IMG/VR virus record: IMGVR_UViG_3300045581_000321
Coordinates: 1-35,425 of that record
Length of the DNA stretch: 35,425 nt
Strand: one strand, 5' to 3'
Origin: a virus
The position numbers and the translations under genes were made by a program. Below the pieces are notes generated by a model, which made no database searches, was not told where the DNA came from, and saw nothing but the letters and a program-made list of their open reading frames with translations. Each line of letters begins with the position of its first letter. Within the stretch, counting starts at the first letter, position 1. Below, one piece after another: positions 1 through 35,425 of this stretch.

Positions 1-99
1 TACCAGGGGATCGCTGACGCAATGGCAATCTCTTGGGAGAACGTCAAAGCGATGGCATCCGCCGACGAGAAATCTACACCGAAGGAAACGACTTTATGA
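1..99 (+). CDS. C-terminal end of an unidentified protein (truncated by window start)
   Basis: Frame 1 is open from base 1 to a TGA at 97-99. It gives 32 residues ending in ADEKSTPKETTL. The stop overlaps the ATG of the next gene (ATGA at 96-99), the usual coupling in this genome, which argues that this frame is real. Too little is left for a family call. Confidence 0.5.
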   Translation, partial: YQGIADAMAISWENVKAMASADEKSTPKETTL

Positions 100-425
100 C
101 TACTGAAAACACCGACACACCACTGAAGGCGGATTGCCCATCCGCGCCTTGTTCTGCTCTTGAGTTCCTCGCGCAAGAACTGGACATGCCAGCCGAACAC
201 ATCCGCGAAGCCGCAAGGGCGATGCGATATGAAAGGATCGCCACGGCCGCAGACGAACTGCACGGCGCAGTCTTCACGATGCTGAGAGACTGGCGAGATG
301 GAGACTTCAAGCTCCCGTCACTCGCGGTGATCCACATGGAGGGAATCGAGATCAAGGCCGTCGAACTTGGGAAGCTCTTATTCCGTATGCAGAACAGCCA
401 AGCACAGCCGCCAAAGGTCGACTGA
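96..425 (+). CDS. hypothetical phage accessory protein
   Basis: A 109-residue soluble protein that I do not recognise. I chose the ATG at 96 because it overlaps the upstream stop (ATGA) and has a GAAGGA ribosome-binding sequence at 81-86; an in-frame TTG at 33 would extend it but has no such support. Residues 20-60 look helical and amphipathic. The last ten residues (NSQAQPPKVD) are identical to the C-terminus of the adenine methyltransferase at 34450-35022, although the two proteins are otherwise unrelated. The shared tail lies in a 73-bp DNA repeat, so it looks like a recombination junction and not shared function. Confidence 0.6.
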   Translation: MTTENTDTPLKADCPSAPCSALEFLAQELDMPAEHIREAARAMRYERIATAADELHGAVFTMLRDWRDGDFKLPSLAVIHMEGIEIKAVELGKLLFRMQNSQAQPPKVD

Positions 426-464
426 TGCGACCTGTTCGGAAATTTAACTGATTAGAATTATGAA
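392..464 (+). repeat. 73-bp direct repeat R1, left copy
   Basis: Identical over all 73 bases to 34989-35061. It covers the last ten codons of one gene, its stop, the intergenic TGCGACCTGTTCGGAAATTT and the first bases of the coiled-coil gene. Sequences on both sides differ at once. Confidence 0.9.
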
Positions 465-843
465 CACAGACACACCGACACCGAGAACAAATAAAGCATT
501 CCTAGACGGATACACATTTTGCAAAGAAGACATGATGCCTGCTGTTGCATTTGCAAGCCAACTTGAACGTGAACTCACCGCCGTCACCGAGCAGCGCGAC
601 AGGCTACAAAAGATCGTTGATGAGCAATGTCGAGTGTCTTCGGTATGCCGTGAATACCGAGAGCAGCGTGACAGGCTGGCGGAGGTTTTGCAACTTTTCC
701 TTAATCGAGTGCAATATAACTCTGTATTTATGGATGGAAAACTAAGAGGTGGAACATTTGATTACCGATCATCTGGATTTGATAGCGAGGTTGAACAAGC
801 TTACAAAGCCCTCGCCGCCGTGAAAGGAGGGAGCGATGAGTGA
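460..843 (+). CDS. coiled-coil accessory protein, TEQRDRL family (copy 1)
   Basis: A 127-residue protein with a threonine/proline-rich start (MNTDTPTPRT) and a predicted coiled coil. EQRDRL occurs twice, at about residues 44-49 and 68-73, suggesting an internal duplication. It ends ALAAVKGGSDE. A shorter relative (90 aa, one EQRDRL) lies at 35057-35329 with matching start and end but a different middle. The downstream gene starts inside its last codons (8-nt overlap), and the GGAGG that serves that gene encodes part of this C-terminus. Such proteins are common in metagenomic phages; no function is known to me. Confidence 0.65.
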   Translation: MNTDTPTPRTNKAFLDGYTFCKEDMMPAVAFASQLERELTAVTEQRDRLQKIVDEQCRVSSVCREYREQRDRLAEVLQLFLNRVQYNSVFMDGKLRGGTFDYRSSGFDSEVEQAYKALAAVKGGSDE

Positions 844-939
844 AGAAGAACAAAGAATAGCGATTGCGGAGGCTTGTGGGTGGGAGAAAAAATACAGCAG
901 CATGTATGATAAAAAATGCTGGTATAATAAATTAGGAAC
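824..939 (+). repeat. 116-bp direct repeat R2, left copy
   Basis: Identical to 35310-35425, the last 116 bases of the window. It covers the end of the TEQRDRL gene and the first 104 bases of the ABA-sandwich gene. The R1-R2 distance is 111 bp shorter at the right end. Confidence 0.9.
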
Positions 940-1165
940 AAAAGTTACGCCAACTCAAGATCAACTGCCTGACTACCTCAACGACCTTAACGCAATGCAC
1001 GAAGCGGAGAAGATATTTGATTACGCACTGTATTGCCGCTATATTAACGAGCTTTGTGACGTAACTATTAAGGGAAACAATAGTATGTATATGGCAACCG
1101 CAGCCCAACGAGCAGAGGCTTTCCTTAAAACGATTGGCAAGTGGAAAGGAAAGAGCCATGAGTGA
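836..1165 (+). CDS. phage ABA-sandwich-type protein (copy 1)
   Basis: A 109-residue protein. The segment DYLNDLNAMHEAEK near residues 46-59, followed by ATAAQRAEAFLKTIGKW at the C-terminus, matches the pattern of the small 'phage ABA sandwich' family as I recall it; that family has no known biochemical role. AAAGGAGG at 823-830, five to six bases before the ATG, is one of the strongest ribosome-binding sites in the window. The first 104 bases of the gene are repeated exactly at 35322-35425. It is A+T-richer than its neighbours and overlaps the genes on both sides by 8 nt. Confidence 0.65.
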   Translation: MSEEEQRIAIAEACGWEKKYSSMYDKKCWYNKLGTKVTPTQDQLPDYLNDLNAMHEAEKIFDYALYCRYINELCDVTIKGNNSMYMATAAQRAEAFLKTIGKWKGKSHE

Positions 1166-1310
1166 TACACCAGCACAAGATTGCTTCGAAGAACCTTGCA
1201 AACATTGTGGATCAACCAAAGGCTTCTGGTTTAGTAGATCAGAGCCTATGGGATACTTCTGCGAGGAGTGCGGTATGCCAGACAACAAGGAATTACTTGA
1301 GAAACCCTAA
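1158..1310 (+). CDS. small zinc-ribbon protein
   Basis: A 50-residue reading frame that overlaps the previous gene by 8 nt, the same coupling that gene has with its own predecessor. It contains two CxxC pairs, CKHC at residues 14-17 and CEEC at 35-38, spaced as in a zinc ribbon, with aromatic residues (GFWF, GYF) between. Small zinc ribbons of this kind occur in many phages and may bind nucleic acid or host polymerase; the role here is unknown. Its last codons (GAG AAA CCC TAA) run into the first 11-bp iteron. The overlapping longer frame starting at 1162 is unlikely to be translated from there. Confidence 0.6.
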   Translation: MSDTPAQDCFEEPCKHCGSTKGFWFSRSEPMGYFCEECGMPDNKELLEKP

Positions 1311-1356
1311 GAAAACCCTATGTAAATCCTATTCAAACCCTATGAAAACCTTATGT
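1302..1356. repeat. five 11-bp iterons, consensus AAACCCTATGT
   Basis: Near-identical units begin at 1302, 1313, 1324, 1335 and 1346, so the period is exactly 11 bp, about one DNA turn. Variants are CCCTAAG, CCCTATGT, TCCTATTC, CCCTATGA and CCTTATGT after the AAA. A decayed AAA continues the phase at 1357. They fill the gap between a zinc-ribbon gene and the ATG at 1369. Helically phased sites suit cooperative protein binding (operator or replication iterons), or may be simple slippage. Confidence 0.75.
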
Positions 1357-1368
1357 AAAGTTGATCAT

Positions 1369-1656
1369 ATGACCGACAAAATACGCCTCAACCCACCAGA
1401 AACAGCCCCAAAGAACGGGGCGATCATCCTTGCAGAGTTTGGAGACGGAAGGCTGATGCCTGCCATGTGGTGTTTTTACTCTAAGGTCTGGGTCATTGCC
1501 ATGCCCACAGTGGATGTGGTCACAGCTATCCCGACCTATGAGCGATTCTTCCTGAACGAAACCGAGGAGCCAAACAGAATCAGAGGCTGGCTATCCATAC
1601 CGACTGATTGGTTCTACCACATCCGGGACAATCAAACGCCAATCGAACAAAGATAA
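1369..1656 (+). CDS. hypothetical protein (W-rich small phage protein)
   Basis: A 95-residue protein starting MTDKIRLNPPETAPKNG. An in-frame start at 1162 would add 69 residues translated from the zinc-ribbon gene and the iterons in another frame, so I prefer the ATG at 1369. The layout 'PP-x-TAPKNG-x-IILAEF ... MPAMW ... GWLSIPTDWF' resembles small phage proteins that contain a W..P.DG..VL core (DUF551-like), a loose likeness only. It is followed by a 69-bp promoter-bearing gap. Confidence 0.55.
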   Translation: MTDKIRLNPPETAPKNGAIILAEFGDGRLMPAMWCFYSKVWVIAMPTVDVVTAIPTYERFFLNETEEPNRIRGWLSIPTDWFYHIRDNQTPIEQR

Positions 1657-1675
1657 AGCCCACCGCATTTTTTTC

Positions 1676-1725
1676 TTGACAGTCCGACACCCTATCTAGT
1701 TAAAATTGAATATTACGAAAAACCA
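1676..1725 (+). promoter_or_regulatory. possible sigma-70-type promoter
   Basis: TTGACA at 1676-1681 and TAAAAT at 1701-1706 with a 19-bp spacer, longer than the 17-bp optimum. It lies in a 69-bp gap before the HTH gene at 1726. The T-run just upstream (1670-1675) may be an UP-like element. Unlike the other TTGACA boxes in this genome it is 50 nt from the ATG, which suits a real promoter. Confidence 0.35.
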
Positions 1726-2199
1726 ATGATCATCGAAAACATGGCAAGCTATGAACAAGACTTTGCAGCCGCAATAGATACGGAGGCAGAGATCCTTGCA
1801 GATCGTTATGGTGTCAGCCTAAAGGTTGCCAACCTGATCATCCGAGACAATAAGTCTAAGCAGACACAACAAGATGCCTTGATTCTTGGTCAGGTCATTG
1901 GACTGTTGATGGCTTCAAAGAACTTACCCGTTATGATTCAGGCATTGGCTATTGCTGCTGGGCTTGATCAACTGAATGGAGCGAGAAGCGAGAAGGAGAT
2001 CGCTGACCAGCTCGGTGTCACCAGATCGCTGCTGTCCCACTATGTTGTCGGATGGCGTGATCTGCTCAGTGGCAATCAATACAACTTCGACATCATTAAG
2101 CTGAGGAAGAAGAATGAGACTAGACAAACATATGCTGACCAGGCTAAGTCACCACTGTTGGCGTTAAAGAATAAACTAAGAGAAGAACTAAAGAGATGA
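1726..2199 (+). CDS. helix-turn-helix DNA-binding protein, candidate late-gene regulator
   Basis: A 157-residue protein. Residues about 87-112 (SEKEIADQLGVTRSLLSHY) form a clear helix-turn-helix of the sigma-region-4 or terminase-small-subunit kind, followed by a basic tail (KLRKKN, LKNKLREELKR). Residues 30-75 are helical and could dimerise. It has its own promoter candidate, couples by ATGA to the next gene, and sits just before the packaging genes. That position would suit a late-transcription activator, though a packaging-site-binding protein is an alternative. ATG at 1741 is another possible start. Confidence 0.6.
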   Translation: MIIENMASYEQDFAAAIDTEAEILADRYGVSLKVANLIIRDNKSKQTQQDALILGQVIGLLMASKNLPVMIQALAIAAGLDQLNGARSEKEIADQLGVTRSLLSHYVVGWRDLLSGNQYNFDIIKLRKKNETRQTYADQAKSPLLALKNKLREELKR

Positions 2200-2615
2200 A
2201 CATAACCACACTGATTACAGATAAAGGATTGACCATACCTGAAGAAATCACACAGGCCCAGTGGTCTGATCTTCACAGATCAATCATGCTTGCTAAGAAG
2301 TCGGCAGGCAAATGGCTGAGTGAGTCGAGGAAGTTTGGCACTGAGCATTACGGCCTAGACTTCGTTGCCGAGACTGAAGTTCAGATGGAACTAAGCCTAG
2401 GCATCGAGAACAAAGAGAAGCCAAGCCCGGCAAACTCTGGAGACAAATCAAAAGCAATCGTAACGATTGAAGGAATTACCCAGTCGTTCAAGCTATGGCA
2501 ACGCAAGGTCAAGGATGACATCGAGCATTGGGACAATGACAAGATCAAACGTGCGCTTGAGCTATTGAGTCCAATCGACGAGCAGATCCAGAAACTCAAA
2601 CAGAAATTGGGTTGA
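2196..2615 (+). CDS. hypothetical protein coupled to the HTH gene
   Basis: A 139-residue soluble protein, overlapping the HTH gene by ATGA. Residues 1-60 (SDLHRSIMLAKKSAGKWLSE) and the C-terminal 45 residues (ALELLSPIDEQIQKLKQKLG) look strongly helical, the latter as a coiled coil. I recognise no family. Translational coupling to the HTH protein makes a partner or modulator of that protein a reasonable guess. No enzymatic motif is visible. Confidence 0.55.
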   Translation: MNITTLITDKGLTIPEEITQAQWSDLHRSIMLAKKSAGKWLSESRKFGTEHYGLDFVAETEVQMELSLGIENKEKPSPANSGDKSKAIVTIEGITQSFKLWQRKVKDDIEHWDNDKIKRALELLSPIDEQIQKLKQKLG

Positions 2616-2650
2616 TTCCGAGAAAGGTAGACCACCCTAAGGAATCTCTT

Positions 2651-2668
2651 GATCAATTTTCTTTGATC
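2651..2668. promoter_or_regulatory. small inverted repeat in the gap before the terminase genes
   Basis: GATCAA at 2651-2656 and TTGATC at 2663-2668 form a 6-bp perfect inverted repeat. The 113-bp gap also has a T-rich stretch at about 2684-2696 and an A+T-rich leader before the ATG at 2729. It may be a weak terminator or an operator for the terminase operon; it is too short to decide. Confidence 0.3.
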
Positions 2669-2728
2669 GGAGTCATCCACACTTTTGTTATTTTTGCATG
2701 AATCACTCAAATTAAAACGATTGATTAA

Positions 2729-3271
2729 ATGAAGCAGACAAAGAACCAGCGAGCAGCACAGATCGGGGTGTCAACCAATGCCTTACAAAGCTGGGAACGC
2801 TGCGGAGTGGACATCTGGGACGATGATCAGGTTCGGGACAAAATCAGCAAGCTGCGGAATATGCCACCGGATCTAAAGCCGGAGTGGATGCCAAAGAAAG
2901 ACAAACTAGAAATCAACGAAGATGCAGACCCAACCCAAATTGACATCGAAAAGATCATTGCCCAGATCTCGACCGCTACGGACAGGCATTCGGCACAAAC
3001 TGTCAAGACTCAGATTGACGCTCTGGTTAATGCTTACAAGCTCAGGGAGGCGGCTGGTAAGTATGTCTCAAGATCGACAGTCGAAGAATCGTTGATTCGG
3101 GTGGGGGCAGTCTTTAAGTCATCGCTTCTGAGGATGGAAGCTGACCTGCCACCGATGTTGGAGGGAATGAATCCAGCAGCAATAAAAGATGCGATAAGAT
3201 CTAAGGTCGATGAGATATTGCGGAACATGGAGGAGGAATACCTGAAAGTGTATGGAGAGCCTGATTCATAA
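2729..3271 (+). CDS. terminase small subunit
   Basis: A 180-residue protein. The N-terminus (QIGVSTNALQSWERCGVD) is a helix-turn-helix as in Nu1/gp1-type DNA-packaging proteins that bind the cos or pac site. The C-terminal part, residues about 105-175 (REAAGKYVSRSTVEESL, then LLRMEADLPPMLEGM), matches the pattern of Nu1/DUF1441-type small subunits, which use this region to bind the large subunit. The large subunit follows immediately with a 20-nt overlap. The size is normal for the family. Confidence in role comes from both motif and position. Confidence 0.85.
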   Translation: MKQTKNQRAAQIGVSTNALQSWERCGVDIWDDDQVRDKISKLRNMPPDLKPEWMPKKDKLEINEDADPTQIDIEKIIAQISTATDRHSAQTVKTQIDALVNAYKLREAAGKYVSRSTVEESLIRVGAVFKSSLLRMEADLPPMLEGMNPAAIKDAIRSKVDEILRNMEEEYLKVYGEPDS

Positions 3272-4997
3272 CCTTTGCCAATGTGTGTTCCGGGCATCCT
3301 GTCCTCCGGCTCGATTGTCACCATCTGATTGGGCATCTGGTCGAGTTGCCATTCAAGATGGACTCACACCCAAATACCAGATCGAGAATGCACCATGGCA
3401 GAGGGAACCATTGGACACCTTGGCAAATGCCGAGGCAAAGGAGATTGTATTCTTAGCACCGATCGGAACAGGCAAGACCACATTCATGGAGGCTGGCTTG
3501 CAATACATCATTGCCGAAGATCCTGGCCCGACTCTGCTGGTCGGTCAAACCGATGACGATCTAAAAGACTGGGCAGAGACTCGAATGGATTACGCCATAC
3601 GCAACACACCTGAGACAGCGGCATTGATTCCAGAAGATCGACACAAGAAGCGGAAGATGCAGATCCTATTTCCTGCAATGAGCCTGTTTCTGACGGGGGC
3701 TAATCTCAGTGGTTTGAATTCGAAGTCGATGCGTCGAGTTTTCAACGATGAGGCATGGCAATACCGACCCGGAATGCTGAACGAATCTAGGGGTCGATTG
3801 CATGATCGATGGAACAGACAGTTCTTTATCCTGTCACAAGCCGGGGTGGTCGGGGATGATCTCGACAAGTCATGGGAGCAGACAGACAAGCGAGAGTTCA
3901 GCTTTCCATGCCCGAGCTGCGGAACAGTCCAGCCTTGGCAATGGTGCAATGTTCGGGGCTATGAGGATGAAACCCAGAGCAATCTCGAAAGGGCAAAGCA
4001 GGCGCACATCGTCTGCCAGAATGACGAATGCGATCATGTCATCCAAGATTCACCGCAGCAACGCCGGAAAATCTGCGAATCTGCATACTATGTTCCGACG
4101 AACAAAGAAACCGCTTTGCCTGGTCACATCGGTTTTCATTACAATGTTCTCTGCAACTGGAGAAAGCCATTGTGGGAGATCGTCCTGTTGTGGCTGGAAG
4201 CCAAGGATGCTTTGAAGCATGGAAACACCGACAGGCTGCGGCAGTTCATCCAGAAGCGTTTGGCAGAGCCATGGCAGGAGGACATCACGGACAACAGGCA
4301 AGAGCTGGTAGGCGGAGGATACCTGATGAGCGAATACGCAGATGGGAAGCTGACCGAGGATGAGGGAGTGGTCAACAGCATCAGATTCCGGTTCATGACA
4401 ATCGACGTTCAGGCAGATCACTTCTGGGTCGTGATCCGAGCATGGAAGCCGAACGGGGAAAGCATGAAACTTTATTTCGGCAGGATCGAAACCATCGAGG
4501 AGGCAGACGAGCTTGCCAAGCGTTATGGGATCAGCCCAACGATGGTGGTGATGGACTCCGGCTTTGCCTCCGATATGGTCTATTCCGTATGCGCTCGACG
4601 TAACTGGACGGCGCTCAAGGGATCATCCAGAGAAAGCTACCCTTGGCCAACCAAAGACGGGAAAACAAAGCTGCGACCATATCAGAAATTCTCGACAGCC
4701 AGCGCATCGAACGGCGCCACTTGCAGGTTTGCCCATTGGTCGAGTGATCGAATCAAGGATATCCTTTACGCTCACCGAACAGGGAAATCTGGATTGTGGT
4801 TGTTGCCGGATGATGTGTCACCTGAATACCTCAAGCAGATCGACGCCGAGACAAAACGGGAGGTCACAAACTCAAAAACCAAGCAGGTGGAATATCGCTG
4901 GGTTAAGACTCGACAGAACAACCACGCATGGGACTGCGAGGCGATGCAGATCGTTTTGGCAATGAACCTCCAGATCATCCAAGGCTTTGAGCTTTAA
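3252..4997 (+). CDS. terminase large subunit, GpA family
   Basis: A 581-residue ATPase/nuclease that drives DNA into the prohead and cuts it. Walker A is at about residues 69-77 (APIGTGKTT), Walker B ends in NDEA at 165-168. A zinc-binding insert has CPSC and a second CQNDEC pair near residues 217-258. The nuclease half starts near residue 378 (MTIDVQADHFWVV) with a further acidic site at VVMDSGFASD, and ends with WDCEAMQIVLAMN, all typical of lambda gpA-like proteins. The ATG at 3252 overlaps the small subunit by 20 nt; a later start is possible, since the recognisable family sequence begins about residue 20. Confidence 0.93.
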   Translation: MESLIHNLCQCVFRASCPPARLSPSDWASGRVAIQDGLTPKYQIENAPWQREPLDTLANAEAKEIVFLAPIGTGKTTFMEAGLQYIIAEDPGPTLLVGQTDDDLKDWAETRMDYAIRNTPETAALIPEDRHKKRKMQILFPAMSLFLTGANLSGLNSKSMRRVFNDEAWQYRPGMLNESRGRLHDRWNRQFFILSQAGVVGDDLDKSWEQTDKREFSFPCPSCGTVQPWQWCNVRGYEDETQSNLERAKQAHIVCQNDECDHVIQDSPQQRRKICESAYYVPTNKETALPGHIGFHYNVLCNWRKPLWEIVLLWLEAKDALKHGNTDRLRQFIQKRLAEPWQEDITDNRQELVGGGYLMSEYADGKLTEDEGVVNSIRFRFMTIDVQADHFWVVIRAWKPNGESMKLYFGRIETIEEADELAKRYGISPTMVVMDSGFASDMVYSVCARRNWTALKGSSRESYPWPTKDGKTKLRPYQKFSTASASNGATCRFAHWSSDRIKDILYAHRTGKSGLWLLPDDVSPEYLKQIDAETKREVTNSKTKQVEYRWVKTRQNNHAWDCEAMQIVLAMNLQIIQGFEL

Positions 4998-4999
4998 CT

Positions 5000-5022
5000 T
5001 TGACACGCCGTCTTAAAACATG
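5000..5022 (+). promoter_or_regulatory. TTGACA start-proximal element 1
   Basis: TTGACA at 5000-5005 begins exactly 20 nt before the ATG at 5020, with TA at positions 9-10 after the box. No Shine-Dalgarno sequence is seen. The same arrangement precedes four other virion starts, and a 22-nt version a fifth. Confidence 0.5.
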
Positions 5023-5316
5023 GGTGATGTAGACAGCGTATCAAAACTATGGGCAAGGCAGGCGATGAAGAACGCTCGGTTCCTGAACCTATTGAAAACC
5101 CGATATGATGCGCTTTTGATCCAGAGCATCTCGGAAGGTGGACTCGACAAGGTGACGAGCGCAACCAAGAACGGGATCTCGATGGGCAAGCAGGTCGGCC
5201 TGTCTGTGCCGGATGTCATGGAAGCCATGGAAAAAGCACTGGCGTATGTTGAGCTGGGGCAGATCCCTCAGACCACCAGAACGCTTGGGCGCTTTACCTA
5301 CGGACGCTGGTTTTGA
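5020..5316 (+). CDS. small head protein in the gpW position (putative head-tail connector)
   Basis: A 98-residue, mostly helical protein between terminase and portal, the position taken by gpW in lambda-like phages. gpW-like proteins close the portal vertex after packaging. The sequence (WARQAMKNARFLNLLKTRYD, then LSVPDVMEAMEKALAYVEL) fits a small helical connector, but I see no diagnostic gpW signature, so the role rests mainly on position. The start is the ATG 20 nt after a TTGACA element. Its TGA stop lies inside the TTGACA of the next gene. Confidence 0.6.
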   Translation: MGDVDSVSKLWARQAMKNARFLNLLKTRYDALLIQSISEGGLDKVTSATKNGISMGKQVGLSVPDVMEAMEKALAYVELGQIPQTTRTLGRFTYGRWF

Positions 5317-5335
5317 CACATTCGCCTAATTGATG
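5313..5335 (+). promoter_or_regulatory. TTGACA start-proximal element 2
   Basis: TTGACA at 5313-5318 begins exactly 20 nt before the portal ATG at 5333, with TA at positions 9-10 after the box. The box contains the stop codon of the previous gene, so any transcriptional role would have to act across the gene boundary. Confidence 0.5.
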
Positions 5336-6805
5336 GCTATTCTCGACTCATACGGCAACCCTATCCAATACAAGGCAGCTAGAGCGGCACAATATCGTGG
5401 GCATCGGCCATGGGAGCCAATCGAGCGCAAAGATATCTCTGATCTGATTCCGTCAAATGACCGGATCAATCTGATGAGTCAGGCACGGAGGATTTACATC
5501 AACTTCGGGCCGATCAAAAACGCCATCAATCAGCGTTCGATGTATTCAGTCGGACGGGCATTCAGTCCACAATTCAGGGGGAGAGATACCGAGTTCGGGA
5601 TCACAGCAATAGAGTGGCTGTCAAATATCTTCTACGCCATCGGAGACTCCAGAGGCGGGATGCACGATTTCAAGACGAACCTTTTCACATGGTCAACATC
5701 CTTGGACGTCGATGGTGAGATCTTCATCCTTCTGACAGAAACCAAGAATGGTTTCCCGATCTACCAAGGAATCCCATCACACCGGATCGCCAATCCAAAC
5801 GGAATGCAGGACGGCCCGATGCGTGGGGGTGAACTGATCGACGGCATTGTCTACCTTGCCAGCGGAACTCCGAAGGAATACGCATTTTTGGACAAAGAAG
5901 GGAATCTGTCTGAGTGGATTCCGGCACAGAACATGATCCATCTTTACGATCCTGAGTGGCAATATCAGGGCAGGGGAATCAGCGCATTGACGCCTTGCAT
6001 CAATGATTGCCGTGACATCATTCAGTCAACCGAGTGGGAGCGTCTGGCAATGATGCAGATGAGCAGCATCAGCCTGATCGAATACAACGAATCTGGTGGA
6101 TCTGATATCGACGATCCTAGGAATATGCTTCTCGGTGGTTGTGATTCTGCAACACCGGGTCTCGTTGTCGAGAGCATGGACGGCGGAACAGTCCGATATT
6201 TCAAATCGAACAGCGGAGGCAAGATTGAAACCTTGGTCAACAATCGACCAGGCAACCCATTCTTGGACTTCCATGATCGCCTTCTCAAGTCATCTTATGC
6301 TTCACTCAACTGGCCGTATGCTTTCTACAATGGACACGGAGCAGGTGGTGGAACCGCACAACGCACCGAGATTGCCATGGCGCAACGAGCCATCGAGGAC
6401 AGGCAGGATCTTCTTTTCTATGCAGCGAAACGCATTGTATCGTATGCAGTAGCCAAAGCCCAGAAGCGTGGTGATCTGCCACAATCTGAGGAATGGTACA
6501 AGTGGGAGTTCTCGACTCCACCGAAACTGACGATTGACGATGGTCGGGTCATGAAGGAGCTGGAATCAGCTTACAAGCTGGGTTTCAAATCAGCATCCGA
6601 CATCACCTCAGCCATGGGCAGACAATATGCCGATGTCGTCAGGCAGAAAGCAGAGGAGGCAGCCATTCGCCAAATTATCACCGCAGAGATCGAGGAGAAA
6701 TACGGGGTCAAGATTGATGCCCGTGAGATTGCCATGATGACGCCGAACGATCAGCCAGATCCAGACAACGCTCCGGTTCCTGAGCCAAACAGAAATGCAG
6801 AATAA
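5333..6805 (+). CDS. portal protein, lambda gpB family
   Basis: A 490-residue protein forming the dodecameric portal through which DNA enters and to which the tail attaches. Family features visible are the early LMSQARRIYINFGPIKNAIN segment, the YSVGRAFSP and DVDGEIFILL segments, PSHRI, the HLYDPEWQYQGRG loop, and the late region with a Gly-rich loop followed by TAQRTEIAMAQRAIEDRQ. Length is as expected. The ATG at 5333 is chosen over the TTG at 5330. The C-terminus is acidic and proline-rich. The protease/scaffold gene follows after three bases. Confidence 0.9.
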   Translation: MAILDSYGNPIQYKAARAAQYRGHRPWEPIERKDISDLIPSNDRINLMSQARRIYINFGPIKNAINQRSMYSVGRAFSPQFRGRDTEFGITAIEWLSNIFYAIGDSRGGMHDFKTNLFTWSTSLDVDGEIFILLTETKNGFPIYQGIPSHRIANPNGMQDGPMRGGELIDGIVYLASGTPKEYAFLDKEGNLSEWIPAQNMIHLYDPEWQYQGRGISALTPCINDCRDIIQSTEWERLAMMQMSSISLIEYNESGGSDIDDPRNMLLGGCDSATPGLVVESMDGGTVRYFKSNSGGKIETLVNNRPGNPFLDFHDRLLKSSYASLNWPYAFYNGHGAGGGTAQRTEIAMAQRAIEDRQDLLFYAAKRIVSYAVAKAQKRGDLPQSEEWYKWEFSTPPKLTIDDGRVMKELESAYKLGFKSASDITSAMGRQYADVVRQKAEEAAIRQIITAEIEEKYGVKIDAREIAMMTPNDQPDPDNAPVPEPNRNAE

Positions 6806-6808
6806 GCC

Positions 6809-8185
6809 ATGGCGATTGATCTCAAACCAACCGAAGCGATGGCGGAGGAAGCAGAGCGTGGTCTTGCATGGCGTGATGAGTTCAACCGAGGAGGCACGGA
6901 AGTTGGAGTGGCAAGAGCTAGGGACATCAGCAACCGCAGAAACCTATCTACAGACACCATCCGCAGAATGGTCAGCTATTTCGCAAGGCATGAGGTGGAC
7001 AAGGAAGGAGAGGGCTTCTCACCGGGGGAGGAAGGATACCCATCAGCCGGGAGAATTGCTTGGGCATTATGGGGCGGGGATGCTGGACAATCATGGGCAA
7101 ATGAAAAGAACCGACAAATTGACACCGAACAAGAAAGTAAGATGGAGATTCTAATCAACAACAAAGTAGGCAAGATCAAACTAAATGATGCCGTCACGCC
7201 ATGGAGCGCAGATGACCTGATCAGCGAGATCGAAAAGCAATACGGAAACAAAGCCGTGGTCGAAAACATGGTGGTCGGAGGATTCCAATGTTCATCCGAT
7301 GATGCTCTTGAAACCATTGAGATTGAGATCAACTCCCCAGGCGGAAGCGTTCTAGACGGGTATCGAATCTACAATGCTCTGATGCAAATGCGCTCACGGG
7401 GTGTCGAGGTGGTGGCAACTGTCAACACGCTGGCAGCTTCCATGGGTAGCGTCATCCTGATGGCAGCCGACAAGGTAAAGATCGTCGAGGGTGGACGCAT
7501 CATGATTCACGAAGCATCTCAGACTGTATCTGGTGACAGTGAAGATCACGCCAGAGCAGCAAAGAATCTTGAGGAAATCTCAGAGGAAATCTCGATCATC
7601 TACGCCAACCGGACTGGTGCAAAACCAGAGGAAATGCGTGAGCTGATGAAGAAGGAAACTTGGATGGGAGCGAAAGAAGCAGTTGATCGCAAGTTTGCTG
7701 ACGAGATCGTGAAATTTGACACCGGAGTAAAAAGCATGAGCATACTTGCTAAACTATTCCCGAACAACGATCAGGTCGCACAAATCGAAGCAGCCATCCA
7801 AGAGAACGAGTCGATCCGTGCAGAACTGGTTTCCGCTCAAGATCAAATTAAAGAACTGCAATCGCAGATCGAAGACAAGATCCAAGTCCAATCTGAGCTG
7901 GTAGAGGCAAAAGCCAAAGCATCTGAGTTTGAGGCAAAAATCGTTGAGCAGTCCGAGAAGATCGAATCTCTTGAAAAAGAGCTGACCGCACTCGACGAAA
8001 AAGCAGGTATCAAGGCAGCCGAACTTCTGGCAGCCACTGGTCATTCCGCTCCTGTTGATCTCAACAACGAAGCTGGTGAAAGCCGTTCACCACTTGAAAT
8101 TTTTGAATCTCTGAAAGGTGCAGAAGCCACCGCTTTCTACAAAGCCAACCGCAAAGCGATCCTTGCAGAGCAAGCCAAAAAATAA
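6809..8185 (+). CDS. ClpP-like capsid maturation protease with N-terminal accessory domain and C-terminal scaffold
   Basis: A 458-residue three-part protein. Residues 1-108 hold a separate domain (TIRRMVSYFARHEVDK, then SAGRIAWALWGGDAG) found at the N-terminus of some phage head proteins. Residues about 112-305 are an S14/S49-type serine protease: NSPGGSVLDGYRIYNAL forms the oxyanion loop, the serine lies in AASMGS near residue 211, and the histidine in MIHEAS near 233. Residues 310-458 are a long coiled coil, suited to a scaffold that is digested during maturation. Internal starts at 7142 (protease) and 7736 (scaffold) are possible; a TTGACA box lies 23 and 20 nt before them. Confidence 0.85.
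   Translation: MAIDLKPTEAMAEEAERGLAWRDEFNRGGTEVGVARARDISNRRNLSTDTIRRMVSYFARHEVDKEGEGFSPGEEGYPSAGRIAWALWGGDAGQSWANEKNRQIDTEQESKMEILINNKVGKIKLNDAVTPWSADDLISEIEKQYGNKAVVENMVVGGFQCSSDDALETIEIEINSPGGSVLDGYRIYNALMQMRSRGVEVVATVNTLAASMGSVILMAADKVKIVEGGRIMIHEASQTVSGDSEDHARAAKNLEEISEEISIIYANRTGAKPEEMRELMKKETWMGAKEAVDRKFADEIVKFDTGVKSMSILAKLFPNNDQVAQIEAAIQENESIRAELVSAQDQIKELQSQIEDKIQVQSELVEAKAKASEFEAKIVEQSEKIESLEKELTALDEKAGIKAAELLAATGHSAPVDLNNEAGESRSPLEIFESLKGAEATAFYKANRKAILAEQAKK
7716..7738 (+). promoter_or_regulatory. TTGACA start-proximal element 3 (inside the protease gene)
   Basis: TTGACA at 7716-7721 begins exactly 20 nt before an internal in-frame ATG at 7736. GGAG at 7724-7727 lies 8 nt before that ATG. 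The TA at positions 9-10, present in the other elements, is absent here (TA falls at 7-8). Confidence 0.4.
7736..8185 (+). CDS. candidate nested scaffold protein (internal start within the protease gene)
   Basis: An in-frame internal start would make a 149-residue protein beginning MSILAKLFPNNDQ and consisting of the coiled-coil scaffold region only. In lambda, the scaffold Nu3 is made in the same way from inside the C protease gene. Support here is a GGAG ribosome-binding sequence 8 nt before the ATG, a TTGACA element at the 20-nt spacing seen before other virion genes, and the position of the start just after the protease domain. No independent stop or frame change proves it, so it remains a prediction. 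Confidence 0.5.
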   Translation: MSILAKLFPNNDQVAQIEAAIQENESIRAELVSAQDQIKELQSQIEDKIQVQSELVEAKAKASEFEAKIVEQSEKIESLEKELTALDEKAGIKAAELLAATGHSAPVDLNNEAGESRSPLEIFESLKGAEATAFYKANRKAILAEQAKK

Positions 8186-8204
8186 TCTCAATTAATCCAC
8201 TAAT

Positions 8205-9113
8205 ATGTCCACTACATTCAACGACAAAATCTACACTCAGGAAGTCCTGAACGCATTCACGGCTGGTCTTGCACCGCTTCGTGCTTTCACTCGTTCCTTT
8301 TCTCCAGAAGCCCGGCGCAAAGGTGATGCCATCATCATCCCTCGTGTTGACGCTCTGTCCACCACGACCTTCGCCTATGCCAACAACAGTGGCTATCCTT
8401 ACGAAACCGAAGGTGGCGTTGTTTCCGCAATCACGCTGAACCTCGATCAACACCAGATCGTTGGCGTTGACATCACTGACGTTCAGTTCGCCAATTCCGG
8501 CAGCGCTGACATCAGCATCTTCGCTCAACAACAAGGTCGCGCTCTTGCCCGTAAGTGCATCGAGAACGTTTTCGGACTTCTCACCATTGCAAACTTCGGT
8601 GCAGCAGCAGCCAGCCCAGTTTCGATCGCCAACACCGGACTTGCCCAACTTCGTGCAGCCCGTAAGACCCTCATGGATCGCAAGGTTAACATGGACATGG
8701 TTTCGCTTATCTCCAACTCCGAGCTTTACAGCTCGCTCCTTGGCGACAGCAACATCACTCAGGCTTTCCAATATGGTGGTTCTGAGGCAGTTCGTGAAGC
8801 CCGTATCCCTCGTCTCTACGGCATGGACGTCTACGAAACGAATGCTCTGCCACTTGGCGGCACTCTCTCGCTGGTCGGTTTCCTTGCCCACCCAGATGCA
8901 ATCGCAATCGCAGTTCGCAACCTGCAACCGCAAGATGGCGGAGACAGCTACCTTGCTGTTGAAACTGTCACCGATGCAGAAACGGGTCTTGGTTTCACCT
9001 ATCGCCGTCATTTCAACCCAGGCAAAGGCCGCCATTTCGCAAGCGTTGAATGCTTGTTCGGCATGACGACCGCCTTGACCTTGGGCATCGGACTTCTCCG
9101 TAAGGCAGACTAA
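8205..9113 (+). CDS. major capsid (coat) protein
   Basis: A 302-residue protein placed right after the protease/scaffold gene and before a strong terminator, as expected for the coat protein. It begins FNDKIYTQEVLNAFTAGLAP, has an internal SPEARRKGDAIIIPRVD segment like that of P22/HK97-fold coat proteins, and ends with a conserved-looking FASVECLFGMTTALTLGIG. Codon use is unlike the neighbours: C at third positions and Arg CGT/CGC dominate, consistent with very high expression. A 358-codon antisense frame is a by-product of this bias. No separate decoration protein is seen nearby. Confidence 0.85.
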   Translation: MSTTFNDKIYTQEVLNAFTAGLAPLRAFTRSFSPEARRKGDAIIIPRVDALSTTTFAYANNSGYPYETEGGVVSAITLNLDQHQIVGVDITDVQFANSGSADISIFAQQQGRALARKCIENVFGLLTIANFGAAAASPVSIANTGLAQLRAARKTLMDRKVNMDMVSLISNSELYSSLLGDSNITQAFQYGGSEAVREARIPRLYGMDVYETNALPLGGTLSLVGFLAHPDAIAIAVRNLQPQDGGDSYLAVETVTDAETGLGFTYRRHFNPGKGRHFASVECLFGMTTALTLGIGLLRKAD

Positions 9114-9135
9114 TCTCGGTTTGTGTTTCATGGTC

Positions 9136-9168
9136 AAAAGCCGTCCTCAGAAATGGGGGCGGCTTTTT
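9136..9168 (+). terminator. rho-independent terminator after the coat gene
   Basis: AAAAGCCGTCC (9136-9146) pairs with GGGCGGCTTTT downstream, with one G-T pair and an 8- to 9-nt loop, followed by T's at 9164-9168. It lies 22 bp after the coat stop and inside the long upstream extension of the next frame, which argues that the next gene starts at 9210 and not 9123. Confidence 0.8.
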
Positions 9169-9209
9169 GCTTGCCAAAATTCAATTTTTGGTTCACAAGT
9201 CTCTCACAA

Positions 9210-11426
9210 ATGAATGCAGAAAAAATAACGCTTTCCGTTATTACCGGAAATTGCGAAAAAGACATCGAGCGATTCCTGAACGTGTTTCAACCACACTTCG
9301 ATGAGGTTGTCATGGTTCGTGCAATCGGGAATCAAGATCCAGACAACACCTTGAGCATTGCAGAAAGCCGAGGTTGTATTGTCGGAGAATACTTCAATAG
9401 CCCAGATGCCATCGAAGGATGCACACCTCCATCTACATGGAAGCACGTTGACAACTTCGCCGCTGCTCGCAATGTATCGGCAAAGCTGGCTACCGGAGAC
9501 TGGATCATGTGGGCAGACATGGATGACACCGCAGAAGGTCTTGAGAACCTGCGTGAGATCATCGCCAAGCTGCCAGAGGGATGCAACATCCTGCGTTGTC
9601 CCTATGTTGTCAGCGATCAGGGAGTGATTGCAAACTATCGGGAGCGAGTCTGGAGAAATACAGGGTCGATGGAATGGAAGAACGCATTGCATGAGAATCT
9701 TGTCGATACATCTGGCAATGACGCACCACACAGCCAAACAGATCGTATCAAGATCATTCACGCACCCAGACAAGATCGGGACTGCTCAAAAGATCGCAAT
9801 CTGAACATCCTTGAAAGCATTCCAGAAGATCAGAGGACACACGCTCATACGTTCTATTTGATGACGGAATATGCCCGCAGAAACGATCCAAGGGCTGTTG
9901 AGCTTGCAGATGATTTCCTGAAGCATCCAGAAGGAGGACTGCCGGAAAGATTTGAGACATTCATGACCATGGCAGCCATGTCCGAGGATTTCGAGACAAA
10001 GGCGCAGATCTACACGCAGGCATTCGCAGAAGATCCAAGCCGGGCAGAACCGCTTTACGAGCTGGCTGCATTGTCCTTGTCCTGCGATCAACCCAAACGA
10101 GCGTTGGACTTTGCGAGACTGATGATGAGCTGCAAATGGCCTGACGATCCATGCTGGAACCACCGGAAGATGTTCTATGGGTTTTTCAGGGAGGATCTGT
10201 TCCTGCAATGCCTGAGATCGGCAGGATATGTCCTTGAATCAGACACCCGCAGGGAGAATATGAATAAGAGGGCAGGATTGCCCGTAATTTCGCTTTTACA
10301 CGCTACGAGGGGCAGAGCCTCACAAGCGATCAGAACACGCTCAGAATGGCTCAGGAACGCAGACAACCCAGAAGCCATTGAACACATCTTTGCCGTGGAT
10401 CTCGACGACGAATACGCCGAGGTATTCCAGAGGTTCAAGACTGTGTTCATGCAGTCGGGTCAGGGTGGATGTGTGGCAGCCTGGAACAGCGCAGCGATCC
10501 ACTCCAAGGGCGATATCCTCGTGCAGCTCAGTGATGACTGGAAGCCATTCAAAGGATGGGACACAGAGATTTTAAGGTGCATCGGAGACACCCAAAAAGA
10601 ATCTGTCTTGGCAATCTCAGATGGTCATCGAAACGACAACCTTCTCTGCATGGCGATCCTGACCAGAGCGAGATACAAAGCGCAAGGATACCTGTTCCAT
10701 CCAGAGTTTTTCTCGATGTTCTCTGACAACTGGTTTTCATTTAACGCATTTAAGGATGGCGTTGTCATTGATGCTCGTGATCGGATCACATTTGAACATC
10801 TGCACCCTGCATTCGGCAAAGCTGAAATGGATGAGAGTTATTCCAGAAGCAACAGCGAATACAATTACCAGACCGGAGAAGGCATTTTCCGGCGTCTGAT
10901 GCTGGGGATCAAGATGTCCAGCGACATCGAAGGCTGGTTTGACTTCAGGGATGTCTATGATTTCGTTGCAAAAATGCTTCCCAAAGATGGACAATTCGTC
11001 GAGGTCGGAGCGTGGAAGGGCAAAAGCGCAATTTACCTGCGAGATCGTCTCGACGATATCCGCAAGCCAGTGGTCTTGTGGGTGGTTGATACGTTCAAAG
11101 GCGATGACGACACCGGAAAAGTCGATGTATTGCCAGAGTTCAAGGAAAACCGAGGTGAGCGGGACATCAACATCTTTGAGAGCGAGAGCGCACCAGCAGC
11201 CGAGGGCTTCGATGATGACACTCTGGATGGGGTATTCATTGATGCAGCCCACGATTACGAGAACGCTCTGGCAGACATCAAGGCATGGCAACCAAAGGTC
11301 AAAAAAGGCGGCTTCTTCGGTGGTCATGATGCTGATTCCGAGGGAGTTAGAAAGGCACTGAAGAAAGCAGGCATCAATTATGTGGTCATCGGCAGATGTT
11401 GGATCAAAACAGACAAAACAAAATGA
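9210..11426 (+). CDS. three-domain glycosyltransferase-glycosyltransferase-methyltransferase
   Basis: A 738-residue protein. Residues 1-230 are a GT2-type (GT-A fold) glycosyltransferase with the metal-binding motif MWADMDD at about 100-106 and a GNCEKDIERFL start. Residues 230-345 look like TPR/helical repeats (AEPLYELAALSLSCDQPKRAL). Residues 355-575 are a second GT-A-like domain (VISLLHATRGR, AVDLDDEY, QLSDDWKP). Residues about 577-738 are a class I SAM-dependent methyltransferase (FVEVGAWKGKSAIYL as the SAM loop, then VFIDAAHDYENALADIK). It lies between coat and head-tail genes, so virion protein glycosylation with methylated sugar is a plausible role. The start is the first ATG after the terminator. 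Confidence 0.8.
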   Translation: MNAEKITLSVITGNCEKDIERFLNVFQPHFDEVVMVRAIGNQDPDNTLSIAESRGCIVGEYFNSPDAIEGCTPPSTWKHVDNFAAARNVSAKLATGDWIMWADMDDTAEGLENLREIIAKLPEGCNILRCPYVVSDQGVIANYRERVWRNTGSMEWKNALHENLVDTSGNDAPHSQTDRIKIIHAPRQDRDCSKDRNLNILESIPEDQRTHAHTFYLMTEYARRNDPRAVELADDFLKHPEGGLPERFETFMTMAAMSEDFETKAQIYTQAFAEDPSRAEPLYELAALSLSCDQPKRALDFARLMMSCKWPDDPCWNHRKMFYGFFREDLFLQCLRSAGYVLESDTRRENMNKRAGLPVISLLHATRGRASQAIRTRSEWLRNADNPEAIEHIFAVDLDDEYAEVFQRFKTVFMQSGQGGCVAAWNSAAIHSKGDILVQLSDDWKPFKGWDTEILRCIGDTQKESVLAISDGHRNDNLLCMAILTRARYKAQGYLFHPEFFSMFSDNWFSFNAFKDGVVIDARDRITFEHLHPAFGKAEMDESYSRSNSEYNYQTGEGIFRRLMLGIKMSSDIEGWFDFRDVYDFVAKMLPKDGQFVEVGAWKGKSAIYLRDRLDDIRKPVVLWVVDTFKGDDDTGKVDVLPEFKENRGERDINIFESESAPAAEGFDDDTLDGVFIDAAHDYENALADIKAWQPKVKKGGFFGGHDADSEGVRKALKKAGINYVVIGRCWIKTDKTK

Positions 11427-11605
11427 GCAATCAAGCAGGAAAAGGAGACAGCCCAAGGCCCGTGGACATGAAAACTTACGGGGACAATTACGAATCAATC
11501 TTTAGAAAGAACAAAAATGCAACCAATACTATCCATTCTGACACCATCAGTCCCAAGCCGCAATGTAAGCTCGCTGCAAGAAAAGATCGAAAAGCAGATC
11601 GGTGA
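11423..11605 (+). CDS. small conserved protein (GKGDSPRPVD type)
   Basis: A 60-residue protein coupled by ATGA to the glycosyltransferase. Its first 30 residues (GKGDSPRPVDMKTYGDNYESIF) match a small motif found as short ORFs in many phages; the function is unknown to me. The rest overlaps the next gene by 89 nt in another frame and is lysine-rich, so the C-terminal half may be shaped by that overlap. Confidence 0.55.
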   Translation: MSNQAGKGDSPRPVDMKTYGDNYESIFRKNKNATNTIHSDTISPKPQCKLAARKDRKADR

Positions 11606-12077
11606 TTTGCCAGTCGAGCATCTGGTATTCTGCGACAACAAAAAGCGGAGCATCGGGGAGAAAAGGCAGTCATTGGTCAATATCGCCAATGGCAAATACA
11701 TTGCCTTCGTGGATGACGATGATGATATCTGCGAGGGATACGTTGCAGAGATCCTGAAGGCAGCCCAGAGCAACCCAGATGTCATCACCTTCAAGCAGCA
11801 GGCATTCTACAACGAGCATGAGTCAGAGATCGTCTTTGGGATTAACCATCAGGACGAGCCATTCAACCCGGGTGGTGTCACCTATCGAGCGCCATGGCAC
11901 ATTTGTGCTTGGAAGCGTGAGAAGGTCACAGATTGCCAGTTCGCCTTTACGAACTACGGGGAGGATAAGATCTGGGCATTGCAAGCCCGTAAGAAAATCA
12001 AGACTGGGCTACATATTGACAAGGTTTTGCAGATTTATCGGCACTCATCTTTGACAACGGAGGCGCCAGAATCATAA
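11517..12077 (+). CDS. GT2-type glycosyltransferase
   Basis: A 186-residue single-domain GT-A glycosyltransferase. PILSILTPSVPSR is the N-terminal nucleotide-sugar strand, GEKRQSLVNIANGKYIAFVDDDDD (residues 48-70) holds the metal-binding aspartates, and GEDKIWALQA near the C-terminus supplies the usual acidic catalytic loop. It is short for the family but has both key regions. It starts inside the previous small gene and is followed by a TTGACA element. With the large glycosyltransferase upstream it forms a two-enzyme sugar module inside the virion operon. Confidence 0.8.
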   Translation: MQPILSILTPSVPSRNVSSLQEKIEKQIGDLPVEHLVFCDNKKRSIGEKRQSLVNIANGKYIAFVDDDDDICEGYVAEILKAAQSNPDVITFKQQAFYNEHESEIVFGINHQDEPFNPGGVTYRAPWHICAWKREKVTDCQFAFTNYGEDKIWALQARKKIKTGLHIDKVLQIYRHSSLTTEAPES

Positions 12078-12079
12078 GA

Positions 12080-12102
12080 TTGACAAAAAGCCCTATTGCA
12101 TG
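12080..12102 (+). promoter_or_regulatory. TTGACA start-proximal element 4
   Basis: TTGACA at 12080-12085 begins exactly 20 nt before the ATG at 12100, with TA at positions 9-10 after the box. It lies just 3 nt after the glycosyltransferase stop. Confidence 0.5.
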
Positions 12103-12411
12103 ACAGGAATTGACAGCTTTATCCTTAGCTCACTTGACGAGGTTGACTCGATCCTCGGAACTGTGACAATGACTGTTGTCGGGCAAACCTTCTCGGTGGT
12201 CATTGATGACGTCAATAAGTCCACCAGCGGGGATGATGTCGGTCTGACCGCTGAATATGATGTCATTGCCTGCGCTCAGCCAGCCGATGTCAGCAACCCA
12301 AGACTGCTGGTCAACAAACGATGCACCTTGGACGGCAACGAATACCGCATCAACCAAGTCAGGGTCGGAACAGTGGCAATTCACTTCATTCTCACAGACA
12401 TCAACAAGTAA
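12100..12411 (+). CDS. putative head-tail joining / head completion protein
   Basis: A 103-residue protein rich in beta strands (VTMTVVGQTFSVVIDD, RLLVNKRCTLDGNEYRINQVRVG). This size and fold type, with the location before a terminator-like and a tail-tube protein, suits a head-tail joining protein of the lambda gpFII kind. There is no unique motif. Stop and next start overlap as TAATG. Confidence 0.5.
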   Translation: MTGIDSFILSSLDEVDSILGTVTMTVVGQTFSVVIDDVNKSTSGDDVGLTAEYDVIACAQPADVSNPRLLVNKRCTLDGNEYRINQVRVGTVAIHFILTDINK

Positions 12412-12836
12412 TGAACATCCAACGCAGACTCAAATCCATCCTGATCGAGCATCTTTCGAGATACAAGCCCGCCGAGGATATCGAAGTAATTGACGCCAAA
12501 AGACTGGATCTTGCCACCTTGCCGACCATTGCCGTCGAGGTTACAGACGAAAAAGCCCACTCTCAGGCACTCTGGAGCGTTATTGTCTGCCAGGTATCGG
12601 TTCTTTACCGAGTCCATGCAGGGGATATCGAGCAGCCCGATCTGGATTACAACATGGACGTCATCGAGCAGGCTTTGCAAGATCCCAATGAATTGGTGGT
12701 TCTGGGAGACGAAAACAGCCTTGTGATCTTCAACTGGCTGTATCAGGGGTCGGTTCAGGAATGGAACGATTCGATGGTGGACACAGTTTTCACCGCTGAA
12801 TGTATCGTGACCAGAAAGCCGATCAATCAGAACTGA
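12411..12836 (+). CDS. putative tail terminator / minor tail protein
   Basis: A 141-residue protein with the start fixed by a TAATG overlap; the frame is open further upstream (to 12321) but that part is read out of frame inside the previous gene. It begins MNIQRRLKSILIEHL and has an alternating beta/helix pattern (ALWSVIVCQVSVLYRVH, then NMDVIEQALQDPNELVVLGD) resembling tail-terminator (gpU-like) proteins, which cap the tail tube and meet the head. Position just before the tail tube supports this. No decisive motif. Confidence 0.5.
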   Translation: MNIQRRLKSILIEHLSRYKPAEDIEVIDAKRLDLATLPTIAVEVTDEKAHSQALWSVIVCQVSVLYRVHAGDIEQPDLDYNMDVIEQALQDPNELVVLGDENSLVIFNWLYQGSVQEWNDSMVDTVFTAECIVTRKPINQN

Positions 12837-12839
12837 AAT

Positions 12840-12862
12840 TTGACACGCCATGATACTTCATG
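12840..12862 (+). promoter_or_regulatory. TTGACA start-proximal element 5
   Basis: TTGACA at 12840-12845 begins exactly 20 nt before the tail-tube ATG at 12860, with TA at positions 9-10 after the box. The box and following CGCC are identical to element 1 over ten bases (TTGACACGCC). Confidence 0.5.
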
Positions 12863-13231
12863 GCAGCAACAGTCTACACCGCAGCATCGGCATCCGATCT
12901 TGTTTTCGCTCTGACGAACGAAACTGGTATCATCTTGACCAACTATTCACGCAACGTTTCCCCGGTTAAAACCGAAGTCCGAGACGCTGAAAACGAGGTT
13001 GTCGCAGTAGCATACAGCGGCATCACGGCAGCAATTACCCTTGATGGCTTCATCAACGGAACGACCGAGTTCGAGGTCGCAAACCTTTTGACCTTGGCCA
13101 ACGACACCGCCTCTTATGGTCTGTCCGGTGGCACAGTGATCGTCGATTCCGTCAACGAGTCCCACGCTCAAGGCGAGTTCAAGAAAGTCTCAGTTTCCTG
13201 CACACAATACGCAGAAACGATGACTGCCTAA
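12860..13231 (+). CDS. putative major tail (tube) protein
   Basis: A 123-residue, beta-rich protein (SDLVFALTNETGIILTNYSR, then ITLDGFINGTTEFEVANLL and GEFKKVSVSCTQYAETM). Its C-rich, high-expression codon use is like the coat gene, it stands alone between two non-coding gaps, and it lies upstream of the chaperone frameshift pair; all three fit a tail tube protein. It is short for the family, and I see no Ig-like extension. No sequence signature is decisive. Confidence 0.6.
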   Translation: MAATVYTAASASDLVFALTNETGIILTNYSRNVSPVKTEVRDAENEVVAVAYSGITAAITLDGFINGTTEFEVANLLTLANDTASYGLSGGTVIVDSVNESHAQGEFKKVSVSCTQYAETMTA

Positions 13232-13249
13232 GTTTGAAAAACAACCCAT

Positions 13250-13271
13250 GCCGCCTGGGTAAATTGGCGGC
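13250..13271 (+). terminator. hairpin after the tail-tube gene (possible terminator or attenuator)
   Basis: GCCGCC at 13250-13255 pairs with GGCGGC at 13266-13271 across a 10-nt loop. No T-run follows, so it may attenuate or stabilise the tube mRNA 3' end and not be a full terminator. It ends 9 nt before the next ATG. Confidence 0.45.
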
Positions 13272-13280
13272 AAATACATT

Positions 13281-13670
13281 ATGAAAAGAGAGATGTTCCA
13301 CACGACGAATCTCAAGGCTGCGTCTGCATTGGTAACGCTTGGCTTTGAGTTATTGAACCCGCCAGTCACCCGCACAGTTCGGGATGATGGCGTTGAATCG
13401 ACAGTGTTCTGGTTTGAGCCTATTAACAAAGAAGGCAAGAAAGCCATTGAGGTCTATCGTGACATGACCAAGGGTAGCGAGAAGCTGCGAGCTAGCGATC
13501 CAGAGAACCCGATCAATTACATGAGGGAGGTTCTGAGCAATAGGGATGAGCTGATCAGCCTGATACGCAATGTGCCACGCCATGTCATCATCAACCGGAA
13601 TGGTCGATCAATTGCCATTCGTGAGGACGCAACAAAAGAACAAAAAGATCAATTCAAACCATACCTGTAA
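13281..13670 (+). CDS. hypothetical tail-region protein (DUF5659-like start)
   Basis: A 129-residue protein. The N-terminus (MFHTTNLKAASALVTLGFEL) resembles DUF5659, a phage family where a short segment of 'tsdl..A.~L...G' precedes a beta/helix region; that is pattern recall only. The middle is charged (YRDMTKGSEKLRASDPENP). It lies between tail tube and chaperones, where such small proteins of unknown role are common. Confidence 0.5.
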   Translation: MKREMFHTTNLKAASALVTLGFELLNPPVTRTVRDDGVESTVFWFEPINKEGKKAIEVYRDMTKGSEKLRASDPENPINYMREVLSNRDELISLIRNVPRHVIINRNGRSIAIREDATKEQKDQFKPYL

Positions 13671-13675
13671 AACAT

Positions 13676-14080
13676 ATGAAAAAGAAAGAAAACATCGAAC
13701 TTCTGACCGATGAAGAAGTATTGACCAGAGGAGCCACAAAGGAAAACGAGAAGATCGGAAAGCTGAATCTTCGACCGATTACCATCCGATCCTTGTCCCA
13801 GATGAAACGCAATGGCGTTTTGGACAATGAGAATCAGGACGTATTCCAGAAAACCGCAGCTTTTGGATTTATCCACAGCGCACCTAAGGATGTGGTCAGC
13901 TCGGTGGTCAATGACAAGAAGGAGTTCTACGCAGTAATTGATGACTGGATGGATGAGAACTTTACGAACCACCTTGAGATGGAGCCATTGGCAGAAGCCA
14001 TGAACAAGGCTTTTGAGGAATACGCTGCTGCAATGTCCACCGGATCGGTTCCTTACAAGGGCAACGGGTCAAAAAACTAG
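13676..14080 (+). CDS. tail assembly chaperone (short, G-like form)
   Basis: A 134-residue acidic/helical protein. Between tail tube and tape measure, tailed phages encode a chaperone in two forms that bind the tape measure during tail assembly. The gene ends GNGSKN and its last codons read tcA AAA AAC TAG, which contains the ideal -1 slippery heptamer. Most ribosomes would stop at TAG (14078-14080) and make this short form. Residues 50-110 (ITIRSLSQMKR, KKEFYAVIDDWMDENF) look helical. A product of this size and site is typical. Confidence 0.75.
   Translation: MKKKENIELLTDEEVLTRGATKENEKIGKLNLRPITIRSLSQMKRNGVLDNENQDVFQKTAAFGFIHSAPKDVVSSVVNDKKEFYAVIDDWMDENFTNHLEMEPLAEAMNKAFEEYAAAMSTGSVPYKGNGSKN
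14071..14077 (+). promoter_or_regulatory. -1 programmed frameshift site A AAA AAC
   Basis: The heptamer AAAAAAC is in the correct phase for simultaneous -1 slippage (zero-frame codons TCA AAA AAC TAG). It lies directly before the stop. Slippage continues in the frame CTA GCA TCT that is open to 14307. A small stem (CCCA 14086-14089, TGGG 14092-14095) lies 8 nt downstream but is weak. Confidence 0.8.
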
Positions 14081-14307
14081 CATCTCCCATCTGGGTGGCT
14101 GCCTATGTTCATCAACTCGCAGCAGCAACTGGATGGGGATACAATGAGATCATGGATGAAGTCCCATTGTCATTGGGATTGCAAATCATTGATGCGCAAT
14201 GCCTTAAAGAAGGTGTGATGAGAGAGCGCATTGATATCAGTCAACAGACCGAAAGCGCAGAGGAGATAATTGACAAAGCATTCAAAAGCATAGGGCATGG
14301 CGACTAG
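14077..14307 (+). CDS. tail assembly chaperone frameshift extension (T-like domain)
   Basis: The -1 frame from the slippery site adds 76 residues (LASPIWVAAYVHQLAAATGW at the start) to the 134-residue short form, giving a 210-residue GT-like fusion. The extension is helical, with PLSLGLQIIDAQCLKEG in the middle, as in T domains that contact the tail tube. An independent GTG start at 14095 exists but has no ribosome-binding site, so frameshifting is the better explanation. It overlaps the next gene by 11 nt. Confidence 0.7.
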   Translation, partial: LASPIWVAAYVHQLAAATGWGYNEIMDEVPLSLGLQIIDAQCLKEGVMRERIDISQQTESAEEIIDKAFKSIGHGD

Positions 14308-15115
14308 AATTCATACAGATATGAAGGGACTGAATGAGGTTCTGGGTAATTTCCAGAAATTCACTCAGACGACCATTCCTATGCTCGTGAGGAGACACGC
14401 CAGGCTTCTGGCTGTCGAGCTTGCCAACCGCACTCAGCCATTCTCGGTTGGATCAGCCAGTAGAAATGCCAAGCAGCTTGGCACAAACGCAGTCAACAAT
14501 GACTTGACCAAGGTTTTCAGGGCTAAGGAATCGCTGCAATGGGTCATCGACAAAACCCAGAACGAATCACTCAGGAAGAAACTTCAGAGCGCATTGAACA
14601 GCGGGAACAATCGCAAGATTGCTGAGATATTCAAGGCTGTCGGAATGATCAAGGACTATGAACTGATTGCCAAATCTGGACTTGCAGCAAAGCACAAAGC
14701 CCAGAGATCCAATCGAAGCGGCCGAGCATGGGAGAGCAAGCAATCCATGAACATTGCAATCAGTGGATTGCAGACCTACGCCAAAGAGATCCAGAAAAGA
14801 GTCGGACTCAGCAAATCCTCATGGGCTGAATGCGCTCGTAAGATTGGAGGCATCAAAGGCGATGGAGCAAGGGGAATCCCGGCATTTGCCAAATCAAAGA
14901 ATCACAAATCATCCGGCACGATCATTGATGGAATCAAGAAAAGGAATCCATTCATCACGATGGCGAGCAACATTCCTTGGGCATCTCGTATCCTGCCACA
15001 ATCAGAAATCATGGCAGCCCACAGCGTTGTCAGATCCAAGATGATCAAACAAGCCGACAAAATGACAAAAGCGGCAGCAAAGAACAATTTCAATCCACAA
15101 CCACCAGATGAGTAA
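14297..15115 (+). CDS. minor tail / virion morphogenesis protein
   Basis: A 272-residue, basic and helical protein between the chaperones and tape measure. It has the look of virion-morphogenesis or tail-completion proteins (MLVRRHARLLAVELANRTQP, ending KMIKQADKMTKAAAKN), which often start with a helical region that binds the tail. I see no definite family signature. It overlaps the chaperone frame by 11 nt and the tape measure by 8 nt. Confidence 0.5.
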   Translation: MATRIHTDMKGLNEVLGNFQKFTQTTIPMLVRRHARLLAVELANRTQPFSVGSASRNAKQLGTNAVNNDLTKVFRAKESLQWVIDKTQNESLRKKLQSALNSGNNRKIAEIFKAVGMIKDYELIAKSGLAAKHKAQRSNRSGRAWESKQSMNIAISGLQTYAKEIQKRVGLSKSSWAECARKIGGIKGDGARGIPAFAKSKNHKSSGTIIDGIKKRNPFITMASNIPWASRILPQSEIMAAHSVVRSKMIKQADKMTKAAAKNNFNPQPPDE

Positions 15116-17093
15116 AGTAGTCACCACATTTGCAGCAGACGATCAAGGCATGGTCGCTACAATCAAAAAGATTGAGAGCGAAAGCAAGGGCATGGCAGAA
15201 ACCATGCAAAAGACTGAAAGCCAATTCAAAGTCAGTTTTGGATCAATGGCTGTTGCTGGTGCTGGTTTTGCAGTTGGGATGGCAGCAGTCAAAGGTGTAT
15301 TTGCTTTGGTAAGTAAAACAGTTGATCAATTTGGAGCTGCATTGGATCTTGGAGGAACATTAAGTGATTTATCAGCAAGAACAGGAGAGACATCTGGGAA
15401 TCTTTTGCTTTTACAGCGAGCATTTGAAAACTCTGGTGCTGGAGCTGATGCTGTTGGGCCTACAATCAACAGATTGCAGAAATTCATGGTTGATGCTGCA
15501 ACTGGAACTCAGAAAAACATCGAAGTCTTGGATTATCTTGGCTACACTTATGATCAGCTAAAAGGTAAAACTCCAACCGAGCAAATGGAGATGTTTGCCA
15601 AGAGAATCAATGCAATTGAAGATCCTGCAGTAAAATCAGCAGTTGCAATAAGGATTTTTGGAAAATCTGGAGGAGAAATGCTACCATTACTCTCAAGTTT
15701 TGGTCAGGAATTAAAGAATGCAAAAGAAGAACTTGGATCAATGCCAAAAATATTCAATGAAAATTCTAGTGCATTTGATACAATATCAGACAAAATAAAG
15801 AACATCAAAGGAAAATTCATGGAGTTTGCAGCTGGAATCTTAGATAAGATAAATCCAGCTTTAGAGTTGCTTGTAACAGCTTTAGCTAGAATTGACGCAG
15901 CCAAACTTGGACAAGACTTAGCACAGGGAATTATTGGTGCTGGTCAAGCAATGGAAGGATTCAAAGCATCTTTACAAGCCATGAATGCTGGAGAGTTTGG
16001 TTTAGCATGGAAAATCGCATGGAAATCTATTGCCCTACAAGCCATGGAAACCATTAACCAGATTTATCGTGGATTTTTCTCAACAGTTGAAGCAACAAAA
16101 TTTCTCTTTACCAATTTATTTGATGAAAATGGTGCAATTATGAAAACTATTGTTGCGGTATTTAATATTATTGGAATCAAAATCTCAATGATGATTCGCT
16201 CTTATCTGGCAGATGCTTTAATTGATGTGCCAGTAATCGGAGAGGCATTGAATAAAAACTTAGAGGTTGATTTGAGGTGGATGGAATCAAAGATCAAATA
16301 CAATCAAATGATTGTAAGGAGAGAATTTGGTAAAACAGGTGAACAAATTTCCAAAACTTACCAAGAATCTAGTGATGTATTTAACTCAACTTGGGCAAAG
16401 ACAGCACCAATTATTGATACAACAAATGAAAGTCTTGAGCTTACCGAATTAAAAATTAAAGCCGCAACTCTTGAGGCTGAAAGACTTAAAAAAGCAACCG
16501 AAGAAACACAAAATGAAGCCAAAAAACTTGGAACAAGTCTTGAAGATAGCGCTCTTTTAAGAAGTATTCCAAAAGCTGCATTGCAAATGCGAAAAATGGG
16601 AGATGATATCAAAAAAGTTAAATTTGAACTTACAGAGCTTGAAAAATTAAAAGTAGAATTCATTGAGAAAAAATCTGGAAGAAGCATTGAGCCTCTTAAG
16701 AAACAATTTCAACAAGAATTGGAACAAGAAAGATTTACAAAAGCACAAAGCACATTGAGACGCATCGAGAACAAACAACTTGAAGATGAGTTGCGTGTAA
16801 ATCAAAAAGGCGAGCGGGATCGTCGAAACATTGCAGACATCGCCAGAAAAGAAGGAATCAAAACCTTTGGTAAAACCAATGAAGAAATCAGAAAAGAAAT
16901 TCTTCAGAAGCGCAGAGATGAAGCATTGAAAAAAGGTGGTGCAAAAGTTGATGTCTTAGGTGGCCCACTAGATGAAAAAGGAGCAGCACCAGCCAGAAAA
17001 CCAGAAGAAATGCTTTTAGATGTGGTCAAAGCAATCAAGGCGCTGGTTGAGAAGATCGAACCTAAACTGCCAACACACGCTTTAGCATTATGA
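15108..17093 (+). CDS. tail tape measure protein
   Basis: A 661-residue protein that sets tail length. It has an N-terminal helical region, a hydrophobic stretch at about residues 45-70 (AVAGAGFAVGMAAVKGVFAL), and a typical ...LSDLSARTGETSGNLLLLQ... segment followed by long alanine-, lysine- and glutamate-rich helices to about residue 620. At roughly 0.15 nm per residue it implies a tail near 100 nm. The DNA from about 15,250 to 16,750 is clearly A+T-richer than the two ends of the gene and than neighbouring genes, suggesting that the middle was acquired by recombination. The next gene overlaps by 4 nt. Confidence 0.88.
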   Translation: MSKVVTTFAADDQGMVATIKKIESESKGMAETMQKTESQFKVSFGSMAVAGAGFAVGMAAVKGVFALVSKTVDQFGAALDLGGTLSDLSARTGETSGNLLLLQRAFENSGAGADAVGPTINRLQKFMVDAATGTQKNIEVLDYLGYTYDQLKGKTPTEQMEMFAKRINAIEDPAVKSAVAIRIFGKSGGEMLPLLSSFGQELKNAKEELGSMPKIFNENSSAFDTISDKIKNIKGKFMEFAAGILDKINPALELLVTALARIDAAKLGQDLAQGIIGAGQAMEGFKASLQAMNAGEFGLAWKIAWKSIALQAMETINQIYRGFFSTVEATKFLFTNLFDENGAIMKTIVAVFNIIGIKISMMIRSYLADALIDVPVIGEALNKNLEVDLRWMESKIKYNQMIVRREFGKTGEQISKTYQESSDVFNSTWAKTAPIIDTTNESLELTELKIKAATLEAERLKKATEETQNEAKKLGTSLEDSALLRSIPKAALQMRKMGDDIKKVKFELTELEKLKVEFIEKKSGRSIEPLKKQFQQELEQERFTKAQSTLRRIENKQLEDELRVNQKGERDRRNIADIARKEGIKTFGKTNEEIRKEILQKRRDEALKKGGAKVDVLGGPLDEKGAAPARKPEEMLLDVVKAIKALVEKIEPKLPTHALAL

Positions 17094-17791
17094 CGACGAT
17101 TTACGAGAAAACAACAGGTGGTCTGATCAAGACCGGAGATAGGAGTATTTCAGCGTTCCCAAGTGGATTGATCCGAGTGGATCAGCTCTACATTGGCAAA
17201 TCGAGCGAGGAAACAACCCATCGGCAGGTCTTGGCTTATGGGCTGGAGATGCCCAATCAACCCGATGTTCCAGTCATTGATGATCTGATCATCTTCCCAG
17301 AGGTTCAGGAATCTCGCAATGGTTCTGGGTTCACGCAATATCAATGCAGCGCATACGGCAGGACAACCGAGGAGTATCGGGAGCTTTCCAGATCCAGAAA
17401 CTCATTCCTGTTGCCCACAAACGCAGCTAATGTCACACTCAAGATCGTTGCAGACAATCTTCAGGGGACAATCGTCAAGCGCAACGGAGAGGTCATCGAG
17501 CAGGAGGATATCGTTTTCAGCGATGATTTTCTGAAGCTGAGATCGGTCAATTATTACGAATACCCGTTGATTCCGAACATCAGCGTCACCGAGATCAGTG
17601 TGCTGGAAAGAAACCCGACGATTCGTGGATACCTTGCAATCTTCGACACGCCAGATCAGGCACTTGCCGAGCAGATCTTTTACGTTGCAGATCCTTTTAT
17701 CACCATCACAGCACAACGTAACTTCGGTGAGTTCGTGGAATATGAGTTCAATGCTTCCAGGGCAGGACTGGAAAACCTAGAAACTGAATGA
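17090..17791 (+). CDS. minor tail protein
   Basis: A 233-residue protein directly after the tape measure, where distal-tail and tail-tip genes lie. Predicted beta-strands dominate (VNYYEYPLIPNISVTEISVL, then DPFITITAQRNFGEFVEYEF). It couples by ATGA on both sides. I do not recognise a specific family; distal tail or tail-tip protein is inferred from order only. Confidence 0.55.
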   Translation: MTTIYEKTTGGLIKTGDRSISAFPSGLIRVDQLYIGKSSEETTHRQVLAYGLEMPNQPDVPVIDDLIIFPEVQESRNGSGFTQYQCSAYGRTTEEYRELSRSRNSFLLPTNAANVTLKIVADNLQGTIVKRNGEVIEQEDIVFSDDFLKLRSVNYYEYPLIPNISVTEISVLERNPTIRGYLAIFDTPDQALAEQIFYVADPFITITAQRNFGEFVEYEFNASRAGLENLETE

Positions 17792-18375
17792 ACCTACCAA
17801 TAGATTTCGAGCAAAAGGTCAAGCTGCCACCAGCGATCAATGGCAGATCCTACCCTTATCAGATTTCTGCTCGTCATTTGATGCAGAATTTCAGGTATGC
17901 AGCCTTGCAGGTGGATCAATCTGAGGTTGGAGGATTACAGCTTAGGGAAACATCTGCACCAGATGGCACGAGGACAGTGAGTCTTGCAGGTCAGGCTGCC
18001 GGAGGAGTCGGTGGATCTCTGCACCCATTCAAGGTTACCTATGCAGATCTGCAATACACAGTGGCAACCGGAGAATGTGCTGGTCAGACCATCAGCGAGC
18101 AGACATTTGCCGAAGCCAGCTTGTCTTACATCTTTGCCAAGATCGAGCGGAATACGTCGAGCAGGGTCGTCATCGGGGCAACGTTGGAGATTAACACAAG
18201 CATTCCGGCTTCGACCGAGGAGTTTCAATACGTTGCCATCGCCTATGTAAATGGAGATGAAATCATCCAGCTAAGATTTGAAGATATCCGAGTGACAGAG
18301 ATCCTGATCTCTGATGCCGGGGAGCTTAAACTGGTTTCAGTCTTTGATACCACGAATTCCTATGCTTTACCCTGA
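17788..18375 (+). CDS. minor tail protein
   Basis: A 195-residue beta-rich protein (AALQVDQSEVGGLQLRET, then SRVVIGATLEINTSIPA). It is coupled by ATGA to the previous gene and TGATG to the next, forming a three-gene tail-tip set. A glycine-rich loop (AAGGVGGSLHPFKVTY) lies near residue 70-85. No catalytic motif is visible. Function inferred from context. Confidence 0.5.
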   Translation: MNLPIDFEQKVKLPPAINGRSYPYQISARHLMQNFRYAALQVDQSEVGGLQLRETSAPDGTRTVSLAGQAAGGVGGSLHPFKVTYADLQYTVATGECAGQTISEQTFAEASLSYIFAKIERNTSSRVVIGATLEINTSIPASTEEFQYVAIAYVNGDEIIQLRFEDIRVTEILISDAGELKLVSVFDTTNSYALP

Positions 18376-19292
18376 TGGCAGACAGAATCACAACACCGAA
18401 CCTCAGATTCCGATTCGTTGAAAAGACCGCTGGGCAAGTTGGCAGCCTGACAGCATACCCGGTTCAGGTCACATTGGACGAAGCAGCAGAGGTGTTTCAT
18501 CGAGTCAGGAATGCCAAGTGGTTAAGTGGAACTGTGGATATCCAATACGGGACAGCTCCATTTGACGATCATTACGAGATCTTCATTCCGTCCATTACCC
18601 AGCCTGCGCCATTGATTCAGGAGGTCGTCAATCTTGTAACACCACACGCATCGAAGCGGGGATACGCCTTCAAAAAGAAAGGTGTTGCAGATGAATTCGG
18701 GAATCTGCTCTATGAGCAAACGATGGTGGCTGGGGCTGATGACTATTACGATGCCGACTACCAATCAGGAGCCTATGATCCAGATGACGTCTGGAGAGAC
18801 GGCAAATCAAGGGAGGCATCAATTCACGCCTCGGATCTGGTCGAATGGGACAATCTTGATGGTGGGGTCACAACTGGTTTCTCATTTTTATCAGTCGCAG
18901 AAGGTGGAGGGACTGATCCAGCATCGTCAGGAGTTTATGCTTTTGACTCTAGGTTCAACTTTATTGGCAACGAAAACACCTTTGCATATGTGATTTTCAG
19001 TGGAGAGATCGCCTGGGTGGATGTCAACGGATCAGGAAACCCGATTGATCCACTCAATGAGCTTTATCTAGGCGTCGAGTTTAAGGCCGTATCAACGCCA
19101 ATGCTGGATGTCACAAGCATATCAACAAAAGCCAGCGGAGATCCAAACGCAGTCTCAGCTTCGATCAAATTCATTCTCAGGCTTTCAAATTCTGATCTGG
19201 TATGCGACCTTGAAATCTCTCCATTTATCTTTATTCTAGGGACTTATGACAGCCACACAGGGACTGATTTCATCTTAGAAGCCGACGAATAG
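18375..19292 (+). CDS. minor tail protein (tail tip or baseplate)
   Basis: A 305-residue protein starting with the TGATG overlap. It carries several beta-rich segments and Asp/Tyr-rich loops (DDYYDADYQSGAYDPDDVW near residues 124-143) that could bind metal. The C-terminal part resembles a virion structural domain with an alternating strand pattern (SASIKFILRLSNSDLVCDLEI). No family could be assigned. The 89-bp gap downstream encodes only a 16-residue frame (19300-19350) that I would not call a gene. Confidence 0.5.
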   Translation: MADRITTPNLRFRFVEKTAGQVGSLTAYPVQVTLDEAAEVFHRVRNAKWLSGTVDIQYGTAPFDDHYEIFIPSITQPAPLIQEVVNLVTPHASKRGYAFKKKGVADEFGNLLYEQTMVAGADDYYDADYQSGAYDPDDVWRDGKSREASIHASDLVEWDNLDGGVTTGFSFLSVAEGGGTDPASSGVYAFDSRFNFIGNENTFAYVIFSGEIAWVDVNGSGNPIDPLNELYLGVEFKAVSTPMLDVTSISTKASGDPNAVSASIKFILRLSNSDLVCDLEISPFIFILGTYDSHTGTDFILEADE

Positions 19293-19359
19293 TTTCCATA
19301 TGCCAAGGACAACCCGTCCACAGCAGTCTGGGACACCGCCACAGGGCTGAAACTCTAGT

Positions 19360-19384
19360 TTGACAAGCCAGCTTAGACATTATG
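19360..19384 (+). promoter_or_regulatory. TTGACA start-proximal element 6 (22-nt spacing)
   Basis: TTGACA at 19360-19365 begins 22 nt before the ATG at 19382, two longer than the others. TA still falls at positions 9-10 after the box, so the box-to-TA distance is kept and only TA-to-ATG changes. Confidence 0.4.
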
Positions 19385-20278
19385 GACATTTCTCAAACTC
19401 GCGCATTTTCAGGACTTCGGATGGTTGCAACTCCGACAGCCAGTCTTGTTTCAAACGACGTAACCATCGGGGTTCCAAGCACGAACGTTGCAATCGCTGA
19501 TGTGGACACTGGATATGCAGTCCGTGGTTTGATCGTTGGATCTTCATCCGACCTTGTTCTCGATCTCGCAGACAATGACAGCACTGGCACGACCGCATGG
19601 ACGGCAGGTGTAGCCCAAGTCGAAACCGCTACCGCAGCAGGAACGATCACCGCATCTGGAAACGCCACTGTGGTTGTGACCGCAGCCGGAATGACTGGCA
19701 GCCCGAAAACCATCAGTGTGGCAGTTCTCAACGGAGACACCGCAGCAGTCTGGGCTGGCAAAGTTCGCACCGCTCTGGCCGCAGATTCCGCAGTTTCCGC
19801 TCTTTTCGCTGTCAGTGGCACAAGCACAGCTATTATCCTGACTCGTAAGGCGACCGCCACCTATGCAGTAGGAAGCGTTTCTGTGCCACTCTACGCAGCC
19901 AATGACTCGACCCTGAACATCTCGCTTGATAACGGCACTTGCACCGGGATCACGACCGCAGCCAGCTCTGCAAACACCACCTCCGGCACTTTGACCGCTG
20001 GTGTCTACCTGCTCGACGGGGATGGCAAAGACTTTGAGGGAGTTACCCTCTCAGCCATCGCTTCCAACCGCCTTGGTGGGGTTCTGATCAGCAACCAATC
20101 GACCTCTGCTGGTGACATCCTTGTTTCCACAGTCTCGACGATGACTGAATTGCCAGTTCAGCCAGATGGCAGCCTGCAAGTAACGGCGAAAAATTGCGAT
20201 CAGCCACTTGAGGTTTTGACCATCTCGGCAGCCAGTTCCGCAGTTGTTTCAATCGTCGCAGTCGGCGCCACCGCTTAA
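19382..20278 (+). CDS. abundant virion structural protein with Ser/Thr/Ala-rich beta domains
   Basis: A 298-residue protein of low complexity, rich in A, T, S, G and V. A segment near residues 80-160 (GTITASGNATVVVTAAGMTG, then LTRKATATY) is a beta-sandwich motif I have seen repeated in tail and decoration proteins. Codon use is C-rich, like the coat and tube genes, so it is probably made in large amounts. Decoration protein, tail-associated adhesion protein or fibre base are the options; I cannot choose. Confidence 0.55.
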   Translation: MDISQTRAFSGLRMVATPTASLVSNDVTIGVPSTNVAIADVDTGYAVRGLIVGSSSDLVLDLADNDSTGTTAWTAGVAQVETATAAGTITASGNATVVVTAAGMTGSPKTISVAVLNGDTAAVWAGKVRTALAADSAVSALFAVSGTSTAIILTRKATATYAVGSVSVPLYAANDSTLNISLDNGTCTGITTAASSANTTSGTLTAGVYLLDGDGKDFEGVTLSAIASNRLGGVLISNQSTSAGDILVSTVSTMTELPVQPDGSLQVTAKNCDQPLEVLTISAASSAVVSIVAVGATA

Positions 20279-20284
20279 ACCACG

Positions 20285-20635
20285 ATGTCATGCACTTCAA
20301 ACGTGATTCTGAGTCCGGTTGTCTATCTCGATACTTGGGATGGACTGACAAACTGCTCATTTTCATCTGACGGAACAGCATTTGCATCGCCTTTGACGCT
20401 GGTTCGGATGTTTTTCCGAGACGACGACAACAATGTGGGTCTTGAGCTTTCGAGCGCAAACAGCACGATCACGATTGACGATGCGAACAACTGGGAATTT
20501 ACAGTCAACCCGGTGTCACCGATGAACCTGGCGATTGGTCAGTGGTATTGGTCAATCGAGACTACCGATGGGGATGATAACATCAAAACCCGTGTTTTTG
20601 GAACGCTTGAAATTTTAAGAGATGCAACGCAATGA
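20285..20635 (+). CDS. fibre-proximal adaptor protein, BppU-like
   Basis: A 116-residue beta-rich protein (DTWDGLTNCSFSSDGTAFAS, then NNWEFTVNPVSPMNLAIGQW and YWSIETTDGDDNIKTRVFGT). The layout resembles small upper-baseplate/fibre adaptor proteins that join the tail tip to fibres, with a 'domain ending in W-x-I-x-T ... I-x-x-G-x-L-x-I' pattern. It overlaps the fibre gene by 4 nt, which supports an assembly link with it. Confidence 0.55.
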   Translation: MSCTSNVILSPVVYLDTWDGLTNCSFSSDGTAFASPLTLVRMFFRDDDNNVGLELSSANSTITIDDANNWEFTVNPVSPMNLAIGQWYWSIETTDGDDNIKTRVFGTLEILRDATQ

Positions 20636-22755
20636 GCGAGAATGTCACCATTAACCTGAACGAGCCAAAAGAGAACATCACGATCAGCTTGGTTGATCAG
20701 GGGGAGGAAATCATTATCAAATTGAATGAGCAGGCCAGAGGGCCATCTGTGGTGGTCGATAATGCCGTGGTCAACGCTGCGATTGCAGAAGATCCACAAG
20801 CCACACGGGACGCATTGGAGATCCCGATTGACAATTTCACGGCAACGAATGAGCCAACTGTATCTGATGACTCCAGCGAGGGATACCAGAAAGGTTCACG
20901 ATGGTATGATACAGTTGCAGAGGAGGCTTACATCTGCGTCGATGCCAGCGTTGGAGCTGCGATCTGGATCAAGACAACCCTGACTGTTGACGAGCTTGGA
21001 TCTGCTGCTTTCCTTGATGCCACAACGGACGGAGCAGCAAATCCAGAGGAGGTTCTTAAGACCGATGCCAATGGTGATGTGACTGTCCACAACATCAATG
21101 TTGGATCTGTCTTGTTCGACACCGCCAATGGAACGCCAGATACACTAGGAGAGCTTGGATGGGATAGCGAGGATGAAACCTTGGCATTCGTGATGAAAAG
21201 CGGAGAAGTCCTCCAGATCGGTGAGGAAACGCTTTACCACATTGAGAACAATACAGTCTCGACCATTGCCAAGGGAACTCCTGTCATGTATGCCGGAACA
21301 ATCGGCAACAGTGGCAAGCTGAGGGGCAAACCTTGGGATGGGACTGTCCCGAAGGCATTTCTTGGAATTGCATCTGCTCCGATCCTTGGAAACGGAGGAA
21401 CTGGATACGTCACCCATTTTGGCAAGGTCAAAGGCATCCAGACCAACGGAGCAAACTATGGGGAAACATGGGTCAGCGGGGACATCATTTATGCCGTCTC
21501 TGGATCGTCGAATCTGACCAAGGTTCAGCCAAGCGCCGGGGGATATGTCGTTGTTGCAGTCGTCATCGCAGCACACGCCAGCAACGGAACGCTTTTCGTG
21601 CGTCCGACCGAGGTTCCGAGCCTGACAGATATCGGGGCAGCAGCAACCCTGCACACCCACGGCAACATCACCTCAGATGGTCGCATCGGATCGACAGCAA
21701 CCTTGCCGATCATCACGACCACTGGCGGCACGTTGACCACTGGAGCGTTTGGAACGACCGCTGGGACGTTCGCTCAGGGGAATGACGCCAGACTCAGCGA
21801 CGAGCGAGTTCCGACCGCAGCAGGGATCGCTAGCAAGATCAACGGAGCAACAGCCAAGACAACCCTCGTCGATGCCGATGAGACAGTCCTGACCGACTCG
21901 GCAGCATCATTCGGGCTGAAAAAGGTCACATGGGCGAACGTGTTTGCCTACATCCTGACCAAGATCCAAGCAGCGGCGTCGATTGTTTTTACGGGGCAGT
22001 TGAGGTCGAGCAATCAGACAGCGGCGACTGCTGATGCTCTGATGACAAGAAGTTTGTCTGGAATTGAAAGTTTCTACAATTTGGGAAATGTTTTTCGTGT
22101 TTTAGCTACTCCAAGTTTTGCCAATAGCGGAACCGCCGGAGTTGCCTCTGGGACAGCTGCTGGAGATAGATGGATAAACCTTGGATCTGGAACAGCCAAT
22201 AGCGGATGGGCAAGAGCCACGATTGGACGAGGAATAACATCAAGCACACCAATATCTGGTGTTGGAATTGCTTTTGGAAGGGCGCAAGGAGTGGCAATCG
22301 TTGGATACATTGGATTAGTAAGTTTTACTGATGCTTTGAATATCTTTAGAATTCGATATGGATCTGATGGAACACCGACTGCTGATGGAGTGGATGCCGT
22401 ATCATACAGAGGATTTGGTTTAGAATTAAAGGCAAGAGGCTCATCGCATGATTGGCGTATCTATGGACACAACGGAACTTCGATCAATTACTCTGCTTGG
22501 ACAAATACTGGATTGTCAGTCGATATTTTATCCACAAGGCTTTATTTATCTGTGATCAGTGATGGCGCAGGAAACATTACAGGATCACTTGGATCTCTTG
22601 GATCAAGGACACTTTCACAGATTACAACCACTGGAGGCCCAACTACATCAGGAGGAAGCACTCAGGCACTTATTGATATTCATGTGGCAAATTCTGCATC
22701 TGGAACAAGCAGTCTCACAGCTAACTTTTACGATGCAATCTACTACGCACTCTAA
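20632..22755 (+). CDS. tail fibre / receptor-binding protein
   Basis: A 707-residue protein. The N-terminus (residues 1-60) would bind the adaptor. A domain near residues 83-115 (GSRWYDTVAEEAYICVDAS) is typical of phage fibres, and is followed by a knob-like stretch with a TLHTHGNITSDGRIGST linker. The C-terminal 230 residues (from about 22,050) form a different domain rich in G, S and T with MTRSLSGIESFYNL at the start and a lectin- or LamG-like strand pattern. The DNA becomes A+T-richer at that point, as expected for an exchanged receptor-binding tip. Confidence 0.8.
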   Translation: MSENVTINLNEPKENITISLVDQGEEIIIKLNEQARGPSVVVDNAVVNAAIAEDPQATRDALEIPIDNFTATNEPTVSDDSSEGYQKGSRWYDTVAEEAYICVDASVGAAIWIKTTLTVDELGSAAFLDATTDGAANPEEVLKTDANGDVTVHNINVGSVLFDTANGTPDTLGELGWDSEDETLAFVMKSGEVLQIGEETLYHIENNTVSTIAKGTPVMYAGTIGNSGKLRGKPWDGTVPKAFLGIASAPILGNGGTGYVTHFGKVKGIQTNGANYGETWVSGDIIYAVSGSSNLTKVQPSAGGYVVVAVVIAAHASNGTLFVRPTEVPSLTDIGAAATLHTHGNITSDGRIGSTATLPIITTTGGTLTTGAFGTTAGTFAQGNDARLSDERVPTAAGIASKINGATAKTTLVDADETVLTDSAASFGLKKVTWANVFAYILTKIQAAASIVFTGQLRSSNQTAATADALMTRSLSGIESFYNLGNVFRVLATPSFANSGTAGVASGTAAGDRWINLGSGTANSGWARATIGRGITSSTPISGVGIAFGRAQGVAIVGYIGLVSFTDALNIFRIRYGSDGTPTADGVDAVSYRGFGLELKARGSSHDWRIYGHNGTSINYSAWTNTGLSVDILSTRLYLSVISDGAGNITGSLGSLGSRTLSQITTTGGPTTSGGSTQALIDIHVANSASGTSSLTANFYDAIYYAL

Positions 22756-22758
22756 CCC

Positions 22759-23079
22759 ATGAACTTACTTCCAAAATCCCCAGCCCAAGCCATCGCTGAA
22801 CAGATCGACCAGATCAACGTGCAGACCATTGGATTCCTCAAGTCTCAAGCAAAGGCAGCTTATGATCTCGCCAACACGCCAAGCCAAGAGCAGGCGATCA
22901 TGGACGCCTTCGGGAAGAACGCAGCAAGGGCATTGTCTGTCTATGCTGCCATCTACCAGACGCTCGCAGCACTCGGTGAAGCAGATGAGCTGACCGCTCC
23001 TGATTACAGCCTTTTCGCTCCTCAAGCCGATGGAACAGTCATCTACAACGCTTTATCCGAGCCTGAACCCTCTGAATAA
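22759..23079 (+). CDS. hypothetical protein downstream of the tail fibre
   Basis: A 106-residue soluble, helical protein (SPAQAIAEQIDQINVQTIGF, then QEQAIMDAFGKNAARALSVY). It lies directly after the fibre gene and before the lysis genes. Position would allow a fibre assembly chaperone, but many phages place unrelated small genes here and there is no motif. It ends with an acidic/proline-rich tail. Confidence 0.5.
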   Translation: MNLLPKSPAQAIAEQIDQINVQTIGFLKSQAKAAYDLANTPSQEQAIMDAFGKNAARALSVYAAIYQTLAALGEADELTAPDYSLFAPQADGTVIYNALSEPEPSE

Positions 23080-23103
23080 CCTCCCCACATTACACTTTCA
23101 ACA

Positions 23104-23298
23104 ATGAACAACGAATTTCACAGCACACTTTCGACGGCGATCAATGGCATCATTGGCGTGGTTTCTTCTGGATTTGCAGTTTTGACGACCTTTCAGGAAC
23201 AACTGGAATGGGTAGTCCGAGTGACTGGTGGATTTTTAGGCATAATTGTGGTTTGCATTACGATCTACAATCTGCTACGCAAGAAGAAATCCAAGTAA
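23104..23298 (+). CDS. putative holin
   Basis: A 64-residue protein with two hydrophobic segments, about residues 14-31 (GIIGVVSSGFAVLTTF) and 41-58 (GGFLGIIVVCITIYNLL), separated by a charged turn and ending in a KKKSK tail. This layout is that of a small class II or III holin that forms the lesion for the amidase. It lies four genes before, and in the same direction as, that enzyme. Confidence 0.65.
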   Translation: MNNEFHSTLSTAINGIIGVVSSGFAVLTTFQEQLEWVVRVTGGFLGIIVVCITIYNLLRKKKSK

Positions 23299-23301
23299 TC
23301 C

Positions 23302-23415
23302 ATGAAAAAGAAACCTTACGATCCTGAGGAGGACGAAGGAGGTGTTGTGACTGTTCTCCTTGCCGTTGTGGTGATCATCCTCCTTGTAATCAACATCATC
23401 AAGCACTTCCAATGA
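23302..23415 (+). CDS. tiny single-span membrane protein in the lysis cassette
   Basis: A 37-residue reading frame (start MKKKPYDPEEDEGG), with one hydrophobic segment of about 18 residues (VVTVLLAVVVIILLVINI) and a short IKHFQ tail. It is 3 nt after the holin stop and overlaps the next gene by ATGA, so it is likely translated. It could be an antiholin, a second holin subunit or an inner-membrane spanin-like protein; nothing in the sequence distinguishes these. Confidence 0.55.
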   Translation: MKKKPYDPEEDEGGVVTVLLAVVVIILLVINIIKHFQ

Positions 23416-23804
23416 ACCAATTCCCCGATCAACTGAGCTTTCGAGAAGCGTATTACAAAAACGGCTCGATGGTCGTCAGGATGATCGAGCGTTTCAGATA
23501 TGTTTCAAGCAAGGGCAAGATCGTTGTGCCAAGTGGTTTTTACAGCGATGGAGCATCGGTTCCGAGGATCTTCTGGACGATCTTTTCCCCATTTGGGAAC
23601 TATTTCAAGGCAGCCATTATCCATGATTTCCTCTATTCCAGAGACTCGGAGAAATTCTACCATTTCGACCGGAAAACTTGTGACTTGATTTTCAAGGAAG
23701 CCATGTTCAACATGGGGATTGGCTGGATGAAGCGAGAAACCATTTACCGGGCAGTCAGGCTCGGCGGCTGGGCTTCATTCCGCAAGAAATTCTCACACGA
23801 TTAA
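23412..23804 (+). CDS. DUF1353 family protein
   Basis: A 130-residue protein with the family's clear signature: VPSGFYSDGASVPRIFW at residues about 40-56, PFGNYFKAAIIHDFLYS near 60-76, and DLIFKEAMFNMGI further on. DUF1353 proteins are found in many phages next to lysis genes. Their activity is not established, though the conserved His and Asp residues suggest an enzyme or metal site. It overlaps the upstream tiny membrane gene. Confidence 0.8.
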   Translation: MNQFPDQLSFREAYYKNGSMVVRMIERFRYVSSKGKIVVPSGFYSDGASVPRIFWTIFSPFGNYFKAAIIHDFLYSRDSEKFYHFDRKTCDLIFKEAMFNMGIGWMKRETIYRAVRLGGWASFRKKFSHD

Positions 23805-23808
23805 AACC

Positions 23809-24372
23809 ATGATCGCAATCTGCATAGGTCACAGTCGAATCATCAAGGGAAGATACGACGGCGGGGCATACTCGCCATTCCTCAAGATCAATGAGCGCGA
23901 CTTCAATTTGCAAGTCGCAAGTATCATGCAGGTCAAACTGGCCAAGCGAGACATCGACAGCAAGATTTATTCCCATTACCACGGCAGCGGATATGGTGCA
24001 GCCATGCAGGACATTGCAGACCAGATCAAGGATGACAAAGCAACCTTGGCAGTCGAGCTGCACTTCAATTCAGCAACACCGACCGCTAGGGGACACGAAT
24101 GGCTTTACTGGGAAACCTCCAAGAGGGGCAAGATGATCGCTGAGAGCTTCGAGGAGGCGTTTTCTGCTGCCTTCCCACAGATTCCATCCAGAGGAATCAA
24201 ACCCATCGGCAGGGCGTCCAGAGGAGGCACATTCCTACGCAACACACATTGCCCGGCGATCATCACAGAGCCGTTCTTCGGTTCAAATGACACCGATTGC
24301 CGTTTAATCACGCCACATCTCATTGCCAGCACCTATGTGACAGCCTTATCTGTCTTTCTAAAACGTCCATAA
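23809..24372 (+). CDS. endolysin, N-acetylmuramoyl-L-alanine amidase (Amidase_3 type)
   Basis: A 187-residue enzyme that cuts the amide bond between muramic acid and the stem peptide. Zinc ligands and catalytic residues are visible in order: His 8 in ICIGHSR, Glu 29 in NERDFNL, His 85 in VELHFNSA, and Glu 154 in IITEPFF. The whole protein is catalytic domain; there is no signal peptide or cell-wall-binding repeat, so export must depend on the holin. It follows the holin and DUF1353 genes. Stop and next start overlap (TAATG). Confidence 0.85.
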   Translation: MIAICIGHSRIIKGRYDGGAYSPFLKINERDFNLQVASIMQVKLAKRDIDSKIYSHYHGSGYGAAMQDIADQIKDDKATLAVELHFNSATPTARGHEWLYWETSKRGKMIAESFEEAFSAAFPQIPSRGIKPIGRASRGGTFLRNTHCPAIITEPFFGSNDTDCRLITPHLIASTYVTALSVFLKRP

Positions 24373-24671
24373 TGGATGATCCGACAATCATGAAATTGCC
24401 ACGCCACATAAAAATTGCTGGTCAAACTGTAAAAATCAAGATAGGCAAGCTGGAAAACGCATATGGACAATACGAACACGAAACCAGAATTATCTGGATC
24501 TCTGATACACTAAAAGACCCAAAAACCATCATTTCAACCCTGCGCCATGAAGTCCTTGAAGCATCACTCCTCATCTCTGGCGTTGGCTGGGCTGAGAAAT
24601 ACGATCAGGAATGTATCGTTCGATGTGTCGATGAAATCTTTCATCCTGCGTGGGAATCCCTAAAACTATGA
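24372..24671 (+). CDS. small phage protein with HEVLEA motif
   Basis: A 99-residue protein. The start is fixed by a TAATG overlap with the amidase; an extension to 24297 would be read from inside that gene. It has a TLRHEVLEA segment near residue 56-64. Similar HE-x-x-E segments occur in a recurrent family of small phage proteins of unknown role; it is not the canonical HExxH zinc protease motif because the second His is replaced by Glu. I would not call it a protease. Confidence 0.55.
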   Translation: MDDPTIMKLPRHIKIAGQTVKIKIGKLENAYGQYEHETRIIWISDTLKDPKTIISTLRHEVLEASLLISGVGWAEKYDQECIVRCVDEIFHPAWESLKL

Positions 24672-25399
24672 GCTTCAAGAAATTCATAATCGCTGCTGAC
24701 AATCACGGCAGCATGGTTAACAAGGAAGCGTTGCAAAAACTGCTATCTTTTTGTCACACATGGAAACCGCATCACCGCATCCATCTTGGAGATAACTGGG
24801 ACTTTGCCCCGCTTCGTGGTGGCGCAGGAGCCGAGGAAAAGACCTACGGATTGTCCGATGACTTTGAGCAGGGAATACAGTTCCTTGATGCCTACAAGCC
24901 GAACTACCTGACGCTTGGCAACCACGATGACAGAATATGGCAGATGGCAAGAAGCGTGAGCAACGGGCTGCTTCGGGAGCATTGCCATGGGATCGTCGAT
25001 GCTGCGATCAGCCAATTCAAGAAGCGCAAGATCGAGTGGATACCCTACAAGGTCGGGGCTTACATCCTGCTGCCAGATACCAAGATCAAGCTGATTCATG
25101 GATTCCACTCTGGTGTCAACCCGGCAAAGATGCACTTTGAGCGATACGGCCCGTGCGTCCATGGTCATGTTCACGCACCGAATCAATACACAGGCAGGCA
25201 CATTGACGGCGGAGAGGCACACAGCATTGGCTGCATCGGGGATATTGACCAGATGGAATACGCCGACCGATACACCGCCAAGCTAGGCTGGAGACAAGGC
25301 TTTGCTTACGGCATTACCAACACAAAAACAGGAGATACAAAAATATGGCACGTCACAAAAGAGGGGGACTCTTGGATCAGTCCACAAGGGATCATCTAG
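24668..25399 (+). CDS. calcineurin-like metallophosphoesterase
   Basis: A 243-residue enzyme with all metal-binding blocks of the family in order: D-x-H at 11-13 (ADNHG), GD at 41-42 (LGDNWD), GNHD at 84-87, H at 144-147 (IHGFHSG), and GH-x-H at 165-167 (HGHVH). The substrate is not revealed. Phage-encoded members are usually DNA- or nucleotide-processing nucleases or phosphatases. The start is the ATG in the ATGA overlap; a GTG at 24650 is less likely. The last 55 nt overlap the next gene. Confidence 0.85.
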   Translation: MSFKKFIIAADNHGSMVNKEALQKLLSFCHTWKPHHRIHLGDNWDFAPLRGGAGAEEKTYGLSDDFEQGIQFLDAYKPNYLTLGNHDDRIWQMARSVSNGLLREHCHGIVDAAISQFKKRKIEWIPYKVGAYILLPDTKIKLIHGFHSGVNPAKMHFERYGPCVHGHVHAPNQYTGRHIDGGEAHSIGCIGDIDQMEYADRYTAKLGWRQGFAYGITNTKTGDTKIWHVTKEGDSWISPQGII

Positions 25400-25623
25400 A
25401 CGCATTGGATCGGCTCATAGAGCAAGAATCACAAAGCCAGCAACCACGTCAACCAGACGAGTTCACAGCATTGGATTACATGCAAAAGATGACAGAATCT
25501 GGAATCCATTTGAGCCTTTCAGCGTTGAAAGATCGGCTTATCAAATTGCAAAAGCAGGGTGTAATTGAGTCTAGATTGCTACCACAGAAAGGCAGCATTA
25601 CGAGGCTTTATCGGGTGATTTAA
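25345..25623 (+). CDS. small protein with winged-helix-like C-terminus
   Basis: A 92-residue protein that starts within the metallophosphoesterase gene. Residues about 43-92 (ALDYMQKMTESGIHLSLSAL, then RLIKLQKQGVIESRLLPQKG) look like a helix-helix-wing DNA-binding fold as in small regulators and restriction-alleviation factors. No family is certain. A 93-bp gap with promoter-like sequence follows. Confidence 0.5.
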   Translation: MARHKRGGLLDQSTRDHLDALDRLIEQESQSQQPRQPDEFTALDYMQKMTESGIHLSLSALKDRLIKLQKQGVIESRLLPQKGSITRLYRVI

Positions 25624-25716
25624 CCCTTGATTTATCAGCGATTTCAATCTTTTTGCACATTTTTCTTGATTAAATACTGAACCTTTTGTTTATTCACGAC
25701 ATCAACCCAAGCAACC
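25624..25716 (+). promoter_or_regulatory. A+T-rich promoter region
   Basis: This 93-bp gap is strikingly A+T-rich (TTTTTGCACATTTTTCTTGA), with candidate -35-like boxes TTGCAC (25653-25658) or TTGATT (25667-25672) but no well-spaced -10 match. It precedes a group of early-type small genes and probably holds a promoter. Confidence 0.35.
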
Positions 25717-25968
25717 ATGTTCCAGTCAATTTACTTCATACGACCCGAAGCATTGATCGTGTGCAAAATCTGCAAAGAACCGCACAAGGTCAGCGCACCG
25801 GAATTGTCTTTGGACATATCGGAGCTGAAGGAGATTAATTACCAGACCATCAAAGAAGCCATTGTCGAGCGGCAGAAGATCGACGGCTGGCATCACGACT
25901 ATTGTCCGAGATGCACGTTCCTACGGGCAGCCCAGATTGCCGAGGAGGAATTTAACGAACAAATATGA
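25717..25968 (+). CDS. small zinc-finger-like protein
   Basis: An 83-residue protein with CKIC near residues 16-19 and CPRC near 63-66, giving four cysteines in two CxxC pairs about 43 residues apart, with conserved-looking His 60-61 beside the second pair. A zinc-stabilised fold is likely. Function unknown. It couples by ATGA to the next gene. Confidence 0.5.
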   Translation: MFQSIYFIRPEALIVCKICKEPHKVSAPELSLDISELKEINYQTIKEAIVERQKIDGWHHDYCPRCTFLRAAQIAEEEFNEQI

Positions 25969-26180
25969 CCATGAAATATCCACACATACTAAACAACGAC
26001 ACACAACCAGAAAAGAAACTGGTATTCACCCTTGAGATTGATCCACAAGACGGATCGCATCACAAAATTAGTTTTCTGCCAGCAGATTTCAAAAACGTCA
26101 GACATATTAGAGGAAACCTGTATTGCGCTTGGGATGATGAGCCTACACTTGGATGTGTCATGCTCGGAGAATACAAATAA
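25965..26180 (+). CDS. hypothetical protein
   Basis: A 71-residue protein of unknown role, overlapping the zinc-finger-like gene by 4 nt. It has a strand-rich middle (VFTLEIDPQDGSHHKISFLP) and two aromatic/Cys residues near the end (NLYCAWDDE). Nothing more can be said from the sequence. Confidence 0.4.
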   Translation: MTMKYPHILNNDTQPEKKLVFTLEIDPQDGSHHKISFLPADFKNVRHIRGNLYCAWDDEPTLGCVMLGEYK

Positions 26181-26187
26181 CACGACC

Positions 26188-26994
26188 ATGAACAACGAAC
26201 AATTCAAAGAAACATTAAATAAAAAAGGATACTCCTACACCGAAAATGATGGAAATATCACGGTGAATAATCAAGGATACGTCTATCTCAGCTCGCTCAC
26301 GACCTTGCCAGAAGGAACGATGTTTGAGAACAAAGGATACGTCGATCTCGGATCGCTAACGACCTTGCCAGAAGGAACGAAGTTTGAGAACCAAGGACAC
26401 GTCTATCTCAGCTCGCTCACTACCTTGCCAGCAGGCACGAAGTTTGAGAACCAAGGAGGCGTCGATCTCGGCTCGCTCACTACCTTGCCAGCAGGAACGA
26501 GGTTTGAGAACCAAGGACACGTCTATCTCAGCTCGCTTACGAGCGAAAAACAAAACTACCAAGGCAAGGAGATAACACTACGCCACATTGACGGTTACAC
26601 CATGCTGATTGAAAGCGAAAAGATCAAAAAAGGCGTTACGATCTGCAAGGCGCGTTACTTTGGCGGTGTCGATCTTGATAAGCTGAAACCATATTATCTT
26701 GCAAAGGTTGGTAATCACTGGGCGCATGGAAAAACCGCAAAAGAAGCAATCCAAGATGCGACCGACAAAGCCGTGATCGACATGAATCAAAGCGAAGTTG
26801 TGGATGAAATCAAAGCAAGCGGCAAAGTGACGCTGGCACAATACAGAGCGATTACTGGAGCTTGCCGAGAAGGGTGCAGACATTTTTTGCAAACCATCGG
26901 CAAGCCAGACGCTACCGAGTTGAGCCTTGAAGAAGTAAAAGAGCTTGTGAAAGGACACTACGGATACGACAGATTTATCGAAGCAATAAACTAA
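26188..26994 (+). CDS. protein with 20-residue tandem repeats (beta-solenoid-like) and a C-terminal globular domain
   Basis: A 268-residue protein. Residues about 32-118 hold four full 20-residue repeats and a fifth partial one, pattern G-x-V-[YD]-L-[SG]-S-L-T-T-L-P-[EA]-G-T-x-F-E-N. Odd repeats carry VYLSS, even ones VDLGS; repeats 1-2 have LPEGT and 3-4 LPAGT. This looks like a beta-helix/solenoid. The C-terminal 150 residues form a separate domain with YYLAKVGNHWAHGKTAKEAI. Similar proteins occur in gut bacteria and phages; function is unknown to me. A longer in-frame start at 26032 would read through the upstream gene, so I use 26188. Confidence 0.65.
   Translation: MNNEQFKETLNKKGYSYTENDGNITVNNQGYVYLSSLTTLPEGTMFENKGYVDLGSLTTLPEGTKFENQGHVYLSSLTTLPAGTKFENQGGVDLGSLTTLPAGTRFENQGHVYLSSLTSEKQNYQGKEITLRHIDGYTMLIESEKIKKGVTICKARYFGGVDLDKLKPYYLAKVGNHWAHGKTAKEAIQDATDKAVIDMNQSEVVDEIKASGKVTLAQYRAITGACREGCRHFLQTIGKPDATELSLEEVKELVKGHYGYDRFIEAIN
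26281..26540. repeat. 60-bp tandem repeats in coding sequence (4.3 units)
   Basis: Units begin at 26281, 26341, 26401, 26461 and 26521 (partial), exactly 60 bp apart. Alternating units are more alike (GTCTATCTCA versus GTCGATCTCG starts), and the GAAGG/GCAGG difference splits the first two from the next two. A 120-bp duplication of a diverged pair is the simplest history. The frame is kept. Confidence 0.85.
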
Positions 26995-27001
26995 TAAGAC
27001 C

Positions 27002-27229
27002 ATGCCAAAAGCAAAAACAGACGTTATCGGGGCATACTGCACCGAAATCCATGTAGAGGGGATAAAAGCAGTCATCGCTTGTGGATCACCAGCCAAGCTC
27101 GAAAAGGTCGTCAGGATCTTGACGGGTATGACTGGATACGACGAAACCCTTGTCGATCACATCGTTATCGCCAGAGCCAAAGAACAACCGCACCGCAAAC
27201 CTAAAGCAGCACCATCATGCCGATGCTAA
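27002..27229 (+). CDS. hypothetical protein
   Basis: A 75-residue protein with a compact hydrophobic core (GIKAVIACGSPAKLEKVVRI) and a basic C-terminus. It begins 7 nt after the previous stop and overlaps the next gene by 13 nt. I do not recognise a family. Confidence 0.45.
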   Translation: MPKAKTDVIGAYCTEIHVEGIKAVIACGSPAKLEKVVRILTGMTGYDETLVDHIVIARAKEQPHRKPKAAPSCRC

Positions 27230-27441
27230 CCGACCACGAAGATGCCAGCAGATACTCAGCACCGAGAGATCTCGATCCAGATGAGACGACCTATCTCCTC
27301 TCGCAGATCCTCAGATACGTTGAGAGCCATTGTCCGGGGCCATACAACCAGCATTACAGCATCGAGGAGGTGCAACAGATCCTCTGGGAAGCATCACACT
27401 TTATCTATGACGAAGAATTAGGAATCGAAACCATCTCATAA
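27217..27441 (+). CDS. hypothetical protein
   Basis: A 74-residue acidic, largely helical protein (ETTYLLSQILRYVESHCPGP, then IEEVQQILWEASHFIYDEEL). It overlaps the previous gene by 13 nt. No family or motif is evident; it may be a binding partner of one of the adjacent small DNA-binding proteins. Confidence 0.45.
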   Translation: MPMLTDHEDASRYSAPRDLDPDETTYLLSQILRYVESHCPGPYNQHYSIEEVQQILWEASHFIYDEELGIETIS

Positions 27442-27453
27442 ACCATAAATACC

Positions 27454-27651
27454 ATGAAAAAACAAAGCCAAAACAACCGCATCATCAGCCACCTCTCAAA
27501 AGGTCGCACATTGAACCCACAACAAGCATTGAAGAAATTCGGCTGCATGAGACTTGCAGCACGGGTCAACGAACTTCGGGTCGATTATCCGATCAATACG
27601 AAGATCAAGAGAACCAAGGAAGGTGTGAAATACGCAGAATACAGCCTCTAA
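27454..27651 (+). CDS. helix-turn-helix protein, HTH_39-like
   Basis: A 65-residue protein of the type I..HLSKGRTLNPQQALKKFG..RLAARVNELRVDYPI. This matches a common small phage/bacterial helix-turn-helix domain (HTH_39) by pattern recall, where the region before the arginine-rich helix contacts DNA. It precedes the recombination genes and may regulate them. A 12-bp gap separates it from the previous gene. Confidence 0.65.
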   Translation: MKKQSQNNRIISHLSKGRTLNPQQALKKFGCMRLAARVNELRVDYPINTKIKRTKEGVKYAEYSL

Positions 27652-27654
27652 GCC

Positions 27655-28011
27655 ATGAAAGTCTCAGATACAGCAACATACCTAGAAACCGAAGCCTTGG
27701 AGGGAAAGGACGTTACAGTGACCATCGAATCTGTGCGTCCTACATCTCCAAAAGACATTGGCAAAGATGGCAAGAAGATGAGCGAAAAATCGGTCATTAT
27801 TTCTTACAAGGGAGCCAAGAAGGAACACGTTGCCTGCCGCACAGTTCAGAAGCAAATTCGCAATCTGTATGGCAACGACACCTCAAACTGGATCGGGAAA
27901 AAAATTACCCTGTTCCCGGACACCTGCAATGCCTTCGGAAACCCAAAGACACCTTGCATCAGAGTCAGGAACATCAACCCAGAAACCGGAAAAGCACCAG
28001 AAGCGTTTTGA
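27655..28011 (+). CDS. conserved phage protein beside the exonuclease, possible ssDNA-binding role
   Basis: A 118-residue beta-rich protein with the pattern ALEGKDVTVTIESVRPTSPK, SVIISYKGAKKEHVACRT, TSNWIGKKITLFPDTCNAFG and CIRVRNINPETGK. Proteins of this kind often sit next to phage recombination exonucleases; an OB-fold-like, nucleic-acid-related role is inferred, not shown. It ends one base before the next ATG. Confidence 0.5.
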   Translation: MKVSDTATYLETEALEGKDVTVTIESVRPTSPKDIGKDGKKMSEKSVIISYKGAKKEHVACRTVQKQIRNLYGNDTSNWIGKKITLFPDTCNAFGNPKTPCIRVRNINPETGKAPEAF

Positions 28012-28012
28012 T

Positions 28013-28876
28013 ATGATACCAAAAGGAATACACTACAATCTGGGCATGGCTGAATACCATGCTTGGAAGCTGAACAAAGCCGAACTGATCAAGGGGCCGA
28101 TCTCCTGCTCGATGCTCAAGGCTTTTGCACCAAACCCCTACGAGTGGCTGAAATCGCCTGAGTTTGAGTCAAGTGAAGCAATGCGTATGGGTTCGCTCTA
28201 CGATCTGGCAGTCACCGATGCAGCCAAACTCGAAACCGAGGTGGTCGTCAGTCCTTTTGAGAACTACCGCACCAAGGAAGCCCAAGAGTGGAAAAAGCAG
28301 ACCATCGAGGAGGGATATTTGATCGTTGCCCAGGATGAACTGGATGGCGCCATCAAAGCAGCCCAAGCAATCCACGATCATCCGGTGGCGGGTAAGATCA
28401 TGAACGGGGCAAAAACTCAGGTGGCAGTCATCGGGGAGATCACTGGGATACCTGCAAAATGCCTGATCGACATCCTGCCGGAGAACAAGGGCAAATACGC
28501 TGAGACGATATTCGACTACAAGACGACCAGCAAAGGTCTGGATGACGAGTCGATCCGCAAGACGATTGGCGATTACAAATACCACTGGCAGGCTGCGTAT
28601 TACCGCACACTGGCCAACAAGGTTTTTGATGATCGGCACTTCTCGGAGTTCGGGTTCATTTTCCAGTCGATCAAGACGCATGAGATCCGTGTTGTTTTAC
28701 TCTCAGATGACTCCCTGAGCCTCGGCACAAGGGCAGTCGGGCAAGCAGTCAAGGATTACGTCAAAGCAGCGCACAAGGGCATCCACAGCCGTTATCTGCA
28801 ATCTGCCGATACGCTTGAGCTGATGCCATACCACGCCATGAACGAGGACGAACAACTAAGTAAGATCGAATCATGA
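28013..28876 (+). CDS. RecE-like PD-(D/E)xK exonuclease
   Basis: A 287-residue nuclease of the PDDEXK/DUF3799 type, expected to resect double-stranded DNA ends for recombination. The nuclease core is visible: RMGSLYDLAV at about residues 58-67, the acidic CLIDILPE near 150-157 and the D-Y-K core in IFDYKTTS near 167-172, followed by YKYHWQAAYYRTLANK (helix holding a conserved Gln). It lacks the long N-terminal part of RecE. No recombinase of the RecT, Redbeta or Erf kind lies beside it, so its partner may be the SSB-like protein or a host function. Confidence 0.75.
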   Translation: MIPKGIHYNLGMAEYHAWKLNKAELIKGPISCSMLKAFAPNPYEWLKSPEFESSEAMRMGSLYDLAVTDAAKLETEVVVSPFENYRTKEAQEWKKQTIEEGYLIVAQDELDGAIKAAQAIHDHPVAGKIMNGAKTQVAVIGEITGIPAKCLIDILPENKGKYAETIFDYKTTSKGLDDESIRKTIGDYKYHWQAAYYRTLANKVFDDRHFSEFGFIFQSIKTHEIRVVLLSDDSLSLGTRAVGQAVKDYVKAAHKGIHSRYLQSADTLELMPYHAMNEDEQLSKIES

Positions 28877-29190
28877 CACGATACGCCAAACGCACAGACA
28901 GCAACCACCGGGATGTGGTCGATGAACTACGTCAAACCCTGCCAGATGCTAGTATCTTTGACGCCAGCGGGACTGGGGCTGGGTTTCCTGATCTGGTCGT
29001 TGGCTGGCGTGGTATGAATTACCTCTTTGAGATCAAAGATCCAGAGAAGCCGAAATCATCTCGATCATTGACAAACGCTCAGGATACCTTTCACCTGAGC
29101 TGGCAAGGTCAAGTGACAGTTGTCCATACTGCCGCAGAAATAATCGCAACAATCGCAAAAATACACACTCCAAACAAACAAACAATATGA
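28873..29190 (+). CDS. VRR-NUC-like nuclease
   Basis: A 105-residue protein with the nuclease pattern GAGFPDLVVGWRGMNYLFEI: PD at residues 39-40, E at 53 and K at 55 form the PD-(D/E)xK site, and KDPEKPKSSRSLTNAQ follows as the usual conserved segment. Small VRR-NUC proteins act on branched or junction DNA in phages. It overlaps the exonuclease by 4 nt and the SSB by 4 nt, so the three are co-translated. Confidence 0.75.
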   Translation: MTRYAKRTDSNHRDVVDELRQTLPDASIFDASGTGAGFPDLVVGWRGMNYLFEIKDPEKPKSSRSLTNAQDTFHLSWQGQVTVVHTAAEIIATIAKIHTPNKQTI

Positions 29191-29492
29191 GCAAACTAAT
29201 CAGACTATCCATTGACCTGACATCTATTCCTAGATCCAAGGTCGTCGATCACAAGAATGGCAAGAAATACCTGGCAGTCGATGTCTGGGTCAATGATGAG
29301 CCGGACAAATACGGGAATGACGTCTCGGCAAACATCAGCCAGACCAAGGAAGAACGTGAGAACAAAGAGAAGAAGATCTACATCGGCAACGGGCAGACCA
29401 AGTTTGGCTTTGAAGATTCGATCAAGATCACGACCAACACTGGCCCGCAGACTGTTGCAGCAGACGAAGACGATGACGATTTGCCGTTCTAA
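29187..29492 (+). CDS. single-stranded DNA-binding-like protein with SSB tail
   Basis: A 101-residue protein. Its C-terminus (ADEDDDDLPF) is an acidic tip ending in -LPF, equivalent to the DDDIPF tail by which bacterial SSBs recruit repair and replication proteins. The N-terminal region (RLSIDLTSIPRSKVVDHKNG, then KYLAVDVWVNDE) is strand-rich, consistent with a reduced OB fold, although I do not recognise a standard SSB sequence. It lies between two nucleases and the replication genes. Role inferred from tail plus context. Confidence 0.65.
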   Translation: MSKLIRLSIDLTSIPRSKVVDHKNGKKYLAVDVWVNDEPDKYGNDVSANISQTKEERENKEKKIYIGNGQTKFGFEDSIKITTNTGPQTVAADEDDDDLPF

Positions 29493-29495
29493 GCC

Positions 29496-29657
29496 ATGAC
29501 AGCCAATCAATACAAAACAACCCGGCAAAACCTCGGCATGACTCAGAAAGAGCTTGCCGAGGCAACCGGAGTGAGCATCAAAACGATCAGTTGGAGGGAG
29601 CGAGGAGTGGTGAAAATCACAAAACAGGCAGAATTGGCGATAAAATCTCTGCGATAA
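29496..29657 (+). CDS. small Cro/C1-type HTH regulator
   Basis: A 53-residue reading frame starting MTANQYKTTRQNLGMTQKEL, followed by AEATGVSIKTISWRERG: the TQKELAEATGVS segment is a classic Cro/C1 helix-turn-helix. It starts 3 nt after the SSB-like stop. A triple operator-like repeat (29712-29739) lies 55 bp beyond its stop, so it could control the next operon. The protein is complete but minimal. Confidence 0.65.
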   Translation: MTANQYKTTRQNLGMTQKELAEATGVSIKTISWRERGVVKITKQAELAIKSLR

Positions 29658-29711
29658 AAGCCTGATAAAATAAGGGATTTTGCATTTTTTACAGAAAAAA
29701 TGAACATTGGT

Positions 29712-29739
29712 GTAGACAATAGGTAGACTTTATGTCTAC
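29712..29739. promoter_or_regulatory. operator-like array: three GTAGAC half-sites in 11-bp phase
   Basis: GTAGAC at 29712-29717, GTAGAC at 29723-29728 and its complement GTCTAC at 29734-29739 start 11 bp apart, all on one DNA face. The last two are inverted, forming a dyad. It lies in the 126-bp gap after the small Cro-type gene and before the 29784 operon. A repressor binding here would cover the likely promoter. Confidence 0.6.
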
Positions 29740-29783
29740 ATTGTCCCCGTCAGCAAGACAACGAACCAAATCAAAACAAAACA

Positions 29784-30050
29784 ATGAAAAAGCCACTCAG
29801 CCACTTCCGCCACATGAACCGCTGCAACATCGCAACTCTTAGCGACGGAATCAAGACCATCATGAAAGTCACAACACCACGCACAAAGTCATTCTGGCTT
29901 GTGATTCCTGCAAGAGGAGACAATGACGCCATGTGCGTGCTGCTGAAAAAATACACGATCACAAAGTTTTGCAGCAAACCTTGGGCAGACCAAGACATTC
30001 TCAAATATTATGCAGACCGCATCGATGCTGCAGCCCGCATCGATGCCTAA
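29784..30050 (+). CDS. hypothetical protein
   Basis: An 88-residue protein, first gene of a small operon after the operator-like array. It begins MKKPLSHFRHMNRCNIATLS and contains an alternating strand/helix core (SFWLVIPARGDNDAMCVLLK). No family is recognised. Its TAA is directly followed by the codons before the next ATG. Confidence 0.5.
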   Translation: MKKPLSHFRHMNRCNIATLSDGIKTIMKVTTPRTKSFWLVIPARGDNDAMCVLLKKYTITKFCSKPWADQDILKYYADRIDAAARIDA

Positions 30051-30080
30051 ATGAACTTAAATCACAAACAACCAACCACC

Positions 30081-30260
30081 ATGAAACCTACCTACGAAGA
30101 ACTGGAGAACAAAGCAAACAAGCTGGCCGAGGCATTGACCAAGGCGCTCACTGAGATGACACTTTGGCAGCAGAGAGCCATCAACGCAGAACGGAAGATC
30201 GCCATTGCCAAGATTGATCTTCAGAACGAAATCGACAGACTAATCCTGACAAGACCATGA
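30081..30260 (+). CDS. small coiled-coil protein
   Basis: A 59-residue helical protein starting MKPTYEELENKANKLAEALT, almost all heptad-like. An in-frame ATG at 30051 would add ten residues; I prefer 30081 because the ACC-ACC-ATG context is the usual start context here. Resembles small phage proteins of unknown role. It overlaps the next gene by 4 nt. Confidence 0.5.
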   Translation: MKPTYEELENKANKLAEALTKALTEMTLWQQRAINAERKIAIAKIDLQNEIDRLILTRP

Positions 30261-30442
30261 TCCTGTTCTTAACCATCGCCATCGGTCTGGCTTATCTGAC
30301 CATCAGCTTGACGATCCAGAAGATCATTGACCTGAGCCAAGAGATCAGCCAAGACCTGCAACAGTTCCTTCCAAGGAGCAAACAAACCACCATATCCGGC
30401 AACTTCCAGATGCCATTAACCCACAACATCAAAACAAAATGA
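30257..30442 (+). CDS. small membrane-anchored protein
   Basis: A 61-residue protein with an N-terminal hydrophobic segment (MILFLTIAIGLAYLTISLTI) then an amphipathic helix and a soluble tail. It overlaps the previous and the next gene by ATGA. No family. Together with the next gene it makes a pair of tiny membrane proteins in an early region. Confidence 0.45.
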   Translation: MILFLTIAIGLAYLTISLTIQKIIDLSQEISQDLQQFLPRSKQTTISGNFQMPLTHNIKTK

Positions 30443-30585
30443 TCCTGATTATCGGACTATCCCTGCTCGCATTGCTCATGCTTTCCGTCACCTTTGAACA
30501 GCGCCTCGATGAATGGCGTGATAACGTCAGAGATGATGGACAAGACCTTGAGCCGATCAAGTGGGAGAAATATGACAAAAAGTGA
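30439..30585 (+). CDS. tiny membrane protein with soluble charged tail
   Basis: A 48-residue reading frame, start in the ATGA overlap with the previous gene. Residues 1-18 (MILIIGLSLLALLMLSVT) form a membrane segment or signal anchor; the remainder (QRLDEWRDNVRDDGQD) is acidic and helical. It may be an early phage membrane protein, for example affecting superinfection or the host envelope; that is guesswork. Confidence 0.45.
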   Translation: MILIIGLSLLALLMLSVTFEQRLDEWRDNVRDDGQDLEPIKWEKYDKK

Positions 30586-30669
30586 TTGCGATTCCTGCAT
30601 GATGATGTAGGATATCGGAGTTGAGCGATCAACAATGGAGTAACGACCATTCAAACCACAAAACAAAAT

Positions 30670-30735
30670 GCGGCCTTGAGATGATGTCTTGAACGGGATT
30701 TTTCCCTATTGTTACCAAGATGTCACCAAGGCCGC
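30670..30735 (+). promoter_or_regulatory. long-range inverted repeat enclosing a possible start codon
   Basis: GCGGCCTTG at 30670-30678 is the exact reverse complement of CAAGGCCGC at 30727-30735. The 48-nt loop includes an inner hairpin (GGGA at 30695-30698 with TCCC at 30703-30706) and the upstream ATG at 30720. The stem lies 15 nt before the alternative ATG at 30750, so it could gate translation of the replication gene. Confidence 0.55.
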
Positions 30736-30749
30736 GCCTGTTTAATACG

Positions 30750-31511
30750 ATGAAAAGATTTACTGAAAATCAGAAGTGGGACGATCCGTGGTTCATGGAT
30801 CTCCCGATGGAATACAAGGCACTCTGGCTTTGGCTTTGCGATAAATGCGACAATGCCGGGGTGATCGAGCCATCACTGAGATTGGCATCCTTTCAAATAG
30901 GGTTTCAATACCCTATGGATAGCCTATCTAGGTTTGGAGATCGAATTGTCCAGATCGAGAAGGAAAAGTGGTTTCTGCCGAAATTCATTCAGTTTCAATA
31001 TGGAACGCTTTCTAAAGATTGTAAGGCACATAATCCGGTTTTCGTCAGTTTGGAAAAGCATGGAATAGATGCAACTAACTTGCAAAAGAAAGGGTATCCA
31101 AAGGGTATCCATACCCTACAGGAAAAGGATAAGGAAAAGGATAAGGATAAGAATAAAGAAAAAGAGCTTTTCCAAATGCCGGAAAACGCAACCGAGAAGG
31201 ATGCTCTGATCAAGGGGTCAGGGAACAAAAACAAGAAGGCAAAGTTCAACACGCCTCTCATGGTCAGGATCGGGTCATGGTTTGGGAGACGAGAGGACAC
31301 GATCTGGACAAACCAAGAGGTTCAGGCATTGATCGACGCAGCCCCGACACCTGCCCAGATTGACGGCATGGAGAACTTTTACCTGGCTGAGGAGACAAAC
31401 CCGCCAACCCTGCATCACAAGCATTCGATGATTACCATGCTGAACCAGTGGAACACCGAGCTGGACAAGGCACGGAAATACGCCTTTGAACAATCAAAAC
31501 GAAACCAATGA
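30750..31511 (+). CDS. replication initiator/helicase-loader-like protein
   Basis: A 253-residue protein if it starts at the ATG at 30750 (263 with the ATG at 30720). The N-terminus (KRFTENQKWDDPWFMDLPME, then LWLWLCDKCDNAGVI) is the winged-helix start of many phage replication proteins that come just before a DnaB-like helicase. A very lysine-rich linker follows (DKEKDKDKNKEKE near residues 125-137), then a helical C-terminal part ending QWNTELDKARKYAFEQSK. The next gene, a helicase, overlaps by 4 nt. I favour 30750 because the family usually begins at that point. Confidence 0.65.
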   Translation: MKRFTENQKWDDPWFMDLPMEYKALWLWLCDKCDNAGVIEPSLRLASFQIGFQYPMDSLSRFGDRIVQIEKEKWFLPKFIQFQYGTLSKDCKAHNPVFVSLEKHGIDATNLQKKGYPKGIHTLQEKDKEKDKDKNKEKELFQMPENATEKDALIKGSGNKNKKAKFNTPLMVRIGSWFGRREDTIWTNQEVQALIDAAPTPAQIDGMENFYLAEETNPPTLHHKHSMITMLNQWNTELDKARKYAFEQSKRNQ

Positions 31512-32890
31512 GCGATTTTAACACATACGAGAACGACGAGATGTTGCAGATGCCACATAGCGTCCAATGCGAGAAGGCAACCCTGAGCGTGATTCTCAAC
31601 AACCCACACAAGCTGGGGGAAACGCCTGACCTAACCGCAGATTTTTACTACCTTCCACAGAATCAGACCTTTTACGAGGTCATCTGCGATCTGGTGGCTG
31701 CCAATAAGCCGATTGAACCTGTCTCGGTGATGCAGCACCTCCTCGACACCGGAAGGCTGGAGAAGATCGGCGGCCCAGCTTATCTGGCAGAGATCATGAC
31801 TTATCAGCCCGGCGAAAAGGCATTTGAGCATCACATCTCAGTCCTTCGGGAAAAATACGCTTGCAGGCTGGCAATCAAGGCAGCTCAGGAAATCAACAGA
31901 ATTGCCCATTCTGCCCCCGACCCTGCCGAACTGGTAGAAGTTACCGGAAATCCCGTGCAAGCGATTCTAGACGTATTGACGGCTTCAAAACCAGCACCTG
32001 ACGCACAACAGCTCGCCAAGGAGTGGATCATCGGCTACGAAAAGCTCCTGAAAGGCGAAAAACGACCGATGGGATGGCTAACTGGGATCGACGAGATCGA
32101 CACCGCAGTCCGTGGTCTGCACCCAGGCATGATGGGAATCATCAGCGCAAGATCCTCTGGAGGAAAATCAACCCTTGCAACCCAGATGATGTGCGGGCTG
32201 GGATCACCAGATACGCCAGTGGCGTATTTCCCACTGGAGGGATCAGTCTCAGCAGCCTTCACCCGGTGCATCATCCAGCTTTCTAAACTGCAAGCAACCT
32301 GTATCACATCGCCTTTGGAATATGCCCAGATGCAGGGCAGGAGATCCATCACCAAGGAGGAGAAGGATAAGATCGTCATTGCCTTGGGTAAGCTGAGATC
32401 CGGTGGGTTCCATTTCGATCCACCAGCAAACCGGAACATCCAAACAGTCGTTTCATCCATCAGGAGGGCGCACCGGAAACATGGCATTAAGGTGGCTTTC
32501 GTCGATTATGTCCAACTGATCAAGGGAGAGCGTGGTCTGAGCAAGGAGCAGGAAATCATGGGGATATCCAATCAGATTCAGGAATTGGCTGCGAACCTAG
32601 GCATCTTTATCTGCGTGATGAGCCAGGAGAACAACGATGGTGAGACAAAACACGCACGGGCCATCGAGGAGGACTCTGACTGGACGATCTCGATTGTGCA
32701 GGGGCAAGACAAGAAGGCTGAGGATTACAAGCAGCACAAGCACATCCTGATCACTAAAGAGCGGCACAACGGCATGGCTGGGACGAAACTACCATTGGTT
32801 TTAGATCGACCATTCGTCAGATTTGTGACCAAGGAGCCGGAGGATGACGATCAAGCAGACAAGCCCAGACGGAACTACGCCAACTTTTAA
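31508..32890 (+). CDS. DnaB-like replicative helicase
   Basis: A 460-residue hexameric helicase expected to unwind DNA at the phage origin. The N-terminal part, residues 1-130 (MPHSVQCEKATLSVILNNP, then FYYLPQNQTFYEVICDLV), matches the DnaB N-terminal domain. The RecA-type motor has Walker A at about residues 213-221 (ARSSGGKST) and Walker B at about 329-337 (VAFVDYVQL), followed by the MSQENNDGETKHARAIEEDS region. Length agrees with DnaB. It lies with the presumed loader and SSB-like gene, so this phage relies on host polymerase. Confidence 0.9.
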   Translation: MSDFNTYENDEMLQMPHSVQCEKATLSVILNNPHKLGETPDLTADFYYLPQNQTFYEVICDLVAANKPIEPVSVMQHLLDTGRLEKIGGPAYLAEIMTYQPGEKAFEHHISVLREKYACRLAIKAAQEINRIAHSAPDPAELVEVTGNPVQAILDVLTASKPAPDAQQLAKEWIIGYEKLLKGEKRPMGWLTGIDEIDTAVRGLHPGMMGIISARSSGGKSTLATQMMCGLGSPDTPVAYFPLEGSVSAAFTRCIIQLSKLQATCITSPLEYAQMQGRRSITKEEKDKIVIALGKLRSGGFHFDPPANRNIQTVVSSIRRAHRKHGIKVAFVDYVQLIKGERGLSKEQEIMGISNQIQELAANLGIFICVMSQENNDGETKHARAIEEDSDWTISIVQGQDKKAEDYKQHKHILITKERHNGMAGTKLPLVLDRPFVRFVTKEPEDDDQADKPRRNYANF

Positions 32891-32952
32891 CCCGGCACAG
32901 ACCATCAAAATTTACTTTACAAACCAGAACCAGACCATAGAAAGAACACACC

Positions 32953-33144
32953 ATGACAACATATCATTACGAGACAGAGAGCCACATGAGGGCAAATCAC
33001 CCTTGGATCGCCAATCACCTGGCCACCATTGCCAATGAGCAAGACGGCATCATGACAGCCCAGCTTAATGGGGTAACATACAGCTGGGGGTCCGCTGCAT
33101 CGCGTGGTTCTGCGTCAAACGAGGTGAGACATGAGAACGCTTGA
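32953..33144 (+). CDS. hypothetical protein
   Basis: A 63-residue protein starting MTTYHYETESHMRANHPWIA. No family recognised. Preceded by a 62-bp gap after the helicase and overlapping the next gene by 14 nt. Base composition rises in G+C from about 33,060 on, marking the start of the accessory right end. Confidence 0.45.
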   Translation: MTTYHYETESHMRANHPWIANHLATIANEQDGIMTAQLNGVTYSWGSAASRGSASNEVRHENA

Positions 33145-33376
33145 AGACGAAGAAGACCCCTTCATTCCAACTCCGTCAGAGGCTCGTCGCTTCGGGCGGC
33201 TGGACAAGATGCCGGAACATAAGCGACTGAAGGCAACAGTGCGGATGTTTTTGGATGCGATCAGGTTTGTGCCGATGCGGGCGGTTGACTGCGATCAACT
33301 TCTGGTAAGTGAACTGTTGAACCGCCTGCACGATGAAACAAAACCGAGCCGCAAGAAGAAGCGTCGCGCAAAGTGA
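33131..33376 (+). CDS. hypothetical basic protein
   Basis: An 81-residue protein with an acidic start (MRTLEDEEDPFIP) and a very basic end (SRKKKRRAK). It starts within the previous gene and ends 38 bp before the leftward regulator, so transcription from the two meets here. The role is unknown; a nucleic-acid-binding role is possible from the tail only. Confidence 0.45.
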   Translation: MRTLEDEEDPFIPTPSEARRFGRLDKMPEHKRLKATVRMFLDAIRFVPMRAVDCDQLLVSELLNRLHDETKPSRKKKRRAK

Positions 33377-33414
33377 CGCAGAACGCCTAAATCCTCGCAC
33401 CGATGCCAGCCGCC

Positions 33415-33642
33415 CTACGACTTCCGCTTCCTGCTACCGGCTTCCCGGCTGGTATCGGTTGCGAGCGATGCCTTGTTGTGCTTCTTCGCTTCTCGGACGA
33501 TGACGGCAAGGAAAAGCTCCTGCTGCCACATGGGCGGCTTACGGGAACCATCAAGCCAAGCGTAGGCCGTCTGGCGTGGACAACCCAAAGCGGCAACGAT
33601 CATTGCGGCGGAATACGGGGCGAGAGAATCAGCGAAGGACAT
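33415..33642 (-). CDS. leftward small HTH regulator (Cro/YdaS-like)
   Basis: A 75-residue protein on the minus strand, the only convincing leftward gene. It starts MSFADSLAPYSAAMIVAALG and continues with PRQTAYAWLDGSRKPPMWQQ: a helix-turn-helix that resembles Cro/YdaS-type regulators. AGGA lies 7 nt before the start on the minus strand. An upstream TTG adds two residues but is less likely. It faces the rightward zinc-ribbon gene across a short control region with a repeated CAATGCAGA, so it probably controls that unit and itself. C-terminus is basic (SRKRKS). Confidence 0.65.
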   Translation of the reverse strand: MSFADSLAPYSAAMIVAALGCPRQTAYAWLDGSRKPPMWQQELFLAVIVREAKKHNKASLATDTSREAGSRKRKS

Positions 33643-33673
33643 GGGCAAATCCTACCGCAGAAAAAAAAGTATG

Positions 33674-33714
33674 CAATGCAGAAAATAAATCTTGCCAAGT
33701 GTCCACAATGCAGA
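33674..33714. promoter_or_regulatory. divergent control region with CAATGCAGA direct repeat
   Basis: CAATGCAGA occurs at 33674-33682 and 33706-33714, 32 bp apart, about three DNA turns. TTGCCA (33692-33697) and CAATAT (33715-33720) are 17 bp apart and form a weak rightward promoter. The first repeat covers the ATG at 33676. It may be the operator for the leftward regulator. Confidence 0.45.
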
Positions 33715-33918
33715 CAATATCCGCGCATGTCCAACACCACTACCACTACCGCCGAAGAAACCACCACATGCCGCTGCTGCGGAGACTACACCTACTCGAA
33801 ATTCACGATCTGCGATGAATGCGAGGATAATCAATCCGCCATCGCCCGTGGCGAGTTCCACGATCCCGACTTGCTAGCTCGCGACAATGAAGAGCGCCAA
33901 TGGTCGCGCCGCTGGTAA
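33676..33918 (+). CDS. small multi-CxxC zinc-binding protein
   Basis: An 80-residue protein from the ATG at 33676. It has CPQC at residues 9-12, CRCC near 32-35 and CDEC near 48-51, separated by a threonine run (NTTTTTAEETTT), which together suggest a zinc ribbon or double zinc knuckle. The frame is open further upstream to 33403, but that part runs over the leftward regulator gene and is not credible. ATG at 33727 would lose the first CxxC; the promoter noted above would suit that shorter, leaderless form. Restriction-alleviation-like zinc proteins are one possibility. Confidence 0.5.
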   Translation: MQKINLAKCPQCRQYPRMSNTTTTTAEETTTCRCCGDYTYSKFTICDECEDNQSAIARGEFHDPDLLARDNEERQWSRRW

Positions 33919-33923
33919 ATCAA

Positions 33924-33947
33924 AAAAGGCGGGGTTCAATCCCCCGC
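33924..33947 (-). terminator. leftward rho-independent terminator (T-arm-like hairpin on plus strand)
   Basis: Read on the minus strand, GCGGGG and CCCCGC enclose a 7-nt loop and are followed by C and six T's (plus-strand AAAAAA at 33922-33927), a good terminator for leftward RNA. On the plus strand the loop reads TTCAATC, the tRNA T-loop consensus, but no other tRNA part can be found nearby. Confidence 0.5.
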
Positions 33948-33961
33948 TAACTTGCAAAAAT

Positions 33962-34216
33962 ATGAAAAACACACCATGGAGACTGAATAGAGACGCTAAA
34001 GACCGCCCAGGAGTCTATGACAGCTTGGGTAATCGTGTGGCGGATTGCGATAGCAGCATAATGCTCAGTGACGAAGAAAAGCGCGCAAACGCAAATCTAA
34101 TTGCAGCCGCGCCTTTGCTATTGGACGCACTTCAAGAACTTCGTGACTGGTATCGAGACAATACAGGATTGCCTGCCTCGAAAGCTAATGCAGCAATATC
34201 TTTAGCATTAAGATAA
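33962..34216 (+). CDS. small phage protein with ANANLIAAAP motif
   Basis: An 84-residue protein starting MKNTPWRLNRDAKDRPGVYD. The motif EKRANANLIAAAPLLLDAL in its middle is a recurring signature of short phage proteins of unknown role. An in-frame start at 33887 would read through the hairpin at 33924-33947, so I use 33962. A 4-bp gap separates it from the next gene. Confidence 0.6.
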   Translation: MKNTPWRLNRDAKDRPGVYDSLGNRVADCDSSIMLSDEEKRANANLIAAAPLLLDALQELRDWYRDNTGLPASKANAAISLALR

Positions 34217-34220
34217 AATT

Positions 34221-34457
34221 ATGAATATGACCCATAAACAAGAAAAAGCTTATATCTTCCACAAAAAATTAGGGTGTGAATACTCACACGATGAAGGGGA
34301 TTGCGTTATTATGCAACTATGGCAGCAATCGACCATAGAATCTCGGGTTCTTTGCGCTGAATTTTCTATTGACCAAGAAGGTATTATAAAACCTTTATTT
34401 TTAATTTCGCACGAAACAAGCGCTGCCGCCGGCAGCCAAGGAAACGCCAATGAGTGA
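34221..34457 (+). CDS. hypothetical protein, A+T-rich
   Basis: A 78-residue protein (MNMTHKQEKAYIFHKKLGCE). The DNA is markedly A+T-richer than the G+C-rich methyltransferase that follows, with an abrupt change near 34,410, suggesting separate origin. ATG at 34227 is an alternative start. Its last 8 nt overlap the methyltransferase gene. No family. Confidence 0.5.
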   Translation: MNMTHKQEKAYIFHKKLGCEYSHDEGDCVIMQLWQQSTIESRVLCAEFSIDQEGIIKPLFLISHETSAAAGSQGNANE

Positions 34458-35022
34458 AACTGGAGAGCTTTTGCCGGTCGGTTCAGCCGCGGCTTGTTCG
34501 CCTTGCGGCGGGATGGGAAGTCACCATTCCGCCAGGGCCGACAAGGACGAATGGTTGACGCCGCCCGATCTACTCCGCGCCCTCGGTCCCTTCGATCTGG
34601 ATCCGTGCTCGCCGGTGAATCGCCCGTGGCCAACCGCCGCACAGCACCTGACATGGCAAGACAACGGACTGCTGGCCGAATGGAAAGGCCGCGTCTGGTG
34701 CAACCCGCCGTATGGCCGCGAGGCTGGCCGCTGGCTCGCCCGATGCGCGGAGCATGGAAACGCAACCGCCCTGATCTTCGCACGGACTGAAACCGCCGAC
34801 TGGCAAGCGCATGTGTGGGCAAAGGCGGATGCGATCCTCTTCCTCTTCGGGCGGCTACACTTCCACCATGTGGACGGTCGTCGCGCTGCCGCGAACTCTG
34901 GCGCACCATCCGCGCTGATCTCCTACAACGCCGAAAACACCCGCTTCTTGGAAAACTCCCAACTGCCGGGGCGGCTAATCCGTCTGGCGAACAGCCAAGC
35001 ACAGCCGCCAAAGGTCGACTGA
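34450..35022 (+). CDS. phage DNA N6-adenine methyltransferase (Dam-type, PF05869-like)
   Basis: A 190-residue enzyme. DEWLTPPDLLRALGPFDLDP at residues about 33-52 followed by CSPVNRPW, and VWCNPPYGREAG near 82-93 with the catalytic NPPY, are hallmarks of the phage N-6-adenine methyltransferase family. Methylating phage DNA protects against host restriction or regulates expression. No matching restriction enzyme is present, so it is an orphan enzyme. The G+C content is clearly above the genome norm, and the last ten codons belong to the 73-bp repeat also found at 392-464. The C-terminus therefore may be borrowed sequence. Confidence 0.85.
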   Translation: MSETGELLPVGSAAACSPCGGMGSHHSARADKDEWLTPPDLLRALGPFDLDPCSPVNRPWPTAAQHLTWQDNGLLAEWKGRVWCNPPYGREAGRWLARCAEHGNATALIFARTETADWQAHVWAKADAILFLFGRLHFHHVDGRRAAANSGAPSALISYNAENTRFLENSQLPGRLIRLANSQAQPPKVD

Positions 35023-35061
35023 TGCGACCTGTTCGGAAATTTAACTGATTAGAATTATGAA
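34989..35061 (+). repeat. 73-bp direct repeat R1, right copy
   Basis: Exact match to 392-464. Here it follows the methyltransferase instead of the hypothetical protein. Different upstream genes thus share the same junction and downstream gene family, the arrangement expected from cassette exchange by homologous recombination. Confidence 0.9.
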
Positions 35062-35329
35062 TACAGAAACAGACACACCTAGAACAGATGAGTGGCTAGC
35101 AGAAGAAAAGCGGAATCCCCGTCTTAGTGGATTAGGTAACTGGCTAGATTATTGCAAGCTACTTGAACGCGAACTCAACGCCGTGACCGAGCAGCGCGAC
35201 AGGCTGGCTGAGGCTTTGCGGGATATTATGACATTTGATTTTTCTGATGGGCAATGCGACTCTGGATACTCACCTATCTATGTGGCCATTAAAGCCCTCG
35301 CCGCCGTGGAAGGAGGGAGCGATGAGTGA
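35057..35329 (+). CDS. coiled-coil accessory protein, TEQRDRL family (copy 2)
   Basis: A 90-residue protein starting MNTETDTPRTDEWLAEEKRN. It shares the LERELNAVTEQRDRL core and the ALAAVEGGSDE end with the gene at 460-843, but the middle differs and it has only one EQRDRL. It lies between the same two repeats (R1 and R2) as its homologue, so this is a length-variant of the same cassette. Confidence 0.65.
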   Translation: MNTETDTPRTDEWLAEEKRNPRLSGLGNWLDYCKLLERELNAVTEQRDRLAEALRDIMTFDFSDGQCDSGYSPIYVAIKALAAVEGGSDE

Positions 35330-35425
35330 AGAAGAACAAAGAATAGCGATTGCGGAGGCTTGTGGGTGGGAGAAAAAATACAGCAGCATGTATGATAAAA
35401 AATGCTGGTATAATAAATTAGGAAC
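35310..35425 (+). repeat. 116-bp direct repeat R2, right copy (window end)
   Basis: Exact match to 824-939, and the window ends inside it. A shared-sequence end is what one sees when an assembly walks back into an already used segment or when a phage genome is circularly permuted. Joining 35425 to 940 would give a circle of 34,486 bp. Confidence 0.85.
35322..35425 (+). CDS. ABA-sandwich-type protein (copy 2), truncated by window end
   Basis: Starts MSEEEQRIAIAEACGWEKKY and is identical over its 104 visible bases to the gene at 836. Same GGAGGG ribosome-binding sequence and 8-nt overlap. The rest is beyond the window; whether it diverges cannot be seen. Confidence 0.7.
   Translation, partial: MSEEEQRIAIAEACGWEKKYSSMYDKKCWYNKLG

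Follow-up and report, generated by a model that had tools for sequence, protein, structure and literature searches.

We propose that a short DNA signal, TTTGACA, is probably a late promoter element of phages, placing the 5′ end of the RNA a set distance downstream, based on a 35,425-base virus record (the window, by which we mean this whole stretch of DNA) with a lambda-like head module and on the relatives of this phage. In the proposed mechanism the element would lie at about −21 to −15 and set the 5′ end at the purine at box+20, positions being counted throughout from the first T of TTGACA. Where the start codon (ATG, or GTG in some phages) coincides with that purine the mRNA would be leaderless, and where it lies further downstream the mRNA would carry a G-free leader of 12–37 nt, the break in base composition at box+20 corresponding to the transcription start. 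Initiation would be performed by the host RNA polymerase and may be directed by a conserved helix-turn-helix (HTH) protein. The relevant features of the window are as follows.

1726–2199, plus strand: gene for the HTH protein, 157 aa, candidate box-reading factor
3252–4997: terminase large subunit
4999–5005, plus strand: box TTTGACA before the connector gene; predicted RNA 5′ end 5020 (A of ATG)
5020–5316, plus strand: connector (gpW-position) gene, 98 aa, an ORF named by its place between terminase and portal
5312–5318, plus strand: box TTTGACA before the portal gene, overlapping the connector stop codon TGA; predicted 5′ end 5333
5333–6805, plus strand: portal gene (PF05136, 8.6e-23; phrog_21, 1.6e-29)
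6809–8185, plus strand: ClpP-type protease (PF00574, 1.6e-28)
7715–7721, plus strand: box TTTGACA before the nested scaffold, inside the protease ORF; predicted 5′ end 7736
7736–8185, plus strand: nested scaffold frame, an ORF in frame with the protease
8175–8204, plus strand: leader of the major capsid gene, 30 nt, G-free and without a box (contrast case)
8205–9113: major head (capsid) protein gene
12080–12085, plus strand: box TTGACA before the FII-like head-tail joining gene; predicted 5′ end 12100
12100–12411, plus strand: FII-like gene, 103 aa, an ORF named by position and conserved in relatives
12839–12845, plus strand: box TTTGACA before the tail-tube gene; predicted 5′ end 12860; in relatives the spacing is 19–21 nt, or 32–40 nt with a leader
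12860–13231, plus strand: tail-tube gene, 123 aa, named by position, no family match
19359–19365, plus strand: box TTTGACA before the structural gene, ATG 22 nt away; predicted 5′ end 19379–19382
19382–20278, plus strand: structural gene, 298 aa, an ORF with homologues in L014, L031, L072 and L136

PHROG and Pfam searches with the connector gene returned no match. Elsewhere in the window, the same 60-base sequence occurs at 400–470 and 34997–35067, ahead of similar genes at 460 and 35057, and the record therefore probably wraps past the end of a genome that is circular or terminally repeated. The protein at 26191–26991 contains internal repeats of the type LSSLTTLPEGTKFENQGHVY, and TATAAT has two copies on the plus strand and one on the minus, compared with ∼10 per strand in mononucleotide shuffles.

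The first-pass annotation had described TTGACA at a fixed distance before six virion gene starts. All six boxes exist, five at 20 nt and one at 22 nt. The positions listed there (5000, 5313, 7716, 12080, 12840 and 19360) are the first letters of the boxes; the ATGs of the boxed genes are at 5020, 5333, 7736, 12100 and 12860 (20 nt) and at 19382 (22 nt). The extended core of the element is T-TTGACA, and a visible Shine-Dalgarno (SD) sequence is found at few starts. The TA reported 9–10 nt after the box is indeed present in five of the six, the exception being the box at 7716, where it occupies positions 7–8. The assertion that no chance copy of TTGACA is followed by an ATG at this distance (20 nt) proved slightly wrong, as one intragenic copy (25119, minus strand) does and another (20828) has one at 21 nt. 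The hexamer is not over-represented in the window (23 sites vs 27.5 expected), and it lies 19–22 nt upstream of 6 of 52 gene starts, all six within the 21 late genes. Because the list of 52 starts was made by hand from ORFs and homology, the finding that none of 20,000 rotations (or random placements) of the boxes reaches 6/52 is only indicative, and it is the relatives that carry the argument. The link between box and start in the window is confirmed as non-random, and the observation is real.

Since TTGACA is the sigma-70 −35 consensus and the hexamer is exact at all six sites, the boxes might be ordinary −35 elements, or their placement might be due to chance. We give this reading next to no credence: the best −10 at a spacer of 15–19 has 2–4 mismatches and would fall inside the genes, and the rotations speak against chance, which the deep conservation excludes. 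A promoter with its −10 inside the gene was likewise rejected, as there is no conserved −10 in the window or its relatives. The Bacteroidota promoter TAnnTTTG occurs 6 times in the window against 4.7 expected, and it too was discarded. An upstream stop codon as the cause of the box does not hold either, as the scaffold site has none and other boxes lie after the stop. Nor is the box a host-wide signal, as TTTGACA-N13-ATG occurs 0–10 times per strand in 96 Verrucomicrobiota genomes, with no clear excess.

Among 80 portal relatives of the window phage, the distance from box to ATG peaks at 20 nt (70 distinct contexts, against a background of ∼2–4 and 1 on the opposite strand). The connector start carries the box in 63/63 distinct contexts and the nested scaffold start carries the exact TTGACA in 49/49, though it lies inside the protease frame. 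The earlier proposal had hinged on related phages keeping the box, and it stands up to this comparison, the box being nearly universal at these two genes. For the FII-like gene the box is exact in 22 of 32 contexts and within one mismatch in all 32, while the portal start has it in 36 of 60 distinct contexts, the box having been replaced at some portal starts. The tail-tube start has the box at 18–24 nt in 12 of 27 contexts; tube starts that seem to be without one have it at 32–40 nt, with a leader, and there the upstream gene mostly stops at a TGA within the box, so that the sequence after the box is non-coding. No box is found at the terminase, protease and major capsid starts in the window's phage group. 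The box recurs in phages whose portal is ∼22% identical to that of the window, and again at 20 nt in a distant group (L096, L126 and L142) whose tube proteins are 26–31% identical. The TA at +9/+10 is confined to part of the family, being frequent at distances of 19 and 20 nt, weak at 21 and 22 nt, and absent from the second phage group. Intergenic copies of TTTGAC[A/T] in 26 long relatives are nearly all linked to a start, with an ATG at 18–23 nt in 85 contexts, a start at 32–40 nt in ∼17 and a GTG at 19 nt in four; the exceptions include TTGACT copies 42–49 nt upstream of the gene whose place corresponds to 15108. Late-gene starts 24–31 nt from a box are very few. The contig L090 (JAKMCX010000140.1), from a Flavobacteriales metagenome-assembled genome (MAG), encodes a portal 66% identical to that of the window and has three start-linked boxes.

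Some homologous genes (capsid, tube and structural) have the box 32–57 nt before the start, among them capsid and tube starts at 34–57 nt in phages found via the HTH gene. We selected 31 distinct leadered late starts of this kind (32–57 nt) by their first protein residues, with composition not used in the choice. Box+20 is a purine (A or G) at 31/31 of them, a count that overstates the independent evidence because of the common descent of these sites. The share of G is 95 of 403 bases from box+6 to box+18 vs 9 of 562 from position 21 to the ATG, and the boundary at box+20 stays fixed while the leader varies from 12 to 37 nt. From the purine and the G-free stretch that begins there, we infer an RNA 5′ end at box+20. 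Starts with a box at 18–23 nt have 25–28% G and 46–59% GC at −13 to −1, compared with 1–18% G and 32–43% GC at unboxed starts of the same genomes, and portal homologues without a box have 11% G and 37% GC just upstream of the start. Most simply read, this means that the mRNA would not include the 13 nt upstream of a boxed start, which is support rather than proof, as a translation element might itself relax the need for a leader at boxed starts. The scarcity of starts at 24–31 nt is expected if the mRNA needs either no leader or one long enough for the ribosome. Composition and spacing thus point to a leaderless mRNA with its 5′ end at the start codon. Of the two alternatives in the first-pass annotation, the late promoter with start-codon transcripts is consequently the one we favor over the translation signal, as a purine and a G-free leader follow box+20 when the box is far from the start and boxed starts do not have the leader signature of other starts.

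The promoter reading is supported by conservation, fixed spacing, linkage to starts, the purine and the composition break. Against it, the −10 region (box+6 to box+12) is GC-rich, which is odd for DNA opening by any known sigma factor, and unboxed capsid leaders are also G-free, so that a G-free leader could be a feature of translation alone. In the window (8175–8204) and its relatives, the major capsid leaders have no box and contain no G over as much as 50 nt; starts that lack an SD sequence may generally need such a leader.

The long-spacer tube sites contain inverted repeats that straddle box+20 and are centered near box+22 (Fisher P ∼7e-6 vs shuffles), an excess that holds when the two halves are shuffled separately. 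In several relatives, an intrinsic terminator lies ahead of the FII gene, its T-tract extending into the box. Judged from sequence, such hairpins and terminators would insulate the gene from upstream transcription. Before gene 13281 (window 13240–13280) the relatives have a GC-rich, terminator-like hairpin of changing sequence, without a T-tract.

The hairpins also bear on a reading in which UUUGACA acts in the mRNA from ∼14 nt before the start codon by recruiting a phage protein or the ribosome, with hairpins looped out at longer spacings. We consider this unlikely, even though almost all intergenic boxes are linked to a start codon, few starts have a visible SD sequence, and subtracting the long-spacer tube hairpins, which exceed shuffles, leaves ∼13–20 nt. 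Looping out cannot be the rule: while significant as a set, the hairpins are essentially missing from one of the 14 long-spacer tube sites, weak at several and absent at L056 and L201, and longer leaders exist, those of 25–37 nt beginning at box+20 with a purine and having no consistent hairpin. Moreover, TTGACA shows no complementarity to the CCTCCTT tail at the 16S rRNA 3′ end, the sampled Verrucomicrobia 16S rRNA has no complement to the box (TGTCAAA and GTCAAA are absent from five 16S genes), and the accessibility of the box is no higher than that with shuffled flanks (0.495 vs 0.499). The GC-rich composition of boxed starts, where other starts are G-poor, likewise argues against it.

Less probable still is RNA processing, in which an endonuclease would recognize UUUGACA in long late transcripts and cut ∼14 nt downstream, yielding leaderless or short-leader mRNAs. 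This would explain how the 5′ end can be fixed although no −10 is present and the spacer is GC-rich, and also the purine and G-free leader after box+20. However, the strong intrinsic terminator that ends within the box in several relatives would leave most upstream RNA without a box, and the protease message would itself be cleaved at its internal box.

If TTTGACA is a late promoter element, the HTH protein at 1726–2199 is the candidate factor directing it. The protein has sub-threshold similarity to HTH_3 and Sigma70_r4, its structure model has a pLDDT of 76.5, and structure searches against the PDB with either model gave no significant match. The gene is found in 129 related viral stretches, of which the best 80 were kept, and in 13/13 longer records searched, a figure that is not independent as most of these were retrieved via the HTH gene; a homologue was looked for in cultured phages and none was found. 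All 26 HTH-bearing contigs with a detected portal homologue (∼22% identity) have at least two start-linked boxes, mostly with a GTG at 19 nt, while Verrucomicrobia phage P8625 and its relatives have neither a peak at 20 nt nor an HTH homologue. The L096, L126 and L142 group has boxes, with no HTH homologue found in these partial contigs. Co-occurrence of gene and box, in most but not all box phages, is therefore strong but not perfect. A Sigma70_r2 domain gave no match in 13 records (the control was positive in 11 of 14 genomes), although a divergent sigma factor is possible, and in the search for a single-subunit polymerase (PF00940) the positive control matched nowhere. Repeated ATTGCAAAT-like motifs lie just upstream of the HTH homologues in L031, L036 and L049, perhaps as an autoregulatory site. 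The co-occurring HTH protein would also suit a box that serves as a binding site for a phage repressor or activator at late starts and does not set the 5′ end, but this leaves the purine and composition break at box+20 and the near-absence of spacings of 24–31 nt unexplained, and we regard it as very improbable.

A Verrucomicrobiota host is suggested by the 30% similarity of the window portal to that of P8625, by relatives among Verrucomicrobiota MAG contigs and by an HTH-bearing phage contig in a Verrucomicrobiota bin; the relative in a Flavobacteriales MAG (L090) is perhaps misbinned. As for proviruses of the family, bacterial genomes yielded just fragments and that one phage contig. The box phages, a large uncultured group, thus probably infect Verrucomicrobia.

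If the promoter reading is right, it provides a start-site-resolved promoter for a common, uncultured phage group, makes real start codons and 5′ ends predictable from sequence alone, and names a regulator without a described counterpart among the families searched. It would also raise the question of how RNA polymerase opens a promoter with a GC-rich −10 region, and in these phages one gene could be compared, as it occurs in nature, with and without a leader.

Among known systems, the start-associated sites (SAS) of mycobacteriophage cluster K likewise link a conserved phage sequence to start codons; they are located a few nt before the start and differ from the box in both sequence and position. 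P8625 (L089, NC_029047.1) and its relatives resemble the box phages in having TTGACA just before single late genes, among them the one ahead of the portal gene, with the start codon near the expected RNA start. Their box, however, lies 35–41 nt before the ATG with a plausible −10, an ordinary sigma-70 layout that speaks for the sigma-70 reading of the window. In P8625 the gp8, gp15, gp22 and gp31 starts are 36 nt after TTGACA; gp7 is annotated from 4705 (region 4637–4705), and an in-frame ATG at 4672, 35 nt after TTGACA, is probably its true start. P8625-type late starts (L089 5412–5448, 10736–10772 and 15558–15594; L244, L245 and L247) combine TTGACA with a palindrome, GTATCC-N7-GGATAC, and an ATG 36 nt on, and the P8625 relatives L248 and L251 keep −35/−10-like sequences without the palindrome.

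T4 late promoters (TATAAATA; gp55) offer a parallel in gene e, whose late start falls inside a hairpin, read-through RNA being silenced and hairpin-started RNA translated (PMC3014915), as may be the case at our tube starts; T4, however, uses an AT-rich −10-type element and the sigma factor gp55, whereas the box would lie at about −20 and only some sites have hairpins. The middle/late promoters of phiEco32 gp36 likewise have a single conserved element (tAATGTAtA, start 6–8 bp downstream; PMC8948821), serve late genes and redirect host RNA polymerase. That element is AT-rich and close to the start, whereas here 14 nt of GC-rich spacer precede the predicted 5′ end, and phiEco32 encodes a phage sigma factor, whereas no Sigma70_r2 domain was found in our 13 records. 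The late promoters of jumbo phage AR9, which encodes its own multisubunit polymerase, read AACA-(6N)-T[A/G], the last base being the start (PMC5312081). They too consist of one short upstream element whose distance to a purine +1 is fixed, at late genes and with no −35/−10 pair, and in line with this AR9/phiKZ-type arrangement the predicted start (box+20) is a purine at all 31 of our leadered, related sites; the AR9 element, however, is 7 nt from the start rather than 14 and its leaders are 26–491 nt long, not absent. With no −10, a distance from element to start unlike that of phiEco32 and AR9, and no sigma domain found, the element works like a phage-specific late promoter that is outside every class tested. 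It is conceivable, if doubtful, that it represents a new class, in which a small, non-sigma-like HTH protein and host RNA polymerase act at TTTGACA, at about −20 and with a GC-rich melting region, to produce gene-by-gene leaderless late mRNAs, including those with GTG starts.
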